The notes beneath the pieces were generated by a model. That model saw nothing but the letters and a program-made list of their open reading frames with translations. It did not search any database and had not been told where the DNA came from. Positions 1 through 64,000 of a DNA stretch of 64,000 nucleotides are shown in pieces. Within the stretch, counting starts at the first letter, position 1; the number at the start of each line of letters is the position of its first letter. A program made the position numbers and the translations under genes. Source of the DNA: a virus. The stretch spans positions 1 to 64,000 of the IMG/VR virus record IMGVR_UViG_3300044701_003175; one strand, 5' to 3'.

Positions 1-2
1 TA

Positions 3-860
3 TGCGTGTCATACAAAGCCCCTGACACTCTAAAGCGCATCACTATGGAGATCGCGATTTGCGAACCAGACACTGAGCTTTCAGCTCTAATGTCTGGCGG
101 TCTACTTCTCCGCAAGAATTTTGGTTCTTATGCATCACCTGACAATAAGTCTATCGGTTGGGCCGCACCTGCCGTTGGCGATGACCCTGCAGGTAACGGA
201 GTTTCAATTGAAGTATGGTCTTTCGCAGTAAAGGATGGCAAGCGTGACACCACACTTCCATACTTCTACTGGGTATTCCCATATTGCAAGCTTCGTCAGT
301 CAGGCGACCGTGTTATTGAAAACGGTCTGCTTGCAAACACCTTCGAAGGCTACGGCCTTGGAAACCCTCAGTTTGAGACAGGTCTAGACGGACGCTGGGA
401 GTTCCCAGTGGCTGCAGAGCGCCCATACTCATACTCACGCGCTTCATGGGCCCCAGAGGGTCTAAAGGGCTTCTACCGTTGGTTCGACTTGTCAACCAAG
501 ACTGTAACTAACAAGGCTCTTACTTCAAACACTGCAACCCTTACAACTGGTTCTGCACACGGGTTTGAAGTTGGTCAGTCAGTATCAATTAGCGGTGTAG
601 ATGCTACCTTCAACGGTACTCACACTATTACCGCTGTTCCAACTGCTACAACCTTCCGCTTTGCTAAGACTGCATCAGATGTTGCATCTGAAGCAGTAAG
701 CCCAGCTGGTTCTGCAGTTCGTAACCGCGGGTACCTCGCAGTCACTGACTTCGACAACCAAGGTTCAGAGACTGGATTTAACGTTCCAGGTTCTGACACC
801 TACAACCCAGATCTACCAATCGACTTCATCATTGCGTCGACTGAGGATCCAACCGCCTAG
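3..860 (+). CDS. Major tail (tail tube) protein, 5' end cut by window
   Basis: The open frame runs in from the left edge. A GTG at position 6 could be the start, but no ribosome binding site can be judged, so I treat the gene as 5'-partial. The first ~160 residues resemble actinophage major tail proteins (aromatic-rich beta strands and a C-terminal segment ending in DFIIASTEDP). Residues ~165-240 form an added beta domain with the signature H-G-F-x-V-G-x-x-V-x-x-S-G-V ... F-N-G-x-x-x-I, the same FCCH-like repeat seen in later tail genes; such domains decorate the outside of tail tubes. It is followed by a strong hairpin terminator, consistent with a highly expressed structural gene. Unusually it precedes rather than follows the head-tail adaptor genes. 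The tail tube assignment is from family resemblance and is fairly likely; a capsid decoration protein is the main alternative. Confidence 0.6.
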   Translation, partial: CVSYKAPDTLKRITMEIAICEPDTELSALMSGGLLLRKNFGSYASPDNKSIGWAAPAVGDDPAGNGVSIEVWSFAVKDGKRDTTLPYFYWVFPYCKLRQSGDRVIENGLLANTFEGYGLGNPQFETGLDGRWEFPVAAERPYSYSRASWAPEGLKGFYRWFDLSTKTVTNKALTSNTATLTTGSAHGFEVGQSVSISGVDATFNGTHTITAVPTATTFRFAKTASDVASEAVSPAGSAVRNRGYLAVTDFDNQGSETGFNVPGSDTYNPDLPIDFIIASTEDPTA

Positions 861-875
861 TAGTAGTAAGAAAAA

Positions 876-927
876 GGGGCGGGCAGATGCCGTTTGTGTT
901 TAGCACTCGGTTCCCTGCCCGCCCTTA
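876..927 (+). terminator. Hairpin terminator after the tail tube gene
   Basis: GGGCGGGCAG (877-886) pairs perfectly with CTGCCCGCCC (915-924), a 10-bp GC-rich stem with a 28-base loop, 17 bases after the stop of the preceding gene. The downstream T tract is short (TTATT), so it may be partly leaky and attenuate rather than end transcription into the adaptor gene. Confidence 0.7.
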
Positions 928-952
928 TTCACATCTGTAAGAAAGGGACGAA

Positions 953-2092
953 ATGAGCAACCTCTGGGTCGATACAGAAGAGTTAGGTATCTATGCCGAA
1001 TCTGACTACGCCTACGAAGCTGTCAAAACCGCTTCTTACATGCTTTGGGCAATGTCAGGCCGTAAATTTTCAGGAACAACTACAGTAACGGAACGTTATG
1101 TCTCGGTTTATGACCCGTATCTTCGTGCTGGCGCTTCTCGCTTGTCTTATTCTCCTACCCTTATTAATGGTCAGGTAGAAAACCTCCCTCAGGGTGGATT
1201 TGGAAGTAGCTCTCATCATGACTTTTTGGGAGATGGAACTTCTTCTTATCAAAGAGTTCGTCTTCGTGGACGTAAGGTAGTTCGAGTACACGCTCTCCGC
1301 ACAGGTGATGGTGACATTGTTGACCCAAATACTTATTATTTAGCTGACCACTCAACTATCTATGGAACTCCTAACGCTCTATGGACTCCTTCAAACGTAG
1401 AAGTTACATATACATATGGTTCTCCGCCTCCAGTTGCAGGTAAAGCAGCTGCTCGCATTCTTGCTACAGAGCTTGTAAAGATGTATGAAGGTGACGACAC
1501 CTGTGCCCTGCCTCAACGTGTGACTTCTGTATCTCGCCAAGGTGTTACTTACACAGTTTTAGATTCACAGGATTTTATTGATGACCTTCGTACTGGTGTC
1601 TACGCTGTTGACCTTTTCTTAAAGACTGCAAACCCAGACAAAGCCCGTGCTCGTTCCCGTGTGTTCTCCCCCGATACTCCTCGTGCTCGTCGTATTATTG
1701 GTCAGGCACCTGCTTTCGAGCTATCTGCCTTTGACTTGTACTTTAACCAAGAGGGCGGAACAAACATTTACTATCTCGATGAGTTCGGCGGCGACTTCCT
1801 AACTGCAGACAATGCTTGGACTGTGTCGGCAACTGTTTCTAATTACACAAACACCTCAAGCACTACTTTTGAGAATGCCGCGGTTCTAGACAGAACTGAA
1901 GGAACAATCCGACTAAGCCTTAACTACACAGACATTCTTCCAATCCTTGGTACTCGTGACCCAGGAACATTAGACCTCTATGCAACAAGACCAAGCCTTG
2001 GGAACCCAGAAGTTGATGAAGTAATAAATCTTTTGACAAGTAATGTTATTTATCAACTAGGAAACCCTGTAACCCCAATAGTTCTACCTTAG
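953..2092 (+). CDS. Head-tail adaptor (connector) protein
   Basis: This 379-aa protein resembles actinophage head-tail adaptors (gp6/gp15-like), which form the ring joining portal and tail. The N-terminal helical part (residues 1-60, YAYEAVKTASYMLWAMSGRKF) and the central segment around CALPQRVTSVSRQGVTYT (~184-201) are the recognisable parts. The C-terminal ~130 residues, after the RSRVFSPDTPRARRI stretch, are an extra beta-rich extension that I do not recognise. The ATG follows AAAGGGA at a normal distance. It begins a tightly packed run (next gene 16 bases downstream) of head-tail joining proteins. The assignment rests on position and motif resemblance. Confidence 0.6.
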   Translation: MSNLWVDTEELGIYAESDYAYEAVKTASYMLWAMSGRKFSGTTTVTERYVSVYDPYLRAGASRLSYSPTLINGQVENLPQGGFGSSSHHDFLGDGTSSYQRVRLRGRKVVRVHALRTGDGDIVDPNTYYLADHSTIYGTPNALWTPSNVEVTYTYGSPPPVAGKAAARILATELVKMYEGDDTCALPQRVTSVSRQGVTYTVLDSQDFIDDLRTGVYAVDLFLKTANPDKARARSRVFSPDTPRARRIIGQAPAFELSAFDLYFNQEGGTNIYYLDEFGGDFLTADNAWTVSATVSNYTNTSSTTFENAAVLDRTEGTIRLSLNYTDILPILGTRDPGTLDLYATRPSLGNPEVDEVINLLTSNVIYQLGNPVTPIVLP

Positions 2093-2107
2093 AGACGGAG
2101 ATAGACA

Positions 2108-2614
2108 ATGGCACTTCCAAACGTGACTGGTGTGTCAAATGACGCTAAGAATCTGGCTAATTTGATGCAAGATGTTTTAAATAGAGTTATTAATGTTTAC
2201 CAGTCTTATGACATGCCACTTCCAGCGCGACGTTACTGGAATATTGCTACTCCAGTAGTCGACTGCGAACAACTTGTTGTGTCTATGATTCAAATGTATG
2301 TAGGAACTCCAGGTGATGAGGCCACAGAGCCACGCCGATGCACAGACCCTCGTTCTGTGACTCTTAACATCTCGGTCTCCCGCGAGGTCCCAATTGTTCA
2401 ACAAAACGGTCAACCACCTCTAGCTGACGATATTCAAACAGCCGCTGTGGTGGCAGCCTATGACGCATGGATTCTTATGGAAAGCATTAATCAGTTTGAT
2501 TCTTGGGCTACTAATGGACCATTTGGTATGGGAGTTATTGCAACTGTCGACTCCGCACCTCCTGAGGGTGGATTTCAGACAACTCGTATGACAATCACAA
2601 TGGTGGTTCCATAA
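2108..2614 (+). CDS. Putative tail terminator / tail completion protein
   Basis: This 168-aa protein lies between the adaptor and the gp10-like gene, where tail terminators are found. It has an N-terminal helix (LANLMQDVLNRVINVYQSY), a middle part with charge-rich beta strands around RSVTLNISVSREVPIV, a central helix (QTAAVVAAYDAWILMESI) and a C-terminal beta segment (TTRMTITMVVP), which suggests the alpha/beta fold of tail terminator rings. No catalytic motif is visible. Its stop codon shares one base with the ATG of the next gene (TAATG), implying translational coupling. The function is inferred from gene order. Confidence 0.5.
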   Translation: MALPNVTGVSNDAKNLANLMQDVLNRVINVYQSYDMPLPARRYWNIATPVVDCEQLVVSMIQMYVGTPGDEATEPRRCTDPRSVTLNISVSREVPIVQQNGQPPLADDIQTAAVVAAYDAWILMESINQFDSWATNGPFGMGVIATVDSAPPEGGFQTTRMTITMVVP

Positions 2615-3006
2615 TGGCAGCTCGAGTTAGATTTATTGAATACAAGCCAGGAATGGAACAACTACTTCGTAGTCCACAAGGTGCTGTAGGAAAAGATTTA
2701 AGAAAACGTGGTCTTAGGGTACAAGCAGGAGCTAAGGCTCAGGTTGGTGTAAAAACTGGAGCACTTAGAGCGTCTATCCACATGAGACATATGAATGACA
2801 CCAGAGGTCAGTACGTAAGAATTGGCTCAAACCTTAGCTATGCAAAAGCTCATCATGAGGGTGCATCTCCGCACATTATTAAGCCAAATAGAAAACAAGT
2901 TCTAAGATTTGCTACAAAAGGTCAAATTATTTTTGCCCATGTAGTGAAGCATCCAGGTACAAAACCTAACCGTTATCTAACAGATAACCTCAGGTTAGCT
3001 GGGTAA
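2614..3006 (+). CDS. HK97 gp10-like head-tail joining/tail completion protein
   Basis: This 130-aa basic protein has the hallmarks of the HK97 gp10-like family: an Arg/Lys-rich N-terminal helix (LRKRGLRVQAGAKAQVGVKTGALRASIH), then YVRIGSNLSYAKAHHEGASPHIIKP and a C-terminal VKHPGTKPNRYLTD segment. The family works at the head-tail interface. Its ATG overlaps the preceding stop codon. The family length (110-150 aa) matches. Confidence 0.72.
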   Translation: MAARVRFIEYKPGMEQLLRSPQGAVGKDLRKRGLRVQAGAKAQVGVKTGALRASIHMRHMNDTRGQYVRIGSNLSYAKAHHEGASPHIIKPNRKQVLRFATKGQIIFAHVVKHPGTKPNRYLTDNLRLAG

Positions 3007-3016
3007 AATAGAGGTA

Positions 3017-3036
3017 CCTACTACACCAGTAGTAGG
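3017..3036 (+). other. Short perfect hairpin upstream of the tail chaperone gene
   Basis: CCTACTAC (3017-3024) and GTAGTAGG (3029-3036) form a perfect 8-bp stem with a 4-base ACCA loop, inside the 54-base gap between the gp10-like gene and the tail chaperone. There is no following T tract, so it is not a typical terminator. It could stabilise or process the mRNA end ahead of a gene that is probably expressed at a different level. Confidence 0.45.
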
Positions 3037-3060
3037 AACGACACAAACAAAGGAAATAAG

Positions 3061-3408
3061 ATGACAAACCGATTCAAGGACTTCGGTGGCAGTCTTGCAG
3101 AAAAGACCCCACTTTCGTTCAAGATTCATGATGAAGAGTTTCACTGCCGCCCAGCAATTCAGGGCAAGGTGCTTCTCAACATTGTGGCTAATGCAGATGA
3201 GTCAGATGGTGCAGCGGTAGCAAAAACTATAAATGACTTCTTCGAAACAACCCTAATGCCAGAGAGCTTGGAGCGTTTTAACTCTTTGCTCACTGACCCA
3301 GAAAAAATCGTCACCGTTGATACTCTTGGTGAAATTACTGCATGGCTTGTAGAGGAGTATTCAAGCCGCCCTACGCAGCAGCCAGAGCCTTCATCGAGTG
3401 GGCAGTAG
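3061..3408 (+). CDS. Tail assembly chaperone, upstream (G-like) product
   Basis: This 115-aa acidic protein sits directly before the tape measure gene and partly overlaps a second open frame, the standard arrangement of siphophage tail assembly chaperones. The sequence (FKIHDEEFHCRPAIQGKVLL ... EITAWLVEEYSSRPTQ) matches the usual pattern: an alpha-helical domain, a conserved ..LVEEY..RPT.. stretch and a Ser/Pro-rich end. Chaperones of this type coat the tape measure protein during tail assembly and are absent from the virion. The ATG is preceded by AGGAAATA. Confidence 0.75.
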   Translation: MTNRFKDFGGSLAEKTPLSFKIHDEEFHCRPAIQGKVLLNIVANADESDGAAVAKTINDFFETTLMPESLERFNSLLTDPEKIVTVDTLGEITAWLVEEYSSRPTQQPEPSSSGQ

Positions 3409-3776
3409 ATCTCTGGCCTTACGTTAATGGGAAAGCACTTGTGAGCGGGCTGAAACTAGCTGAAATGGACTCGTCAGATATGGTCGACGTCCTTCACTAC
3501 TATTTTGAAGATGACTTAAGTGTTGTCTCTCAAGAAGAAGTAGCAGCAAAGTCAGAGTCTCGTTCAGTGATCTACAGAACGTTGTACGGCACGACTTACA
3601 AGTACAGAGTTGACACTGGAGTCAAATCGACAACAGCGTCTGGCTCGCATTCTTACGATGATCTAGTTCCATTTGATCCATCGAATAGCGTAACAAAACC
3701 ATATGTACCGCCAACTGATTTTGACGCAGATATGTCAAAACCATTTGGCACAGTTCTTGACGCACCGCTCGGCTAA
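3342..3776 (+). CDS. Tail assembly chaperone, downstream (T-like) part, probably made by -1 frameshift
   Basis: This frame is open from 3333 after a stop at 3330 and lies at -1 relative to the upstream chaperone, overlapping it to position 3408. The ATG at 3342 has no ribosome binding site, so the natural product is likely a ~240-aa fusion made by -1 ribosomal frameshifting somewhere in 3333-3408. The shifted frame reads ARAFIEWAVDLWPYV near the junction, then a helical region and a Pro/Asp-rich end. No textbook X-XXY-YYZ heptamer is visible in the overlap; C-CGC-CCT near 3368 is only a weak candidate. The frameshift is inferred from gene order and frame geometry. Confidence 0.65.
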   Translation: MACRGVFKPPYAAARAFIEWAVDLWPYVNGKALVSGLKLAEMDSSDMVDVLHYYFEDDLSVVSQEEVAAKSESRSVIYRTLYGTTYKYRVDTGVKSTTASGSHSYDDLVPFDPSNSVTKPYVPPTDFDADMSKPFGTVLDAPLG

Positions 3777-3799
3777 GCAGATATTGGAGGTGATGGCAC

Positions 3800-6700
3800 A
3801 TGGCAGTTGTAGGTGAAGCACATGTAATTGTTCGTGCTATCACGAACAGAGTAAGGCCTGATATTGAAAAGGCTTTTACAGGTCTTACAAGCATTGGAGA
3901 AAATGCTGGTAGAGATATTGGTGACTCTTTCAATAGAGGCTTAGCCAGCGGTGACAAGAGCAGAGGCGGGCTTTTTAGTGCTAAATTCAGAAAAGAAGCA
4001 GATGAAGCTCGTCTTAAATTAGACAGACTTATCACTACAGGCTACATCCTTGGTCCAGCTCTTACTGGTCTTGTAGGAGCTGTTGGTGCATTAGGTGGTG
4101 GTCTTCTAACTCTTGGTGCTACCGCTACTGCTGTGGCCGCTGGAGGACTAGTTGCTATTGCTGGAACACTAACAGCTATAGGACAAGCGGCTATTACAGC
4201 TAAGTTAGCTTTTTCTGGTGTTTCTGAGGCCTTGTCTGCTGGAATTAAAAACCAAAAGGCTTCCGCAAGCAATGACAAAGCTTTAGCAGCTGCTAAGCGA
4301 AGAGTGGCAGATGCATCTTTAAGGCTAGAACGTCTTCAAACAGAAGCAAAGCCAGAACTTCTTGCACGACTTACTCAAAATCAAGTTGACGCTGAAGAAA
4401 ATCTTGCAGATGCAAAAATTTCTGCATCTCGTTCTGAGCGTTCTTATAGAGATGCTCAAGAAAACACAAAGCGTACGGTTGAGCGACTAACTAAAGCTCG
4501 CGAAGATGCTATTGAGACACTTCAACAACTTCGTTTTGAGGTTGAGGGTGGTGCTATCTCTGAAAAGAAGGCACGCCTTGAGTTTATTAAAGCTCGTGAA
4601 GCTCTTCAACGTGTTCAAGACCTACCTCCAAACTCTCGTGCACGTCAAGAAGCAGAGCTTGCATTCGCCGAGGCTGATCTAAATCTTCGCAAGGCTATTG
4701 ACCGTAACTCAGACCTTAAAAAGGCAGAAACAGATCAAGCTAAAACTGTTACAGCAAATAGACAAACTGCTATTCAAGACACTAATGAGTATAGAGATGC
4801 GCTAGAGGCTCAAAATGATGCAGCTATTGACCTTGCAAAATCTCAGAAGGCGGTTACAGATGCTCAGAAAGCAGTTACAGATGCAACCAACGAAGCTACA
4901 GATGATCCTAAAGTAAGTAAAGCTGTACGAGACATAAATCGTCAAATTGCCGATGCAATTCGTGATGTCGCCGATGCTGAAAAAGATAGAGACGATGCTG
5001 CAAAGGGTCCTGGAGCAGACGCCTATGCTGATGCTCTTTCTAATCTATCTCCAGCTGCTCAGGAGTTTGTAAAATATTTAGTAAGCATTCAGGGTGAGTT
5101 TAAAAAGCTAAAAGCAGCAGCTGGTGAAGAGCTTTTCCCTAAGCTTGAGACAGCAATTGACAATCTTGTAAAAAATCTTTTCCCAACTCTTATCCCGCTC
5201 CTTCGTGACACTGGCGGTGTTCTGGGCGATATTGCTATTGATTTCTCGAACGCAGTCACCGAGGGTAAAAACCTAGACAATCTAAAAACTGTATGGAAAA
5301 ACAATGACGAACTACTTAGAAGACTCGGTAAGGGTGCCTCTGGGTTCTACGGAGGACTTCTTGCCCTTTTAGCTGCCGCCGAGCCTTTGATTGACAAGTT
5401 TGGTTTGTGGATTCAACGTCTAGGCGAGACCTTCGATAAGACAATGAAGGCTAAACAAGCAACTGGCGAACTAACAGAATTTTTTGAAAACATCAACCGA
5501 ATTGCTAGCGGATTGGGTGGAGCATTTAAAGAAGGCTTTGGCGCTATTGGTGACATTATTGCCAATGTTATTGCTCCTGGTGGCGCTGCAGATATTTTTG
5601 TTAAGTACTTTGATGACACCTTCAGCAAGTGGAGAGAGTTCACCTCTGGTGGAGCAAATAATGATGGTCTCACTACCTTCTTAAACAACCTAACAACCAA
5701 CTTCACAAAAGTTCTTGACCTTATTGGGAACATTATTGGCGAAGCCGTAAAGATTGGTGCCACTCCACAATTTGGTGAATTTGTAGATAAGCTAAATGAA
5801 GCAGTAGATATTTTTGGAGAAGTTGGTGTAGGACTATCTGACACACTCCCTGCTTTGGGTGACTTAGTTATTGAGTTTGCAAAATTTACTAAAGCATTAA
5901 CTGAAAGTGGTGCTATAAAGATATTCTTTACCACTCTTACAGGCATCTTTAAAGTAGTTAACTCTATTATTAGTAGCCCGATTGCTCAGGGGTTGCTACT
6001 TGTTGCAGGTGGTGCTTTTGCGATTGTTCGAGCTTTTAGACTTGCGTTTAAAGCCGTTTCCTTCCTAGGTAAAGCTTTGTTTGGCAATATTGCAGCATTT
6101 AGAAAAACTATTAGTAACTTAGACACTTTAAAAATTAGAGCCTTCCGAGCAGCAGTTTCTATGGATAAAACAACCGCAGCTGGAAGACTAAAGAGGGGAA
6201 TGCTGATTGGTCTAGGAAGAGCTGCTGGTATTGCTAGCAGAGGTCTTTCCCTACTAGGAGGACCTATTGGAATCCTTCTCCTCTTGGCTCCACTCATTAT
6301 TGAAAATTGGGACAAGATTGTTGCTTTCTTTAAGGACTTTGGTCCAAAGGTTCTTGGGTTCTTCCAAGAAATGGGAACAAAAATTGGAGAATTCTTTAGC
6401 AATTTAGGAACTAGTATCTCTAACTGGTTTACTAAAGATTTTATCCCCTTCCTTCAAGGACTGCCAAAGAAGTTTATTACCGCAGTGGCTGGCTTCTGGG
6501 GCTGGATAACAGACCTACTAGGTGGGCTGTTCACTAACATTGGTAAATGGTTCACCAATACTTTGGTTCCTTTCCTTCTATCTATACCTAGAACTTATAT
6601 AAAGCTTGTCGCTGGATTCTGGGGTTGGATTTTTGACTTATTAGGAACTCTCTTTACAAATATCGGTAATTGGTTTGCAAACACTCTTGTTCCATTCCTA

Positions 6701-7399
6701 TTAGGGATCCCAAAGAGGTATATCACTTTAATGGCTGGTTTCTGGGGCTGGATACTTGACCTTCTCGGGGGAGCATTTACAGCAATTAGTGATTACTTCA
6801 CAAAAACTGTTGTTCCATTTATCACGGGTCTGCCAAAACGATTTGCTGACGGTGCAAAAAATATTTGGAACTTCTTTACTGGTCTTCTTCAAACTGCCTA
6901 CGACGGTGTTAAAACTAAATTTGATGAGATAGTCGGCTGGGTTAAAGGCTTACCATCTCGAATCGCTACCGCAGCTAAAAACGTTTGGAATGGGTTTAGA
7001 GATGGATTTAAAGACGCACTAAATTGGATTATTAACAAGTGGAATGCTTTTAGAATTGATGCAAGATTCCCGCCTGATTTTATTGTCCCATTCCTAAGAA
7101 ATAAAGGATTTACTTTAGATACACCAAACATTCCTCCTCTTGCTAAGGGTGGAATTATTCCAGCAACTCCTAATGGAACACTGGCTCTTATTGGTGAAGC
7201 TGGTCGTTCAGAGCGTGTAGAGCCATTAGATCCAGATGGACTATCTAGAAGAGACAAAGCTCTAATAAGTTTCTTAAGTGGTGGTGCAAGTACAGGCGTG
7301 ACCATCAACGTTCATCCTTCCGCTGGTATGGATGAGCGTGAGCTTGCAAGTCTCGTATCACGTCAGCTTGCTTATCAAATGAGACGAGGTGTTGCATAA
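3800..7399 (+). CDS. Tape measure protein
   Basis: This 1199-aa protein is the longest plus-strand gene of the tail module and directly follows the chaperones. Residues ~1-80 are the N-terminal head. A hydrophobic Gly/Ala-rich segment (~90-150, LTGLVGAVGALGGGLL) precedes long Ala/Asp/Gln-rich coiled coil (~155-430). Further hydrophobic segments follow (~680-720 and ~800-830). Three 41-residue repeats containing AGFWGW occur at about residues 896-1020. The C-terminus carries GGIIPATPNGTLALIGEAG, a motif common in actinophage tape measures. At roughly 1.5 angstrom per residue, the known rule for this family, the tail would be about 180 nm long. A strong GGAGGTGA precedes the ATG. No lysozyme or peptidase domain is recognisable in it. 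Confidence 0.9.
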   Translation: MAVVGEAHVIVRAITNRVRPDIEKAFTGLTSIGENAGRDIGDSFNRGLASGDKSRGGLFSAKFRKEADEARLKLDRLITTGYILGPALTGLVGAVGALGGGLLTLGATATAVAAGGLVAIAGTLTAIGQAAITAKLAFSGVSEALSAGIKNQKASASNDKALAAAKRRVADASLRLERLQTEAKPELLARLTQNQVDAEENLADAKISASRSERSYRDAQENTKRTVERLTKAREDAIETLQQLRFEVEGGAISEKKARLEFIKAREALQRVQDLPPNSRARQEAELAFAEADLNLRKAIDRNSDLKKAETDQAKTVTANRQTAIQDTNEYRDALEAQNDAAIDLAKSQKAVTDAQKAVTDATNEATDDPKVSKAVRDINRQIADAIRDVADAEKDRDDAAKGPGADAYADALSNLSPAAQEFVKYLVSIQGEFKKLKAAAGEELFPKLETAIDNLVKNLFPTLIPLLRDTGGVLGDIAIDFSNAVTEGKNLDNLKTVWKNNDELLRRLGKGASGFYGGLLALLAAAEPLIDKFGLWIQRLGETFDKTMKAKQATGELTEFFENINRIASGLGGAFKEGFGAIGDIIANVIAPGGAADIFVKYFDDTFSKWREFTSGGANNDGLTTFLNNLTTNFTKVLDLIGNIIGEAVKIGATPQFGEFVDKLNEAVDIFGEVGVGLSDTLPALGDLVIEFAKFTKALTESGAIKIFFTTLTGIFKVVNSIISSPIAQGLLLVAGGAFAIVRAFRLAFKAVSFLGKALFGNIAAFRKTISNLDTLKIRAFRAAVSMDKTTAAGRLKRGMLIGLGRAAGIASRGLSLLGGPIGILLLLAPLIIENWDKIVAFFKDFGPKVLGFFQEMGTKIGEFFSNLGTSISNWFTKDFIPFLQGLPKKFITAVAGFWGWITDLLGGLFTNIGKWFTNTLVPFLLSIPRTYIKLVAGFWGWIFDLLGTLFTNIGNWFANTLVPFLLGIPKRYITLMAGFWGWILDLLGGAFTAISDYFTKTVVPFITGLPKRFADGAKNIWNFFTGLLQTAYDGVKTKFDEIVGWVKGLPSRIATAAKNVWNGFRDGFKDALNWIINKWNAFRIDARFPPDFIVPFLRNKGFTLDTPNIPPLAKGGIIPATPNGTLALIGEAGRSERVEPLDPDGLSRRDKALISFLSGGASTGVTINVHPSAGMDERELASLVSRQLAYQMRRGVA
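6488..6856 (+). repeat. Three 41-residue tandem repeats in the tape measure gene
   Basis: The block AGFWGWI-DLLG--FT-I--WF--T-VPF---P occurs three times with an exact 123-base period; the GGxTTCTGGGG cores begin at 6491, 6614 and 6737. The bases have diverged while the Trp/Phe pattern is kept, so the repeat is old and maintained at the protein level. Tandem units in tape measures can set tail length in fixed steps. Confidence 0.8.
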
Positions 7400-7400
7400 A

Positions 7401-9734
7401 ATGTCTGCTTACAATCAAGGCCAAGAAAATTATTATGTAGACAGAGGTCTTACACCTCTACAGCCTGACATGATTGAGAAGCTTAAGCTTCAAGCCAACA
7501 TTATTCTTGGTGACTTTATTTTCAACACAATCGACGAATTCGGCGTTGTCTGGGTTGTAACAGATATCGAAGGCTGGTGGGAAATGCCATCAGCAGAAAT
7601 GCCTAACATCCCTAGAGGTTTTGGTGACGGCTCCTATGATGTTCAGGGTCGCTACAACGCCCGAGACCTAGTTTTAAAAGGTACTTTCCTTGTGCAGCAA
7701 CCTTCTCAGGTGGAGGCCGCTCGTGACAGGTTAGTTGCCGCCTGCGACTTGGTATATAAAGGTGCTTGGCTAAAAACTGGTAATGACCCAATCCGTGCGT
7801 CTTTTGTTCGGCTTAGTGGTGGGATTAGAGTCAACACCAGCAATCCAAGAGGTAGAACTGACTTTGAAATCGGTCTTCGTGCTGCAGACCCGATTAAGTA
7901 TTCTTGGAATGATGCTAGCCCAGACGGATACACCGTATCTGAAATTCCAGCTAAAAACATATCTGTTGGATATGACGGTATAGGAAATATTACAAATATT
8001 GGAAATTACCCTGTTCCAACCATTTTAGAAATTACTGGTCCTCTTGTATCTCCTGCAACTATCTACAACAGAACCACGGACAAGCTAATTCTTGTAACTC
8101 AGTCTCTAAAGGGAAGTATTACAAGAGCTGTAGTAAATAAACAACTTGTTTTTAACACAACAAAACTAGTAGATGTTGCAACTTTAACTACTACAGCAAA
8201 ACATGATTTTTCTGTTGGTGATAGCGTTTATGTCTCTAACGTCGGTTTTCCTTTCGATGGTCAGCACATAATCACATCTGCCCCAACTGACACTACCTTT
8301 ACATATGAACCAGAATCAGCCGTGGTAAGAGAGGTTGTTTCAAAAAGCCTTGCCAACAGTGTGGCAACAATTGAGACATCACTGCCTCACGGTTTTGGTA
8401 ATGGAGACCCTGTAACAATTTCTGGTGTTGATGATTTATTTAATGGAAATTACTCAATAATTTCTGTACCGAATGAGAACAGCTTTACTTTTTCTAAAAC
8501 CCGTGTGCCACCTCAAACAGTAACTGGAAAAGTTATTGTCTCTAACATTGCAACTTTGACTACACAGAATAATCATCAGTTTATTATTGGTGACAACGTA
8601 GCCGTATCTGGAGTAGGCGTTCCATTTGATGGATCTTATACAATCACATCTATCCCATCTTCGAACCAGTTTAGTTATGCCGCAACTCGTACCAATGCTT
8701 TAGAGGTTGTGTCTAAATCTTTAACTGACAGACAGGCTATGCTTACTACTGCTGCTGCTCACGGTTTTGTTGTAGGTGAGAGTGTTTCAGTTTCTGGAGT
8801 AGATTCGTACTTCAATGGAAATTATGTCATTACACAAATTCCATCTTCTACCCAATTTACATATGAGAAAGTAAGTTCTAATAGACGCTCACTGTCTGTG
8901 AAGTCTATTACTTCTAATACCGCTGTGTTGACTACTACTGCTCCACATAATTTTTTGGTTGGAGAGCAAGTTAGAGTTGTAAGCTCTGATGCAGATTTTG
9001 ATGGATTTTTCACAATTACGGCTGTACCCAGCACAACTACTTTTGCCTTTGCATTAACTAAACCAAATCTTGTTCCTACTCAAATTCTAACTTCAGATTT
9101 TGTAGAACCATTCTCAAGAAAAGTTAAGTCTTTTGCAAGGACTGGAAATATTGCCACTATAACAACAACCAGCCCCCATGGATATTTTGTTGGTGCAACT
9201 TTAAATGTTCAAACTGTTAATCCTGAAGTTAACGGTGGTCAGACAGTTGCTTCTATAGTTAACGCAAACACCTTCACTTTTGTTGATAGTGGCTCTGATA
9301 TTGCTTCTTCAGAAATTCCTTCAGGGTTTGTTTCTACTTCAGGAGTTATATCTGAAACTGCAGTATCTCCTAGCGGAATTGCAACTGTTTCAGGAAGTTT
9401 ACCTTTCAGCGGAGCATCTGGAACAGCCAGCGTTTCTGACACTATTCCTAAAACTCAGGCTTCTGGTAAAGCGATTAAAAAGAACGATATTATCTTCACT
9501 CCAGGTATACAAAACGCAACAGCTGTTTTGTCTGCAGACATCCTCGAGATTGACACTAAAAATAGAGAAGTTGCTTTTAACGGAGAGGTTGAGGGTGCTC
9601 GAGGAAGAATTGATGTGCTAGCTGATTTCATAGAGCTTGCACCGGGACAAAATCAATTAGAATTCAACGATGAAGGCAACTTGGATAGTGGAGCAAGCCT
9701 ACGTATCTACTATCGCTCGGGCTGGCTAGGTTAA
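7401..9734 (+). CDS. Distal tail (Dit-like) protein with six inserted FCCH-like repeats
   Basis: I place the start at the ATG one base after the tape measure stop, with GACGAGG upstream; an in-frame GTG 12 bases earlier overlaps that gene and is less likely. Residues ~1-240 resemble siphophage distal tail proteins (GFGDGSYDVQGRYNARDLVLKGTF ... FEIGLRAADPIKYSW). The C-terminal ~40 residues (LEFNDEGNLDSGASLRIYYRSGWLG) look like the end of the same domain. Between them are about six ~65-residue beta repeats with the pattern A-T-x-T-T-x-x-x-H-x-F-x-V-G-D-x-V-x-x-S-x-V ... F-D-G-x-x-x-I-T-S-x-P-S-x-x-x-F. The Dit ring joins the tube to the tip; the repeats probably protrude and bind cell-surface material. 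Dit is inferred from position after the tape measure and from the N-terminal pattern. Confidence 0.7.
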   Translation: MSAYNQGQENYYVDRGLTPLQPDMIEKLKLQANIILGDFIFNTIDEFGVVWVVTDIEGWWEMPSAEMPNIPRGFGDGSYDVQGRYNARDLVLKGTFLVQQPSQVEAARDRLVAACDLVYKGAWLKTGNDPIRASFVRLSGGIRVNTSNPRGRTDFEIGLRAADPIKYSWNDASPDGYTVSEIPAKNISVGYDGIGNITNIGNYPVPTILEITGPLVSPATIYNRTTDKLILVTQSLKGSITRAVVNKQLVFNTTKLVDVATLTTTAKHDFSVGDSVYVSNVGFPFDGQHIITSAPTDTTFTYEPESAVVREVVSKSLANSVATIETSLPHGFGNGDPVTISGVDDLFNGNYSIISVPNENSFTFSKTRVPPQTVTGKVIVSNIATLTTQNNHQFIIGDNVAVSGVGVPFDGSYTITSIPSSNQFSYAATRTNALEVVSKSLTDRQAMLTTAAAHGFVVGESVSVSGVDSYFNGNYVITQIPSSTQFTYEKVSSNRRSLSVKSITSNTAVLTTTAPHNFLVGEQVRVVSSDADFDGFFTITAVPSTTTFAFALTKPNLVPTQILTSDFVEPFSRKVKSFARTGNIATITTTSPHGYFVGATLNVQTVNPEVNGGQTVASIVNANTFTFVDSGSDIASSEIPSGFVSTSGVISETAVSPSGIATVSGSLPFSGASGTASVSDTIPKTQASGKAIKKNDIIFTPGIQNATAVLSADILEIDTKNREVAFNGEVEGARGRIDVLADFIELAPGQNQLEFNDEGNLDSGASLRIYYRSGWLG

Positions 9735-9748
9735 AGGACTAAACATCA

Positions 9749-11746
9749 ATGACACTACAGACAAACGTCGAGTACAGATACTTTTTAACAGACCTTCTGT
9801 CCAATACTATTATTTCAGAAGTCCCATTTAAAAATGTTTCATACGAAAGAACTAACAGAAAAGCGGGTGCTTTTTCTGGAACTATCCCCTTTATTGAAAC
9901 TACAAAAGCTTTAGATTTATACGAATCCACTATGCCAGGAAGAACTGGTCTTTATGTTATGCGTAACGGGGTTTGCGTGTGGGGTGGGATGATTTGGGCT
10001 AGACAATATAACGTAGCTAGCCAAGAGCTAACAGTTGATGGGGCAGAATTTACTAGCTATCTCTACCACAGAAACATTTGGCAGACTGTTATCTATGGGT
10101 CAGAATATATTGGGGTGACTAACTACAACGTATTAAACGGTGTAGCAACAGTAACTACAGAAGCTGCCCATGGGTTTTCTGTTGGTCAATTTGTAAGAAT
10201 TACTACTGTAAATCCATCAGTAGACGGCACCCACCAAATAACTTCTATTCCAGCGGCAAATCAGTTTGTCTATTCAAGTGCTTCTTCTAACGTTACTGGG
10301 GTAAGTACTTCTGGTGCTTGTAGATTATTGGCTGATACATATGATGTAGCTAGAGATTTAATCTACAGAATAAATACTGATTTAGGTGGAGTTAATTTTT
10401 CTAATGAATATATCAGACCTGCAAAAGACTATGAATCTCCAATAAATCAAAAACAACGTTCTGCTAACGTTGTGACGATTACTACAGACTCTGATCACGA
10501 TATTATCGTGGGCCAAGAAGTAACTCTTTATGAAGTGGGATCCGAAATGGATGGCACACACTTTGTGAGTGAAGTTCCATCAAAAAGAACTTTTAGGTTC
10601 TTTTTAAATGGTGCTGACATACCGCCAACTCCTGTTTCTCAAATTAGAACTTACAACGTAATTAGTAAGTCCATAACAAATGGAGTCGCCGAGCTAGTTC
10701 TTGATAGACCGCATGGTGCAACGGTGGGTCAAACAGCTTTTATATCTGGAGTGGATGGGTTTTTTACTGGTCTTCTAGACTCTACTTACAATGGAAGAGT
10801 AACAATTAGCGCAGTGCCTACTCCAAATTCTTTTAGGTATGTAAATAACGCTATATTAAATCAAGGTATAACTTCTGTATCTGGCGGAACCGCTGTACTT
10901 GGTGGAAAAGTTGTTTGGGGAGACTTTGGAAGTTACACATCAAACTCAGATATCGGTATAACTTTTGAAGAAGCTATTCAAAGCGGAATTTATAGAGACA
11001 CTCTTATATTTAGAGGCTACCAACAAAGAACAGTTGGAGAAATTTTAGAAGAGTACTCAAATTCTGTGGACGGCCCTTTCGAGTATCGAATCGACTGCGA
11101 CTATAACTACGACACTGCATCTTTTTCTCGTACTTTTGTGTTATTCCCTAGCACAATTAGCACTCCTCCATCAAATGGAGAGTATTACTCTGCTCAAGAG
11201 CTTGGAGCAGATAAAATTGTGTTTGAGTATCCGGGAAGTATTATGACGTTTACTATTGACGAGTCAGCTGAAGAAGCTGCAACTCGATTCTTTGTTGTAG
11301 GTCGTATCGAGGACATGAATGATGACGCAAGTCAGCCATATGGTGGCGCAGCTGAGCGTTCATATCTTTCTAACACTAAAGGTAGAAGTTGGCCTCTGCT
11401 AGACCAAGTAGAGCAATTAGATGGCATAGAAGACGAGCAAACTTTATGGTCTTACGCAAAAGACTACCTCTATGAATCTTTACCTCCTATCGGTACATAC
11501 AGCGTTCAAGTAAATGGCTCTTTATCACCGCTAATTGGTTCATATTTTCCGGGGGATTGGTGCTCTCTCATTATCGATGACGAGTTTGTAAGACAGCGGC
11601 TTGCTAATGACCAAGAGCCTAGAGACGACATTCTTATTAGAAAAATAGAGTCCTATAAAGTATCCGTTCCTGACAGTCCCACTTTCCCAGAGACGGTAGA
11701 TTTAGTTCTAGTGACAGATTGGAAGGCAGACAGCAATGGCGAGTAG
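9749..11746 (+). CDS. Baseplate hub / minor tail protein with FCCH-like repeats
   Basis: This 665-aa protein follows the distal tail protein. The N-terminal part (residues 1-115, VSYERTNRKAGAFSGTIPF ... GLYVMRNGVCVWGGMIW) matches the Tal/gp27-like hub domain of actinophage minor tail proteins. Two or three H-G-F-x-V-G-type beta repeats interrupt the middle (~120-370). The rest (~395-665) returns to hub-like sequence ending in LVLVTDWKADS. The ATG is preceded by AAAGGA, and the last 11 bases overlap the next gene. The product probably closes the tail tube and carries the receptor-binding parts. No peptidase motif is seen. Confidence 0.68.
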   Translation: MTLQTNVEYRYFLTDLLSNTIISEVPFKNVSYERTNRKAGAFSGTIPFIETTKALDLYESTMPGRTGLYVMRNGVCVWGGMIWARQYNVASQELTVDGAEFTSYLYHRNIWQTVIYGSEYIGVTNYNVLNGVATVTTEAAHGFSVGQFVRITTVNPSVDGTHQITSIPAANQFVYSSASSNVTGVSTSGACRLLADTYDVARDLIYRINTDLGGVNFSNEYIRPAKDYESPINQKQRSANVVTITTDSDHDIIVGQEVTLYEVGSEMDGTHFVSEVPSKRTFRFFLNGADIPPTPVSQIRTYNVISKSITNGVAELVLDRPHGATVGQTAFISGVDGFFTGLLDSTYNGRVTISAVPTPNSFRYVNNAILNQGITSVSGGTAVLGGKVVWGDFGSYTSNSDIGITFEEAIQSGIYRDTLIFRGYQQRTVGEILEEYSNSVDGPFEYRIDCDYNYDTASFSRTFVLFPSTISTPPSNGEYYSAQELGADKIVFEYPGSIMTFTIDESAEEAATRFFVVGRIEDMNDDASQPYGGAAERSYLSNTKGRSWPLLDQVEQLDGIEDEQTLWSYAKDYLYESLPPIGTYSVQVNGSLSPLIGSYFPGDWCSLIIDDEFVRQRLANDQEPRDDILIRKIESYKVSVPDSPTFPETVDLVLVTDWKADSNGE

Positions 11747-13280
11747 AAGACGCAGTAGAAGCAGAACCCTTACTGGTTCCATATCCGATGTTCAACGTCG
11801 GCTTAAATATCTAGAAGGTAGACCTTCTCCTTCTAGGCTTGGAAGCTACTCTGTAAAACAGAACAATCTGCAGCCTCGTTCTGTTGCTGCAGATCAACTT
11901 GCAATTGGTGCTGTAATACAGACAAGTATTGCAGATGGCGCAGTCGGGTCCCTTGCTATTGGAACAGATGCAGTAGGTTTTGATGAGTTAGATAGAGATG
12001 CAGTAGATGCAGAAAATGTTAGAGAAAATGCTATTGGAACTAGCGAGCTAAGTTTAGACGCCGTCTACAGAGAAAATATTCTTACAGATGCAGTAGGAAA
12101 TAATGAGATCGCCACGGATGCGGTTGGAACATCAGAGATAGTTTTTGACTCTATCGGAACCAGCGAGCTAAATGTGGATGCTGTTTACAGAGAGAATCTA
12201 ATAACTGATGCTGTTGGTAATGATGAAATTGCTACAGATGCGGTCGGGACCTCAGAAATTGCTCAGGGGTCTGTTAGAGCAGATGAGATTGACACAGACG
12301 CCGTAGGGTCCTCGGAGATTGGTTTAGATGCAGTTGGACTGTCTGAGCTTGCAAATGACTCTGTAGATACAGCTGCTATTAGAGATGGTGCCGTCACTAA
12401 TGCCAAAATTTTTGACGTTGCTGGACCAAAAATTACTGGGACTATTAGTGCTTCAGTAGTCCCATTATTGAATTCATCTTCAATCCCAAGTTTAGATGCA
12501 GGAAAGATTACTAGTGGTGAATTCAGCATATCTAGAATTCCAAATCTTACCGCAAATAAAATTACATCAGGTACCCTTTTTACTTCTGTAATTCCTAGTT
12601 TAGATGCTTCAAAAATTACATCAGGTACTTTTGGTTCTGGAAGAATTCCAGACTTATCGGCTTCAAAAATTACATCAGGTACTTTTAGTTCTGCTCGTAT
12701 ACCTTCTCTAGATGCTAGTAAAATTACCTCTGGTAAATTTACAGTTGATAGACTTTATCTCGGTGGTGGTTCTCAACAGGTTGCCGCAGGTAACCATACA
12801 CATACATCTGGAAGCGTTCCTGCTCACAGCCACTCATTTCTAGGCGGTAGCATTGTAACTGCTGCTGGTTCTTTATCTGGTCACAGCCACTTAGGTAGAG
12901 ACGGTAGTCACCTTCACGGTCTTACAGTCACAGGTATTGTTGGTGGAGTAAGTAGTTCGAGTCGTAGATTTAAAAAAGATATTTCTGACTACGAAATTGA
13001 TCCAAAAAAGATTCTTAATTTAAAACTAAAAAGATATAAATACAAAGAGCTAGTAGACCACGATCAAAAAGCTTTAAATCGAGAGTGGATGTATGGCTAC
13101 ATGGCAGAGGATGTTCTCGAAAGTGGTATAGAAGAAATTGTTGCGTATAATGAAAAACAAGAGCCTATTGCCCTTAATTATGGTCTTCTTTCGACACTTG
13201 TTGTCGAACTCCTAAAAACCCAGCAGGGTGAGATAGAATCTCTCAAAGAAGAGATTCAAAGACTAAAGGATGCAAAATGA
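11736..13280 (+). CDS. Tail fibre with repeat shaft and C-terminal intramolecular chaperone (S74-like)
   Basis: This 514-aa protein has a basic N-terminus and a long shaft (~40-220) of short degenerate repeats (DAVGxxEIATDAVGTSEI). A second repeat zone (~245-330, SLDASKITSGTF) is typical of triple beta-helix fibres. A His/Ser-rich stretch follows (GNHTHTSGSVPAHSHSF). The last ~105 residues (RRFKKDISDYEIDPKKILNLKLKRY ... GYMAEDVLE ... LKTQQGEIESLKEEI) match the endosialidase-type intramolecular chaperone, Peptidase_S74. This domain guides trimerisation and then cuts itself off at a Ser, here probably the Ser run just before RRFKKD. It is the only fibre on the plus strand and is translationally coupled to the hub gene. 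Confidence 0.85.
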   Translation: MASRRRSRSRTLTGSISDVQRRLKYLEGRPSPSRLGSYSVKQNNLQPRSVAADQLAIGAVIQTSIADGAVGSLAIGTDAVGFDELDRDAVDAENVRENAIGTSELSLDAVYRENILTDAVGNNEIATDAVGTSEIVFDSIGTSELNVDAVYRENLITDAVGNDEIATDAVGTSEIAQGSVRADEIDTDAVGSSEIGLDAVGLSELANDSVDTAAIRDGAVTNAKIFDVAGPKITGTISASVVPLLNSSSIPSLDAGKITSGEFSISRIPNLTANKITSGTLFTSVIPSLDASKITSGTFGSGRIPDLSASKITSGTFSSARIPSLDASKITSGKFTVDRLYLGGGSQQVAAGNHTHTSGSVPAHSHSFLGGSIVTAAGSLSGHSHLGRDGSHLHGLTVTGIVGGVSSSSRRFKKDISDYEIDPKKILNLKLKRYKYKELVDHDQKALNREWMYGYMAEDVLESGIEEIVAYNEKQEPIALNYGLLSTLVVELLKTQQGEIESLKEEIQRLKDAK

Positions 13281-13747
13281 TAGAATACGTTTCAAACTTT
13301 TATGAAAAAGAAAAACGTCCTGTTATCTGTAAAAAATTTGTTGCAGAAAATGGAGAAGAGTCTCATACCGTAATCAACGTAGGGAATGAGACAGAACTTT
13401 CCTCTATATCTGCAGAAATAATTTACTCTCACATGGACAATGTTCTTAGATATCTTGATGCAAAAATAGATGACATGACTTTAGTTCAACTAAATGAGCT
13501 AGGCCATCAAGAACCTTGGCCCATCAAAGGATGGTCAGAGGTTGAATGGTGTCAAAATGAAATTGTTATGTGGTGGAACTACATCTACTACAAAGATTTT
13601 GATGCCCGTGTGCAAGCCTATCTAACTGCTGAATATGACGCTGCTGTAGCTCATTTTCTAGAAGATCATGAAGTTCAAGACCACACTCATGACCCTGAAA
13701 CTGGAGAAGAAATCCCCAACCCACCTGCAGAGGAGACCCCCGCATAA
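13277..13747 (+). CDS. Unknown protein, possibly fibre-associated
   Basis: This 156-aa acidic protein overlaps the fibre gene by four bases (ATGA) and the next gene by one base, so it belongs to the tail operon. It is Trp-rich in the middle (EPWPIKGWSEVEWCQNEIVMWW) and ends in a His/Asp/Glu/Pro-rich tail. No family is recognised. The position straight after a fibre would suit a fibre assembly chaperone or a fibre-tip partner, but nothing in the sequence proves it. Confidence 0.55.
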   Translation: MIEYVSNFYEKEKRPVICKKFVAENGEESHTVINVGNETELSSISAEIIYSHMDNVLRYLDAKIDDMTLVQLNELGHQEPWPIKGWSEVEWCQNEIVMWWNYIYYKDFDARVQAYLTAEYDAAVAHFLEDHEVQDHTHDPETGEEIPNPPAEETPA

Positions 13748-14217
13748 TGTATGAAGTAAAGGACGGTTCTCGCACCCTCCAATTTAGTGGTCGACTTCTT
13801 GGTGAATCATCTTCATGGCGTCGTGGCTCTACAAGGTGGATTGAGTTTAAGCTTTACAAAACCGAAAATGGTTCTTATATTCTTTCTAGAGTTGGAGTTT
13901 CACTAGTTTTTCACGGGGCTGCTTGCCCTCTTGTCAAAAGGTATGCACTTGTGGAAGCTTCCTCAGAAGAGTTAAAAGAAGACTCTCTACCATGCGAAGA
14001 ATGCTACCCAAGTAAAAACCTTCCTGTAATTTTTCCAGAGAAGGACAGAACTTGGGCTCAAGTTTCCGAAGACCCCGAACCTGTGTTAGACGCTCTTTAC
14101 AAGTATGATGCTGGTGGGGCAAGATATCTAACTCACGTGGCCCAAAGACTTCTCGAGCAAGCCTCCAGATATGATGAAAAAATAGAATCAATCTATAGAA
14201 TAGAGATGATTCCTTAG
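13747..14217 (+). CDS. Unknown protein with Cys pair
   Basis: This 156-aa protein starts at an ATG overlapping the previous stop. It has a beta-rich N-terminus with several Arg/Trp residues (SSWRRGSTRWIEFKLYKT) and a HGAACPLVKRY segment followed by LPCEECYP. The three Cys and one His could bind a metal. The C-terminus is helical. It lies at the junction between tail and replication genes, 14 bases before the polymerase. I do not recognise the family. Confidence 0.55.
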   Translation: MYEVKDGSRTLQFSGRLLGESSSWRRGSTRWIEFKLYKTENGSYILSRVGVSLVFHGAACPLVKRYALVEASSEELKEDSLPCEECYPSKNLPVIFPEKDRTWAQVSEDPEPVLDALYKYDAGGARYLTHVAQRLLEQASRYDEKIESIYRIEMIP

Positions 14218-14231
14218 AAGAGAGACTGTAA

Positions 14232-16058
14232 GTGACTGAGAGACGAGATTTAACAGGGGTTCAACTAAAACTAGTTGATTCTGTAGAAAAAGCGCAAGAG
14301 TTTCTTGCTTGGCTGGGTGAACGACGTCCTTATAACGCCATTGCAATTGACACAGAAACTGGAGAACTTCCAGGCGGTCAACGCAAGGATGCGTTATCTC
14401 CTTGGCATGGTCAGCTTCGTTTAGTTCAAGTGGGCGACGGTATGACTGGTTGGTCTATACCGTGGGAAGAATGGAATGGCGTTTTCTACGAAGCCATGTC
14501 TAGATTTGATGGACCTATTGTTTGTCACAATATTGCATTTGAGGCCCGTTGGTTTGAGATTAAATCGAAGTGGCGTATTCCTTGGGACCGTGCACACGAC
14601 ACAATGATTATGGCTCACATTGTTGATCCTCTAGGTTCAGGCGCTTTGAAAGAACTTTCTGCTCGATATATTGACCCCTACGCTGCACATTTACAAAGCA
14701 AACTTGATGAAGAACTTGCTGCAAACGGGTGGACTTGGGGAACAGTTCCTATTTCATTTGAACCTTTTTGGTCTTATGGTGCACTAGATACAGTTCTAAC
14801 TATGCGTCTTTGGGAAATGTTTTGGGAAAAATGTGGACCAAATGGTCCGTACAGTCGTGCATATGAACTAGAGATGGGTGCTAGAAAAGTAGTCACTCGA
14901 ATGGAAATTAACGGGGCAACTGTTGATGTTGACTATTCGAAAAAGAAGTATGAAGAACTTCTTGATTACACAGAAAAAACAAAACTTTGGGCGTTTAACA
15001 AGTTTGGTGGTTCTATAACTAGCAATCAGCAACTAGTAAGAATGCTTGAAGATTTGGGAGCAGAGATAACAGAATTCACTGCTTCTGGTCAAAAGTCTGC
15101 TGCCAAAGACCAGCTAGATAAACTTGTAATTGATGGCAATCCTGAAGTAAAAGAATTAGCCGAAATAGTTCTTCAAGTCCGCAAGGCTGAAAAACTTGCT
15201 AGCACATACTTTTTGAACTTTATCAACATGAACATAAACGGTGTTCTGCATCCATCTATTAAAACCGTTGCGGCTAGAACATCACGTATGTCTATTACTG
15301 ACCCTGCTCTGCAAACCCTGCCAAAGGGAGATGCAACTGTGCGCCGTGCATTTATTCCAAAAGACCCCGACCATGTGATTATTACTTCAGACCTTGACCA
15401 AGTTGAGTTCCGCATGTTTGCATCACTATCTGGCGATGACAATCTTATTAATTTGTTCAACATGGCAGATGCAACTGGCTCGGATCCATTCACAGAAATT
15501 GGTCGTCAGGTGTATCAAGACCCAACTATGCAAAAATCAGATAAGCGGCGTAACTTAATTAAGGGCGTTGTGTATGGTCGGTTGTATGGTGCTGGTGTAT
15601 CAAAACAAGCTCTTACTGCTGGTGTGCCAGAAGTTCAAATGAGGTCTGTTTCTGATTCTTTTGATATTAACTATCCAGGAATGGCAATGTTTCAAAAACA
15701 AATTGACAACATAGGACAGCGTCGTTTCCGCGAGGAAGGTCAAGGCTATGTACACACATGGACTGGACGTCGAATCCCTTGCGACGATGACCGCACCTAC
15801 ACACTTGTGAACTATTTGATTCAGGGTGGTGCAGCTGAAGTGTTTAAATCAAACCTTCTCAAGCTAGACCAAGCAGATTTAACGGATTATTTAATTGTTC
15901 CAGTACACGATGAAATTGTGCTTCAAGCTCCCAAAGAAGACGCTGAAGAAATTAAAAAACTAGTGAGGGAATGTATGACAACTAGAGAAGGTTGGGCTGT
16001 ACCTCTCACAGCTGATGTAGACGGACCATTAAAGAACTGGGGTCAAAAATATGAATAG
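14232..16058 (+). CDS. Family A DNA polymerase with 3'-5' exonuclease
   Basis: This 608-aa replicative phage polymerase has no 5'-3' nuclease domain. The exonuclease domain shows Exo I D40-T-E42 and Exo III Y182-x3-D186; in Exo II the usual Asp is Glu (N100-I-A-F-E104). Polymerase motif A is D387-L-D-Q-V-E392, motif B is R440-N-L-I-K444-G-V-V-Y448-G, and motif C is V-H559-D560-E561. All catalytic carboxylates are present, so it should be active. Tyr448 occupies the O-helix site that is Phe in E. coli Pol I and Tyr in T7 polymerase. The start is GTG. It overlaps the resolvase gene by 8 bases and opens the replication operon. Confidence 0.95.
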   Translation: MTERRDLTGVQLKLVDSVEKAQEFLAWLGERRPYNAIAIDTETGELPGGQRKDALSPWHGQLRLVQVGDGMTGWSIPWEEWNGVFYEAMSRFDGPIVCHNIAFEARWFEIKSKWRIPWDRAHDTMIMAHIVDPLGSGALKELSARYIDPYAAHLQSKLDEELAANGWTWGTVPISFEPFWSYGALDTVLTMRLWEMFWEKCGPNGPYSRAYELEMGARKVVTRMEINGATVDVDYSKKKYEELLDYTEKTKLWAFNKFGGSITSNQQLVRMLEDLGAEITEFTASGQKSAAKDQLDKLVIDGNPEVKELAEIVLQVRKAEKLASTYFLNFINMNINGVLHPSIKTVAARTSRMSITDPALQTLPKGDATVRRAFIPKDPDHVIITSDLDQVEFRMFASLSGDDNLINLFNMADATGSDPFTEIGRQVYQDPTMQKSDKRRNLIKGVVYGRLYGAGVSKQALTAGVPEVQMRSVSDSFDINYPGMAMFQKQIDNIGQRRFREEGQGYVHTWTGRRIPCDDDRTYTLVNYLIQGGAAEVFKSNLLKLDQADLTDYLIVPVHDEIVLQAPKEDAEEIKKLVRECMTTREGWAVPLTADVDGPLKNWGQKYE

Positions 16059-16536
16059 TAATTTTGCTGTTGTCTCTGTTGACCCAGGTAAAGCAAGTGG
16101 TATTGCACTTATAACTTGGAGCGGCGGGGAGCAAGACTTGCCAGTCAAAACCTACTCGATGGAATCTCAACCAGAAGATTTTGCATCAGACGTTAGGGCT
16201 GTTCTGGCTCAGGCGAAGGTTGCACCATCCGTAAAAGTCGTCTGTGAAAGATTTATTATAAATGCAGCCACAGTTAGAAACAGTCAAGCTCCCTACTCTT
16301 TAGAGCAAATAGGGGTTTTAAAGCACATTTGCAGAGAGTCAGGCTATCCCGTTGAAGAGATTTGGATGCAAAACCCTGTAGATGCTAAAAATATGTTCCC
16401 AAACGAAGCCCTAAAAAAGATAGGAACTTGGCATGTTGGTGGAGAAGGTCATGCTAATGATGCAATACGACACGCCCTACTAGCCTTAGCAAAGCAAGGT
16501 TGGATTCCTCGTGTACTCTTAGACAAAGGAAAATAA
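16051..16536 (+). CDS. RuvC-like Holliday junction resolvase
   Basis: This 161-aa RNase H-fold nuclease has the first catalytic Asp in VSVD11PGKASGIAL, a second acidic residue in VVCE66RF, and C-terminal H134-A-N-D137-A-I-R-H141, which fits the RuvC pattern of carboxylates. In phages such enzymes cut branched replication or recombination intermediates before packaging. It is translationally coupled to the polymerase (8-base overlap). Confidence 0.82.
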   Translation: MNSNFAVVSVDPGKASGIALITWSGGEQDLPVKTYSMESQPEDFASDVRAVLAQAKVAPSVKVVCERFIINAATVRNSQAPYSLEQIGVLKHICRESGYPVEEIWMQNPVDAKNMFPNEALKKIGTWHVGGEGHANDAIRHALLALAKQGWIPRVLLDKGK

Positions 16537-16545
16537 CTATTAAGA

Positions 16546-16578
16546 TTTAAAAAGTTTTTTAGTTTTTTGTGATAGTAT
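16546..16578 (+). promoter_or_regulatory. Possible internal promoter before the helicase gene
   Basis: The 68-base gap 16537-16604 is very AT-rich. TAGTAT at 16573-16578 is preceded by TGA, making an extended -10-like element (TGATAGTAT). The only -35-like hexamer, TTTAAA at 16546, is 21 bases upstream, so the call is weak. The gene has GAAGGTGA before its ATG. Confidence 0.3.
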
Positions 16579-16604
16579 CTAGACATAGCGACAGAAGGTG
16601 ACAA

Positions 16605-18404
16605 ATGCCAGTAGTAGTGGAACTTGATGAAACCAAGACCCACATTGTTATTAAAGCCGAATGGCGGTTTAAAGACCTATGCAAGTCCATTCCTGGCTCT
16701 AAGTGGTCAGCCGATGACCAATTATGGAGACTCCCCCTGAGCTGGTCTAGTTGCCTTGCTCTTCGCTCCACATTCCTCCACGACCTTCAAATAGGCCCAG
16801 CTCTAACTGAATGGGCAACGAACGAATTAAACACCCGTATAACGCCTTCTATGACCCTTAGAGAGGCTTTAGAGGCCGATGGGGATGAAGACCTTTTCCC
16901 ACATCAACGAGCGGGTGTGGAGTACCTTGCAACGTCAAAAAGAGCCCTACTAGCCGATGAACCAGGCCTCGGTAAAACTGCTCAGGCTATCCGTGCCCTC
17001 AAAAAGCTTCAAGACAGAGGTGAGGTAGTTTTTCCAGCGCTTATCGTCTGCCCTAACACCTTAAAAAAGAACTGGGCCAGAGAGTTTAAGAGATGGTGGC
17101 CTGAAGTAGAGACTCAGGTAATTAAGGGGTCAGCAGTTCAGCGTAAAAAACAGTTTGATAGTGACGCTGACGTCATAATTATCAATTGGGAAGCTTTAAG
17201 AGGGCACTCAAGGCTTGCTCCATACGGTTCGGTAGCTTTGACTAGATGCTCCGACTGTGGGGGGCATGATGAATCTGTTAGCCAGAACCGCTGCGAAGTC
17301 CATCAGCGTGAGCTAAATGCTATTAATTTTAAGTCCGTTGTTGCTGATGAGATTCACCGCTCAAAAGAGCCAAAGAGTAAACAAACCAGAGCACTATGGG
17401 CCGCCACTGGCGACGCGAATATTAGATTTGCTTTGACTGGTACACCTATTGCAAAAGACGTTGTGGATTTGTGGTCAATTCTTCACTGGCTGTCTCCAAA
17501 AGATTGGCCTAGCAAAACTCGATGGATTGAGCGTATGGTTGACACAATGTTGAATGCTTTTGGTGGAATGCTTGTAATTGGCGTTAAACCACATATGCAA
17601 GCGGAGTTCGACAAATCTGTTCAACCAGTAATGCGCAGAATGTTGAAGTCTGTAGTTCTTCCTTGGCTACCAGAAGTAATTAACGAACGTCGCGACATTG
17701 AAATGTCTCCTAAGCAGAAAAAAGCTTACGAACAAATGCGAGACACAATGATTGCAGAATTAGAAAGTGGTGGAGCTATTGCGGCACCAAGTATTCTCAC
17801 TCAAACATTAAGGTTAGTTCAGTTTGCCAGTTCTTCGGCTGTTCTTGAGACCGACGAACAAACAGGAGAGGTTCGTGTTTATTTGACAGAGCCATCTTGT
17901 AAGGTTGATGCATTGATGGATGACATTAATAATAATGACTTTGGAGATGACTCCGTTGCTGTTTGTGCAGTGTCAAGACAGCTTATTGAACTTCTTAGTG
18001 ATGCCATGACTAAAAAGAATATTCCGCATGGTCTTATTACTGGGGCACAAAATGAGGATGAGCGACAAAAATCAATTGATGATTTCCAATCTGGGAAAAC
18101 AAAATGGATTCTTTTTACAGCGCAAGCGGGAGGTGTGGGTGTCACACTTACTGCTGCTCGTCGATTGATTATGCTTCAGCGCCCATGGTCACTAGTTGAC
18201 CACAAGCAAGCACTAGACCGTGTTCACCGTATTGGGTCAGAGATTCACGACTCAATCATTATTACTGACTATGTAACAGAAGGAACCATCGAAGAACGAG
18301 TTATTGATGTGCTCGAAAAGAAGGCTCAAAACTTTGAAGACATAGTGCAAGATCAAACACAGCTACTCAAACTACTCAAGGACGATAAGGCAGGTTTACT
18401 ATGA
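16605..18404 (+). CDS. SNF2/HepA-type superfamily 2 helicase
   Basis: This 599-aa SF2 helicase or translocase has a short N-terminal domain (1-90) with the W-x-x-x-x-x-x-W-R-L-P pattern seen in HARP/SMARCAL1-like proteins. Walker A is D118-E-P-G-L-G-K-T125. A four-residue Cys/His cluster at ~214-232 (CSDCGGHD ... RCEVH) looks like a small zinc finger. Motif II is D248-E-I-H, followed by motif III TGTPI. The C-terminal RecA domain carries motif VI QALDRVHRIG. Such phage enzymes are thought to remodel forks or recombination intermediates. The stop overlaps the next start (ATGA). Confidence 0.9.
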   Translation: MPVVVELDETKTHIVIKAEWRFKDLCKSIPGSKWSADDQLWRLPLSWSSCLALRSTFLHDLQIGPALTEWATNELNTRITPSMTLREALEADGDEDLFPHQRAGVEYLATSKRALLADEPGLGKTAQAIRALKKLQDRGEVVFPALIVCPNTLKKNWAREFKRWWPEVETQVIKGSAVQRKKQFDSDADVIIINWEALRGHSRLAPYGSVALTRCSDCGGHDESVSQNRCEVHQRELNAINFKSVVADEIHRSKEPKSKQTRALWAATGDANIRFALTGTPIAKDVVDLWSILHWLSPKDWPSKTRWIERMVDTMLNAFGGMLVIGVKPHMQAEFDKSVQPVMRRMLKSVVLPWLPEVINERRDIEMSPKQKKAYEQMRDTMIAELESGGAIAAPSILTQTLRLVQFASSSAVLETDEQTGEVRVYLTEPSCKVDALMDDINNNDFGDDSVAVCAVSRQLIELLSDAMTKKNIPHGLITGAQNEDERQKSIDDFQSGKTKWILFTAQAGGVGVTLTAARRLIMLQRPWSLVDHKQALDRVHRIGSEIHDSIIITDYVTEGTIEERVIDVLEKKAQNFEDIVQDQTQLLKLLKDDKAGLL

Positions 18405-19330
18405 GCGAAGTAGTCAGAATCTCCAACAGCGAGATTCAAACATTCAAAGATTGCCGTCGCAAGTGGTGGCTTACTTACTATCGAAGACTGCAACCAAAAT
18501 ATAGAGATGCAACAGGAGCTCTTGCTTTAGGTACACGTATCCACGCCGCATTAGACGATTACTATGCTAATGGAACCCCGTTACTCCAGTCACACACAAA
18601 TCTTCTAAATGCAGAGAAAGAACTACTTCTTTCAGAATTTAAAGATGTTTCGGAACTTGAAAAAGAAGGAGAGCTCGGGCACATAATGCTTGAGGGATAT
18701 CTTCAATGGGTTGAAGAAAACGGCATTGATGCTGAACTAGAAATGATTTCTACTGAAGAAGTAATTACTGCTCCACTATTTAACGGAGAGGTAGAGCTAA
18801 CAGGAAAACTGGATATGCGTGTACGTCGTAAAGGCGATGGTGTGCGTATGTTTCGCGATTTTAAAACCGTTGGAGGCTCACTAAGTGAGTTTGCCAACTT
18901 AGCTCCAATGAATGAACAGATTTTGACTTACATGCTTTTGGAATCCACCAAAGCAGACGAGTCAGAACGCTCAGATGGCGGCATCTTCACAATGTTGAAG
19001 AAGGTTCGTCGTTCTGCAGCGGCACGTCCGCCGTTCTACGACCAAATCGAAGTACGGCATAACATCTTCACCCTTCGCTCCTTCTGGGACCGTCTGCACG
19101 GCACTATTGCGGACATGATGCGTGTCAGAAAGGCGTTGGATGAAGGTGAAAACCCAGCATTCCATGCGTACCCACGACCAAGTCGTGATTGCAAGTGGAA
19201 ATGCCCATTCTTCACTGTTTGCACCCTTGTTGATGACGGCAGTGCCGCAGAGCAAGCAATCAGTGATAACTTCGTAGTAGCAGATCCATATGCTTACTAT
19301 GGTCAAGAAGAAACTAAAGGAAACGAGTGA
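18401..19330 (+). CDS. Cas4/RecB-like PD-(D/E)XK exonuclease with Fe-S cluster
   Basis: This 309-aa nuclease has H48 in GTRIHAAL, D138 in LTGKLDMRV and D153-F-K155 (FRDFKT), which make up the PD-(D/E)XK active site. One Cys at the N-terminus (C18 in KDCRRKWW) and three at the C-terminus (C264-x3-C268-x5-C274) form the single-Cys plus three-Cys pattern that holds a 4Fe-4S cluster in Cas4, AddB and related phage exonucleases. There is no CRISPR array or other cas gene nearby. It lies between the helicase and a Sak4-like annealing ATPase, so a role in making single strands for phage recombination is likely. Confidence 0.88.
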   Translation: MSEVVRISNSEIQTFKDCRRKWWLTYYRRLQPKYRDATGALALGTRIHAALDDYYANGTPLLQSHTNLLNAEKELLLSEFKDVSELEKEGELGHIMLEGYLQWVEENGIDAELEMISTEEVITAPLFNGEVELTGKLDMRVRRKGDGVRMFRDFKTVGGSLSEFANLAPMNEQILTYMLLESTKADESERSDGGIFTMLKKVRRSAAARPPFYDQIEVRHNIFTLRSFWDRLHGTIADMMRVRKALDEGENPAFHAYPRPSRDCKWKCPFFTVCTLVDDGSAAEQAISDNFVVADPYAYYGQEETKGNE

Positions 19331-19333
19331 CGC

Positions 19334-20122
19334 ATGAGTGAGATACAACGGTCATTGACCGTAATGGTTTACGGAGAATCAAAGGTTGGTAAATCAACTT
19401 TTGCCGTAACCGCACCATACCCAAGACTCATGCTTGACGTTGAAGGCGGACACAGATTCTTACCTATCACCGTCAAGTACTGGGACCCACTAAGAGAGGA
19501 ACCGCCTCTTGCAGATGGAACTTGGGACACAGTTGTAGTGCCAGTGCGGGACTACGACACAGTTATCAAGACTTATCAGTGGTTGCAGTTAGGAAAGCAC
19601 CACTTTAAGAGCTTGATTATCGACTCCATCTCGGAGTTGCAGGTCAAGTGTATGGATAGCATCGCTGGAAATGAGCAGATGAAAATGCAGCAATGGGGCG
19701 AACTACTTCGTCACATGGGCGGCCTTCTACGCGACCTCCGCGACCTAACCATGCATCCAACCAACCCACTCGAGGCTGTTGTGTTAACAGCAATGTCTCG
19801 CGTGACTCAGGATGGGAAACACCGTCCTTATCTACAGGGACAGCTCGCTATTCAAGCACCATATTTCTACGACATTCTTGGTGCTTTGACTATTGAGCAG
19901 TTCCCAAACCCAGACCCGTTGCAACCTCCTTACAAGGTGCGTCGTATGTACGTCGAGCGTACACACGAGTATGAAGCAGGAGAACGTGTTCAGGGGCGTT
20001 TAGGAGCAATCGTTGAGCAAGACAAACTCTCGATTGATGTAATGCTCGACACCATATTCGGACCTAAGCAAGCTGCGCAGGCCGAGAAAACCACCACTAG
20101 CAAGAAAGAAGCAACCGTATGA
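19334..20122 (+). CDS. Sak4-like RecA-fold ATPase (single-strand annealing/recombination)
   Basis: This 262-aa P-loop ATPase has Walker A G14-E-S-K-V-G-K-S21 near the N-terminus, then MLDVEGGHRFL and the Walker B-like strand LIIDSISEL. The arrangement matches the phage AAA/RecA-like family that includes Sak4, single-strand annealing proteins acting with an SSB. Its neighbours, an exonuclease before and an SSB-like protein after with a 4-base overlap, strengthen the call. The C-terminal tail is Lys/Thr/Ala-rich. No RecA L2 or MAW motif can be assigned by eye. Confidence 0.82.
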   Translation: MSEIQRSLTVMVYGESKVGKSTFAVTAPYPRLMLDVEGGHRFLPITVKYWDPLREEPPLADGTWDTVVVPVRDYDTVIKTYQWLQLGKHHFKSLIIDSISELQVKCMDSIAGNEQMKMQQWGELLRHMGGLLRDLRDLTMHPTNPLEAVVLTAMSRVTQDGKHRPYLQGQLAIQAPYFYDILGALTIEQFPNPDPLQPPYKVRRMYVERTHEYEAGERVQGRLGAIVEQDKLSIDVMLDTIFGPKQAAQAEKTTTSKKEATV

Positions 20123-20646
20123 GTACCCTTAATTGGTCAGACCTCATCAAGAATGCTGGAGAATCAGCATCTTATGAACCACTACCAGACGGCGACTATG
20201 ACCTAGTTGTCGTTGAAGCCGTAGCAAAAGTCGCACAGTCTGGAAAGACTATGTTTAGCCTGAAGTCTCAGGTTGAATCTGGTGCTTTCGCTAAGCGTCT
20301 AGTTTGGGATAACCTAACCGTATCCCCAGACAACTCCACCGCTCTAGGAATCTTTTTCCGCAAGATGGGAGCTCTTGGTTTGACTCGAGAGTTCTTTGAC
20401 CGTCAACCAGTGCCAACTAATGCACAGATTGAAGCAGCCCTTGCGGGTCGAAAGTTTCGTGCTCAGATTGGTCAAAAGACCTATCAGGGCCAAAAGCGTA
20501 ATGAAATTAAAAACTACTACCCTGCAACAACTGCATCAGCAGCCCCAGCAGCGGCAGCAGTCCCACCAGTTGCTGCAGCACCTTCTCCAGCACCTGCCCC
20601 AGCCCCAGCACCTGCCCCTGCGGCAGCACCTGCGGCACCGTTCTAA
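20119..20646 (+). CDS. DUF669-like single-stranded DNA-binding protein
   Basis: In this 175-aa protein residues 1-130 show the DUF669-type pattern (Y-E-P-L-P-D-G-D-Y-D-L-V-V ... GRKFRAQIGQKTYQGQKRNEI), which phages use as an SSB and which is commonly next to Sak4 or Erf recombinases. Residues ~132-175 are a flexible Ala/Pro tail ending in Pro-Phe. Bacterial SSBs also end in Pro-Phe, the hook for partner proteins, but here the usual acidic residues before it are absent. This is the last gene before a strong terminator. Confidence 0.72.
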   Translation: MSTLNWSDLIKNAGESASYEPLPDGDYDLVVVEAVAKVAQSGKTMFSLKSQVESGAFAKRLVWDNLTVSPDNSTALGIFFRKMGALGLTREFFDRQPVPTNAQIEAALAGRKFRAQIGQKTYQGQKRNEIKNYYPATTASAAPAAAAVPPVAAAPSPAPAPAPAPAPAAAPAAPF

Positions 20647-20662
20647 GGTGATAGAGGTAGGG

Positions 20663-20694
20663 AGCCACCCAACGATTATTGTTGGGTGGCTTTC
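20663..20694 (+). terminator. Strong intrinsic terminator closing the replication operon
   Basis: AGCCACCCAAC (20663-20673) and GTTGGGTGGCT (20681-20691) form a perfect 11-bp stem with a 7-base loop, followed by TTCT. It starts 17 bases after the SSB-like stop and separates the replication operon from the next gene. Confidence 0.88.
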
Positions 20695-20720
20695 TACTAA
20701 TTCTACGGATAAGAGGAATC

Positions 20721-21734
20721 ATGAAAGTTTTAGTTACTGGTTCAACGGCTCAGCAGGCGTCTCGAATTCATGTTGAAAGAACTCCAACTTTTTCTAATCT
20801 TTTAGTTAGAAGTTTTCAAGATGCAGGTGTGGAAGCTAAGCTGGCTAGTCCTAGATTAGATTGGGATGAAAAGTTTTTATCTGGTTTTGATTTAGTAGTT
20901 GTGGGCATAGCACCCACTACCAGCATCTCAGCCAATAAAATCTATCCTGCATTAATAACTGCAGAAAAAGCTAGAAACATAGGCAATCTTGCACTTCTTA
21001 TTGACGCTCCAGAGAGTTTTAAAATTCCTCCCTCGTTTAGAGCTTGGCAAGATATGAATAAAACTTTAAAAAGTTTTTATGACAGAAGGAAAAATTATTC
21101 TGAAGTTGTCGAAGATGAGGACCTTCAAGCTCAGCTTAAAAGTTTTATTTCATATCTGTGTGAAGACCCATGGCCTACGACTTTCTTTCCAGCGTTCCCA
21201 TGGTCTACAAAAGATTATATGATAAAAAATATCTCCAACCTTGATTCTAATTCTCTGGTTGGGGTAAGCGTTGATATGTACATACTTCTTCAGCCTCCAA
21301 AAGTTAAAAACTTTTATACCAATGATGAGTACTGGACTTGTGACTCTATGAACCCTTTTGGCAAAGAGCAGCAAAAACTTCTCACCAAGCAAGTATTACC
21401 AACAAAATCTAGTATTTGGGAGTCTGAAAACGAGACTCTTATAAGGATTAGAGAGTCTATAGGCACGCTTGTAGCCACGTATAGAGGGGGAGAGTCTTGG
21501 TGGTCTCCAGCTCTTGCTCAGTCTCTTTCTCAAGGGGTTCCTGTAGTTCACGATTGGCGTGCCTCTAGACACCTAGGCAGTGAGTGGACTCATCTGGCTA
21601 GCGCTGTAGAAACTATGTCTTTATATGAAAGAGAAGATCTTGCTTATAGCCAAAAACAATCATACCTAACCAGTCTTCCTAGCCAAGAGGAGACTGGAGA
21701 AACCCTACTTAAAACTATTAAACAACTGGTTTAA
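20721..21734 (+). CDS. Putative GT-B-like glycosyltransferase
   Basis: I choose the ATG at 20721, after AAGAGGA, over an in-frame start 42 bases upstream inside the terminator hairpin; the product is 337 aa. The N-terminus is a Rossmann-like strand (MKVLVTGS), and the C-terminal third contains YRGGESWWSPALAQSLSQGV, then PVVHDW. That resembles the donor-sugar site of GT-B enzymes, where S-P-A-L-x-E/Q-x-L-x-x-G-x-P-V-V is typical. A second Rossmann half would lie in the middle (~150-250). It is isolated by terminator and gap from both neighbours. Possible targets are phage DNA or virion proteins. The enzyme class is an inference from one motif. Confidence 0.45.
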   Translation: MKVLVTGSTAQQASRIHVERTPTFSNLLVRSFQDAGVEAKLASPRLDWDEKFLSGFDLVVVGIAPTTSISANKIYPALITAEKARNIGNLALLIDAPESFKIPPSFRAWQDMNKTLKSFYDRRKNYSEVVEDEDLQAQLKSFISYLCEDPWPTTFFPAFPWSTKDYMIKNISNLDSNSLVGVSVDMYILLQPPKVKNFYTNDEYWTCDSMNPFGKEQQKLLTKQVLPTKSSIWESENETLIRIRESIGTLVATYRGGESWWSPALAQSLSQGVPVVHDWRASRHLGSEWTHLASAVETMSLYEREDLAYSQKQSYLTSLPSQEETGETLLKTIKQLV

Positions 21735-21789
21735 ATGCTTTACTAAAAGACTAAAAACTAATAAACTACAAACTAGAAGGGAGGGCCTC

Positions 21790-22212
21790 ATGGGAAACCT
21801 AGATATGAACTGGGTCAAGTCTCAGCTGCAGGCTGCTAAAGTCAGAAAACCAGTAGGTGACGCTACTATGAAACTGATTGAACTAATTGATTCTCTAGAT
21901 TTAACTCCAGAATTTCGAGACAAGTCGGTAGATATGTTTGCTGCACTTGCCAAAGGACACGTTGTAGTTAAAGAGAAAAAAGATGAATCTTGGGTACCAG
22001 TTCAAGCAGGATTTATTAAAGTCGCTGACACTGTAAGAGTTCGAGCAGATGCATTTAACGGAGAGTTGGGAACTCTACACAACGGAAGACGTGGTGTAGT
22101 AGTTGGTGTTAGATATGGCGATGTCATTATCAAAAGCACCGACGATAAAAAACCAATTCTTGACGGAGCTCACTATCCACCATCAAAACTTGAAAAGCTG
22201 GTAGTTAAGTGA
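21790..22212 (+). CDS. Small protein with KOW/SH3-like C-terminus, unknown function
   Basis: This 140-aa protein has a very strong ribosome binding site (AGAAGGGAGGG). The N-terminal half is helical (WVKSQLQAAKVRKPVGDATMKLI). The C-terminal half (VADTVRVRADAFNGELGTLHNGRRGVVVGVRYGDVII) reads like a small SH3-type beta barrel related to KOW domains, which can bind nucleic acid or RNA polymerase factors. It heads an operon of seven small genes, six of them separated by 2 bases or fewer or overlapping. The function is unknown. Confidence 0.55.
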   Translation: MGNLDMNWVKSQLQAAKVRKPVGDATMKLIELIDSLDLTPEFRDKSVDMFAALAKGHVVVKEKKDESWVPVQAGFIKVADTVRVRADAFNGELGTLHNGRRGVVVGVRYGDVIIKSTDDKKPILDGAHYPPSKLEKLVVK

Positions 22213-22460
22213 AAAGTATTACCTTGAATTTAAATGTTCAAGGAGATAGCTACGAAGAGCTTCGAGAAAAAGCAGACATAGCAATTTCTAAATTTTTAGG
22301 GACTGATGATGAAGAGGACGATTTTTTTGATGAAGACTCTATTCCAGAATCCTTTAAAACATTTAACTACGAACTTGTAGTTACTCAAAATAATGACCTT
22401 TCCGCCGAGTATCAGTACTCAGCCCAAGTGATTGCAAAGGTAAAAGATGGTAGAGAATAA
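22209..22460 (+). CDS. Small acidic protein, unknown function
   Basis: This 83-aa protein begins with a GTG overlapping the previous stop. An N-terminal beta strand and helix (SITLNLNVQGDSYEELREKADIAI are residues 3-26) are followed by a run of Asp/Glu/Phe (DDEEDDFFDED), then more beta strands. Such negatively charged small phage proteins can mimic DNA or bind host factors, but no family is recognised. Confidence 0.5.
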   Translation: MKSITLNLNVQGDSYEELREKADIAISKFLGTDDEEDDFFDEDSIPESFKTFNYELVVTQNNDLSAEYQYSAQVIAKVKDGRE

Positions 22461-22761
22461 TGAAGTAAACCCACCTCGCATTGAAGCTCTTCGAGAAGCT
22501 GCTCGGATTATTTCAACAGAACGAAATATGAATTATGGAGACCCTGAAGATAACTTTGACAGAACAAGAAAAATTTGGTCTGTAATTCTTGGAATCGATA
22601 TCTCTAACGAAGATGTAGCCATGATGATGGTGGGGTTAAAAATGGCTCGCTATGCTAACAAAGGCGACTTCCAACCTGATACTTGGATTGACATCGCTGG
22701 TTATGCTGGCTGTGGATATGAAGTGGGGTTGAAAGAAGAGCAAGCCAAGAAAGGTAACTAG
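22447..22761 (+). CDS. DUF6378-like phage protein
   Basis: This 104-aa protein has the conserved string E-R-N-x-N-Y-G-D-P-E-D-N-F at residues ~25-37 and ISNEDVAMMMVGLKMARYA, then DTWIDIAGYAGCGYE. I recognise this as the widespread phage family described as DUF6378, found in many actinophages and other tailed phages. The helical bundle with Glu, Asp and Asn in repeated helices resembles MazG-type nucleotide pyrophosphohydrolases, but this is not established. It overlaps the preceding gene by 14 bases. Confidence 0.65.
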   Translation: MVENNEVNPPRIEALREAARIISTERNMNYGDPEDNFDRTRKIWSVILGIDISNEDVAMMMVGLKMARYANKGDFQPDTWIDIAGYAGCGYEVGLKEEQAKKGN

Positions 22762-22763
22762 CG

Positions 22764-23048
22764 ATGCAAGAAATTCGTCCTCCTTGGCAATATGAAGACC
22801 CCCTCTGCGCTCAAGTTGGGGGTAATTTATTTTTTGCAGAAGACCGAGATGAACCAGCAATAGCTGGAATGTCTGAAGTAAATTATGAAGGCGCTAAAAA
22901 AGTTTGCAAACAGTGTGACCACCTTGTCGAGTGTGCTCTGTGGGGGCTAACTAATGAAGAGTTTGGATTATGGGGCGGATTAAGTCCTGCAGACAGAAAA
23001 CATATAAAGAGCAAACGTAAGCCATTCCCCTACAAAAAGACAGCGTAG
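22764..23048 (+). CDS. WhiB-like transcription regulator
   Basis: This 94-aa protein has four Cys in the WhiB order: C15, C48-x2-C51-x5-C57, with the G-L-W-G-G turn at 68-72 and a basic C-terminus (KSKRKPFPYKK). In Wbl proteins the four Cys hold a 4Fe-4S cluster that binds the region-4 domain of the main sigma factor, and the basic tail contacts DNA. Phage Wbl proteins (for example TM4 WhiB) can shut off host whiB genes and block superinfection. It is strong evidence for an actinobacterial host. Confidence 0.9.
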   Translation: MQEIRPPWQYEDPLCAQVGGNLFFAEDRDEPAIAGMSEVNYEGAKKVCKQCDHLVECALWGLTNEEFGLWGGLSPADRKHIKSKRKPFPYKKTA

Positions 23049-23049
23049 A

Positions 23050-23364
23050 ATGTTATATATGAGTGCTAAACCAGTTGTGTCTCCTCAACCTGTCTGTGAA
23101 CAGTGTTGGCTAAAAGAGCACGCTCGGTGGGAGCCTCACAGTATGGATGACAACGGGAATATTAAAATGCAACTTGCTGGGATAGATGTCCCCCAGAAGA
23201 TAAACACTGGTTCTGTGGAAAGTTGCTATGTTTGCGGAAAGATAACTGTAGCTGGAATATTTGACATTCAAGAACAAAAAATAATTTTTACCACAGAGGA
23301 TGGGACTTCTGGGTCAGAAGATGATGAAGTAAGTGACTATTATGGGGAAGAAACCAACGAATGA
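23050..23364 (+). CDS. Small Cys4 zinc-binding protein, unknown function
   Basis: This 104-aa protein has two Cys pairs, C-E-Q-C near residue 16 and C-Y-V-C near residue 59, likely holding a zinc ion as in zinc ribbons. The sequence CEQCWLKEHARWEPH is a pattern I associate with small uncharacterised actinophage proteins. The C-terminus is very acidic. There are two possible starts (ATG at 23050 and 23059). It overlaps the next gene by four bases. Confidence 0.6.
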   Translation: MLYMSAKPVVSPQPVCEQCWLKEHARWEPHSMDDNGNIKMQLAGIDVPQKINTGSVESCYVCGKITVAGIFDIQEQKIIFTTEDGTSGSEDDEVSDYYGEETNE

Positions 23365-23699
23365 AAGACAAACGCGTTGGAGAGTCTCTTTGGATCCATT
23401 GGGATGGCGAAGGCTACATACAGCAAACAGCTTATAGTGATTTAATTTATTATACAGTTGGTCATGTTGACATCGACAATGAGATTGTTAGACGTGCTTT
23501 AGCATCAACACTACAAAGAGATGGTGTAGCAGACTCTCTGTCTGACGGGTTTAATATGATAACCGAGGCTCATCTGGAAGCTGGCTGGGCAGGTATTATA
23601 GAAGGTGAAACTAATTATACTTTTTGCGACGAAGTTGGTGAAACAGAGTACGGGGAGTATGTTCAAGAAGTTTTAGAATTTACTTGGATAGAATTTTAA
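23361..23699 (+). CDS. Unknown acidic protein
   Basis: This 112-aa protein starts at an ATGA overlap. It is Trp/Tyr-rich and acidic (ESLWIHWDGEGYIQQTAYSDLIYYTVGH). A mixed alpha/beta composition is visible, but no motif or family is recognised. It is the last gene before a 62-base AT-rich gap. Confidence 0.5.
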   Translation: MKDKRVGESLWIHWDGEGYIQQTAYSDLIYYTVGHVDIDNEIVRRALASTLQRDGVADSLSDGFNMITEAHLEAGWAGIIEGETNYTFCDEVGETEYGEYVQEVLEFTWIEF

Positions 23700-23726
23700 T
23701 TATTTAGTTTTATAGTGTGTTAGTTC

Positions 23727-23761
23727 TTGGTTTATAGCCAAATAGTTGTATAGTTTATAGT
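23727..23761 (+). promoter_or_regulatory. Possible promoter giving a leaderless GTG-start transcript
   Basis: TTGGTT (23727-23732) and TATAGT (23749-23754) are 16 bases apart. The expected transcription start, about 7 bases after the -10, falls on the GTG start codon at 23762. No Shine-Dalgarno sequence precedes that GTG. The motif TAGTTTATAGTGTGT also occurs in near-identical form at 23706-23720. Leaderless mRNAs are common in Actinobacteria. This is inference from spacing only. Confidence 0.4.
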
Positions 23762-24307
23762 GTGTGGAAACCAGCTAACAATTTAGAGTGGCAATCAGAA
23801 GCCCTATGCGCAGACCCAGATAACAAGCACTATAGAGATTGGTTTTTTTCAAAAGACCCAAAAGAAAAATATAACGCAAAAAATCTTTGTTTTGAGTGCC
23901 CAGTCAGATCTCAATGCCTTCAATGGGCACTTGAGCATCGTCAAATTTGGGGAACTTGGGGAGGAAAGGACGAGGGAGAAATTCGTCGTGCTCTGTCTGT
24001 TTCATATAAAGGTGAAGAAATAAAAAGAAGGAGATACCCGCACTGTCCTTTTTGCTCAGCTAGACCTTCAAAACTTGAAACAAGCTCTCAAGAAATTCCT
24101 GGTGGTGGTCGGTGGACTGTCGCCAAGATAGTTACATGTACGATGTGTGGCTTTTCTTGGCGCAGTCGGACCAGCGTAAATGCTATTGAAGCATATAAAA
24201 CTGACAGAATCGAAAAATCTGAAAAACGTGCAAAAATTAGAGAGAAAAAAGCAAGACAGCTTGAAAGAAAAAAACAAGCAAAACTTTTAAAGAAAACCTC
24301 TAAATAA
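23762..24307 (+). CDS. WhiB-like domain fused to a zinc ribbon and basic tail
   Basis: In this 181-aa protein residues 1-70 have the WhiB pattern C16, C43-x2-C46-x5-C52 and G-T-W-G-G (64-68). Residues 92-135 add a second metal site, C95-x2-C98 ... C126-x2-C129, of zinc-ribbon type. Residues 136-181 are a highly charged Lys/Arg/Glu helix. Stand-alone Wbl proteins are ~80-140 aa, so the zinc ribbon is an unusual extension that may add DNA or RNA polymerase contacts. The gene is transcribed apart from the first WhiB gene and converges with the halogenase (8-base overlap of the two ends). Confidence 0.8.
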   Translation: MWKPANNLEWQSEALCADPDNKHYRDWFFSKDPKEKYNAKNLCFECPVRSQCLQWALEHRQIWGTWGGKDEGEIRRALSVSYKGEEIKRRRYPHCPFCSARPSKLETSSQEIPGGGRWTVAKIVTCTMCGFSWRSRTSVNAIEAYKTDRIEKSEKRAKIREKKARQLERKKQAKLLKKTSK

Positions 24308-25805
24308 TAATATCTTTTGGATAGAGTTCAAATGGTGGTCTATCGGCTAAAAGTTTTCTCATATCATTTCTAAATGCTTGATAGTGCCCTTGAGCGTACT
24401 CGAACTGCTTAAACTGGATAAGTTCATTCATAGCTTGTTCTCTTGTTACATACCCCAATCCAGCTAGAGTCCACTTCCAAAGAGCATCTACTCCCCAAAA
24501 ATCCATAAAATGCATTACAGATGGAATTCTGCTTTTAGATCGCTCTATATAATTTTCTACAGCGGGGGATGTGATTTTTTCATATTTAATGGTCTTCCAA
24601 AACTCTGAATCTTCTCTACCACCTTGATAATGAAAAACTGTAAAGTCTTTGTAGTACTCATACATTTTTGAAGTTTTTGCGTTGTATTTTTCAATAGAGT
24701 GTGGATTCAAAGTTTTATCTTTAGTGTAGGAAAGATATTCTTGACAAAAAGTAAAAATCTGCATAATAGTGGCATGAATACTTGTTGCTTCCAAAGGCTC
24801 GATAAATGAGCTGGCAAGACCAACAACAAGAACATTACCTTTCCAAAATTGATCAACGCGACCAGACTCATATTTGATATGTTTAATTGGTTCAATAGGA
24901 TGGCCCATTACTTTTTCCGCTTCGGCTTGAGCCTCATCGTCAGAAAGAAATTGACTGCTATATACATAACCACAACCGCGTCGACCACCTGTTGGGGTTC
25001 TCCACATCCACCCAGAAGAGAGTGCCTCAGCAACTGTAACTGGTTGAACCTTTTCTTCTTCTTTGTAGGGAACAATAAATGGCATTGCTCTATCTACGAG
25101 AAGTTGGTCTTTATAATCAATCCAACCAATATTAAGTTTATTTGCTAAAACTCTTGAAAATCCAGTGGCATCGATAAAGAAATCGCCTTCAACAATTTCC
25201 CCTGTATCTAAAGTTAGACTTTGAACAATGCCAGTGCTATCAACCACCACGTCATTTATCACTGCATCAATATGTTTGGTGTTAGTTGTTTTTGTTATAT
25301 ATTCTCTAAGATATTTAGCAACTTTATGTGCATCAAACTGAAAGCCGTATCCTGCACTAACTGGCATCTTATTTAAATCATAAGCTTGACCTAAAGTTGA
25401 GGACAGATAAGCTTTTTCGGGGCCAAATTCTGAGACTACATAATTAAAAAGATAGTCTGGAGAACGTTTAGATGTCTCAGAACCATTAATTGGTGCCCAG
25501 TAGTGACCTTTCTCTTTTGCCCAGTTAATATGTTTAAGAGCGTATTTTGGTACACCATCTACTTTTGAAACAAAGTCTGAAAAATCAAAAGGCACTCTAT
25601 TTGGATTTAAATAATCAATATTGTTAAAAAGAGTTGCTCCATCTAACAAATCGTACATAAAACCACTGGTAGCTTCTCCCGCTCCAATAATTCCTATTTT
25701 CTGAGACTCTATGACAACAACCTCGTGAGAGTTTGGATTAGAAGCATGAATAGTGTAAGCAGACAACCAGCCTGCAGTTCCACCTCCGCAAACTACAAAT
25801 TTCAT
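24300..25805 (-). CDS. Flavin-dependent (tryptophan-type) halogenase
   Basis: This 501-aa protein has an N-terminal FAD-binding G-G-G-T-A-G-W (7-13) followed by V-I-E-S-x-x-I-G-I-I-G-A-G-E-A-T, the family signature. The catalytic Lys candidate is K87 in PKYALKHINW, eight residues before the conserved Trp as in known enzymes. The active-site Glu lies in FIEPLEATSIH (~334-344). The W-x-W-x-I-P motif reads W266-M-W-R-T-P271, with Thr for Ile. The length is normal for the family (~500-540). These enzymes use FADH2, O2 and halide to chlorinate, brominate or iodinate aromatic rings; a cyanophage homologue (VirX1) is known to iodinate. The ATG overlaps the stop of the glycosyltransferase (TAATG). 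The substrate is unknown; Tyr or Trp on virion proteins is one possibility. Confidence 0.88.
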   Translation of the reverse strand: MKFVVCGGGTAGWLSAYTIHASNPNSHEVVVIESQKIGIIGAGEATSGFMYDLLDGATLFNNIDYLNPNRVPFDFSDFVSKVDGVPKYALKHINWAKEKGHYWAPINGSETSKRSPDYLFNYVVSEFGPEKAYLSSTLGQAYDLNKMPVSAGYGFQFDAHKVAKYLREYITKTTNTKHIDAVINDVVVDSTGIVQSLTLDTGEIVEGDFFIDATGFSRVLANKLNIGWIDYKDQLLVDRAMPFIVPYKEEEKVQPVTVAEALSSGWMWRTPTGGRRGCGYVYSSQFLSDDEAQAEAEKVMGHPIEPIKHIKYESGRVDQFWKGNVLVVGLASSFIEPLEATSIHATIMQIFTFCQEYLSYTKDKTLNPHSIEKYNAKTSKMYEYYKDFTVFHYQGGREDSEFWKTIKYEKITSPAVENYIERSKSRIPSVMHFMDFWGVDALWKWTLAGLGYVTREQAMNELIQFKQFEYAQGHYQAFRNDMRKLLADRPPFELYPKDIII

Positions 25806-26875
25806 TAAGAATCCTCTTTAATAAGAGCTTTTAGACAAAACTCTAAATTTGCTTTTAATCTTTCATTGTCTGGCTCTAAACTAAAAGCAGCTTTAGCATG
25901 TTCTACTGCCTCTTCAAATTTTCCAAGATTAAAGGCAGAGATTGCTGCAAAGTCGTGCGGGGCAGCTCCCCAAGCTTTTGCCTCACAAAGATACTCGAGT
26001 GGTTTTTCCACAATAGCAAGAGCATCTACAGATGCTTCATAACACTTTTCCCAATCCTTGCGTTGATAGTAGAGTTCTGCAAGATCAACAAATGGCTCTC
26101 GTCTACCGGGTGCTTGCGCAATTGCTTTACGAAACCAAACCTCTGACTCTGCAGGAAGAGACTTACCAATAAATCTCATAGAAGCAGCACGTTCAGGTGC
26201 CCACCGAGCTGTAGGAAGTTCAAGATGACGCTTAAGCTCTGCCGCGGCTTGTTGATACTGACCATAAAAATAAAGTTCGCGCCCATAATAAAAAGCATTA
26301 CGGTCGTTATATGGGTCCTCTTGAACTGACATCGCAAGGAGTGGGAGATATTGGGACCTAGACTTTGTTGGGTCTGGGTGGTGGTGGGTTTCTACGCCCT
26401 CAAGCCACTCTTGAACTTCTTCGCGTCCGTATACATACAAGCACTCATGTACTGGGTGACGCCAACGATAATTTTTGCGAGTGTGGATGTGGTCGTAAGA
26501 AAATTCAAGTCCTGGTGTTCCATCATCATTCCAAGACCAGATGTGCTTATACCGAGGACGAGTAACTCCTCGCTCCCAAGCTCGACGTAATGGTTCTCTC
26601 CAATTTGGAGTAATTACTTCATCCATATCAAGAGATATGCACATGTCAATATCAATTGGTAACGCAGCCATAGCCGCGTTTCTTGCATCATCGAATCTCC
26701 ATGGAGAGACCCGAACATCAACTACATTGATTCCTAATTCTTTTGCACGTTCTACAGTTCCATCAGTTGAACCTGTGTCGGCTATCAGCAAGTAGTCAGC
26801 ATCTTTTGCAGCTTCGTACCATGTGTCTACAAATTGACGTTCGTTTAAAGCAATTGTGTATATAGCTACCTTCAT
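25805..26875 (-). CDS. GT2-family glycosyltransferase with TPR-like C-terminus
   Basis: This 356-aa protein has an N-terminal GT-A domain: IYTIALNERQFVDTW, then IADTGSTDGTVERA (nucleotide-sugar binding) and SLD83MD85EV (the D-x-D metal and sugar-nucleotide site). Residues ~185-350 are helical repeats with the TPR look (DRNAFYYGRELYFYGQYQQAAAELKRHL and later units), as in SunS-like and other protein glycosyltransferases that hold peptide substrates. No membrane segment is seen, so it acts in the cytoplasm. A Shine-Dalgarno AGGATA precedes the ATG. It is coupled to the halogenase and lies downstream of the collagen-like fibre genes on the same strand. Confidence 0.85.
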   Translation of the reverse strand: MKVAIYTIALNERQFVDTWYEAAKDADYLLIADTGSTDGTVERAKELGINVVDVRVSPWRFDDARNAAMAALPIDIDMCISLDMDEVITPNWREPLRRAWERGVTRPRYKHIWSWNDDGTPGLEFSYDHIHTRKNYRWRHPVHECLYVYGREEVQEWLEGVETHHHPDPTKSRSQYLPLLAMSVQEDPYNDRNAFYYGRELYFYGQYQQAAAELKRHLELPTARWAPERAASMRFIGKSLPAESEVWFRKAIAQAPGRREPFVDLAELYYQRKDWEKCYEASVDALAIVEKPLEYLCEAKAWGAAPHDFAAISAFNLGKFEEAVEHAKAAFSLEPDNERLKANLEFCLKALIKEDS

Positions 26876-26884
26876 ATGGATATC

Positions 26885-27463
26885 CTATCTTGTTCTTCGG
26901 TACCAACGCTGGTAGCCATCAACTATTACTTCAATTTTGTCTGAGTTAACTACAGAAAAAGCATCAATAGCCAGTTTTGGCTCATTTAACACACCTAATC
27001 CAGCTGACCATCTATAATCATCAAAAGCTATAATGCCTCCAACGTTAAGGCACTCTAGAGCATTAACTGCATCTTTTAGGACCCCATAGGCTGTATGGTC
27101 CCCATCAACGTAAATAAAATCATATTTTTCTAAATTATTTTTAAAAAACCAATCACTGCTGGATTTTACTTTTACAATTTTTCTGCTGTCTCGGGCGTCT
27201 TTTGTTTTTGAATCATACACCTGCTCTACAGTCCCCCAATTCATCTGATGATGCGAAGGCTCGTCAGATCCCTCCCACGTGTCAACGTCAATCAAAACAG
27301 AGTTTGGATTATGCCGTAAAACGTTATTCCACAACCATAGAGATGCATCACCTGTGTAGGCACCTATTTGAAGCATTCTTGCTGGTTTATCTTTATATGC
27401 CATTAAATGAGCATTAAAATTAACTTCACCATCATTAGCAAACCAATTAGGTAGTGTTGTCAT
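26885..27463 (-). CDS. Class I SAM-dependent methyltransferase
   Basis: This 192-aa protein has the SAM-binding motif I as MLQIGAYTGDASLWLW (~30-45), an acidic strand end LIDVDTWEG and the motif IV-like strand YDFIYVDGDHTAYGVLKD, a pattern of Methyltransf_24-type enzymes that methylate sugars or small molecules. GIIAFDDY follows. The Shine-Dalgarno AAAGGA lies before the ATG. It sits 9 bases before the glycosyltransferase, so joint action on a glycan is plausible; the substrate is not shown by the sequence. Confidence 0.8.
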   Translation of the reverse strand: MTTLPNWFANDGEVNFNAHLMAYKDKPARMLQIGAYTGDASLWLWNNVLRHNPNSVLIDVDTWEGSDEPSHHQMNWGTVEQVYDSKTKDARDSRKIVKVKSSSDWFFKNNLEKYDFIYVDGDHTAYGVLKDAVNALECLNVGGIIAFDDYRWSAGLGVLNEPKLAIDAFSVVNSDKIEVIVDGYQRWYRRTR

Positions 27464-27496
27464 TTTTGTCCTTTCGACCCTTAAGCCTATATTAAA

Positions 27497-28126
27497 TTAT
27501 GAGTATTGGCTAGCACCACTTGCGCTGTCATTAGCTGTCCCAGACCAAAATCCATTATAAGAACCGTCAAAATATGTTCCTAAAGAGCTTGAATATTCAG
27601 CCATAGCGGAGTCTACATAGAAAACGTCAGTATTAAAAGATGAAGTAGTGACAACTCTCATAACAAAAAAGTTAGCGCTAGGGCTTTTTGTGAATGACCC
27701 GCTAAGTCTTACCCATCCGTCAGCAGCGGTTAAACTGGTTACTCCAATATTTCCACTAGCAATAGCAGCGCTTGAAACTTCTGTTTGATATTGAAGATGT
27801 CGTAAATAATATGTAGCATTTGAAGCAAGCGAGTCTAACTTTATATATGCGCTTAAATACCAAACATCATCCGTAGAGAAAAAAGGAATTCTGGTTACAT
27901 TTTGAACTCCGCCTCCTGAAGTATTAGTTACTTTTAATGAAGCAGAGCCAGTATTAAATTCAGATGTAACCCTCTCTAGAGTTGTTCCAGCAAAAGATGT
28001 CCAATCAGAAGTTGAAACTTCAAAAGTAGGATTTTTAATATAATTAACCCTATACCCAAGTTCTTTTGGTTTGCTTACATCTTTTAGAGAACCTGCAGCA
28101 CCAATGCAACCAACATTTACTGGCAT
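27497..28126 (-). CDS. Fibre-associated protein with carbohydrate-binding-like beta sandwich
   Basis: I choose the ATG overlapping the stop of the upstream gene (TAATG at 28128-28124), giving 209 aa; an upstream in-frame ATG at 28159 would add 11 residues. Residues ~30-200 read as a jelly-roll CBM4/9-like domain: YIKNPTFEVSTSDWTSF, then TGSASLKVTNT, WYLSAYIKLDS and WVRLSGSF, with a final FYVDSAMAEY typical of such modules. These domains bind polysaccharides, so it may be a receptor-binding head that pairs with the collagen-like stalk encoded just upstream. Confidence 0.65.
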   Translation of the reverse strand: MPVNVGCIGAAGSLKDVSKPKELGYRVNYIKNPTFEVSTSDWTSFAGTTLERVTSEFNTGSASLKVTNTSGGGVQNVTRIPFFSTDDVWYLSAYIKLDSLASNATYYLRHLQYQTEVSSAAIASGNIGVTSLTAADGWVRLSGSFTKSPSANFFVMRVVTTSSFNTDVFYVDSAMAEYSSSLGTYFDGSYNGFWSGTANDSASGASQYS

Positions 28127-28587
28127 TAAACTAGCGCCAAATCTCCAACCAAAATCCATTCGTTCTCTGCAATCTTTATCGCAGATGCGACAGAGTACTG
28201 AGTGCGAAGTTTATTGGTTGGTGTAGACCTAACTGTGACTCCAGTGTCTCCTTCAACAGTTAACTGACCTGCGCCATATTGAAGAAAATCAATTTTCTGT
28301 CCTATAGAAAAAAGAACAGCGGCATCTGTTGGAATAGTAGCAACAAAAGCTGCACCGCTATCACACTTTAAAATTTTTCCAGCATCTGTTAGCGCAACGG
28401 TAAAAGAGGTACTTTGCGTAGATACCACTTGAGCCGTTGACCAATCACCTTGAGGCCCAGTTACACCTTGTGGACCAGTTGGACCTGTAGAACCGAGAAC
28501 ACCCTGAGGGCCCGTCGGACCAGTTGCACCAGCAGCAATTGGAGTCCATATTCCTCCATTAGAGTCATATGATTTAATTACTGGCAT
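28126..28587 (-). CDS. Short collagen-like fibre protein
   Basis: This 153-aa protein has a short N-terminus (MPVIKSYDSNGGIWTPI), about nine Gly-X-Y triplets in two short runs at 23-48 (GPTGPQG type), then an ~100-residue C-terminal beta domain (FTVALTDAGKILKC ... RTQYSVASAIKIAENEWILVGDL). The same C-terminal domain ends the 629-aa collagen-like fibre at 44927-46816, so it is probably a trimerisation or tip module. The Shine-Dalgarno AGGTGA precedes the ATG. It is coupled to the carbohydrate-binding-like protein downstream. Confidence 0.8.
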   Translation of the reverse strand: MPVIKSYDSNGGIWTPIAAGATGPTGPQGVLGSTGPTGPQGVTGPQGDWSTAQVVSTQSTSFTVALTDAGKILKCDSGAAFVATIPTDAAVLFSIGQKIDFLQYGAGQLTVEGDTGVTVRSTPTNKLRTQYSVASAIKIAENEWILVGDLALV

Positions 28588-28603
28588 ATATCTTCACCTA
28601 CCT

Positions 28604-30190
28604 CTATGGAATAGCGTGCGTCCAAAGAGCACGGTTAGACGTTGCAACATCAGCGGATAGTACTGATGAAGGTAAATCGGTTTGTGCAGCTACTGCCCCA
28701 GATATTCTAGGAGAAAGAGCAAGAATTGAATTTATCGCGGTTGAAGATGTGTGCGAATGACCAGCTACTGTAGGAAGAGTATTAGCAGTGGTAATTAAAA
28801 GTGCATAAGCATATGTAGTACCAGCTGTCTTAGACCAAGGTGAGGCTAAAGTAACTTCATATGAAGTGTTAGCTGCAGAAAATACAGATGTGTCACTGGC
28901 TGTAGATGCTACTAAAGTTAAATCTCCAGTGGTGTTGTCTACTGAATATACTCCCATTTTAACTAAAGTCGGTGTAGCTCCTGCTGCTGTTCCACAGGAC
29001 ATAGAAAGTTTTGTTATTGTTTCTGTTTTAGTTGCTTTTCTGTATGTCAAAAGCATAGTTCCAGAAGTTCCGTAAGAAAGGTTAGCTATAGCAGCTTTTC
29101 TGCTAATGCTAGCTTCTCCTAAAGTTAGAACGTCAATGTCAAATAGCTGATTATCCAAGTTTGTAATTTGAGATGTAGAAAGTGTGAGTTCATCAGCGCC
29201 TCCAACAGAGTGTGTAGAGGCGTGAGATAAAATTGCTGCATCTACAGTTGTATCTACCCAAATTAATGAAGTATTTGCTGGAGGTGTTGCACCAACTTCA
29301 ATACCAGTATCACCTGTAGAACCCGTAGGACCAGTTGGACCTTCTGGTCCAGTTGGACCAGTTGGACCTTCAGGACCTGTAGGACCAGTTGGACCAGCAG
29401 CACCAGTTGGACCACCAGGTTCTCCCGGGGCACCTGTTGGACCTGTTGCGCCATCAGCACCACCAATACCTTGAGGACCTTGAACACCTGTAGGTCCAGT
29501 AGGACCAGTAACACCGATTGGGCCAACAAGAGCCCACTCTTGGTTTAAGTCAGACCACGCGTATACAAACTCTTGACCAACAACATAAGCATCACCAATT
29601 GCACCAATTGGGTTATCTGCTTGAAGGAGAGCTAAAGTTGAATAAGTACCAAGAATACGAACACTAGAACCTTGTGGACCAGTAGGACCCGAAGGACCAG
29701 TAGGACCAAATGGACCTTCAGGACCAGTAGGGCCAGTAGGGGCAACAGTTGCCACTGTATTAAATCCATTACCTACATAAACTTTTACTTCATCAGTTTC
29801 GGAGTCAATCCAAATGTCACCAATAGTTGGAAATCCAGGCTGAGTAGGGGTATATACGACATTGGCTCTACCAGCTTGGTCATACAGCAGTGTGCATGAA
29901 AAATTTGCAAGAGAGGTTGAAGATCTTACCCATACTTGATCTCCAACGTTTAAAGCAAATCTAAAAGTCTCAAAAGATTGACCAACACTTACAGACAAAT
30001 TGTCGACAATATACGACCTAGTTGCTTCTACGCCAAGTGCTTCAGCTGGTTCAACATAAATACTTACAAGACTTTCTATATTTGCCCTATTAGCAACAAT
30101 TACAGAAGCCACGCCAGCAGTGTCATTTGTGGCTAAAAGAGTGGCAACATTAGAGTTGGGGGTAGCAAGACCGAGGCGTTTTACTGGCAC
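28604..30190 (-). CDS. Collagen-like tail fibre
   Basis: This 528-aa protein starts with GTG after AAGGAGTG. Residues 1-105 form a beta domain ([22 protein letters not shown]) shared with the 793-aa fibre and probably docking to the virion. Triplet runs of GPT/GPE type (~150-180 and ~225-295) flank a small module (~180-222, [19 protein letters not shown]) found in several fibres here. The C-terminal ~220 residues form a beta-rich head ending [13 protein letters not shown]. It is likely a trimer with a collagen triple helix in the shaft. Confidence 0.85.
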
Positions 30191-30243
30191 AAGTCACTCC
30201 TTACTGCGTCTGCTGATGTCCTCATAATTATACCTTTAACTTC

Positions 30244-31830
30244 CTAGACTGTAGCCCTAAAGAACGAAAAGACACGCTGTGAGCCCATGGGGACATACAT
30301 AATCTTATTTTCCCCCCCGTGTAGGCTGTTCACGGAAGTATAATCGTCATCTAGCCCAGTTGTATACATAACACTTAAAGCTTTGTTTCTAATAAATGCT
30401 ATCACTCTTCTGGGGTCCCAATCTGGGTGCATTTGATACACAAGGGCAGCGACCCCAGCTACCTGTGGGGCAGCCATTGATGTGCCAGATAGGAGTTGCT
30501 GTTTAAAAGAATTATTCAAAAAATAAGCAAAGTTACTGTTGTCATCATTTACTGCGCTCATGGCGCTAATAATTCTAGAGCCAGCTGCGTACATATTGAC
30601 GCCAGGACCAGAATTACTAAAATTAGCTTTTCTATCTAACAAACCTTCAGTAGTGTGGTCAACAGCACCAACAGTAAATACTTTATCTGAAACTGTTAAA
30701 TTTCTGCCCGGTGTACCGCCTCGGTGGTAGTAGTAAAACCCGAAGTCAGTCAAAATGTAGTTATTATAATCAACTCCACCTTGTACATCAATTTTTAAAA
30801 ATTCATTTCCCGCAGCATTACAAAATAAAATTCCAGCGTTGGCTCCAGAAGCAATATCAGCATCTACTGAAGAAACTCGGTATGGATAAAAATATGTATC
30901 TGGGGCTACTAAAGAACCAGTGTGACCCTTTGCTGGGTCTAAAGTTGCACCACTCCAAGAAACACCTCTATAATTTCCACCACTTATCCCAAATAAAGTT
31001 GCACTTTCATCTAATCCAAAAGAAAAAGCTTCTAAATCGGCACGATGAAAAACTCCATAACCCCAGCTATTGCACACTACTGTTGGTCTTCCGTTGGTTT
31101 TGTTGTTATGCCAACCAATTAAAACATCAAAAGCGGTAGCTGTGTCTAACCCCTGACCTGGGTCACGAGATGCTCTAAGACCTTCTAACTTTATAGAAAA
31201 AATTTGAGCATTTTTTGCCCAGCCAAAAGTTTTTCCAGCAACTGTTGCTGCTACGTGGGTTCCATGACCGTCATAGTCTTGATAAAATCCATCTGGCATA
31301 GAACCAGAAACACCACTAAGAGCAAACCAATCTATAGGATTAAATCTGCTGGCATTTGAGTTTCCAACCTCAGTAAATTCTGGGTGATTTGCTTGAATAC
31401 CACTATCGATAATTACAACGTCTACGCCTGTACCATCTAAAACATAATCATATGTTCCGCTAGGATCGCCTAAGCCTGTTCCATAAACATTAGAAGTATT
31501 TATATGTCTAAGAAGGCCCCAGTTAGCTTTTGCCCCAGTTTGGGTACTTAGCTTGTCAAAGTTTCCTTCTTGAAAAGCCAGTTTTACTGGTTTAAACATG
31601 TTCAAATCTTGAACATCTATAACTCGAGGGTCTTCTCGTAAACGAGCAGCTTCCTCATCTGTCAACCAGTAAGAAGTGTTATTTGGATTAGTAGGTCTTT
31701 CATTTGCAACTTCTACTGGTCTATTTGGGATGGTGTCTAAAATACTCTCAGGGGATAGCAAATCTTCCCACACAGAATCGGTAATTTCCATACTCTCTGT
31801 GGTGACTGTGTATTCCTTATATTCACTCAT
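30244..31830 (-). CDS. Subtilisin-like serine protease (S8) in the fibre cluster
   Basis: This 528-aa protein has a complete subtilase active site: D142 in VVIIDSGIQ, H189 in YDGHGTHVAATVAG, oxyanion Asn N342 in FCNAAGNE and S451 in LLSGTSMAAPQVAG. An N-terminal region (1-~110) could be a propeptide or docking domain. There is no signal peptide and no transmembrane segment, so it should stay in the cell and may be virion-bound. It lies between two collagen-like fibre genes in the same direction. Likely roles are cutting host surface proteins at adsorption or maturing a fibre. Base use looks like its neighbours. Confidence 0.92.
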   Translation of the reverse strand: MSEYKEYTVTTESMEITDSVWEDLLSPESILDTIPNRPVEVANERPTNPNNTSYWLTDEEAARLREDPRVIDVQDLNMFKPVKLAFQEGNFDKLSTQTGAKANWGLLRHINTSNVYGTGLGDPSGTYDYVLDGTGVDVVIIDSGIQANHPEFTEVGNSNASRFNPIDWFALSGVSGSMPDGFYQDYDGHGTHVAATVAGKTFGWAKNAQIFSIKLEGLRASRDPGQGLDTATAFDVLIGWHNNKTNGRPTVVCNSWGYGVFHRADLEAFSFGLDESATLFGISGGNYRGVSWSGATLDPAKGHTGSLVAPDTYFYPYRVSSVDADIASGANAGILFCNAAGNEFLKIDVQGGVDYNNYILTDFGFYYYHRGGTPGRNLTVSDKVFTVGAVDHTTEGLLDRKANFSNSGPGVNMYAAGSRIISAMSAVNDDNSNFAYFLNNSFKQQLLSGTSMAAPQVAGVAALVYQMHPDWDPRRVIAFIRNKALSVMYTTGLDDDYTSVNSLHGGENKIMYVPMGSQRVFSFFRATV

Positions 31831-31842
31831 CTACCAGTCCCA

Positions 31843-34224
<2,382 letters not shown>

Positions 34225-34233
34225 GTGTCTCTC

Positions 34234-37200
34234 CTACGCCTGAGCTTCTGCCCATGACATCTTCGCTGCGGTTAGTGTTGAGTTTCCAGTCAATCGAGAT
34301 ACTGCAATTGTCAAGATGTCTGGACCGTCTGGGAAAATAGAGTCTCCACCAAGAATCGAGTTTGAAAGCTCGAACAGGGTTGATACGTCTACCACGGTTG
34401 TATCTTCTGCACCACTAGCACCACCAGCGGCACGGAAGTTATAAACCTGAACTCCACCTGAAACAGTGTCTTGAGCGGTGTGCTCAACAATCTGAGTCAA
34501 GGAAGGTGAATCTACACCAACAAAGTTTAGGTTATTTAGACGTGGATTGAGGAGAACCTTAACGTCAACCAGTTGTGTCGTAGATACACCAATTTCTTGC
34601 AAACGTAGCTGCATTCGGTTAAGAACGTCTCGGTCTCCAAGCTTTCCAGTCAAACCTTCAGATACTGAAGGAGAGAGTCGAATTGAGAGCAATGGCTGGT
34701 AATTAGGGCCAGAGGTGTTGTTCAATGAGCCGTTTGGATACAAGAAGTAAGTGTACTGAGTGTTTCCTTGGCTAGTGAAGTTGATTACCTCACACATAAT
34801 AATGGTTGGGTCAGCACCACTTGCCACAGTTGCGGTAGGTGCTTGATAGGTAAACGCCGTGTCACTTGTTCTAGTGATGTAAAACGGACCATTTGCTACA
34901 CGGGTTGAACCATATACACCAACATACATACCTGTGGTTAGGTTGTGTGGAAGTGTTGTAGTAATAGTTACTGTAGTACCAGCTTGAGCACTAGTAATGG
35001 CTTGACCACCAGAATAACTAGATCCCTTGCTAATTGTTACGTTAGGAGGAGTCAAGTGAATCAAGTTTGGAGAGTTAACCAAAACTCCATACAACGCATC
35101 ATTTTGAAGTGTTGCGGTTGTATTAGAACCAACAATTTGAGTTGCTGGGTTTAAGTTATTTGTTCCAGGGAATCCATTAGTAGCAATTGACTGGAACTGT
35201 AGAAGGTCACCTTGAGCAAAACCGTGACTTTGTACAGTGAACAAGTCAGTTGTTAGGTTGATGCCAGATGAAGCAAACGACTTAGCTGTGGTGCCTGGGA
35301 TGTTCAAAGTCTGGCTTGTACCAGTGAACAAGTACGCGTTGTCATCATCGAATCGACCATCCATGATAACCGAAGTACCCCAGTGGAAGAGGTATGGGAT
35401 ATAAGTTGGGTTCTCGTAAGTCACAACTTCGTAGCGACCTGGCAAGTTACCAGAGCGGAAGTAAGACTCGAACAAGTTGTTGTTGTGAACAAACTCGTGG
35501 ACGTATTGAACCTGACCATCTACAGTCTTGAAACCGAAACGAATTTTACCTGCACCGTACCAAGAGTAGTCAATGTAAGCCATCTGAATACGAGAGATGT
35601 CAAGATTATAACCAGTTGGACCAGATCCATCACAGATATCAACATTCCACTGGCTTTGAGGAATTCTTGTATCTACTGTCTTAGTAATCACAATACCTGA
35701 TTTAGCTGGGACAAAGGAGTGAGTTGTAGTAGTTCCAGTATTTGACAGATTTACGTTAACAGTCGAATCTGGGTCAGCAACAAGTTTAAAGCTGTTGTTA
35801 TTAATTAGGTCTACATAATATGTACGACCGTTAATCATTCCACCAATAGGCTCACCGTCGATTGAGTTGTAAACAACTGGAAGACGATTTGAGAATCCGT
35901 GACCAATAATGGTAATTACGTCAGTAGAAATATTAACTTGAGTTTGCGGATTAAACTCTTTCTCTGTTCCAGAAGATCCCTTATACTCAGGTCTAACTGA
36001 CATACGAGTGTCTGATGTAATTTCAGTGATACGGTAAGACTGACCGCGCATAACTACATAATCGCCCACATCCAACTGAGCTTGGAAGCTGGTGTTATTT
36101 CCAAAAATAATCTCTGAACCTTGAAGAGCAGAAGCTGTACCAGCTAGCTGCTGAGTGGATGAACGACGGACACAGTAGATTGCTTCTCCATCGAACTCAA
36201 AGAAGGCACCGTTCTGGAAGTCAAACATACCTTCACGTACAGCACCATTTTCCCACTCGCGGACATAGAACTGAGGGAATCCGTAAGCTCTAGACTCTAC
36301 AATTGGCTCTTTTGCAGTAAAGCGGAAAGTCGTCAAATCAACAACAGTGACTTGGAATTCTCCGTTATATACAGTACTTACATCTCCAAAAGAGTCTTCA
36401 GCAGCATTAATTACAATAAACAAACCAGAGACAAGACCGTGAGGGCGTCGAGTCTTACATTCAATAGTAATCTCGCTAAATTTAGTCATGCTCTCTAGGT
36501 CAATTGAAGGCTGGAAGTTGACACCGCAAGAAGACTGAATACCCTTACCTGACTGATAACGGAAGTACTTACGAGTCTGACGAACAATCTGACCAAATGA
36601 TGTCTTAGAACCTACCGACATCTCAACGCCACCGTCGAATGGACGGTGCAGTGAGTAGCCCTGCGGACGTACATAGACGAAAGTTGGGTAAGAGTAAGAA
36701 ACAGCGTCATATGCATTTGCATATGGTCGGTCTACAGTGATCTGTGTGTCACCACCAATAGCGGTAATCTTTCTAATAATAGGTCCCACTGGGGCTGTAC
36801 TAGTTAGAGAGAAAGCAGTTCCAGTACCTTGAGTGCTAAAGTCTACAGCTTGAAGGTTGTTATTAGCATCATTTAATGTGGTGTGAAGAGTGATTTCAGT
36901 ATTTGATATAGCTCTTACATAGTAGTAGTAACCATCAACCAAAGGAGTTGGGGCCACTCCACCGTTTGTAGCAAACTTGACTACTTCTCCAGTTTCAAAA
37001 TTATGAGTCTTAACAATACGGTTGTTTGTGGTGTTTACATCAACATCTGAAAATGTTTTATTTGTTCTAGACAACTGTAAATCAGTTCCAGAGCCCACAG
37101 TGGTGATGTCAATTATGTTTGTATTGGCTGTGGCATTAGCAGCTGTAGGGTGAAGAGTGAATGTTGAGCCAGCACTTACAACTCTTACGTAATAAGTTGT

Positions 37201-40200
37201 TCCCTCTACTAAAGGAGATGGAGCAGTTCCTGAACCAGCAGAGAACACTACTGCATCAGCTGTAGCAAAAGTATTGCTCTTTGTGATTAAGTTTGTTCCA
37301 GTGTTAACATCAGCTGCTTCAAACACGAGGGTTCCGTGTTGTTTAGTTGTGTTTGCTGGGAATAAGCGGAATCTGTCTCCAACTTTCAAAATCTTCGAGA
37401 AAGCTGTACCAGTACCGTTAACAAGAACAGAGCCTGAAACAACAGATACTGTTCCAGAACCTGTTACGTTACCGTTAATCTGGTCTGTGATTAGTTTGTG
37501 ACCTACACCAGTACCCCAGTCAGTAACACTGAGAGTAATACCTGCTGCAGCATTTTCTGCAGATGTTGCGAGCTTTAAGTAGTCTCTGTTAATAGCTACA
37601 ACATAGTATTGTGTGTTATTTATTAATCCACCAATATCTGTAGCAGAATCTCCCTGTTCGTATGTAACCTCAGTACCAGTTGTGAAACCATGAGACGGCA
37701 AGAAGAAGGTGTCGGCTTCAAGGTTTACAGTAGATCTTGGGTTAAATACTTTAGTAATAATTGGAACGTTACCAGCTGCTTCTACAGTAAATGTGGTTGC
37801 AGACGGTGTAGATGTGATGGTGTAAATTCCATCTGGAGTCTTGCTTAGTGAGCGTAGAGTATGACGACCAACGCCAAGTGGGGTATCAGTGAGATCTACA
37901 GCAGTTCCAGCATCTGCTTCTTCTGGTGTAGTAGCAAGTTTAATGTTGTCACCATCTATGAAAATTACATAGTAAGGAGTAGCAGTAGTTAGCCCATCTA
38001 CAGCTGTCTGACCCTTGCTGTCATATTCAACCAACTCTCCTTGCAGGAACCCATGGCCTGGCAAAGTTATAGTGTTAGTTGCGTAATCAAGAGAAGTAAT
38101 AAATAAGGAGTGGGTTCCAGTAGCAGGCCACGGTTCTTGACTTGTTATATTTGCAATAACAGTAAGAGCTTTATTCGTAGCAAGTCTAACAATGCTATTG
38201 TCAACCTTAACAATGTAATAAGTAGTGTTATCAGTCAAACCAGGAATAACAGTGTTGGCTTCCAAACCTTTGGAGTAGCGCACTGCCTGACCAGATACAA
38301 GACCGTGGTTAGGGATGTAGAGAGTGTCTTCCAGTGCATTAACAGTTAGGAAGATAAAGCTGTGACCCGTACCAGTTCCAGCACCTGTAAAGTTGATAAA
38401 TGTTGGAGAATTAAGAGAAGACTTCAAACGAATCTGGTTAGCATTTAAAACCTCAGCGACATAGTAAGTGGCTTGGTCAATAAGAGGAGTAATTGCAGTT
38501 CCATCACCAACGCTATAACGAAGAGGCTGGTCAACCAAAAATCCATGGTTACTAATAGTCAAAGTATCTGTTGCAGTATTTACAACAACTCGACTGATCT
38601 TAGAGGTAGTAGAAACTTCTCTAGAAGATGGTGAAATTAAATTGATGTTTGTAAAGCTAGGAGAAGGGGTTGTACTCAAACGATAGCTAAATGCATCAAT
38701 AGTGTTTACATAATAAATACCATTGTTTTGAATTCCAGTTGGTGGAACCCCATTAAACGACACTTGGATTGCCTCACCATTATTTAATGTATGTAAGGCA
38801 GCACTATGAATTGCATCGTTTTGAATATCAAGATTAATTGGTACAAATGAGTGATATGAAGAACCAGCTGGCTCTATTGCAATAGCATTAGTTCCATTTT
38901 CAGCATCTTGAGCAGTTGGGTGCACGCTGTTACCAGTAGTAAAGCTAGAAACCAAAGTTACTGCAACTTGTCCTTCACCAGTGTGATATGCATTTAGATT
39001 TGCAATAAGGGTTCCATTGAATGTGTTGGCACCATCAAAAAATCCTGTAGAAGTTTTAACGTTTGCGGCTGTAGCCACAACGAATGAACCACCACCACCA
39101 CCAGAATGGTTAGCAGTTGTAGAGCGAGCTCCACCACCACCTGAGTAGCCACCGCCACCACCAGACTGACCAGTTACGTTTCCGTCTGACTGACCACCGC
39201 CACCAAAACCACCATAACCACCAACAAGAGTGTTAGTGCCCATTGTCAAACCATCAAGGAACGAACCACCACCAAGTGTTGTTGTGTTACCAAATCCACC
39301 GTTTTGTCCGCGAGAGAAGAAACCTCCACCAGCAGCAGAACGACCAAATGGGTTAGTAGAACGACCACCAAAACCTGCTTGACCACCAGCTGGTTGATTA
39401 TTAGTAGATGTACCGCCTAATTGAGTAAGAACAGCATCTCGTCCAGCACCAACGTTAGACTCACCAGAACCTCCACCAGCAACAAATAAAGGCTCATTAC
39501 CAGTTTTACGAACAACAAATGTTCCACCACCAGAGCCGCCCCAAGTAGTTCCAGAAGAGGGCGCAGCTCCTTGCTGACCAACGGCAATTGTAATTACTTC
39601 ACCCTTAGTTAGTGCAATTTCACCTTCAACAATTGCGCCTCTACCTATACCGCCAGAACCAGCGCCATTGTAGCCTGATGCACCTCTAACATTAAATCTG
39701 TAAATACCAGAAACTGGAACTGTCCAGTCTTGGTAACCAACAAAAGCACCTTGAACTAGATATGTCTCATCCCAAGTGGTGCTGTATGAAGCACGCATTT
39801 CCTGTTGGGTAGGGCCAACTCTTCCTGTTTTTCCGCATGTTGTAAATGTGTGGCTGGTAAATGCATAAAGAGCCTGAGAACCCGCGAACTCAGAAATAGA
39901 GACGTTCTTTAAGAAGTATGTGTCTCCACTTGTAAGCCCTGTGATTGGGGTTCCGTTTGTGTAATACTTAACCGCTTGGTTTGTAGGAGTTGATGCGTCT
40001 ATGTTTAGTTTATTAGAGAAAACAATTGGTGTATTAAATTTAATAGAGCCAGCCACGCTGTCAGTAAAATCGAGTGCAGTTCCATTAAAAGTTGTGCTAA
40101 ATTTTAATTTTTTAGGTTCAGTAGTTGTAACGTAAACAAGACCATTTTCTGTAAAACCTGTTACAGAACCAACACCAGAGGTGTATAAAAATGCAACTCC

Positions 40201-40332
40201 TGGAGCTAGAGGAGTTGGGATAACGCTCTCTCCACTGTTTTTGAAGTAAATAAAATCTTCATCAATGTTGACGTTGACTCGAGCAAAAGTGTGAGTACCC
40301 TGCGCACCTGCAGCTGTTACATCAATAGGCAT
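34234..40332 (-). CDS. Giant (2032-aa) virion protein with beta repeats and glycine-rich domain
   Basis: Residues ~225-430 are a glycine-rich domain (G-x-G-Q-Q-G-A ... F-V-V-A-G-G-G-S-G) like the Pfam Gly_rich/ALK-type fold. The stretch ~490-1160 holds about nine repeats of N-H-G-F-x-x-G-x-x-V-x-Y ... T-x-Y-Y-V ... I-x-L-A-T. The ~1200-1700 part contains YIDYSWYGAGKIRFGFK and SGNLPGRYEV, sequences I associate with large structural proteins of T4-like marine phages. The C-terminal ~300 residues are Ig/beta-like again. It is the largest protein in the window. An AAGGAGAG site precedes the ATG. The likely role is a long side fibre or baseplate appendage; exact placement is unknown. Confidence 0.75.
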   Translation of the reverse strand: MPIDVTAAGAQGTHTFARVNVNIDEDFIYFKNSGESVIPTPLAPGVAFLYTSGVGSVTGFTENGLVYVTTTEPKKLKFSTTFNGTALDFTDSVAGSIKFNTPIVFSNKLNIDASTPTNQAVKYYTNGTPITGLTSGDTYFLKNVSISEFAGSQALYAFTSHTFTTCGKTGRVGPTQQEMRASYSTTWDETYLVQGAFVGYQDWTVPVSGIYRFNVRGASGYNGAGSGGIGRGAIVEGEIALTKGEVITIAVGQQGAAPSSGTTWGGSGGGTFVVRKTGNEPLFVAGGGSGESNVGAGRDAVLTQLGGTSTNNQPAGGQAGFGGRSTNPFGRSAAGGGFFSRGQNGGFGNTTTLGGGSFLDGLTMGTNTLVGGYGGFGGGGQSDGNVTGQSGGGGGYSGGGGARSTTANHSGGGGGSFVVATAANVKTSTGFFDGANTFNGTLIANLNAYHTGEGQVAVTLVSSFTTGNSVHPTAQDAENGTNAIAIEPAGSSYHSFVPINLDIQNDAIHSAALHTLNNGEAIQVSFNGVPPTGIQNNGIYYVNTIDAFSYRLSTTPSPSFTNINLISPSSREVSTTSKISRVVVNTATDTLTISNHGFLVDQPLRYSVGDGTAITPLIDQATYYVAEVLNANQIRLKSSLNSPTFINFTGAGTGTGHSFIFLTVNALEDTLYIPNHGLVSGQAVRYSKGLEANTVIPGLTDNTTYYIVKVDNSIVRLATNKALTVIANITSQEPWPATGTHSLFITSLDYATNTITLPGHGFLQGELVEYDSKGQTAVDGLTTATPYYVIFIDGDNIKLATTPEEADAGTAVDLTDTPLGVGRHTLRSLSKTPDGIYTITSTPSATTFTVEAAGNVPIITKVFNPRSTVNLEADTFFLPSHGFTTGTEVTYEQGDSATDIGGLINNTQYYVVAINRDYLKLATSAENAAAGITLSVTDWGTGVGHKLITDQINGNVTGSGTVSVVSGSVLVNGTGTAFSKILKVGDRFRLFPANTTKQHGTLVFEAADVNTGTNLITKSNTFATADAVVFSAGSGTAPSPLVEGTTYYVRVVSAGSTFTLHPTAANATANTNIIDITTVGSGTDLQLSRTNKTFSDVDVNTTNNRIVKTHNFETGEVVKFATNGGVAPTPLVDGYYYYVRAISNTEITLHTTLNDANNNLQAVDFSTQGTGTAFSLTSTAPVGPIIRKITAIGGDTQITVDRPYANAYDAVSYSYPTFVYVRPQGYSLHRPFDGGVEMSVGSKTSFGQIVRQTRKYFRYQSGKGIQSSCGVNFQPSIDLESMTKFSEITIECKTRRPHGLVSGLFIVINAAEDSFGDVSTVYNGEFQVTVVDLTTFRFTAKEPIVESRAYGFPQFYVREWENGAVREGMFDFQNGAFFEFDGEAIYCVRRSSTQQLAGTASALQGSEIIFGNNTSFQAQLDVGDYVVMRGQSYRITEITSDTRMSVRPEYKGSSGTEKEFNPQTQVNISTDVITIIGHGFSNRLPVVYNSIDGEPIGGMINGRTYYVDLINNNSFKLVADPDSTVNVNLSNTGTTTTHSFVPAKSGIVITKTVDTRIPQSQWNVDICDGSGPTGYNLDISRIQMAYIDYSWYGAGKIRFGFKTVDGQVQYVHEFVHNNNLFESYFRSGNLPGRYEVVTYENPTYIPYLFHWGTSVIMDGRFDDDNAYLFTGTSQTLNIPGTTAKSFASSGINLTTDLFTVQSHGFAQGDLLQFQSIATNGFPGTNNLNPATQIVGSNTTATLQNDALYGVLVNSPNLIHLTPPNVTISKGSSYSGGQAITSAQAGTTVTITTTLPHNLTTGMYVGVYGSTRVANGPFYITRTSDTAFTYQAPTATVASGADPTIIMCEVINFTSQGNTQYTYFLYPNGSLNNTSGPNYQPLLSIRLSPSVSEGLTGKLGDRDVLNRMQLRLQEIGVSTTQLVDVKVLLNPRLNNLNFVGVDSPSLTQIVEHTAQDTVSGGVQVYNFRAAGGASGAEDTTVVDVSTLFELSNSILGGDSIFPDGPDILTIAVSRLTGNSTLTAAKMSWAEAQA

Positions 40333-40346
40333 TTATACTCTCCTTC

Positions 40347-43034
40347 TTATAGTTTCTGAATGCTGATTTGACCATTGCCACTACTAGCAACTTCAGAATT
40401 GCTTTGATTAGTTCCAACGTTGTAAGAACCAGCACCAGCACCGTTTGCTGACCAATATGCACCAGGACCACCTGAGTAGCCACCGCCACCACCAGCACCG
40501 CCAGCCCAACCGCGAGCGGCTCCACCGCCACCAAACCCACCGTGGGTTGAGTAGTTACCGCCGTAAGCACCGTTTACGAATGAAGTACCAGGTCCTGCCC
40601 AGCCTCCACCATTTCCGTAGAAACCAGCACCTCCACCCATGGATTCACCGTTTCCACCATTTCCATTGCTAGAACCGCCCCATGAGCTAGAGCCTCGAGA
40701 GCTGGTACCAGTGGTTGCGTCCGCATTTCCATACCAACCTGGAGATGCACCACCGCCGCCACCAGCAACTAGATATGGAAGATTGTCAGAGCGTCGAGCA
40801 ACGTAGCTACCTCCGCCGCCACCACCGTTGTCACCCATACCACCGCCAGCTTGACCAACAACAAGTTTAATTTCGTCACCAAGCTGCCATGCAAAATCGC
40901 CACGCATACGAGTACCGTAACCACCACGGTTACCCCAGTTAGAGGCCCAACCGCCAGCTGCTCCGTATGCTTCAACTCGATAAGTTGCTGCTTCGGGAAC
41001 TGTCCAAACAATTGTTCCAGTATTGCCTGGCATAGTGATATATGTATTTCCCCAAGATGGGTTTCCTGCACCAGAACGAGCTTGAGTCAGGTTTGGACCA
41101 CCAGCACCACCAGCACCACCTGGAGTGAAGGTTACGCTCGAGAATGTATACAAAGCAGGTGGCTGATCGAACTGATAGAGATGAGTTTGAAAAGCCGAAA
41201 TACCATCAACGTCAGTACCAGTAATAATTACTGTACGTCCTGGAGGTGCAATATTCTCTGTAGGAGTTCCTGACACAACACCAGTACTTGTATTTAAAGT
41301 AAGACCTGAAGGAAGAGTTCCACTTGTGACTGCATATGTAATAGGAGCGGTCATACCAATAGCAGTTACAGTAGTTGGTGTAATTGCGTATCTAGAAAAA
41401 CCTGTTCTAGTGATAGTTTGAGGACTTAGCTCTCCAACTGTCTGATTTAAAGTAAAATTGTGTTGGTCTAATACTTGCGCGACAAAGTAAAAATTCTTAA
41501 CTTGAGAAGCATCTACTACAGAAAAAGCACCATTTTCTGGAGCTGTATATCTAACCATGTCAAAACGGGTGTATCCATGGTCTTTTAAGTGAAAAATGTT
41601 TTTATCTGGAGAAATACCAATTTGTTTAAAAGTTTGAGTACCAGTTCCACCAGAAATTGAAGTAATAGTTGTACCCGTTGGGGTCGGCTTTAAGGTAAAC
41701 GCATAATTTAGTCCACCAGTACTAAAGAAAGAATCAATAAAATATGTGGTGTTGTTTGTAAGACCGTTTGCCGCTGTTCCAGTGGTGGTGTAGTACACCA
41801 TAGTTCCAAAGTACCAATTTAAAGGTACTTCTTGATCAGAAGCTACGTTAACCAAAGAACCGCTGTACGATGTAACTCTTCCAACTTCAATTGATAGATT
41901 AGCACCATCAAATTCTTTTGGCGCATCTTTAATAATTACCACTTCAACTTCAGTTGCAGCATTTTGATTATTTCCAGCAAAAGTACGAGCTTGGTTAGCA
42001 AGCTGGAAGGTTCCAGTCATTGTCGTTGGTATTGCAATTGCATCGCCATCTGGAAGTTCAGAGACTTGGAAAGTAGAACTTGAAGTTCCAAGAGTGGTAT
42101 TAGTTTTTAAAAATACAACGCCTCTTGGATTTGTAGAAAAGAACCCTCCACCAGCAACAACGTCGTAATAAAGAGGGGTTCCAATTACCTTACCAACAAA
42201 ATTTTCTGTTCCATGAGCAACAGTAATTGTATTGTCTACAAGATTCTGAGCACTCATATTGATAGAGCTAGTTACACCCGCCACGGTGGCTGAGTTTGAC
42301 CAATCAATGTTAATTTGAGAAAGAGTATTAGAACCGTCAAAAGTCTGAGCGGTAGCTGAGTTTGAAGCATCAAAAGATTTTGCCTCATTGTTATTGGCAG
42401 GGAACTCTTGAGAAATAGTAGAGTTTAGATTCAAGAAGTAGAAAGGTGTATCTACATAAAAACCGTGGGTAGAGCCTGTAGTAACAGTTAGAGTTGAAAT
42501 AGACTCACCGTCGGTAGTAATACCTGCCTCGTCTGAAAGGCGAAGCTGGGAGCCTTGGAAGAACTCTCCAGTGATAACAGATGAATACAAATCTTCAATA
42601 GAGTTGTTACCCTGCTGAATGTCGCGGCACAAGTAGGTAAATGTGCTGCCATTTGGAATAGAGTTGATGATGTATGCACCATCAGCGGTAATTGATTTTG
42701 TTCCAGTTACGTTAATAGGAATACCGACCGCCAGCCCGTGTGGGAGGCCAGTGGATACGGTAATTTCTCGAGTTCCATCATTTGTTGTAATCGCAATGAT
42801 GTTAGGAATTGTGGTGTCACCAGACTTCGAAAAGAATGAAGGAGTGTTGTTGATAAGCTCAACAGTCTCCCACTTGGTAGGTTGAAGTCCGTACTCAAAG
42901 TCCGTATCGATGAGGTTTTGTGGCTCGGATACGCGAAACTTAGTTACTGGGTCAATAAACTCTTTCGGAAAACCAGTAATTTCTCCACCAGCGCCACCGC
43001 TGCCACCAGAACTACCGCCTAGAAAACCGGGCAT
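40347..43034 (-). CDS. Large (895-aa) virion protein with Ig-like and glycine-rich domains
   Basis: A Gly/Ser-rich start (MPGFLGGSSGGSGGAGGE) leads into FCCH-like repeats (~95-470; HGLAVGIPINVTGTKS is one core). An Ig-like module at ~550-615 (APITYAVTSGTLPSGLTLNT) matches the putative Ig domain He_PIG. The C-terminal ~240 residues are a glycine-rich domain (VVGQAGGGMGDNGGGGGG) paralogous to that of the 2032-aa neighbour. The two genes are 14 bases apart and probably encode partners of one appendage. A GAGAGG site lies upstream of the ATG, after a 93-base leader. Confidence 0.75.
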   Translation of the reverse strand: MPGFLGGSSGGSGGAGGEITGFPKEFIDPVTKFRVSEPQNLIDTDFEYGLQPTKWETVELINNTPSFFSKSGDTTIPNIIAITTNDGTREITVSTGLPHGLAVGIPINVTGTKSITADGAYIINSIPNGSTFTYLCRDIQQGNNSIEDLYSSVITGEFFQGSQLRLSDEAGITTDGESISTLTVTTGSTHGFYVDTPFYFLNLNSTISQEFPANNNEAKSFDASNSATAQTFDGSNTLSQINIDWSNSATVAGVTSSINMSAQNLVDNTITVAHGTENFVGKVIGTPLYYDVVAGGGFFSTNPRGVVFLKTNTTLGTSSSTFQVSELPDGDAIAIPTTMTGTFQLANQARTFAGNNQNAATEVEVVIIKDAPKEFDGANLSIEVGRVTSYSGSLVNVASDQEVPLNWYFGTMVYYTTTGTAANGLTNNTTYFIDSFFSTGGLNYAFTLKPTPTGTTITSISGGTGTQTFKQIGISPDKNIFHLKDHGYTRFDMVRYTAPENGAFSVVDASQVKNFYFVAQVLDQHNFTLNQTVGELSPQTITRTGFSRYAITPTTVTAIGMTAPITYAVTSGTLPSGLTLNTSTGVVSGTPTENIAPPGRTVIITGTDVDGISAFQTHLYQFDQPPALYTFSSVTFTPGGAGGAGGPNLTQARSGAGNPSWGNTYITMPGNTGTIVWTVPEAATYRVEAYGAAGGWASNWGNRGGYGTRMRGDFAWQLGDEIKLVVGQAGGGMGDNGGGGGGSYVARRSDNLPYLVAGGGGGASPGWYGNADATTGTSSRGSSSWGGSSNGNGGNGESMGGGAGFYGNGGGWAGPGTSFVNGAYGGNYSTHGGFGGGGAARGWAGGAGGGGGYSGGPGAYWSANGAGAGSYNVGTNQSNSEVASSGNGQISIQKL

Positions 43035-43061
43035 TAGTCAATACCTCTCTCACCACACACG

Positions 43062-43095
43062 AGATTTGTTAGTAGAATACCACTGCTACAAATCT
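43062..43095 (-). other. Inverted repeat in the 93-base gap upstream of the 895-aa gene
   Basis: AGATTTGT (43062-43069) and ACAAATCT (43088-43095) are perfect 8-base arms with an 18-base loop. It lies in the leader of the downstream minus-strand gene. No U tract follows on the minus strand, so a simple terminator is unlikely; RNA processing or translational control is possible. Confidence 0.35.
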
Positions 43096-43127
43096 TTGAT
43101 TTTAAAAAAGTGCTTGTGTTTTGCATT

Positions 43128-43778
43128 TTATGTACCTAACCACCAGCTGTAACTAGCTGCAAATGACCCCTGAGCCCCTGTTGGACCGACAGGTCCAGTG
43201 GAACCACCCTGAGTTTGAATAAAAACACCATTATAAAAAACGTAAGTAATTGCTGTATTAGTGTCAAACCAAGCATCACCATTTACAGCAGTTAGTAGAT
43301 CAGGTGCAGTTGGACTAGCTGTGAATTTACCAACAGGACCAGTTGGACCAGTTGGACCTGGAACCTCGGATTGAGCTCCAGTTGGACCAGTTGGACCAGT
43401 AACACCGCGAGGACCTGTAGGACCTTGTGGACCAGTTACATTTGAATCTGCACCAGTAGGTCCAGTAAATCCACGCTCACCACGCTCACCTTGCAAACCT
43501 TGCGGACCAGTAGGACCTTGCGGACCAGTAGAACCTACAGGACCTTGAGGACCAGCAACATCAGATACGGGACCCGTCGGACCAGCAATACCTTGAGTAC
43601 CAGTTGGTCCTTGTGGACCTGTCGCACCTGTCGGGCCTTGAATACCTTGAGGTCCAGTTGGGCCAGTAGGAGTTACACGCTTAGCTTCCCAGACAGCGCC
43701 AGTCCAAATCCAAGTCTGCCCACCTGCGGTGAACTCTTCGCCAACCACTACGGGTGTTGGAAAATCAATTGCTGCCAC
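43128..43778 (-). CDS. Collagen-like tail fibre (216 aa)
   Basis: The start is GTG after AAAGGAGA. Residues 1-35 ([27 protein letters not shown]) form a short N-terminal module shared with two other fibres here, probably the attachment site. Residues ~37-145 are an almost unbroken run of Gly-X-Y triplets rich in GPT and GPQ. The C-terminus (~150-216) is a small module with [20 protein letters not shown] and ends in ASYSWWLGT. With no large head domain, it may be a stalk or adaptor that binds a partner. Confidence 0.85.
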
Positions 43779-43827
43779 TTAGCTTGTCTCCTTTCTGCTC
43801 CAAATGTCTATTCTACTTTGATAATTC

Positions 43828-44004
43828 TTAGCCAACTTGTGGTTCTGATTGATTAGCATTCTTCATACTTACATAAGCCTCTGCCCATGTAGTTGCAGAC
43901 TCCAAAGACTCCCATGGTCCGCTTTCATCAATAATGTTGCTTCCATACAGAATCTGCACAATGGGGCCTCTAGGGTTGCTATTTATAATCACGTAAGAAA
44001 ACAT
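43828..44004 (-). CDS. Small (58-aa) conserved-looking protein in the fibre operon
   Basis: The ATG at 44004 immediately follows the stop of the propeller gene and is preceded by a near-ideal GGGAGGT Shine-Dalgarno. The product begins MFSYVIINSNPRGPIVQILY and continues with a Trp/Glu-rich helix (WESLESATTWAEAYV). The strong ribosome site, tight coupling and ordinary codon use support a real gene even though it is short. The function is unknown; a small capping protein or a fibre assembly helper would suit the place. Confidence 0.7.
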   Translation of the reverse strand: MFSYVIINSNPRGPIVQILYGSNIIDESGPWESLESATTWAEAYVSMKNANQSEPQVG

Positions 44005-44925
44005 TTAACCTCCCGAATACGCAATCTTGCCACTATTACCTACTGCAATAGCTACCGAATCGTCAAGATATACATCATTTATATTTGATGTACTAAAACC
44101 AGAGTTTCTCTGGACCCAAGAAATTGAATCTGTAGAGGTTGCTAGCTTACCCGCGGTTCCACCAGCTAAATAATAATTTTCTAGATTTGACGTGACAGAC
44201 CTAATCTGGGACGAACCAAAAGTGCTAGCTGGAAATGTTTGTACCCAAGTAAGGCCATTGTTTGAAGTTGCTATTTTTCCAGAGTCTCCTACAGCAACAT
44301 ACCTGTTTTCTGAAGGGTTACTAGTGACTGAAAAAATAGTGCTTGTAATAAAAGAAGAACCTCTTTGAGTCCAACTAATTCCATTGGATGATGTTGCCAA
44401 TTTTCCATCATATCCAACAGCGACCACAAGAGTTGAGTTGGCAAAAAGACCATTTATAAAAGTAGTTCCAAAGGAAGACAAACGCTGAGTCCACTCAATT
44501 CCATCAATTGATGTAGCTAATTTTCCAGAACCACCAACAGCAATCCACAATCCAGCGGATGGAGCATAAGTAATTCCCAAAATTGCACTTGCACCAAAAG
44601 ATGAGGCTCGCAGTGTCCAAGTAATTCCATCTGGAGAGGTAGCCATTTTTCCAGAGCTGCCACCAATAATGTACTGATCGTCACCATATGCAATAGCATA
44701 AATGTTGCTACCAGCAAAACCTGAAGACCTCTGGGTCCATGAAGTTATATCTCCAGAGGTCGCGACTTTTCCAGAACTCCCAACTGCAACAAATTGCCCA
44801 GTTCCATTAGTAGCAATTCCATTTATGTTTGTAGTACCAAAAGAACTATTTGATACAAGATTCCAAACAGCTGGAAGAAACGCTACTGGTAGTGTCGCAT
44901 GCATTGCATGAGTTGCTATTAACAT
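44005..44925 (-). CDS. Seven-bladed beta-propeller fibre/receptor-binding protein
   Basis: I choose the ATG at 44925, just after the stop of the collagen-like gene (the longer form would overlap it), giving 306 aa. Seven ~40-residue repeats follow the pattern S-F-G-x-S-x-I-x-x-I-x-x-x ... V-A-V-G-x-S-G-K-x-A-T-S-x-D-G-I-x-W-T-Q-R. The N-terminal piece ending in AVWNLVS can complete the last blade, as in velcro-closed propellers. The Asp/Asn-Gly-x-x-W core resembles BNR/sialidase-type or Ycf48-like blades. No catalytic residues are evident. It is probably a binding head that joins the collagen-like fibre encoded just upstream. Confidence 0.8.
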   Translation of the reverse strand: MLIATHAMHATLPVAFLPAVWNLVSNSSFGTTNINGIATNGTGQFVAVGSSGKVATSGDITSWTQRSSGFAGSNIYAIAYGDDQYIIGGSSGKMATSPDGITWTLRASSFGASAILGITYAPSAGLWIAVGGSGKLATSIDGIEWTQRLSSFGTTFINGLFANSTLVVAVGYDGKLATSSNGISWTQRGSSFITSTIFSVTSNPSENRYVAVGDSGKIATSNNGLTWVQTFPASTFGSSQIRSVTSNLENYYLAGGTAGKLATSTDSISWVQRNSGFSTSNINDVYLDDSVAIAVGNSGKIAYSGG

Positions 44926-44926
44926 T

Positions 44927-46816
44927 TTATGCCTGCAAGTTTCCGCTAAGTAACCATGAATTAGCACCAAGCTTTATTAATGAGGCCACGGCATATCTTT
45001 GTTTGCTGGTGTATCTGCTTCCTTCACTGAGAACATTTACCCCAGCGGCTCCAGTAACACTAAATACAGCACTTCCAAGCTGTACAAGAACCAATTGAGC
45101 GCCTGTGTCAAACGTATATCCATTTGTTCCATCAGCTGGAATAGTTACAACGGAAGGAATTGAACTATTTAATTTAACTAAAGAAGCTGCATCGTTCGCT
45201 GTCAAAGTAACAGATGATAAATATTGAGGACCAGTTAAATTAAAGAAAGCTGGGCCAGTAGGACCAGTATCTCCTACAGGACCTTGAATGCCTTGAATAC
45301 CTTGCTCACCCTGCGGGCCAGGAACGGTTGATGGGTCTCCTTGGTCACCTTTAGATCCAGTAGGACCCGCTGGGCCTACTGCTCCATCTGGACCAGTTGG
45401 TCCTTGGATACGACCAACGTTTTGCCAAACTGTTCCATTCCAAACCCAGAGATCGCCTGTTGCTTGAACTACATATGCATCATTAATTTGATTGTTAGTT
45501 GCAGGCAAATCAACATCGTTAACAACTGTGCCTTTAAACTTAATTGATGCACCTTGTGGACCAGTTGGACCTATAGGACCAACCTCACCAGCACCGAGAA
45601 CTAAATTCCAACTTGAATAAGTATTTCCCTCGCCATTTATTTTGTCTACAAACATCGTTATTGATGTTCCAACAATTCCTGTAATGACACCTTCCATATA
45701 ATCCTGAGGGAAAGTAGCACTAGCTAATCTTGCTCTAGTTCCTACTGCAAAAGCACTAACTTTATTTACAAGGAAGTTTTCCGAACCAAGATTTACAGAT
45801 AAAGTAGCAGAAGATGTTACGCCAGAAAAGCTATCTCCGGGATCACCCTTATCACCTTTAGGACCAGTTACTGCAGGACCAGTTGGTCCTATTGGGCCTG
45901 GAACCGTTGAGTCAGCACCAGTAGGACCAGTTACTGCGGGACCAGTTGGACCAGTTGGACCGGGAATAGTAGAAGCTGCACCTGTTGCACCAGTAGCACC
46001 TGTTGCACCACGAAGACCTGCCGCACCTTCTGGACCTGTTGGACCAGTTGCACCAGTAGCTCCAGTCGGACCAGTTGGACCACCAGATGGACCAGTTGGA
46101 CCTGCATCTCCTGTTGCCCCTGTTGGGCCCGTGACTGAAGGTCCTGTTGCACCAACTGGGCCAGTAGGACCTACGAATCCGCGAGGACCTGTAATACCAC
46201 GCTCACCTTGCAAACCTTGCGGACCAGTTGGGCCAGTCTCTCCTTCTGGGCCTTGTGGGCCAGTAGCACCAATTGGACCTGTTGAACCAACAGGACCACG
46301 CTCACCTTCGGGGCCAACTTCACCCGTAGGACCAGTAGGGCCTTGTGGACCAGTAGGACCAGTAACGTCTAAACCATTTGCACCTGTAGGACCAGTATTT
46401 CCTTGCGGGCCAGTAGCACCAGTTGGTCCTTGCGGACCAGTCGGACCTAACTCTGTAGATATTGGACCCGTCGCACCTGTAGGACCAGTGGGTCCTTCAC
46501 TACCAGAAAGACTGGAAGCAGACTCTACCCAGTAGTCATCAAAATAAACATAAATTTTTCCTGTGGCAGTGTTTAACCATGCATCTCCAGCAGAAGCTCC
46601 AACTGGAGGCGTATCAGCGGCAAGTAGAACTGTTCCTGTCGCACCTGTAGGACCCGTTACGTTACTTGCTGCACCCTGAGGACCTGTCGCACCCGTGGGT
46701 CCAACAACTTGAGAAATTACAAGATTCCACGCGGTGCCATCCCATTGCCAAGTTTGTACACCAGATGTAAATAAATCTCCTATTGTTGGGGAGTTAGGGA
46801 AATCAATGGCTGCCAT
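44927..46816 (-). CDS. Collagen-like tail fibre (629 aa)
   Basis: An AAGGAGAT site lies before the ATG. The N-terminus [23 protein letters not shown] is the same attachment module as in the 216-aa and 233-aa fibres. Collagen-like runs (~35-60, 105-330, 415-430 and 480-530) are GPT, GPQ and GAT rich. Between them lie three globular modules: [20 protein letters not shown]; a region near ~340-410 with [11 protein letters not shown]; and [19 protein letters not shown]. The C-terminal ~95 residues match the tip domain of the 153-aa fibre ([19 protein letters not shown]). It is coupled with the propeller gene that follows. Confidence 0.88.
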
Positions 46817-46827
46817 AAATTATCTCC

Positions 46828-47529
46828 TTATACCGCCGACTCATAGGTAAATTGAACAAGTATCTTGTCATTAGCACTTATCAAAAATGGAGTACTTTCC
46901 GTAACGGCAACGCCTTCGTCAAAAGTTGCAGACTGAGAGTGCATAAATAGCTCTATACGGTTTGTGAAGTTGTTATTAAAAATTGCTGTACCAAAATATG
47001 TAATACCTGGTCCTTCATCTCGCATAACAACTTGACCAACTGGCTGATAATTTTCCACAATTCCACTAGAAGGCAGACTCAAAGAATAAGTACCACTGCC
47101 TCGGTTAAATCCAATGGTTCCTGCTTGAATTCTTATTTCACCAAAAATTGTTGCTCCAACATAGGTATATCTACCTTGAAGAGTTCCATTTCCAATCTGA
47201 GGATTTGTAGAGCTTCCATACCAAATTGGTGTATACAAAGTCCAAGGAGCGATTGCAAATTCTCCAGTTGCTCCCGTAGGCCCTGTAGGACCAGGAACAA
47301 GTGATGCCGCACCTTCTGGACCTATTGGACCAGTTGGACCAATCTCACCCTGTGGACCAGTAGCACCGATAGCAGTTGAATCAAGACCCGCTGGGCCTGT
47401 AGGACCAGTTGGACCTTGAGCACTTGTGCGAACTAAACGCCAAGCAGTGCCGTCCCAGTAGTAAGTGTTAACACCGTTTGTGTACTCTTGATTTAGAGTT
47501 GGATTAGTTGGAAAGTCTATAGCTGTCAT
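46828..47529 (-). CDS. Short-shaft collagen-like fibre with globular head (233 aa)
   Basis: AGAGGAT precedes the ATG. The N-terminal attachment module ([19 protein letters not shown]) is shared with two other fibres. About 16 Gly-X-Y triplets follow at ~38-91. The C-terminal ~140 residues are a beta-rich head ([20 protein letters not shown] ... [17 protein letters not shown]) that resembles the end of the 1899-aa fibre and has the look of a TNF/C1q-type trimer head. It may be a short spike. Confidence 0.82.
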
Positions 47530-47543
47530 CTATTTATCCTCTT

Positions 47544-50500
47544 CTAACTCGGTACCGAAACAAAAGCACCAGTTATATACAAAGCTGTGCCTGTGCTTAG
47601 TGTAGTAGGAGCAGTGCCAGTTACAGGGGTAAGCAACCCATTGGTTCCTTCAAAATAAAGTTTCATTGTTGCAGAACCTTCTGATTGGCTAATAGCCTTT
47701 ACTGAATATAAACTTCCAGCTTGCGAACCGTCTATATCCAAAAATCCAACCGCGGTGATAGTTTCAACTGAATTCGGTAGGAATGGAAGAGTTACTGTCA
47801 ACTGCGCAGAGCTAAAAGCAGAGTTGGAATAAATAATTCTCACACCAAAAGTGACATCTTGACCGTACCTCGTATACTCACCAAAAACAGTAGGAGTTCC
47901 TGTTATACCTCCAGCAATTGGTACATACTGATTTGATACAGGTTCTCCTGTAGGTCCTGTTGGACCCGAAGGACCAGTTGGACCAATCTTGTCAACAATC
48001 TCGATGATGCCACCGATACTTGGCTCAGTAACGTCAACATAAACTAGTTGTGTTGGAGCATCAAGTGGTACATCATAAATAATGGTTGTGTCTGCGCTAG
48101 CTCCAGTACGACCCTGAGTAGGAGAGTTATTGATTGTTCCTGGAACAGTAGAAGCAGAGAATTGACTTAAACGAAGCGCAAATGGGTTTGAAGTTAAAAC
48201 TTGACTTACGTCAATATAAACACGTTCGCCTCGAACTGCAGTTAGGGTTGGGTTTCCTCCAAGCAATGATTGAACTTGGTAAGAGCCACCATCTCCAGTA
48301 GAAGTTACTATATAAGTAACTCCACCCTTAGCTCCCGTAGGACCAAATGGACCTGTAGGACCAGTTGGACCTGGTTGGGTAGATGCTGGACCAGTAGGAC
48401 CAGTAACTCCTGGACCAGTAGGACCAGTAGGACCAACAATTTGTCCTACATTATTCCAACTATCTCCATCCCAAACATACAAATCGCCATCAGCATCTAC
48501 AGCGCGACCATCATTAAGAGTGTTGCCAGTAGAAGGAAGTTCTCCAACTGTCGCAACGCTTGCTTTCATTGTGATTGAAGTACCTTGTGGTCCTGTTGGA
48601 CCAGTCGGTCCTAAATCACCCTGAGGACCAGTTGGACCTTCAACCGTTGAGTCAGCACCAGTAGGACCAGTAGGACCAATCAAAGCACCAGCTTCAATCC
48701 ATCCATCTTCAGAGGTATAGATATAGATAGTGTCTTCTTCGTAGATAACGTAGAAATCGCCTACCTCGGCTGAAGTTGCTCCAGCTCCAGCAATAAAGTC
48801 TGCGTAAGTGTTGTAGTAACCCTTAGCTTGAGAACCGACACCCTGAGGACCAGTAGGACCAGTAACAATTGGGCCTGTGGCTCCTGTTGCTCCCGTTGGA
48901 CCTACTAATCTGCCTTGGTCTTCCCAAGCTGAACCATTCCACACCCAAAGATTGCCTGTATCTAAAACAATGTATGCATCATTTGTTGTGTTACCAGAAG
49001 TAGGCAACTCTGATGATGAAGCCAAGTTTCCTAGTAGATTTAAAGAAAATCCTTGAGGACCCTGAGGGCCCGTTGGGCCTGTATCACCTTGAGCACCAGT
49101 TGGGCCTGTTGCTCCACCAAACTCTGTCGTACCTACTTCGACCCAGAAGTCGTCGTAGTAAACAAATACAGCACCATTTACAGTGTCGAACCAAACTTGA
49201 CCAGCAACTGGGTTTTCTGGTGGAGTAGCAGATTTAGGTATGAACTGTCCGTCTGGACCTGTTGGTCCAACAAACTGTCCAGCATCTACCCAACCAGAAC
49301 CATCCCAAACATAAAGATTTCCATCTGCAGCAACAACATAAGCATCATTTAAATTATTGTCAGATGCTGGGAGTAAGCTAGTTGTGGCTATCTCTCCAAT
49401 AACATTTAGAGCAACTCCTTGCGGACCAGTGGGTCCTGTTGGACCAGTTGGACCTGTAACCTGAGAGTCTGCACCTGTAGGACCAGTTACACCCTGAATA
49501 CCTTGCTCACCCTGAATACCCTGAATACCTTGAGGACCAGTAGGTCCTGTTGGACCTGTCACTTCTGGTCCAGTTGGGCCAGTAATTCCTCGATAACCAG
49601 TAGGACCCGTCGCACCTGTAGGTCCAGTAGGTCCTTCGACAGTGCTGTCTAAACCTGCAGGACCTGTAGGACCAGTAGGTCCGACTGGAGCTGCACCAGT
49701 TTCAATCCAATAACCGTCGTAGTAAACATAAGTTTTTCCATTGTTGCTGTTAAACCAAGCATCACCATTGTCAGGAGAGGCAGGAGGAGTTGAATCAGCA
49801 ATTGCAAAAGCACCCAGCTCGCCTTGGGTACCTGTTGGACCAGTTGCACCAGTAGCACCTGTTGGTCCAAGAGGACCAGTTGGGCCTTGGATATTTCCAA
49901 CGTTGTCCCACTCAAGACCGATTGCGTCCCAAACGTACAGGTCACCATTTACTAAGTATCCGTCGCCTTCATTACCTGTTGGTTGTGCGGCTTGTAGTGA
50001 AGCAAGGTCTGGGTATGAACCAAGAATTGTTACACCTACACCTGGATCACCTTGAGAACCAGTAGCACCAGTAGGACCAGTTACACCTTGAATACCTTGT
50101 GAACCTGTAGGACCAGTAGCACCTGTTGGCCCCACTTCACCTTGTGGACCAGTTACACCTTGCTCACCTTGTGGACCAGTTACACCTTGCTCACCTTGTG
50201 GACCAGTAGCACCTGTTGGCCCCACTTCACCTTGTGGACCAGTTACACCTTGCTCACCTTGTGGACCAGTAGCACCAACTTCACCTGTTGCACCAGTTGG
50301 ACCTACTTCACCCTGAGGACCAGTTGGACCTTCAACCGTTGAGTCAGCACCAGTAGGACCAGTAGGACCAGTTACACCTTGCTCACCCTGAGGACCAGTA
50401 GGACCCTCGACTGTGCTATCTGCACCTGTAGCACCTGTAGGACCAATCTCACCCTGTGGGCCAGTTGGACCTGTAGCACCTGTTGGACCAACCTCACCTT

Positions 50501-53243
50501 GAATACCTTGCTCACCCTGTGGGCCAGTAGCACCTGTTGGACCAACCTCACCTTGAGCACCAGTTGGACCTGGAACTGTGCTATCAGCACCAGTAGGACC
50601 CGTGGCACCAGTTGGACCAGTAGCACCTGTAGGACCTTCAACGGTGCTGTCAGCACCAGTTGGACCTTGCGGACCAGTGATTGCTGGGCCAGTGGCACCA
50701 GTGGCACCTGTAGGACCTATAGGCCCTTGAGGACCCATATCTCCAGTACGTGCAAAAGTAATAATGATGTCTTCATCATTTGAGAATGCTGTTGCTAAAC
50801 CACTTACATAAGAAACTGGAACTGTGAAATATCCAGAATTCTCGGCAATGTTTCCAGTAATAGCAAACAAAGCAAAGTCAGCAGAGTTTGTTTTATTGCT
50901 GATTCGGAAGTGACCCTTAATTGGGCTGGTTGAATCATCAATTGTTCTAAGGAATGCTTGAATGTCGATGGCCCCATCGGACTCATCGTCAATAAACATG
51001 TATGTGGAAAGTTGAAGGTCTGCAGTATTAAATCGCAGTTTGCCAACACCTGGGTCTGCTTCTGCAGTTGTTGATGAGAATGTGAAGTCGAAAGATGCTC
51101 CACCAAAATTACCAGCTGGTCCTGTCGCACCTGTAGCACCAGTAGCACCAGATACACCTTGCTCGCCTGTCGCACCTGTCGCACCAGTTGCGCCTACTGC
51201 TCCATCGGCTCCTGCGGCACCAGTAGGTCCAGTTGCGCCCACATTTCCTTGAGCTCCAGTAGGTCCAGTTGCTCCCGCTGCTCCTGTGCTTCCTGCAGCA
51301 CCTGTAGGTCCAGTCGCACCTGCTTCTCCTTGAATTCCTTGTGCACCTGTTGCTCCTGTTGCTCCCGTTGCGCCTGTCGCACCTGTGGCACCAGTGTCAC
51401 CTTTGTCACCAGTACGAGCAAATGTGAGAATTACATCTGCTCCATTTGAATAAGAAGTTGCAAGACCACTTACATATGCAACTGGAACTTTAAAATAACC
51501 AGAGGCCTCAGTGCTTGCGCCCGTAATTGCAAAAAACGCGTAGTTGTTTGAATCTGTCTTTACCGCAATGCGGATGTGACCCTTGATTGTGCTGGTTGAG
51601 TCATCGATTGTTCGAAGGTAGTTTTGAATATCAACTGCACCATCAGACTCGTCATCGATGTACATAAATGTTGCAGCACTTAAATCTGCATTATTAAAAC
51701 GAACTCCACCAGTACCTGGGTCTGAATCAGTAATTAGTGAGCTAAATGTGTAATCAAGTGTTACTCCACCAAACGAACCTTGTGGACCAGTAGGACCTGT
51801 TACACCCTCGGGACCTTGTGGGCCAGTAGCACCTGTTACTGATTGACCTGTCGCACCTGTTGCACCTGTAGCACCAGTTGGACCAGCAACGCCTGTTGCA
51901 CCCGTTGGACCCTGAATACCTTGCTCACCTGTAGCACCTGCAGGACCAGTTACACCCTGAATACCTTGTTCACCTTGTGGACCTGTTGCTCCTGTAGCAC
52001 CAGTCTCTCCCGCTGGGCCTACAGCACCTGTAGCACCTGTAGGACCTGTATCCCCAGTTGCACCTGTTGCACCAACTGAACCTTGAGCACCTGTTGCACC
52101 AGTTGGTCCAACTGGTCCAACCTCACCTGTGGCACCTGTAGGACCTGGCACTGTGCTAGCGGAACCTTGAGCACCTGTTGCACCAGTAGCACCTGTTGCA
52201 CCAGTAGCACCAGTTGGTCCTCTATCACCGATATCGCCTGTTCGAGCAAAAGTAACTAAAACATCATCATCAGTATTAAAAGATGCGGCTAGACCACTGA
52301 GATATGCAACCTCAACTTTGAAATAACCACTATCTTCTACATAATTTTCAATTGCAAAAATTGCTGAGTAGTTCGAATCACTCTTGCGTGAAATTCTAAA
52401 GTGACCTTTAAGTTGGCTGGTCGAAGCCATAATTGTGCGCAGAAGATTTTGAACATCAATGCCGCCATCTTGCTCATCGTCAATAAACATGTAACTAGCA
52501 GAAGCAAGGTCAGCATTATTAAATTTAATTCGTCCAGAACCTGGGTCTGAATCGGTTGTGTTTGTGCTGAACGTCATGTCCAGCGTTACTCCACCAAACT
52601 GACCTGCAGGACCAGTGGCACCTGTAGGACCAGTTACATTAGATGCTGCACCTGTTGGTCCTTGCTCACCTTGAGCACCTGTAGGACCAGTAGGTCCTTC
52701 GACAGTTGAGGCTGCTCCCGTAGCACCTGTAGCACCAGTTGGACCGACGCTACCTGTTGCACCAGTAGCTCCAGTTGGTCCTGTCGAACCCGTGCTTCCT
52801 GTTGGTCCACCAGCGGGACCCGCTGGGCCTGTAGGACCTTGAGGACCTGCTGGACCGACTTGACCGCGAAGAACGTCGATACCTGCAGGAGATGTGGTGA
52901 TACGGTCAACCGTGTCAAGTTTGGTTATATCAATGTCACTGTTATCGCCCTGAGGCAAATAAAATCTAAATTCTGTTGAACGTCTGCCAGAAATTCTTAC
53001 TTTTGCAGTCCAATACCAACCGCGGGGGCTGAGGTCTAGGTCATCGGTGCAAGGAAGTTCTACTGAAAAAGAGCCTGTACTGTTAAGAGTAGCCGTAATT
53101 GGGCTAGATACAATAATTGCATCATTTGTGTCTTCAATTCGACTTGATGCTGTAAAGGTGATTGTGCCAGACGCAGGGGAGCCAGAACTCTTTAAGTACT
53201 GACCAACAACACTTCTTGTGTTTACGTCAGGAGAAAAACTCAT
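47544..53243 (-). CDS. Giant collagen-like tail fibre (1899 aa)
   Basis: The N-terminal beta domain (1-~125, [19 protein letters not shown]) differs from that of the other fibres and likely docks to the virion. Then come alternating collagen-like runs ([12 protein letters not shown] triplets) and globular modules. Three ~120-residue modules of one family (F-G-G-V-T-L-D-x-T-F-S ... F-A-R-T-G-D) lie in the first half. In the second half there are several W-x-W-x-G modules ([19 protein letters not shown]) and G-D-A-W modules. The C-terminal ~110 residues form a head. No signal peptide is present. It is the first gene of the ~29-kb fibre block and probably a very long fibre. Confidence 0.88.
50111..50275 (-). 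repeat. Recent DNA-level tandem duplications in collagen-coding sequence
   Basis: The block beginning ACCTGTTGGCCCCACTTCAC at 50121 recurs at 50211, an exact 90-base shift that keeps the Gly-X-Y frame. Inside it a 27-base unit (TTGTGGACCAGTTACACCTT onwards) is also repeated. Identity at the DNA level, including third codon positions, indicates recent expansion. Confidence 0.75.
50743..51112 (-). repeat. Globular module copy 3 in the 1899-aa fibre
   Basis: Third copy, with [19 protein letters not shown] and [13 protein letters not shown]. Copies 2 and 3 share short exact DNA stretches (for example around TCATCAATTGTTC and TCATCGATTGTTC), pointing to duplication within this gene. Confidence 0.8.
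51408..51778 (-). repeat. Globular module copy 2 in the 1899-aa fibre
   Basis: Second copy, with [19 protein letters not shown] and [13 protein letters not shown]. It is separated from copy 1 by ~455 bases of collagen-like code and kept by protein-level similarity. Confidence 0.8.
52237..52602 (-). repeat. Globular module copy 1 in the 1899-aa fibre
   Basis: First (N-terminal) of three related ~120-residue modules. It runs from [11 protein letters not shown] to [10 protein letters not shown] and contains [19 protein letters not shown] and [13 protein letters not shown]. Confidence 0.8.
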
Positions 53244-53348
53244 TCGCGGTGCTCCAGGTCTCGACGGTCTCTACAGGAGACTGCACAGGCAAACAGGCTC
53301 CTCGACTGTTTTATATTGTACGCTGTCGCGGACATGGCTATCTTTAAA
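53244..53348 (-). other. GC-rich leader upstream of the fibre block
   Basis: This 105-base gap between the metallophosphoesterase stop and the first fibre gene contains a stretch richer in G+C than its surroundings, with a repeated GAGACC (on the minus strand GAGACC-GTC-GAGACC). TACAAT on the minus strand near 53317-53322 is -10-like, but I see no good -35. A promoter or structured leader for the fibre operon is plausible. Confidence 0.35.
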
Positions 53349-54566
53349 TTATGCGCTTCTTGTAGCACATAAAACACTTATATCCCTTCTTGGGTTATGG
53401 TCTCCACCAATAACCAAAGTTAGGACACCGGGGGGTGATTCCAACCCGTGCCTGTCTCTAAACCACGCACTTCCTGGGTCAGTGGTTGGAGCTTGCAGCC
53501 ACAAGCGACTTCCCACATCCATGCTTTTGAAAGAATGATAATGCCCAGAAATCCAAACATCACAGGCCCCTAAGGGGGTTTGACCTGCTGATTGCTCAGA
53601 TAAATATTTTAAGACATCTCTACCAGTTTGATGTCCGTGAAAAAGACCAAGCATGGTCCCACAAACATTTACAGCTAATGTTTGATGCTGCTTTTCAGGG
53701 AATCTAAACTCCACATGAGACAAATTATCGTTTTCTGCGCAGGCATCTTGCACAGCGCTTGCGATCTCAACGTTCCAACCATCTGATGGGTCTGTTATAA
53801 CTTGACGACCTGCTTCGTCATGGTTTCCATTTACTACAGGTACAACTATTTTTTCAGCGTAAGGAGCAAAAGCTTTTACCTGAGCCAACAAAAGACGACG
53901 AGCAAGCCTAGTTTGCTCTGTTATACCTAAATCTGATACAGCTTGACCTTGAACTCTTCCTCCTTGAGAAACGGTTCCTTCTACATGGTCTCCTGGAAGT
54001 GGGATTACAACAGTTCCTATAGGTCTTCCAATTTTTCTCAGCTCTAGAAGTCTCTGTACTCCAGCTTCAGTTAGGTCAAGCAAGCGTTTTACAGTTGTGT
54101 CAGTTCCAACATCTCCTTGCTTTTTTCCAATCTGCTGATCACTTGGAGCAAAAACATATGCAAGCTCTCCAGTAATTTTTTGAGATACTTTTGAAGGTCT
54201 CCATTTAGAAACTTCGCTTATTAATTTTTCTAAATCAAAGTCCATCTCCACAGAGGAAGCAGAAGAGGTTGGTGTGAGACTGGCTCGGTATGCTTCTAGC
54301 CATTCACCTCTATGGTTTTGCCACCTTGACCTTCTTAGAGAGCTAATTGACCAATCTTTTGGGTCTAAGTCAAACTCTTTTAAAAGTTCAACTGCATCTG
54401 CGCTATTACCCGCTGGTCTTGGTGTTGATATAAAAAATCCCTCGCCTTTAGACGGGTCTACCTCGAGGCGGGGTCTCCACGATTCGGGGGTGTTGGAGTC
54501 TCTATAATCAGAACCGCTTGGCCCCGGTGAAATTAGCTCAGCGAGTCTGTCTGTTAGAGACGACAT
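53349..54566 (-). CDS. Calcineurin-like metallophosphoesterase
   Basis: This 405-aa protein has metal-binding motifs in order: APSD143-Q-Q145-IGK (the first motif, usually D-x-H, here with Gln), PG192D193H194, VNG247N248H249D250E251, then GLFHGHQTG and the final SGHYHS. These define the calcineurin-like phosphoesterase fold with two metal ions; phage members may be nucleases (Mre11/SbcD-like) or phosphodiesterases. The first ~100 residues are a separate charged N-terminal region. AAGGAGA precedes the ATG, which overlaps the previous stop (TGATG). The function is likely in DNA processing, but the substrate is unknown. Confidence 0.85.
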   Translation of the reverse strand: MSSLTDRLAELISPGPSGSDYRDSNTPESWRPRLEVDPSKGEGFFISTPRPAGNSADAVELLKEFDLDPKDWSISSLRRSRWQNHRGEWLEAYRASLTPTSSASSVEMDFDLEKLISEVSKWRPSKVSQKITGELAYVFAPSDQQIGKKQGDVGTDTTVKRLLDLTEAGVQRLLELRKIGRPIGTVVIPLPGDHVEGTVSQGGRVQGQAVSDLGITEQTRLARRLLLAQVKAFAPYAEKIVVPVVNGNHDEAGRQVITDPSDGWNVEIASAVQDACAENDNLSHVEFRFPEKQHQTLAVNVCGTMLGLFHGHQTGRDVLKYLSEQSAGQTPLGACDVWISGHYHSFKSMDVGSRLWLQAPTTDPGSAWFRDRHGLESPPGVLTLVIGGDHNPRRDISVLCATRSA

Positions 54567-54841
54567 CAGTTCTCCTTAATCGCTTTATCTCTGCCAGTAA
54601 AGCAGCGGCACTGCTGACGTCTATGTAGTGTTATAGATGCAAATGCCACTTCATATCCTTCATCAAGAAGAATTCGGTGAACTTGTCGATTTGACACTGT
54701 CCCTGACTTAGAACGAGTAGAGAAAATTAACTCTAAAGCTTCCTTGTCTTCACCCTCTAGCTCGGTTAGAAGCTTTCCAATGCCGCAGGGGAGCCCTGGT
54801 TCAGAACGTTTAATATCGCGTAGTTTTTCGGCTAAACTCAT
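54566..54841 (-). CDS. Small helix-turn-helix protein
   Basis: I choose the ATG at 54841 with GGAGG six bases upstream; a GTG one codon earlier is in frame. The 91-aa product has a helical N-terminus and a likely HTH, TVSNRQVHRILLDEGYEVAFASITLHRRQQ (~48-77), as seen in small actinophage DNA-binding proteins. It is coupled to the metallophosphoesterase gene. It could regulate the leftward operon or be a packaging-related DNA binder. Confidence 0.65.
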   Translation of the reverse strand: MSLAEKLRDIKRSEPGLPCGIGKLLTELEGEDKEALELIFSTRSKSGTVSNRQVHRILLDEGYEVAFASITLHRRQQCRCFTGRDKAIKEN

Positions 54842-54957
54842 CACAATCCTCCAGTTAAGGTCACCGTAAACTTAACGGTTACTCTATACAAAAGGATAAC
54901 ACTAAAAATATAAAATTAATAGTGTTTAGTGTATGGGCGTGTTATAAAAAAGTGTTT

Positions 54958-55356
54958 CTAGGAATTAGGAGATTTCCTGTTTCTTCGCTTCATAGGTGGT
55001 TCAGCCATAGGTACAGTGTCTGGGATTACCACCGCTTGGGCTAGAACTTTAATTATTAAATCTTTGGTTTCGCTAGTTTCCTTGTGGAGGTCAGATATTT
55101 GGGTCTCAAGGGAGCTGGTCTTTCTGGCTACATCTGCTAGGCTAAGCCCCCCATTCGCGTTAGGGTGAATTGGCTCTGTGGCTACTTCAATTTCTTCGCG
55201 TATAATTCGACGGAGTAGCTTTAACCAAAATCTGGTTACTCCAAAGAATGCCCCTGTAAGAGCAATTAGGAACATCAAAATCGCTGAGACATCGCCGATG
55301 TCTAGAGAATTTGGAGTCCCTGGCTCCCACCAAGAGGCAGCCAAGGCTGAAATCAT
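54958..55356 (-). CDS. Small membrane protein with coiled coil (holin-like or unknown)
   Basis: This 132-aa protein has one clear transmembrane segment (~21-44, DVSAILMFLIALTGAFFGVT) followed by a basic stretch (WLKLLRRIIREE), a helical coiled-coil region (~72-108, SLADVARKTSSLETQISDLHKE) and a basic C-terminal end. The layout is like the DUF2746-type membrane proteins near lysis genes of actinophages. No lysis enzyme is beside it, so the role is open. AGGACC precedes the ATG. The 113-base gap downstream (54845-54957) is AT-rich and may hold a promoter for the HTH gene. Confidence 0.6.
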   Translation of the reverse strand: MISALAASWWEPGTPNSLDIGDVSAILMFLIALTGAFFGVTRFWLKLLRRIIREEIEVATEPIHPNANGGLSLADVARKTSSLETQISDLHKETSETKDLIIKVLAQAVVIPDTVPMAEPPMKRRNRKSPNS

Positions 55357-55491
55357 TTTTTGGTCCTAACTGTATGGTCTAGTAGCGAAGACTATGGATA
55401 TAGTTTATATTAAGTTTTGGCGGACTAGGTTGGTCTAGCGAAAGCCAAAGATGTATATTTGCTACACGCCCAAAATTTTTTGTTGCTTGTC

Positions 55492-55521
55492 TTGACTCTT
55501 GTTTTAGAGTTAGGATACTTT
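55492..55521 (+). promoter_or_regulatory. Promoter for the primase-helicase gene
   Basis: TTGACT (55492-55497) and TACTTT (55516-55521) are 18 bases apart, a sigma-70-like promoter. GGAGGT (55537-55542) is the ribosome site before the ATG at 55546. The rest of the 189-base divergent gap (55357-55545) holds two related GGTCTAG motifs near 55376 and 55432 that could be operator half-sites. Confidence 0.6.
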
Positions 55522-55545
55522 TAGTTCTATGACGACGGAGGTTAA

Positions 55546-58149
55546 ATGACGGACAACACCTCCGAACGCCTTGTTAAGGGTTCCTCATACTATTCAGAGC
55601 TGGGCTGGAGCATTCTTCCTTGCCATGGAATTGTTGGTGGACGGTGTACTTGTAACAAGGGCCATGGAGAACCAAAAGAGGTTGGAAAACATCCAGCTAT
55701 AAATGAGTGGAATTTAAATTCAACCAGCAATGCTGAAGTAGTTCAAAAATGGTGGACCGACAACCCTAATTACAACATCGGTGTCCACTGCTCAAAGAGC
55801 GGGTTTCTTGTAATTGATATTGATCCACGTTCTGGTGGTCCAGACTCATTTATTAAATTTGAAGAACTTGTTGAAGGCGCTCTTCCACCGACAGTAGAAG
55901 CTTTAACTGGTGTCTACACTGACGACAGAGGTCGTCATGTCCGTGGTCGACACATCTACTACAAGTGCAGTCCATCCGAAGGTCTAATCGGTAATTTAAA
56001 CAAATTAGATTTAAAGGGCATTGACATAAAGCACAACGGTTATGTTTTGATTGCTCCAAGTAGACACGGTTCTGGTCTTAACTATGAGTGGGCTGAGGGC
56101 AAGGCACCTTGGGAAATTGAAATGGCAGAAGCTCCAGAAGAGCTCTTGCAAGCTCTTCGTAAGCAAACCAGAAGAACAAATTTCACTCTTGAAAGTGGCA
56201 ACTGGGATGACATCGAATATGAAAAAGTCGATGTATCAGCCATGCTCGAGCAGGGAATTGATGAAGGTTCTAGAGCTGTAGATGTTTACAAACTTGTCTG
56301 CGCTTTAGCAAATAAATTTGGAACAGATGCAAGTTCAAGACGAATGATTGAATCTGACATGATTAGGTTTAATCACGAAAAAATTCGTCCACCTTTAGAT
56401 ATAGAAGGAACCAACGGACTTCTACATCACGTACACCGTGCAATTGATTTTGTAGCAGCTAATCCAAAGCTTGCGTACTTAAGTCCAGAAACTGCAGAGT
56501 GGCAAAAACAGCAAGCATTAAGAATTTCTAGCGAGCCTAAAGAAGTTAAAGCATTAACTGGTGTAGTTACTCCTTTACCTAAAGAACCAACTATGTTCCC
56601 CATGGGGACTGGTCCTATCTCAAGTACGGTGTTGGCTGGTATTGAAGATGGTGATTCTATTGAGCAAGCAACATCACTAACTAACATCAACGTACCTAAA
56701 GATCCTGATGCACTTAGACTTGAAGATGGTGGAAATGAGAGTAAGCGTTCACTATCTGATACAGGTAATGGTCGTCGTTTAGTAGACGTTTTTGGTACTG
56801 GCATTCGCTATACGAGCGGCTTAGGTTGGTTTGTATGGAAAGAGGGCTACTGGAAACCAGACAGAGAAGATTTAGAGGTTCACGAGTTAGCCAAGCGAAT
56901 CCCACCAATCATTTCTGCTGAAGTTAATCAATATCAAGAATCTCAGCAGGCATCTGTAATTCAGTGGGCTCATCAATCTCGTTCTAACTCAAGAATGAAG
57001 GGCGCAATCGAGTCAGCTAAATCTGACCCTCGTATCGAAGTACCAGTTAGCCGCTGGGACAATGATGAAAATCTTTTGGGTGTACTTAATGGCGTAATTG
57101 ATTTGCGCACAGGTGAGTTGCTCAAGGGTCGCCCAGATTTAAATATCACCAGAAGAGCTCCAGTAACTTATACACGGGGACATACAAATGTGCGGTGGCA
57201 ACAATTTTTAGATTTTGCAACTGGTGGTGATAAGGAGTATCAAGACTGGATACAAAAAGCTGCTGGTTACTCAATTACTGGTTCTAACAAATATGACATT
57301 ATGTTTTTAGCTTATGGACCTGCTGGTTCTGGTAAAAACACTCTTGTTGAAGCAATTGTTAAATGTCTTGGTACAGAAGAATATGCATGGCCTCTTGATT
57401 CTCATATCCTTGCCGCAAATGAAATGAGTAACGGCAATACAGATGCTTATCATTGGGCTCAGTTGCGTGGTAAGCGTATGGTGTGGGTTGATGAGCTTCC
57501 TGACAATGAACGAATCAAAGAAAATGCGGTTAAGCGTTTAACTGGTTCGTCTGTAATATCGGCTCGTTCTCCAGGAGAACAGCCTTTCACGTTCGAATCC
57601 AGAGCAAAACTTTGGGTTACGACAAACCACCGCCCAATCATCACGGATGATGCCATGTGGCGTCGTATCCGTCCGATGCCAATGACCCGTGTGCCAGAAA
57701 ATCCTGATCCTGATTTGAAGGCATACATATTTGACCCTGAAGGTGCACTTCCAGCAGTTTTGTCATGGGCTGTTGATGGCGCTACCAAACTTCTCGGTTC
57801 TTCATCTCGTGATGCATTGGGTTGGTGTACTCAGGTTGCAGAGGCAGCAGAGATGTATCGCAAAAACGAAGACCGAATCGGTATTTTTCTTTCAGAAGAG
57901 ACTGTTGAAAACGCTGGTGCTCAGATTCCTATCAAAACCTTATACGGTGTATACCGTCAGTGGAGCGAAGAGCGTGGAGAGCGTCCAATGACTCAAATTG
58001 GATTCCAAAGAAAACTTGCTGAAAGAAACATTGAAAGCTCTGGAACTGGTTCAAGGGCAATAATTAAAGGTAGAAACTTAGTTCCAAGAGTTGTTCAAAC
58101 TGCAGAAATTGATTGGCAAGCAGCTAACATTTTTAATAGAAGCTTTTAG
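55546..58149 (+). CDS. Primase-polymerase / D5-type replicative helicase
   Basis: This 867-aa fused replication protein begins with an AEP/Prim-Pol domain: the P-C-H-G ... C-T-C-N-K-G-H cluster (26-40, likely zinc), VID91ID93PRSGG catalytic acids, GRH135IYYK and GID159I. A Primase-C/D5_N-like middle follows. The SF3 helicase has Walker A G591-P-A-G-S-G-K-N-T and Walker B W-V-D649-E650, then TTNHRPII (motif C). The C-terminus is a helical DNA-binding region. It is the only plus-strand gene in the right half. It makes primers and unwinds the fork for the family A polymerase. The end overlaps the convergent terminase by 4 bases. Confidence 0.9.
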   Translation: MTDNTSERLVKGSSYYSELGWSILPCHGIVGGRCTCNKGHGEPKEVGKHPAINEWNLNSTSNAEVVQKWWTDNPNYNIGVHCSKSGFLVIDIDPRSGGPDSFIKFEELVEGALPPTVEALTGVYTDDRGRHVRGRHIYYKCSPSEGLIGNLNKLDLKGIDIKHNGYVLIAPSRHGSGLNYEWAEGKAPWEIEMAEAPEELLQALRKQTRRTNFTLESGNWDDIEYEKVDVSAMLEQGIDEGSRAVDVYKLVCALANKFGTDASSRRMIESDMIRFNHEKIRPPLDIEGTNGLLHHVHRAIDFVAANPKLAYLSPETAEWQKQQALRISSEPKEVKALTGVVTPLPKEPTMFPMGTGPISSTVLAGIEDGDSIEQATSLTNINVPKDPDALRLEDGGNESKRSLSDTGNGRRLVDVFGTGIRYTSGLGWFVWKEGYWKPDREDLEVHELAKRIPPIISAEVNQYQESQQASVIQWAHQSRSNSRMKGAIESAKSDPRIEVPVSRWDNDENLLGVLNGVIDLRTGELLKGRPDLNITRRAPVTYTRGHTNVRWQQFLDFATGGDKEYQDWIQKAAGYSITGSNKYDIMFLAYGPAGSGKNTLVEAIVKCLGTEEYAWPLDSHILAANEMSNGNTDAYHWAQLRGKRMVWVDELPDNERIKENAVKRLTGSSVISARSPGEQPFTFESRAKLWVTTNHRPIITDDAMWRRIRPMPMTRVPENPDPDLKAYIFDPEGALPAVLSWAVDGATKLLGSSSRDALGWCTQVAEAAEMYRKNEDRIGIFLSEETVENAGAQIPIKTLYGVYRQWSEERGERPMTQIGFQRKLAERNIESSGTGSRAIIKGRNLVPRVVQTAEIDWQAANIFNRSF

Positions 58150-59567
58150 TTTTTAGGACTAAAAACTCGGCCTCCGCCACCTGCTCTAAAATTAGGCAAC
58201 CTCCGTGAGGAAAAAGACTTGGCTACCAAGTTACCTCCAACAAATCCTGGTGGAGGTTTAATAAGGAGAGCAGTCATTGCGTGAACTAAAGCATCCACTC
58301 TGTCTGGAGACTTTTTGGACTCTCCTGGAACCCAAGTTGTCATCTGAGATTCAAGATCAGGAAGATACCCAATATGATGAACACGTTGTTGTTCATATGC
58401 TAGAACGATGGGCTCGGCACGAAGGGCTTTACCGTGTTTTGAGTGCACTTCCAAAACTTTAACATTCGGGTCAATTGCATTAATTGCATTACGAACTAGT
58501 GCTCCACCTTGGTTTACTTCAGCAACAACTGGTGCTCCCCAACGGCGAGCCATCTCAACAACTTTATTTGCCCAGACTTCTGGTGAACCAAGAACTGAAG
58601 CATCTTCTAATACCCAAGCGTGGCGCTTATATAAATCTCTATCTGCGGTAGAAGCACAAACAACAATCCCACATTCGTCACGAGGGTTTTCTGCAACAGA
58701 TGGGTCTACCCCAATACAACGAAGCGGAGCTTGAGGGGGAAGAATTCCTTGTCTAGAACTTTCTATCATCTCCATTGTCCACAATGTTCCTTCAAGATCT
58801 TCAAGCATCTCTCCATAAAGCTCTTGTCGTGCAAGAGAGGTTCCTTCATAAACTCCCATAATGGTGTCTAGATATGTGCCAGATAAATTTCCAGCGTTAT
58901 CCATTGTTGAACCTCTAGTTACAATAACTTTTGAAAGGCTCTTTAAATTTTTTGATTCTTCAATTAATTTATAAAGAAGCGGAACTCTTTTAGGTGTAGT
59001 GGTGCAAACAATTTTTGGTTTTGCACCGAGACGTGTACCAACGCGCAAGTTATCAAAAGCTGTCATACCTGCAGCATCTGGAGTTTGACGCCATGCGGCA
59101 ATCTCGTCACCCCATGCGTGTGTGAACTGCGGACCACGAAGAGAGTCTGGCTCATCTGCAGTAAACAATGTTGCAGTGTTTCCATTAGGCCAAGTTAGAC
59201 GACGCTTTGATGGTTCATAGTGGGGGCGCTCGGATGGCGGGGAAACATTAATAATTCCCGACTCTCCTTCAACAATAACGTCACGAACATCGGCAGCAGT
59301 ACGAGCTACTAAAGCAAAGCGACGCTGGCCTTCATTTGTGTATTTAGCTTGCTCTCTTACCCACTCAGCTGCAAGTCTTGTTTTACCAAAACCACGACCC
59401 GCAAGTACAAGCCAGATATTCCAGTCATCGCCTTCGGGAGGAAGTTGTTCAGGTCTTCCCCAAGAACGCCAATCCCATTGCAAAATTTCTGGGTCTATAT
59501 TGGAAAGAACTAATGCTTGCTCTTCTTTAGGTAAAAGGGCAAGCTGCTCCATAAAGCTCTTTCCCAT
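58146..59567 (-). CDS. Large terminase subunit
   Basis: In this 473-aa protein the ATPase domain has Walker A A56-G-R-G-F-G-K-T63 and Walker B HAWGD154E155IAAW, with coupling motif CTTTPKR (~188-194). The nuclease domain has IGVD288PS, VVAEVNQGG and near the end DRVDALVHA, the three acidic positions of the RNase H-like fold. It packages DNA into proheads. It is about 10 bases from the probable small terminase and lies on the opposite strand from the tail module, far from the structural genes at the left end. Confidence 0.93.
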   Translation of the reverse strand: MGKSFMEQLALLPKEEQALVLSNIDPEILQWDWRSWGRPEQLPPEGDDWNIWLVLAGRGFGKTRLAAEWVREQAKYTNEGQRRFALVARTAADVRDVIVEGESGIINVSPPSERPHYEPSKRRLTWPNGNTATLFTADEPDSLRGPQFTHAWGDEIAAWRQTPDAAGMTAFDNLRVGTRLGAKPKIVCTTTPKRVPLLYKLIEESKNLKSLSKVIVTRGSTMDNAGNLSGTYLDTIMGVYEGTSLARQELYGEMLEDLEGTLWTMEMIESSRQGILPPQAPLRCIGVDPSVAENPRDECGIVVCASTADRDLYKRHAWVLEDASVLGSPEVWANKVVEMARRWGAPVVAEVNQGGALVRNAINAIDPNVKVLEVHSKHGKALRAEPIVLAYEQQRVHHIGYLPDLESQMTTWVPGESKKSPDRVDALVHAMTALLIKPPPGFVGGNLVAKSFSSRRLPNFRAGGGGRVFSPKN

Positions 59568-59577
59568 AAATGACTAC

Positions 59578-60036
59578 CTATCTATTTCGCTGAAGACTTC
59601 TTTGAACTCCATAGTACAGCGGTGCAGCAGAACTTAGACCCAGTTGTTTGGCAAGATTAGAAAGAGAAATTCCAGCTTTGTATTCTTCTGCTAGCTGGTC
59701 GTGATACTTGTCAGTACCTTGTTCTTTTGCAGAACGTACTCTTTGAGCAGCTTGTAATACAACTTCGCCTTTAACACGCTTAGATGGTTTAATATTGGAC
59801 ACACTGATTTCATTCATAACTACACGACGGCGAACACCTGCATATGCAACATTTAGACGTTTAGCTAGAAGTGGCAAACTTCCCCCACGGCCCCTAAATT
59901 CAACTAGTAAACGTGTGTACTCTCGGCTTGCATCGTGTGCTGGGCTATTTTGATTTCTTGCCCCATAAGCTTTCTTTGCATCATTAAGAATTGGTTGAAT
60001 AAGCTGGGCGTACTGCTCAATAAGCTCGTTGCTCAT
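59578..60036 (-). CDS. Probable small terminase subunit
   Basis: In this 152-aa basic protein two helix-turn-helix segments are visible: GSLPLLAKRLNVAYAGVRRR (~56-75) and ISLSNLAKQLGLSSAAPLYY. It lies immediately upstream of the large terminase on the same strand, where small terminases are found, and the size is right. The Shine-Dalgarno GGAGA precedes the ATG. It would recognise the packaging site. Identity is inferred from position and DNA-binding character. Confidence 0.65.
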   Translation of the reverse strand: MSNELIEQYAQLIQPILNDAKKAYGARNQNSPAHDASREYTRLLVEFRGRGGSLPLLAKRLNVAYAGVRRRVVMNEISVSNIKPSKRVKGEVVLQAAQRVRSAKEQGTDKYHDQLAEEYKAGISLSNLAKQLGLSSAAPLYYGVQRSLQRNR

Positions 60037-60149
60037 TTTTATGTCTCCATCTGTGTCTTTGTGTTCAGCGCGTCCTTCGTAAATCTATCATAGACACAAG
60101 GATAAAGCAAGGAGTAGTCAGAAAGTATCTAAATAAACCTTCCTGACTT

Positions 60150-60329
60150 TTACTCCTCGTCTTCTTCCTTTGGATTTCTTAGTCTGTATGTAATAATCCA
60201 TATAGCAGCAGACCATACGATGGCGTATCCAACGACGGTTTTAGCTGAGCCATCTAGAACAATCCAAGCAACAAACATGCCCAGAAGTGTCCAAAGCTGG
60301 TCTAGTACATCTCTAAAAAAGTTTTTCAT
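60150..60329 (-). CDS. Two-TM holin-like protein (59 aa)
   Basis: The ATG at 60329 directly follows the stop of the upstream gene and has AAGGTG upstream. The 59-aa product has two hydrophobic segments (~12-26, LWTLLGMFVAWIVL, and ~31-48, TVVGYAIVWSAAIWIITY) and an acidic tail (PKEEDEE). Small two-TM proteins with charged ends are typical class II holins. It could instead be a partner of the large secreted protein encoded immediately upstream. The gap to the terminase operon (60037-60149) has only a short inverted repeat (AGTCAG/CTGACT). Confidence 0.7.
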   Translation of the reverse strand: MKNFFRDVLDQLWTLLGMFVAWIVLDGSAKTVVGYAIVWSAAIWIITYRLRNPKEEDEE

Positions 60330-63300
60330 TTATTTCACCTTCCTAACTTTTCCACTAGTAGTTCTTCTACGAGTTCCATCCATTTTTCCTGTTGCTCCAC
60401 CGCCAGCGTTTCCACCGCTTCCACCGCTTCCACCGCTAGAGGACCCAGCGGCTCCTGCGGCGGCTGCAGCTGCATTGATAGCAGCTCCTGCAGCAACAAC
60501 TGTTGCTACAACCATTTTTTCTGCTTCTTCACGTTCTTCTTCAGACATATCAGCTCCAATGCTTCCTAGAGCTAGAAGCACTTGCCCTGGGTCAGAAAAA
60601 ATCTCACTCAGTAGTTCGGCAGGATCTTCTAGAAGAGTTAGTGCTGCAGCAACCTCGGCTGTTATGATAACTGGATTTCCATCCTCGTCAGTTCTAGTTT
60701 CGACTGGGGTCTCTGGTGGCAAATCTTCGTAAGTAAGTCCAGCTTCTAAAAGTTGTTCGGAAGATACAGATTCACCTGGAGCTAAATCATCCAAAATAGC
60801 TTCAACAACTGCTTCTTTTTCTTCCTGTGTCAAAACACCATCAGATAGAGCATCTTCTATAATTGTTTCTGGTTCAGGTTCAATTTCAGGTTCTGGAGTT
60901 GGCTCTGGTTCAGGTTCAATTTCAGGTTCAATTTCAGGTTCTGGAGTTGGCTCTGGTTCAGGTTCAATTTCAGGTTCAATTTCAGGTTCAACTTCAGGTT
61001 CTGGTTCTATAGGAGGTTCAGGTGTCGTCTCAGGTTCAGGTTCAATTTCAGGGGTTGATGGATTTTCTTCTTCAGGCGTGGTGGGTTCTGGCTCTGGTTG
61101 TGGTTGTGGGTCTTGCGGGCTCTCTGGCTCTGGCTCTGGCTGCGGTTCTGTGGGAACAGGTTCGGGCTCTGGCTGAGGCTGAGGAAGAGGCTCTGGCTCA
61201 GGAGATGGCTCGGGAAGAGTTGGTTGAGGCTGAGGCTCTGGCTGAGGTGCTGGAGTCTGGTTCACCTGTTCTTGTGAGACGACGATTTGGGCCGCTGAGA
61301 CTGCGACGATAGCTTCAACAGTCTCATCAATAGCAACTTGTGCAGAAGCAATAGCGACATCCATCGCAGTTACTGCTGTTTGAGCATCTACTAAGTCTTG
61401 TTGAGCATTTGTAAGATTTTGCTGAGCAAGTGTTTCTTGAGTTGTTAAGTTTTGTAAGGTTTCAGTTTGTGTTGTTAGGTTTTGCTCAGCTGTAGCAAGA
61501 GTTTGAAGTTGCTCTGGTGTAGCGGTTGAAGTTGTGAATTCAGTGCTAGGAGCTATAACCCAGCCAGTTGAATTGTTGTGACGATAAAACCAAACACCAG
61601 CACCACCACCATTTTCGTAGTAATGTAACTCAAATTCTTTAGTAGTTCCAGCAGATATTACTTGTTCAACAACACTTCCTCCGCCACCTTTGTCATACCA
61701 ATCATTAATAACTAGCTCACCATCAAGATAAAGCTTTACTCCATCATCCGCTGGAGCGTAGACATGAGTTACATCAATTTCAGGTGTCCAAGTTCCTATG
61801 TACTTAACAATTACATCCTCGTGGAGATTTGATCCAGCAACATAGCCCCCACCCCACTGCTCGTTAATTCCGTCAGTGTCAGTGGTTGTATAAACTGGAG
61901 TAGCGTTTTCGGATAGTACGGGGGCATTATTCTGTCCTTGTACGTTATAAACTTCTACTTTTAATCCTTGTTGAGTATTTGTATCCACTACTGCTTGAGC
62001 CACCGCTTCAGTTGTAATTGCTTCAGCTACCACCGCTTCTTGTGTCTCAACGGCTGCGGTTGTATTAGCTAACACTTGAGTCTTGTCTGCTACTACTTCC
62101 TGAGCAGCCTCTACTGTTGAAGCTGAAGAAACAAGAGTTTGAGCCGTGCTCATATCTGCTTGAGCCTGTGTTATTGCTGCTTGTGCTTCAGAAACTTGTG
62201 TTGTTGCGTTTAAAACTGCCTCTGTAACTGCTGTTGTAGGTTCAAGAGTGTTTGCTGTTAATACAACTGCTTCTAGGGTTTGAGCGACTACTTCTATAGC
62301 TTCTGCAGATACTGCAACCTGAGCTTCTGCAACTTCTACCTCGGCTTCATCTATTTCAGTTTCTGCGATTTCTATTGCAGTTTCTGTGGCGATAACAGAT
62401 GATGCAAGAGATAGTCCCGCTGAAACAGCAACATCTTGAGCTGTGGATTGAAATGTTTGTGCTGTAGCAAGAGTCTCCTGCTCGGATGTTAGTGTCGCTG
62501 TGGCATTAGTTTCTGCAGCTTGAAGAGTTGTAAGAGTTGTTTGCTCTGTAGCTAAAGTAGTTGCCGCTTCTTCAGCTGCTTCTGTAAGAGCAGGGTCAGA
62601 GCTAGTTGTAGTCACACGTATGTTGTCAATAATGTAAATATCACTATCTGGTTGAATAGTGACACTATCTATAGCTTTTCCATCAGGTGCTGTAATTGTT
62701 TCTACATATGTATGATCTGGGTTTGAAACACCATTGTGGTACATAACTCCATTTTCAAGAGTTCCTGTTGAAGTACTTCCATCCGTTGCAACAATGGTTT
62801 CTACTGCGTCACCATTTTTTGCATAAATATCAAACTCAATAGCAGTTACATTTTGATCTGTTGGATTAATAGTTATAGGAGATGTGCCGTTTGTGTAAAG
62901 AGCGTTTCCTTGAACACCTTCTGAGTTCCAACCGCCACTTATTTGAGCGCCAGTTCCAACTGTAATTTGAGGGTCTATTTGTCCATCAGTGAAATTTTCA
63001 ATAACTGTTGTAGTAGAACTGTTTGCTGCATCTGCCGCGGTTTGAGCTGCTGAAGCATCTGCTTCTGCTTGAGTCACTACTGATTCTTGAGTCGTTACTG
63101 CATTTGTCGCTTCTGTTACTGCTGTTTGAGCTTCTGCTACTACTGCTGTTTGGGCCTCAACTGTGGCGGTTGCTTGGGCCAAAGTTTGATTGGCAATTTC
63201 CGATACTGCAAGTGCTGTTTCTGCAGATTGAACTGCTGAACCTGCTTCTTGTGTAGCACTAGAAGCTTCTGCTACCTGTGTCTGAGCATTAGATACTGAT

Positions 63301-63656
63301 TCTGTGACGTCCGCTGTTGGTTCTGATATTGATGATGTTACCTCCGAAATCTGATTAATTTTTGTTTCTAAGCTTGCTACTTCAGATTCCGCCGTTGCTA
63401 CAGCGGTTGCCGCTTCTGTGATTTGCTCTTGCGTTGAGCCACTGGAAGAAGCTTGTGGATCACCTCCCGACGACGCATTTGTATCAGTGGATGTACTGTT
63501 TGGGTCTGGTGCTGGTTGCACCCCCTCTTCGTCGGCAGCGTATGCAGTTTGTGGAGTTAAAACTCCGATGAAAAAAATTATAAAAGGGGTAGCAGAAAGT
63601 GATAGCCAAAATCTTGTTAAGAATTGACTCGGTCTTCCAGTAAAACGACGCGACAC
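60330..63656 (-). CDS. Large secreted surface protein with PA14 domain
   Basis: I choose GTG at 63656 (GGAGG seven bases upstream) over a TTG eight codons earlier; the product is 1108 aa. It has a Sec signal peptide (hydrophobic ~17-32, cleavage after TAYA at 40), then Ala/Thr/Gln-rich coiled coil (~60-220). A jelly-roll-like domain follows (~225-345, IENFTDGQI ... YIIDNIRV), then more coiled coil. A PA14 domain at ~563-705 carries [20 protein letters not shown] and [11 protein letters not shown] second coil is followed by a Glu/Pro-rich stretch (~797-935). A hydrophobic Ala-rich segment (~1045-1072) precedes a Gly-rich linker and basic tail. It looks like a wall-spanning cell-surface protein and not a virion part. 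PA14 domains bind glycans or act in adhesion. The purpose is unknown; changing the host surface or blocking superinfection are options. Confidence 0.75.
60893..60988 (-). repeat. Perfect 48-base tandem repeat in the Glu/Pro-rich region
   Basis: Two identical copies of a unit starting CTGGAGTTGGCTCTGGTTCA sit at 60893 and 60941. They encode 16-residue units of Glu-Pro dipeptides with Ile and Thr. Perfect identity suggests recent slippage and length variation in the wall-spanning part of the protein. Confidence 0.85.
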
Positions 63657-63751
63657 TTTGATGCCTCCAGCGCACGGCAATTAAAGGCGGCAAAAACCGA
63701 CCCTTTTCAGCTTGGTGTCCAGTCAAGCTGTATGTAAATTTTATCGTATTG

Positions 63752-64000
63752 CTAAATGTCTAAAATGCTTTTCTCTTTTGAGTACATCAAAAAAATGTGT
63801 CTTACGTTTGCTGCGTACCAGTCACTACCACCTCTTGGTGGAACAACACCATCACTCTTTAAACCTTCAGCAATTTTTCCGTACGAAAGTCCAGCTGTAC
63901 GTTCGTCATAAATTCTTTTTCTAATTTCAAGAGGTAGTGGGGATTTTGGTCCAATATTAACCCCCCAAACCTTTCCAGCGTCTCTACGGTCCTTATGGAC
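63752..64000 (-). CDS. C-terminal fragment of a recombinase/HTH-like protein (5' end cut by window)
   Basis: The frame is open from the right edge to a TAG at 63752, 82 residues. The segment LEIRKRIYDERTAGLSYGKI, then AEGLKSDGVVPPRGGSDWYA and ANVRHIF matches the helix-turn-helix region of serine recombinases (typically I-A-x-x-L-N-x-x-G-x-x-T-P-R-G-G-x-W-x-x-x-x-V-x-x-I-L). The same motif is found in some phage HNH and homing-type proteins. Catalytic parts would lie beyond the window. The 95-base gap to the next gene (63657-63751) contains only the ribosome site of the surface protein gene. Confidence 0.6.
   Translation of the reverse strand, partial: VHKDRRDAGKVWGVNIGPKSPLPLEIRKRIYDERTAGLSYGKIAEGLKSDGVVPPRGGSDWYAANVRHIFLMYSKEKSILDI

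Follow-up and report, generated by a model that had tools for sequence, protein, structure and literature searches.

The window, by which we mean the whole 64,000-nucleotide stretch that was analysed (positions 1 to 64,000 of IMG/VR record IMGVR_UViG_3300044701_003175), comes from the 136-kb genome of a lake-dwelling phage that infects actinobacteria. On its minus strand a 26-kb fibre operon closes with genes for a methyltransferase (MT), a glycosyltransferase (GT) and a flavin-dependent halogenase (FDH). The features of the locus are as follows:

23762-24307, plus strand: WhiB-like gene, converging on the cassette; a constant neighbour of GT
24300-25805, minus strand: FDH, flavin-dependent (tryptophan-type) halogenase, 501 aa, final gene of the operon; Pfam Trp_halogenase (PF04820) 1.1e-84, phrog_2928
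25805-26875, minus strand: GT, glycosyltransferase of the GT2 family ending in TPR helices, 356 aa, candidate O-glycosyltransferase of the fibres; phrog_13126 1.8e-117
26885-27463, minus strand: MT, class I SAM methyltransferase, 192 aa, proposed sugar O-methyltransferase; Methyltransf_24 1.3e-14
27497-28159, minus strand: 220-aa protein between the fibre and modifying genes; relatives carry homologues in this position
28126-28587, minus strand: short collagen-like fibre protein, 153 aa; GPT-type run of 10 triplets, C-terminus matching minor tail/virion proteins
28604-30190, minus strand: collagen-like fibre protein, 528 aa; Collagen Pfam 4e-11, tail fibre PHROGs
30244-31830, minus strand: subtilase-family (S8) protein within the fibre operon; Peptidase_S8 4.1e-34
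31843-34224, minus strand: collagen-like fibre protein, 793 aa; Collagen Pfam 1.8e-17, tail fibre PHROGs
34234-40332, minus strand: large virion structural/baseplate-like protein, 2032 aa, without collagen runs; phrog_5838 5e-134, phrog_2885 baseplate wedge
40347-43034, minus strand: virion structural-like protein, 895 aa; phrog_5838 3e-15, He_PIG Ig-like domain
43128-43778, minus strand: collagen-like fibre protein, 216 aa; 39 GXY triplets, tail fibre PHROGs
44927-46816, minus strand: collagen-like fibre protein, 629 aa; 85 GXY triplets, tail fibre PHROGs
46828-47529, minus strand: collagen-like fibre protein, 233 aa; 15 GXY triplets, tail PHROGs
47544-53243, minus strand: long collagen-like fibre protein, 1899 aa; 246 GXY triplets with Thr at Y in 133, the richest supposed acceptor

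The initial annotation had described the three modifying genes as lying on the same strand, contiguous with and downstream of some 26 kb of fibre genes, and the coordinates, strand and junctions all agree with this. The 27497-28159 ORF, whose product had no match in Pfam or PHROG searches, overlaps the collagen-like ORF 28126-28587; MT starts 33 bases past it, the MT-GT gap is 9 bases, GT and FDH overlap by a single base (TAATG), and the 3' end of FDH overlaps the convergent WhiB-like gene by 8 bases. The fibre genes span 27497-53243, a segment that also holds the subtilase and the large non-collagen virion/baseplate-like proteins. A promoter scan gave nothing above the level of shuffled sequence, a terminator scan found little, and an NCBIfam profile search returned sub-cut-off matches only.

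Every GXY run of at least six triplets in the genome falls within 28.4-52.9 kb, the part of the operon upstream of MT-GT-FDH, and all are on the minus strand save two antisense mirror runs. The fibres are indeed rich in Gly-Pro-Thr (GPT), as first noted, this being the commonest triplet (141 of 501). Thr occupies the Y position in 261 of the 501 triplets and the X position in six, and the stems are nearly devoid of aromatic residues, with 14 in all. Because Thr at Y is common in the collagens of Gram-positive bacteria (PMC8968730), its presence there does not in itself imply glycosylation.

GT has the architecture of an SgtA-type enzyme, with a GT2/GT-A domain (Pfam Glycos_transf_2) followed by C-terminal TPR repeats in about 350 residues, as judged from Pfam, the predicted model and secondary structure. 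The model (pLDDT 84.5) finds SunS (1.2e-12) and ThuS as its best Foldseek matches, with the OGT TPR and GmaR also present, and the A3 profile for GT matches GmaR and SunS. Like GT, these enzymes combine a GT2 domain with helical repeats, and SunS and ThuS share 12-15% structural-alignment identity with it. SunS and ThuS are S-glycosyltransferases of glycocin biosynthesis that act on a Cys of the bacteriocin, and the acceptor of GmaR is flagellin.

The closest parallel, likened here by architecture and neighbourhood, is SgtA of Clostridioides difficile, a protein of 358 aa with a GT-A domain and four TPRs, whose gene lies immediately upstream of bclA3 and which places beta-O-GlcNAc on Thr of the GPT repeats (PMC7157674). 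Both enzymes are encoded near a GPT-repeat collagen-like gene whose product is surface-exposed; GT differs in being phage-encoded, in having several fibre genes to serve and in sharing its operon with MT and FDH. In a scan of bacterial genomes, 63 of the best 80 bacterial GT relatives, from Oscillospiraceae and other Firmicutes, followed closely on a GPT-rich collagen-like gene of the same strand, the spacing being 0.16-0.7 kb in nearly every case. A GPT-rich run was downstream in one of the 80 and antisense in one, and two further loci had short or broken collagen-like runs. Neither MT nor FDH was found when sought in these 80 loci, so the bacterial unit consists of collagen and GT only. A GPT collagen-like gene likewise neighbours GT in IMG/VR relatives and in the window, where MT and the 27497-28159 ORF lie between the two. 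The bacterial co-occurrence, which is independent of phages, the SunS/ThuS-like fold and the SgtA precedent together give strong support to the proposal that this GT2-TPR enzyme has a protein substrate, and on comparative grounds GT very probably acts on the collagen-like fibres of its own phage.

Among IMG/VR contigs the gene order fibres-MT-GT-WhiB recurs. Most relatives keep GT between the fibres and WhiB: GXY runs lie on the upstream side of GT in 41 of the 43 contigs with 3 kb of upstream sequence, and a convergent WhiB gene follows in 44 of the 47 with 4 kb downstream. GT, FDH and MT are all under strong purifying selection, with dN/dS of about 0.04, 0.05 and 0.1, respectively, values that are approximate, with synonymous sites near saturation; an out-of-frame comparison of the subtilase with L008 was left aside. 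This selection and the recurring order argue against a chance cluster. The co-occurrence with fibres that had been anticipated in relatives holds for GT and usually for MT, which adjoins GT in nearly all GT contigs; it is variable for FDH, missing beside GT in 23 of 50. Some GT+MT pairs sit apart from the collagen genes of the same contig. Modifying genes lacking collagen-like fibres would count against the link, and three GT+MT contigs have no local collagen run; a local absence was rejected as a refutation, since a whole-contig search found 18-25 collagen-domain matches elsewhere on these three, and the GT link survives. The GT+MT contigs without any collagen match are fragments. Conservation of GT among the phages owes something to shared ancestry.

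The MT model (pLDDT 90.3) has the mannoside O-methyltransferase MeT1 as its best fold match (5.8e-10), with SpnH also listed. This match and the adjacency to GT favour the suggestion that MT caps a sugar. Against it, many catechol-type enzymes score alike, the fold being one that methyltransferases for catechol and caffeoyl-CoA have too, and among distant MT relatives, at 48-55% identity, most lack a collagen-like run in the vicinity. The suggestion is plausible, and we consider the chances that MT acts on a fibre sugar to be even.

From the gene order, linkage, conservation, motifs, folds and bacterial GT-collagen pairing we infer a late fibre-decoration cassette, a reading to which we give a probability of about 0.7. 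GT, as an enzyme of the SgtA kind, would glycosylate the Y-position Thr of Gly-X-Thr in the fibres encoded just upstream, the sugar most likely being GlcNAc drawn from host UDP-GlcNAc, with the TPR part gripping the repetitive acceptor. MT would most likely O-methylate the added sugar, and FDH, where present, may act third, its targets probably being exposed aromatics in globular parts of the fibres. Such a cassette would represent a known kind of fibre glycosylation in a new setting, with a potentially novel halogenation step.

The best PDB matches of FDH are Thal, RebH and PrnA, and it retains GGGTAGW (the FAD-binding GxGxxG), a catalytic-type Lys (VPKYALK) and the EPLE Glu. The aligned Lys and Glu, which are catalytic in PrnA-type halogenases, are present in nearly all rows compared. 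In place of WxWxIP it has WMWRTP, keeping both Trp and the Pro with Ile changed to Thr; the full motif occurs in four relatives (L024, L034, L040 and L066). The flavin-dependent iodinase VirX1 of cyanophage Syn10 (PDB 6QGM) belongs to the same Pfam family, has the same catalytic Lys and Glu and, like FDH, is encoded behind tail-fibre genes. The two differ in lineage, the window group (18 rows, support 100/99) standing apart from the Syn10 pair and outside the VirX1 branch, and in company, VirX1-type genes being accompanied by 2OG-oxygenases and the window FDH by GT and MT.

The strongest alternative, which we rate not far short of an even chance, is that GT, with or without MT, decorates the fibres and that FDH is an unrelated small-molecule accessory gene in a cargo hot spot at the operon end. 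FDH is patchy, changing both place and lineage; the cyanophage FDHs of Syn1, P-SSM2, S-SSM7, S-H38 and S-B64 are not beside fibre genes; a second FDH in the same genome lies outside the fibre module; and no aromatic-rich target is conspicuous. On the other side, two FDH lineages occupy the single spot beside GT/MT, FDH is tied to GT by the one-base overlap and has a very low dN/dS, and VirX1-type FDHs in other phages, unexpectedly, follow tail-fibre genes in 60 of 64 cases and precede 2OG-oxygenases in 53 of 61. The idea that FDH modifies Tyr or Trp of the fibres is weakened by its optional presence and the aromatic-poor stems, and its odds are raised by the two lineages and the VirX1-type genes behind cyanophage fibres. 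These last two observations make fibre halogenation plausible; that FDH itself acts on a fibre protein we propose tentatively, from sequence. A wider proposal, possible at somewhat longer odds, is that phages halogenate their own tail fibres, the FDHs of fibre operons in freshwater actinophages and the VirX1-type FDHs of cyanophages being protein halogenases that would add Cl, Br or I to fibre residues, alongside glycosylation and methylation in the former and 2OG-oxygenase hydroxylation in the latter.

It is unlikely that GT glycosylates Thr/Ser-rich virion proteins generally rather than collagen stems. Its distant homologues do lie within tail/structural gene clusters in PaBG, Lu11 and Erwinia phage Y3, a placement that also favours the fibre-decoration reading, with no collagen gene annotated nearby, and in contig L350 GT comes after a fibre gene that is rich in Gly and Thr and not collagen-like; however, the L350 contig has collagen genes elsewhere, and the close phage and bacterial relatives specifically adjoin GPT collagens. 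A role for GT, MT and FDH in altering the envelope of the infected host (wall glycans or teichoic-acid-like polymers), so as to exclude superinfection or bring about release, would fit published accounts in which phage glycosyltransferases modify DNA or the host surface (PMC10202952, PMC7029224) and the further glycosyltransferases and UDP-galactopyranose-mutase-type genes of phage DSL-LC01 and contig L062, but is improbable given the pairing of the GT family with bacterial collagen-like proteins, its TPR and peptide-glycosyltransferase fold, and the late-operon site behind fibre genes.

The fibre-decoration reading has partial parallels in other viruses. DSL-LC01, an Actinomycetia phage (OQ999401), has a GT 61% identical to that of the window and an FDH at the end of a collagen fibre operon beside WhiB; it differs in having FDH before GT and no MT. 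Its FDH, classed by its authors as an auxiliary metabolic gene (PMC10611076), is divergent, and its altered motifs (WVSKIP, EPLD) led us to keep it out of the halogenase argument. Mycobacteriophages were absent among the tblastn matches counted for GT. According to the account of Freeman et al. (2023) in PMC12363180, glycosyltransferases of the mycobacteriophages Che8 (gp110), Corndog (gp38) and Myrna modify virion proteins, as we propose for this actinobacteriophage GT; there the capsid and tail tube are glycosylated, in contrast to the collagen-like fibres proposed here, and that account mentions no halogenase. The Mimivirus collagen lysyl hydroxylase/glucosyltransferase, as cited in PMC8968730, is likewise a virus-encoded modification of viral collagen, but involves hydroxylysine chemistry in a giant virus of amoebae.

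If the cassette works as proposed, the receptor-binding fibres of freshwater phages would carry sugars, methyl groups and perhaps halogens, marks that are invisible in sequence alone and that bear on host recognition and fibre stability. The reading names the phage's own tail fibres as a specific candidate for what phage halogenases, the biocatalyst VirX1 among them, modify in nature, and it supplies a testable function for a widespread phage glycosyltransferase. In gut Firmicutes it would lead one to expect a large two-gene module for collagen glycosylation. On the faecal scaffold MT838491, a GPT collagen ORF lies directly ahead of a GT 45% identical to that of the window.

The 136-kb virus record (G000) that contains the window probably comes from an actinobacteriophage, as indicated by a WhiB-like gene and by kinship to the Actinomycetia phage DSL-LC01. 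Re-examination of the window agreed with the initial annotation in all its open reading frames, families and junctions. The minus-strand fibre operon closes with a methyltransferase (MT), a glycosyltransferase (GT) and a flavin-dependent halogenase (FDH), which abut a convergent WhiB-like gene. Across the whole genome, Gly-X-Y runs of at least six triplets are confined to 28.4-52.9 kb, directly upstream of these three genes; 501 triplets are spread over seven ORFs, with Thr at Y 261 times and at X six times. One gene of this region could possibly encode a fibre maturation protease:

30244-31830 of the window, minus strand: subtilase-family (S8) gene among the collagen-like fibre genes, its position kept in relatives

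Between the fibres and MT lies a 220-aa protein (27497-28159, minus strand) with no family match, which by eye alone looks like a carbohydrate-binding-type beta domain.

We consider that GT acts on the collagen-like fibres, with a probability of about 85%, on the strength of its fold, a bacterial precedent and homologues amid structural genes. The predicted GT model (pLDDT 84.5) matches best the peptide glycosyltransferases SunS and ThuS, followed by TPR proteins (the OGT TPR domain among them) and GmaR; separately, profile A3 matched GmaR (4e-11) and SunS (1e-7). C. difficile SgtA, which is encoded immediately upstream of bclA3, transfers beta-O-GlcNAc from UDP-GlcNAc onto Thr in Gly-Pro-Thr (GPT) repeats (PMC7157674), and compared by description it is like the window GT in layout and length. 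PHROG_13126-type GT homologues are found amid tail and structural genes in phages PaBG, Lu11 and Erwinia phage Y3. That a GT can glycosylate a collagen-like surface protein encoded next to it is already known; the variation here is that such a system would be phage-encoded, tied to the fibre operon and supplemented with MT and FDH.

Scans of IMG/VR found 62 GT, 33 MT and 17 FDH loci. The proposed association of GT with collagen-like fibres was borne out, as Gly-X-Y runs lie upstream in 41 of the 43 GT contigs with at least 3 kb there, mostly 0.7-4 kb away. Co-occurrence of all three genes held for GT and MT (MT is upstream of GT in 42/43 contigs) and was variable for FDH, which was not found beside GT in 23 of the 50 contigs with 3 kb downstream. 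In the same 50 it follows GT in 21 and is upstream in six, between MT and GT wherever MT is present. A convergent WhiB gene was found in 44 of 47 GT contigs with 4 kb downstream. In two contigs (L059 and L060) GT/MT sit on the opposite side of the fibre operon and point towards it; in another (L062) collagen-like genes flank GT on both sides. Values of dN/dS, only rough because synonymous sites are near saturation, were ~0.04 for GT, ~0.05 for FDH, ~0.1 for MT and 0.17-0.19 for a small collagen ORF. Adjoining the collagen genes and GT of L062 is a stretch rich in sugar genes (L062:2512-9965), its ORFs by eye mutase-like, cytidylyltransferase-like and, in several cases, glycosyltransferase-like.

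As an independent test of the GT link, a GT alignment was used to scan 84,980 bacterial and archaeal genomes, and the best 80 loci were retained. A GPT-rich run lies upstream on the same strand in 63 of these 80, a fraction that holds for closer relatives since only the best loci were kept, and nearly always within 0.7 kb; as an internal control, a run was downstream in one and antisense in one. Two loci scored negative (L136 and L185) have collagen ORFs that are short or broken. Triplets at these loci include GPT (1217/3686) and GAT (761/3686). Neither MT nor FDH was found at the 80 loci. Oscillospiraceae and other Firmicutes (L133-L212) have a two-gene unit of GPT collagen-like gene and GT, and such units probably form a large family of collagen glycosylation modules. 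A human faecal scaffold filed in GenBank as 'Bacteriophage sp.' (MT838491, L116) has a GPT collagen-like ORF followed directly by a GT 45% identical to that of the window; because this GT is 97% identical to that of Oscillibacter sp. ER4, the scaffold is most likely bacterial, Oscillibacter-type DNA.

Whether MT acts on fibre sugar we judge to be evenly balanced. The model of MT (METHYLTRANSFERASE; pLDDT 90.3) first matches the mannoside 1-O-methyltransferase MeT1, with catechol-type enzymes close behind. Collagen-like runs are mostly absent near MT relatives at 48-55% identity. Three contigs with GT and MT and no local Gly-X-Y runs (L347, L350 and L352) have 18-25 collagen-domain matches elsewhere.

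Action of FDH on a fibre protein is a more tentative proposal, and fibre halogenation is a testable claim. The window FDH keeps the catalytic Lys and Glu and has the motif WMWRTP. Its type forms a separate group in the FDH tree (18 rows, support 100/99), apart from the type that other phages have between MT and GT (5 rows, 84/90), so two lineages occupy the same place. The latter type clusters (support 93/94, with long branches) with the DSL-LC01 FDH and a second FDH of G000 outside the fibre module:

82053-83618 of G000 (L111:2053-3618), minus strand: second FDH

A phrog_7084 protein directly precedes this gene on its strand; it also occurs after the FDH pair of cyanophage Syn10 and in 60/80 loci of the type of VirX1, the Syn10 iodinase. 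Like the window, DSL-LC01 has GT (61% identity) and an FDH at the operon end, whereas their order is swapped and MT is missing. The authors who described DSL-LC01 count its halogenase among the auxiliary metabolic genes (PMC10611076). The key motifs of this FDH (L004:17222-18793) are altered to WVSKIP and EPLD, which may leave it inactive or with a different activity.

A parallel comes from cyanophages Syn10, S-WAM1, S-CREM1 and S-SRM01, where an FDH lies after or among tail-fibre genes; that of S-CREM1 is one gene past a collagen-like gene and ahead of a 2OG-oxygenase row. Other cyanophage FDHs are located away from fibre genes, and the link is thus not universal. We examined 80 IMG/VR relatives of the Syn10 FDH (L213-L292) with low-complexity masking; a fibre marker lies within 3 kb upstream in 60/64 and a 2OG-oxygenase downstream in 53/61, counts that reflect conservation rather than independent events, as the contigs share ancestry. 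The same markers gave zero matches in two control sets. Of the two tandem Syn10 FDHs, the one that probably corresponds to crystallised VirX1 was identified by length (530 vs 531 aa). The position of VirX1-type halogenases behind fibre or collagen-like genes and before 2OG-Fe(II) oxygenase arrays (L114, L123, L128, L129; L213-L292) suggests a fibre modification cassette, and this gene order suggests a natural substrate for VirX1.
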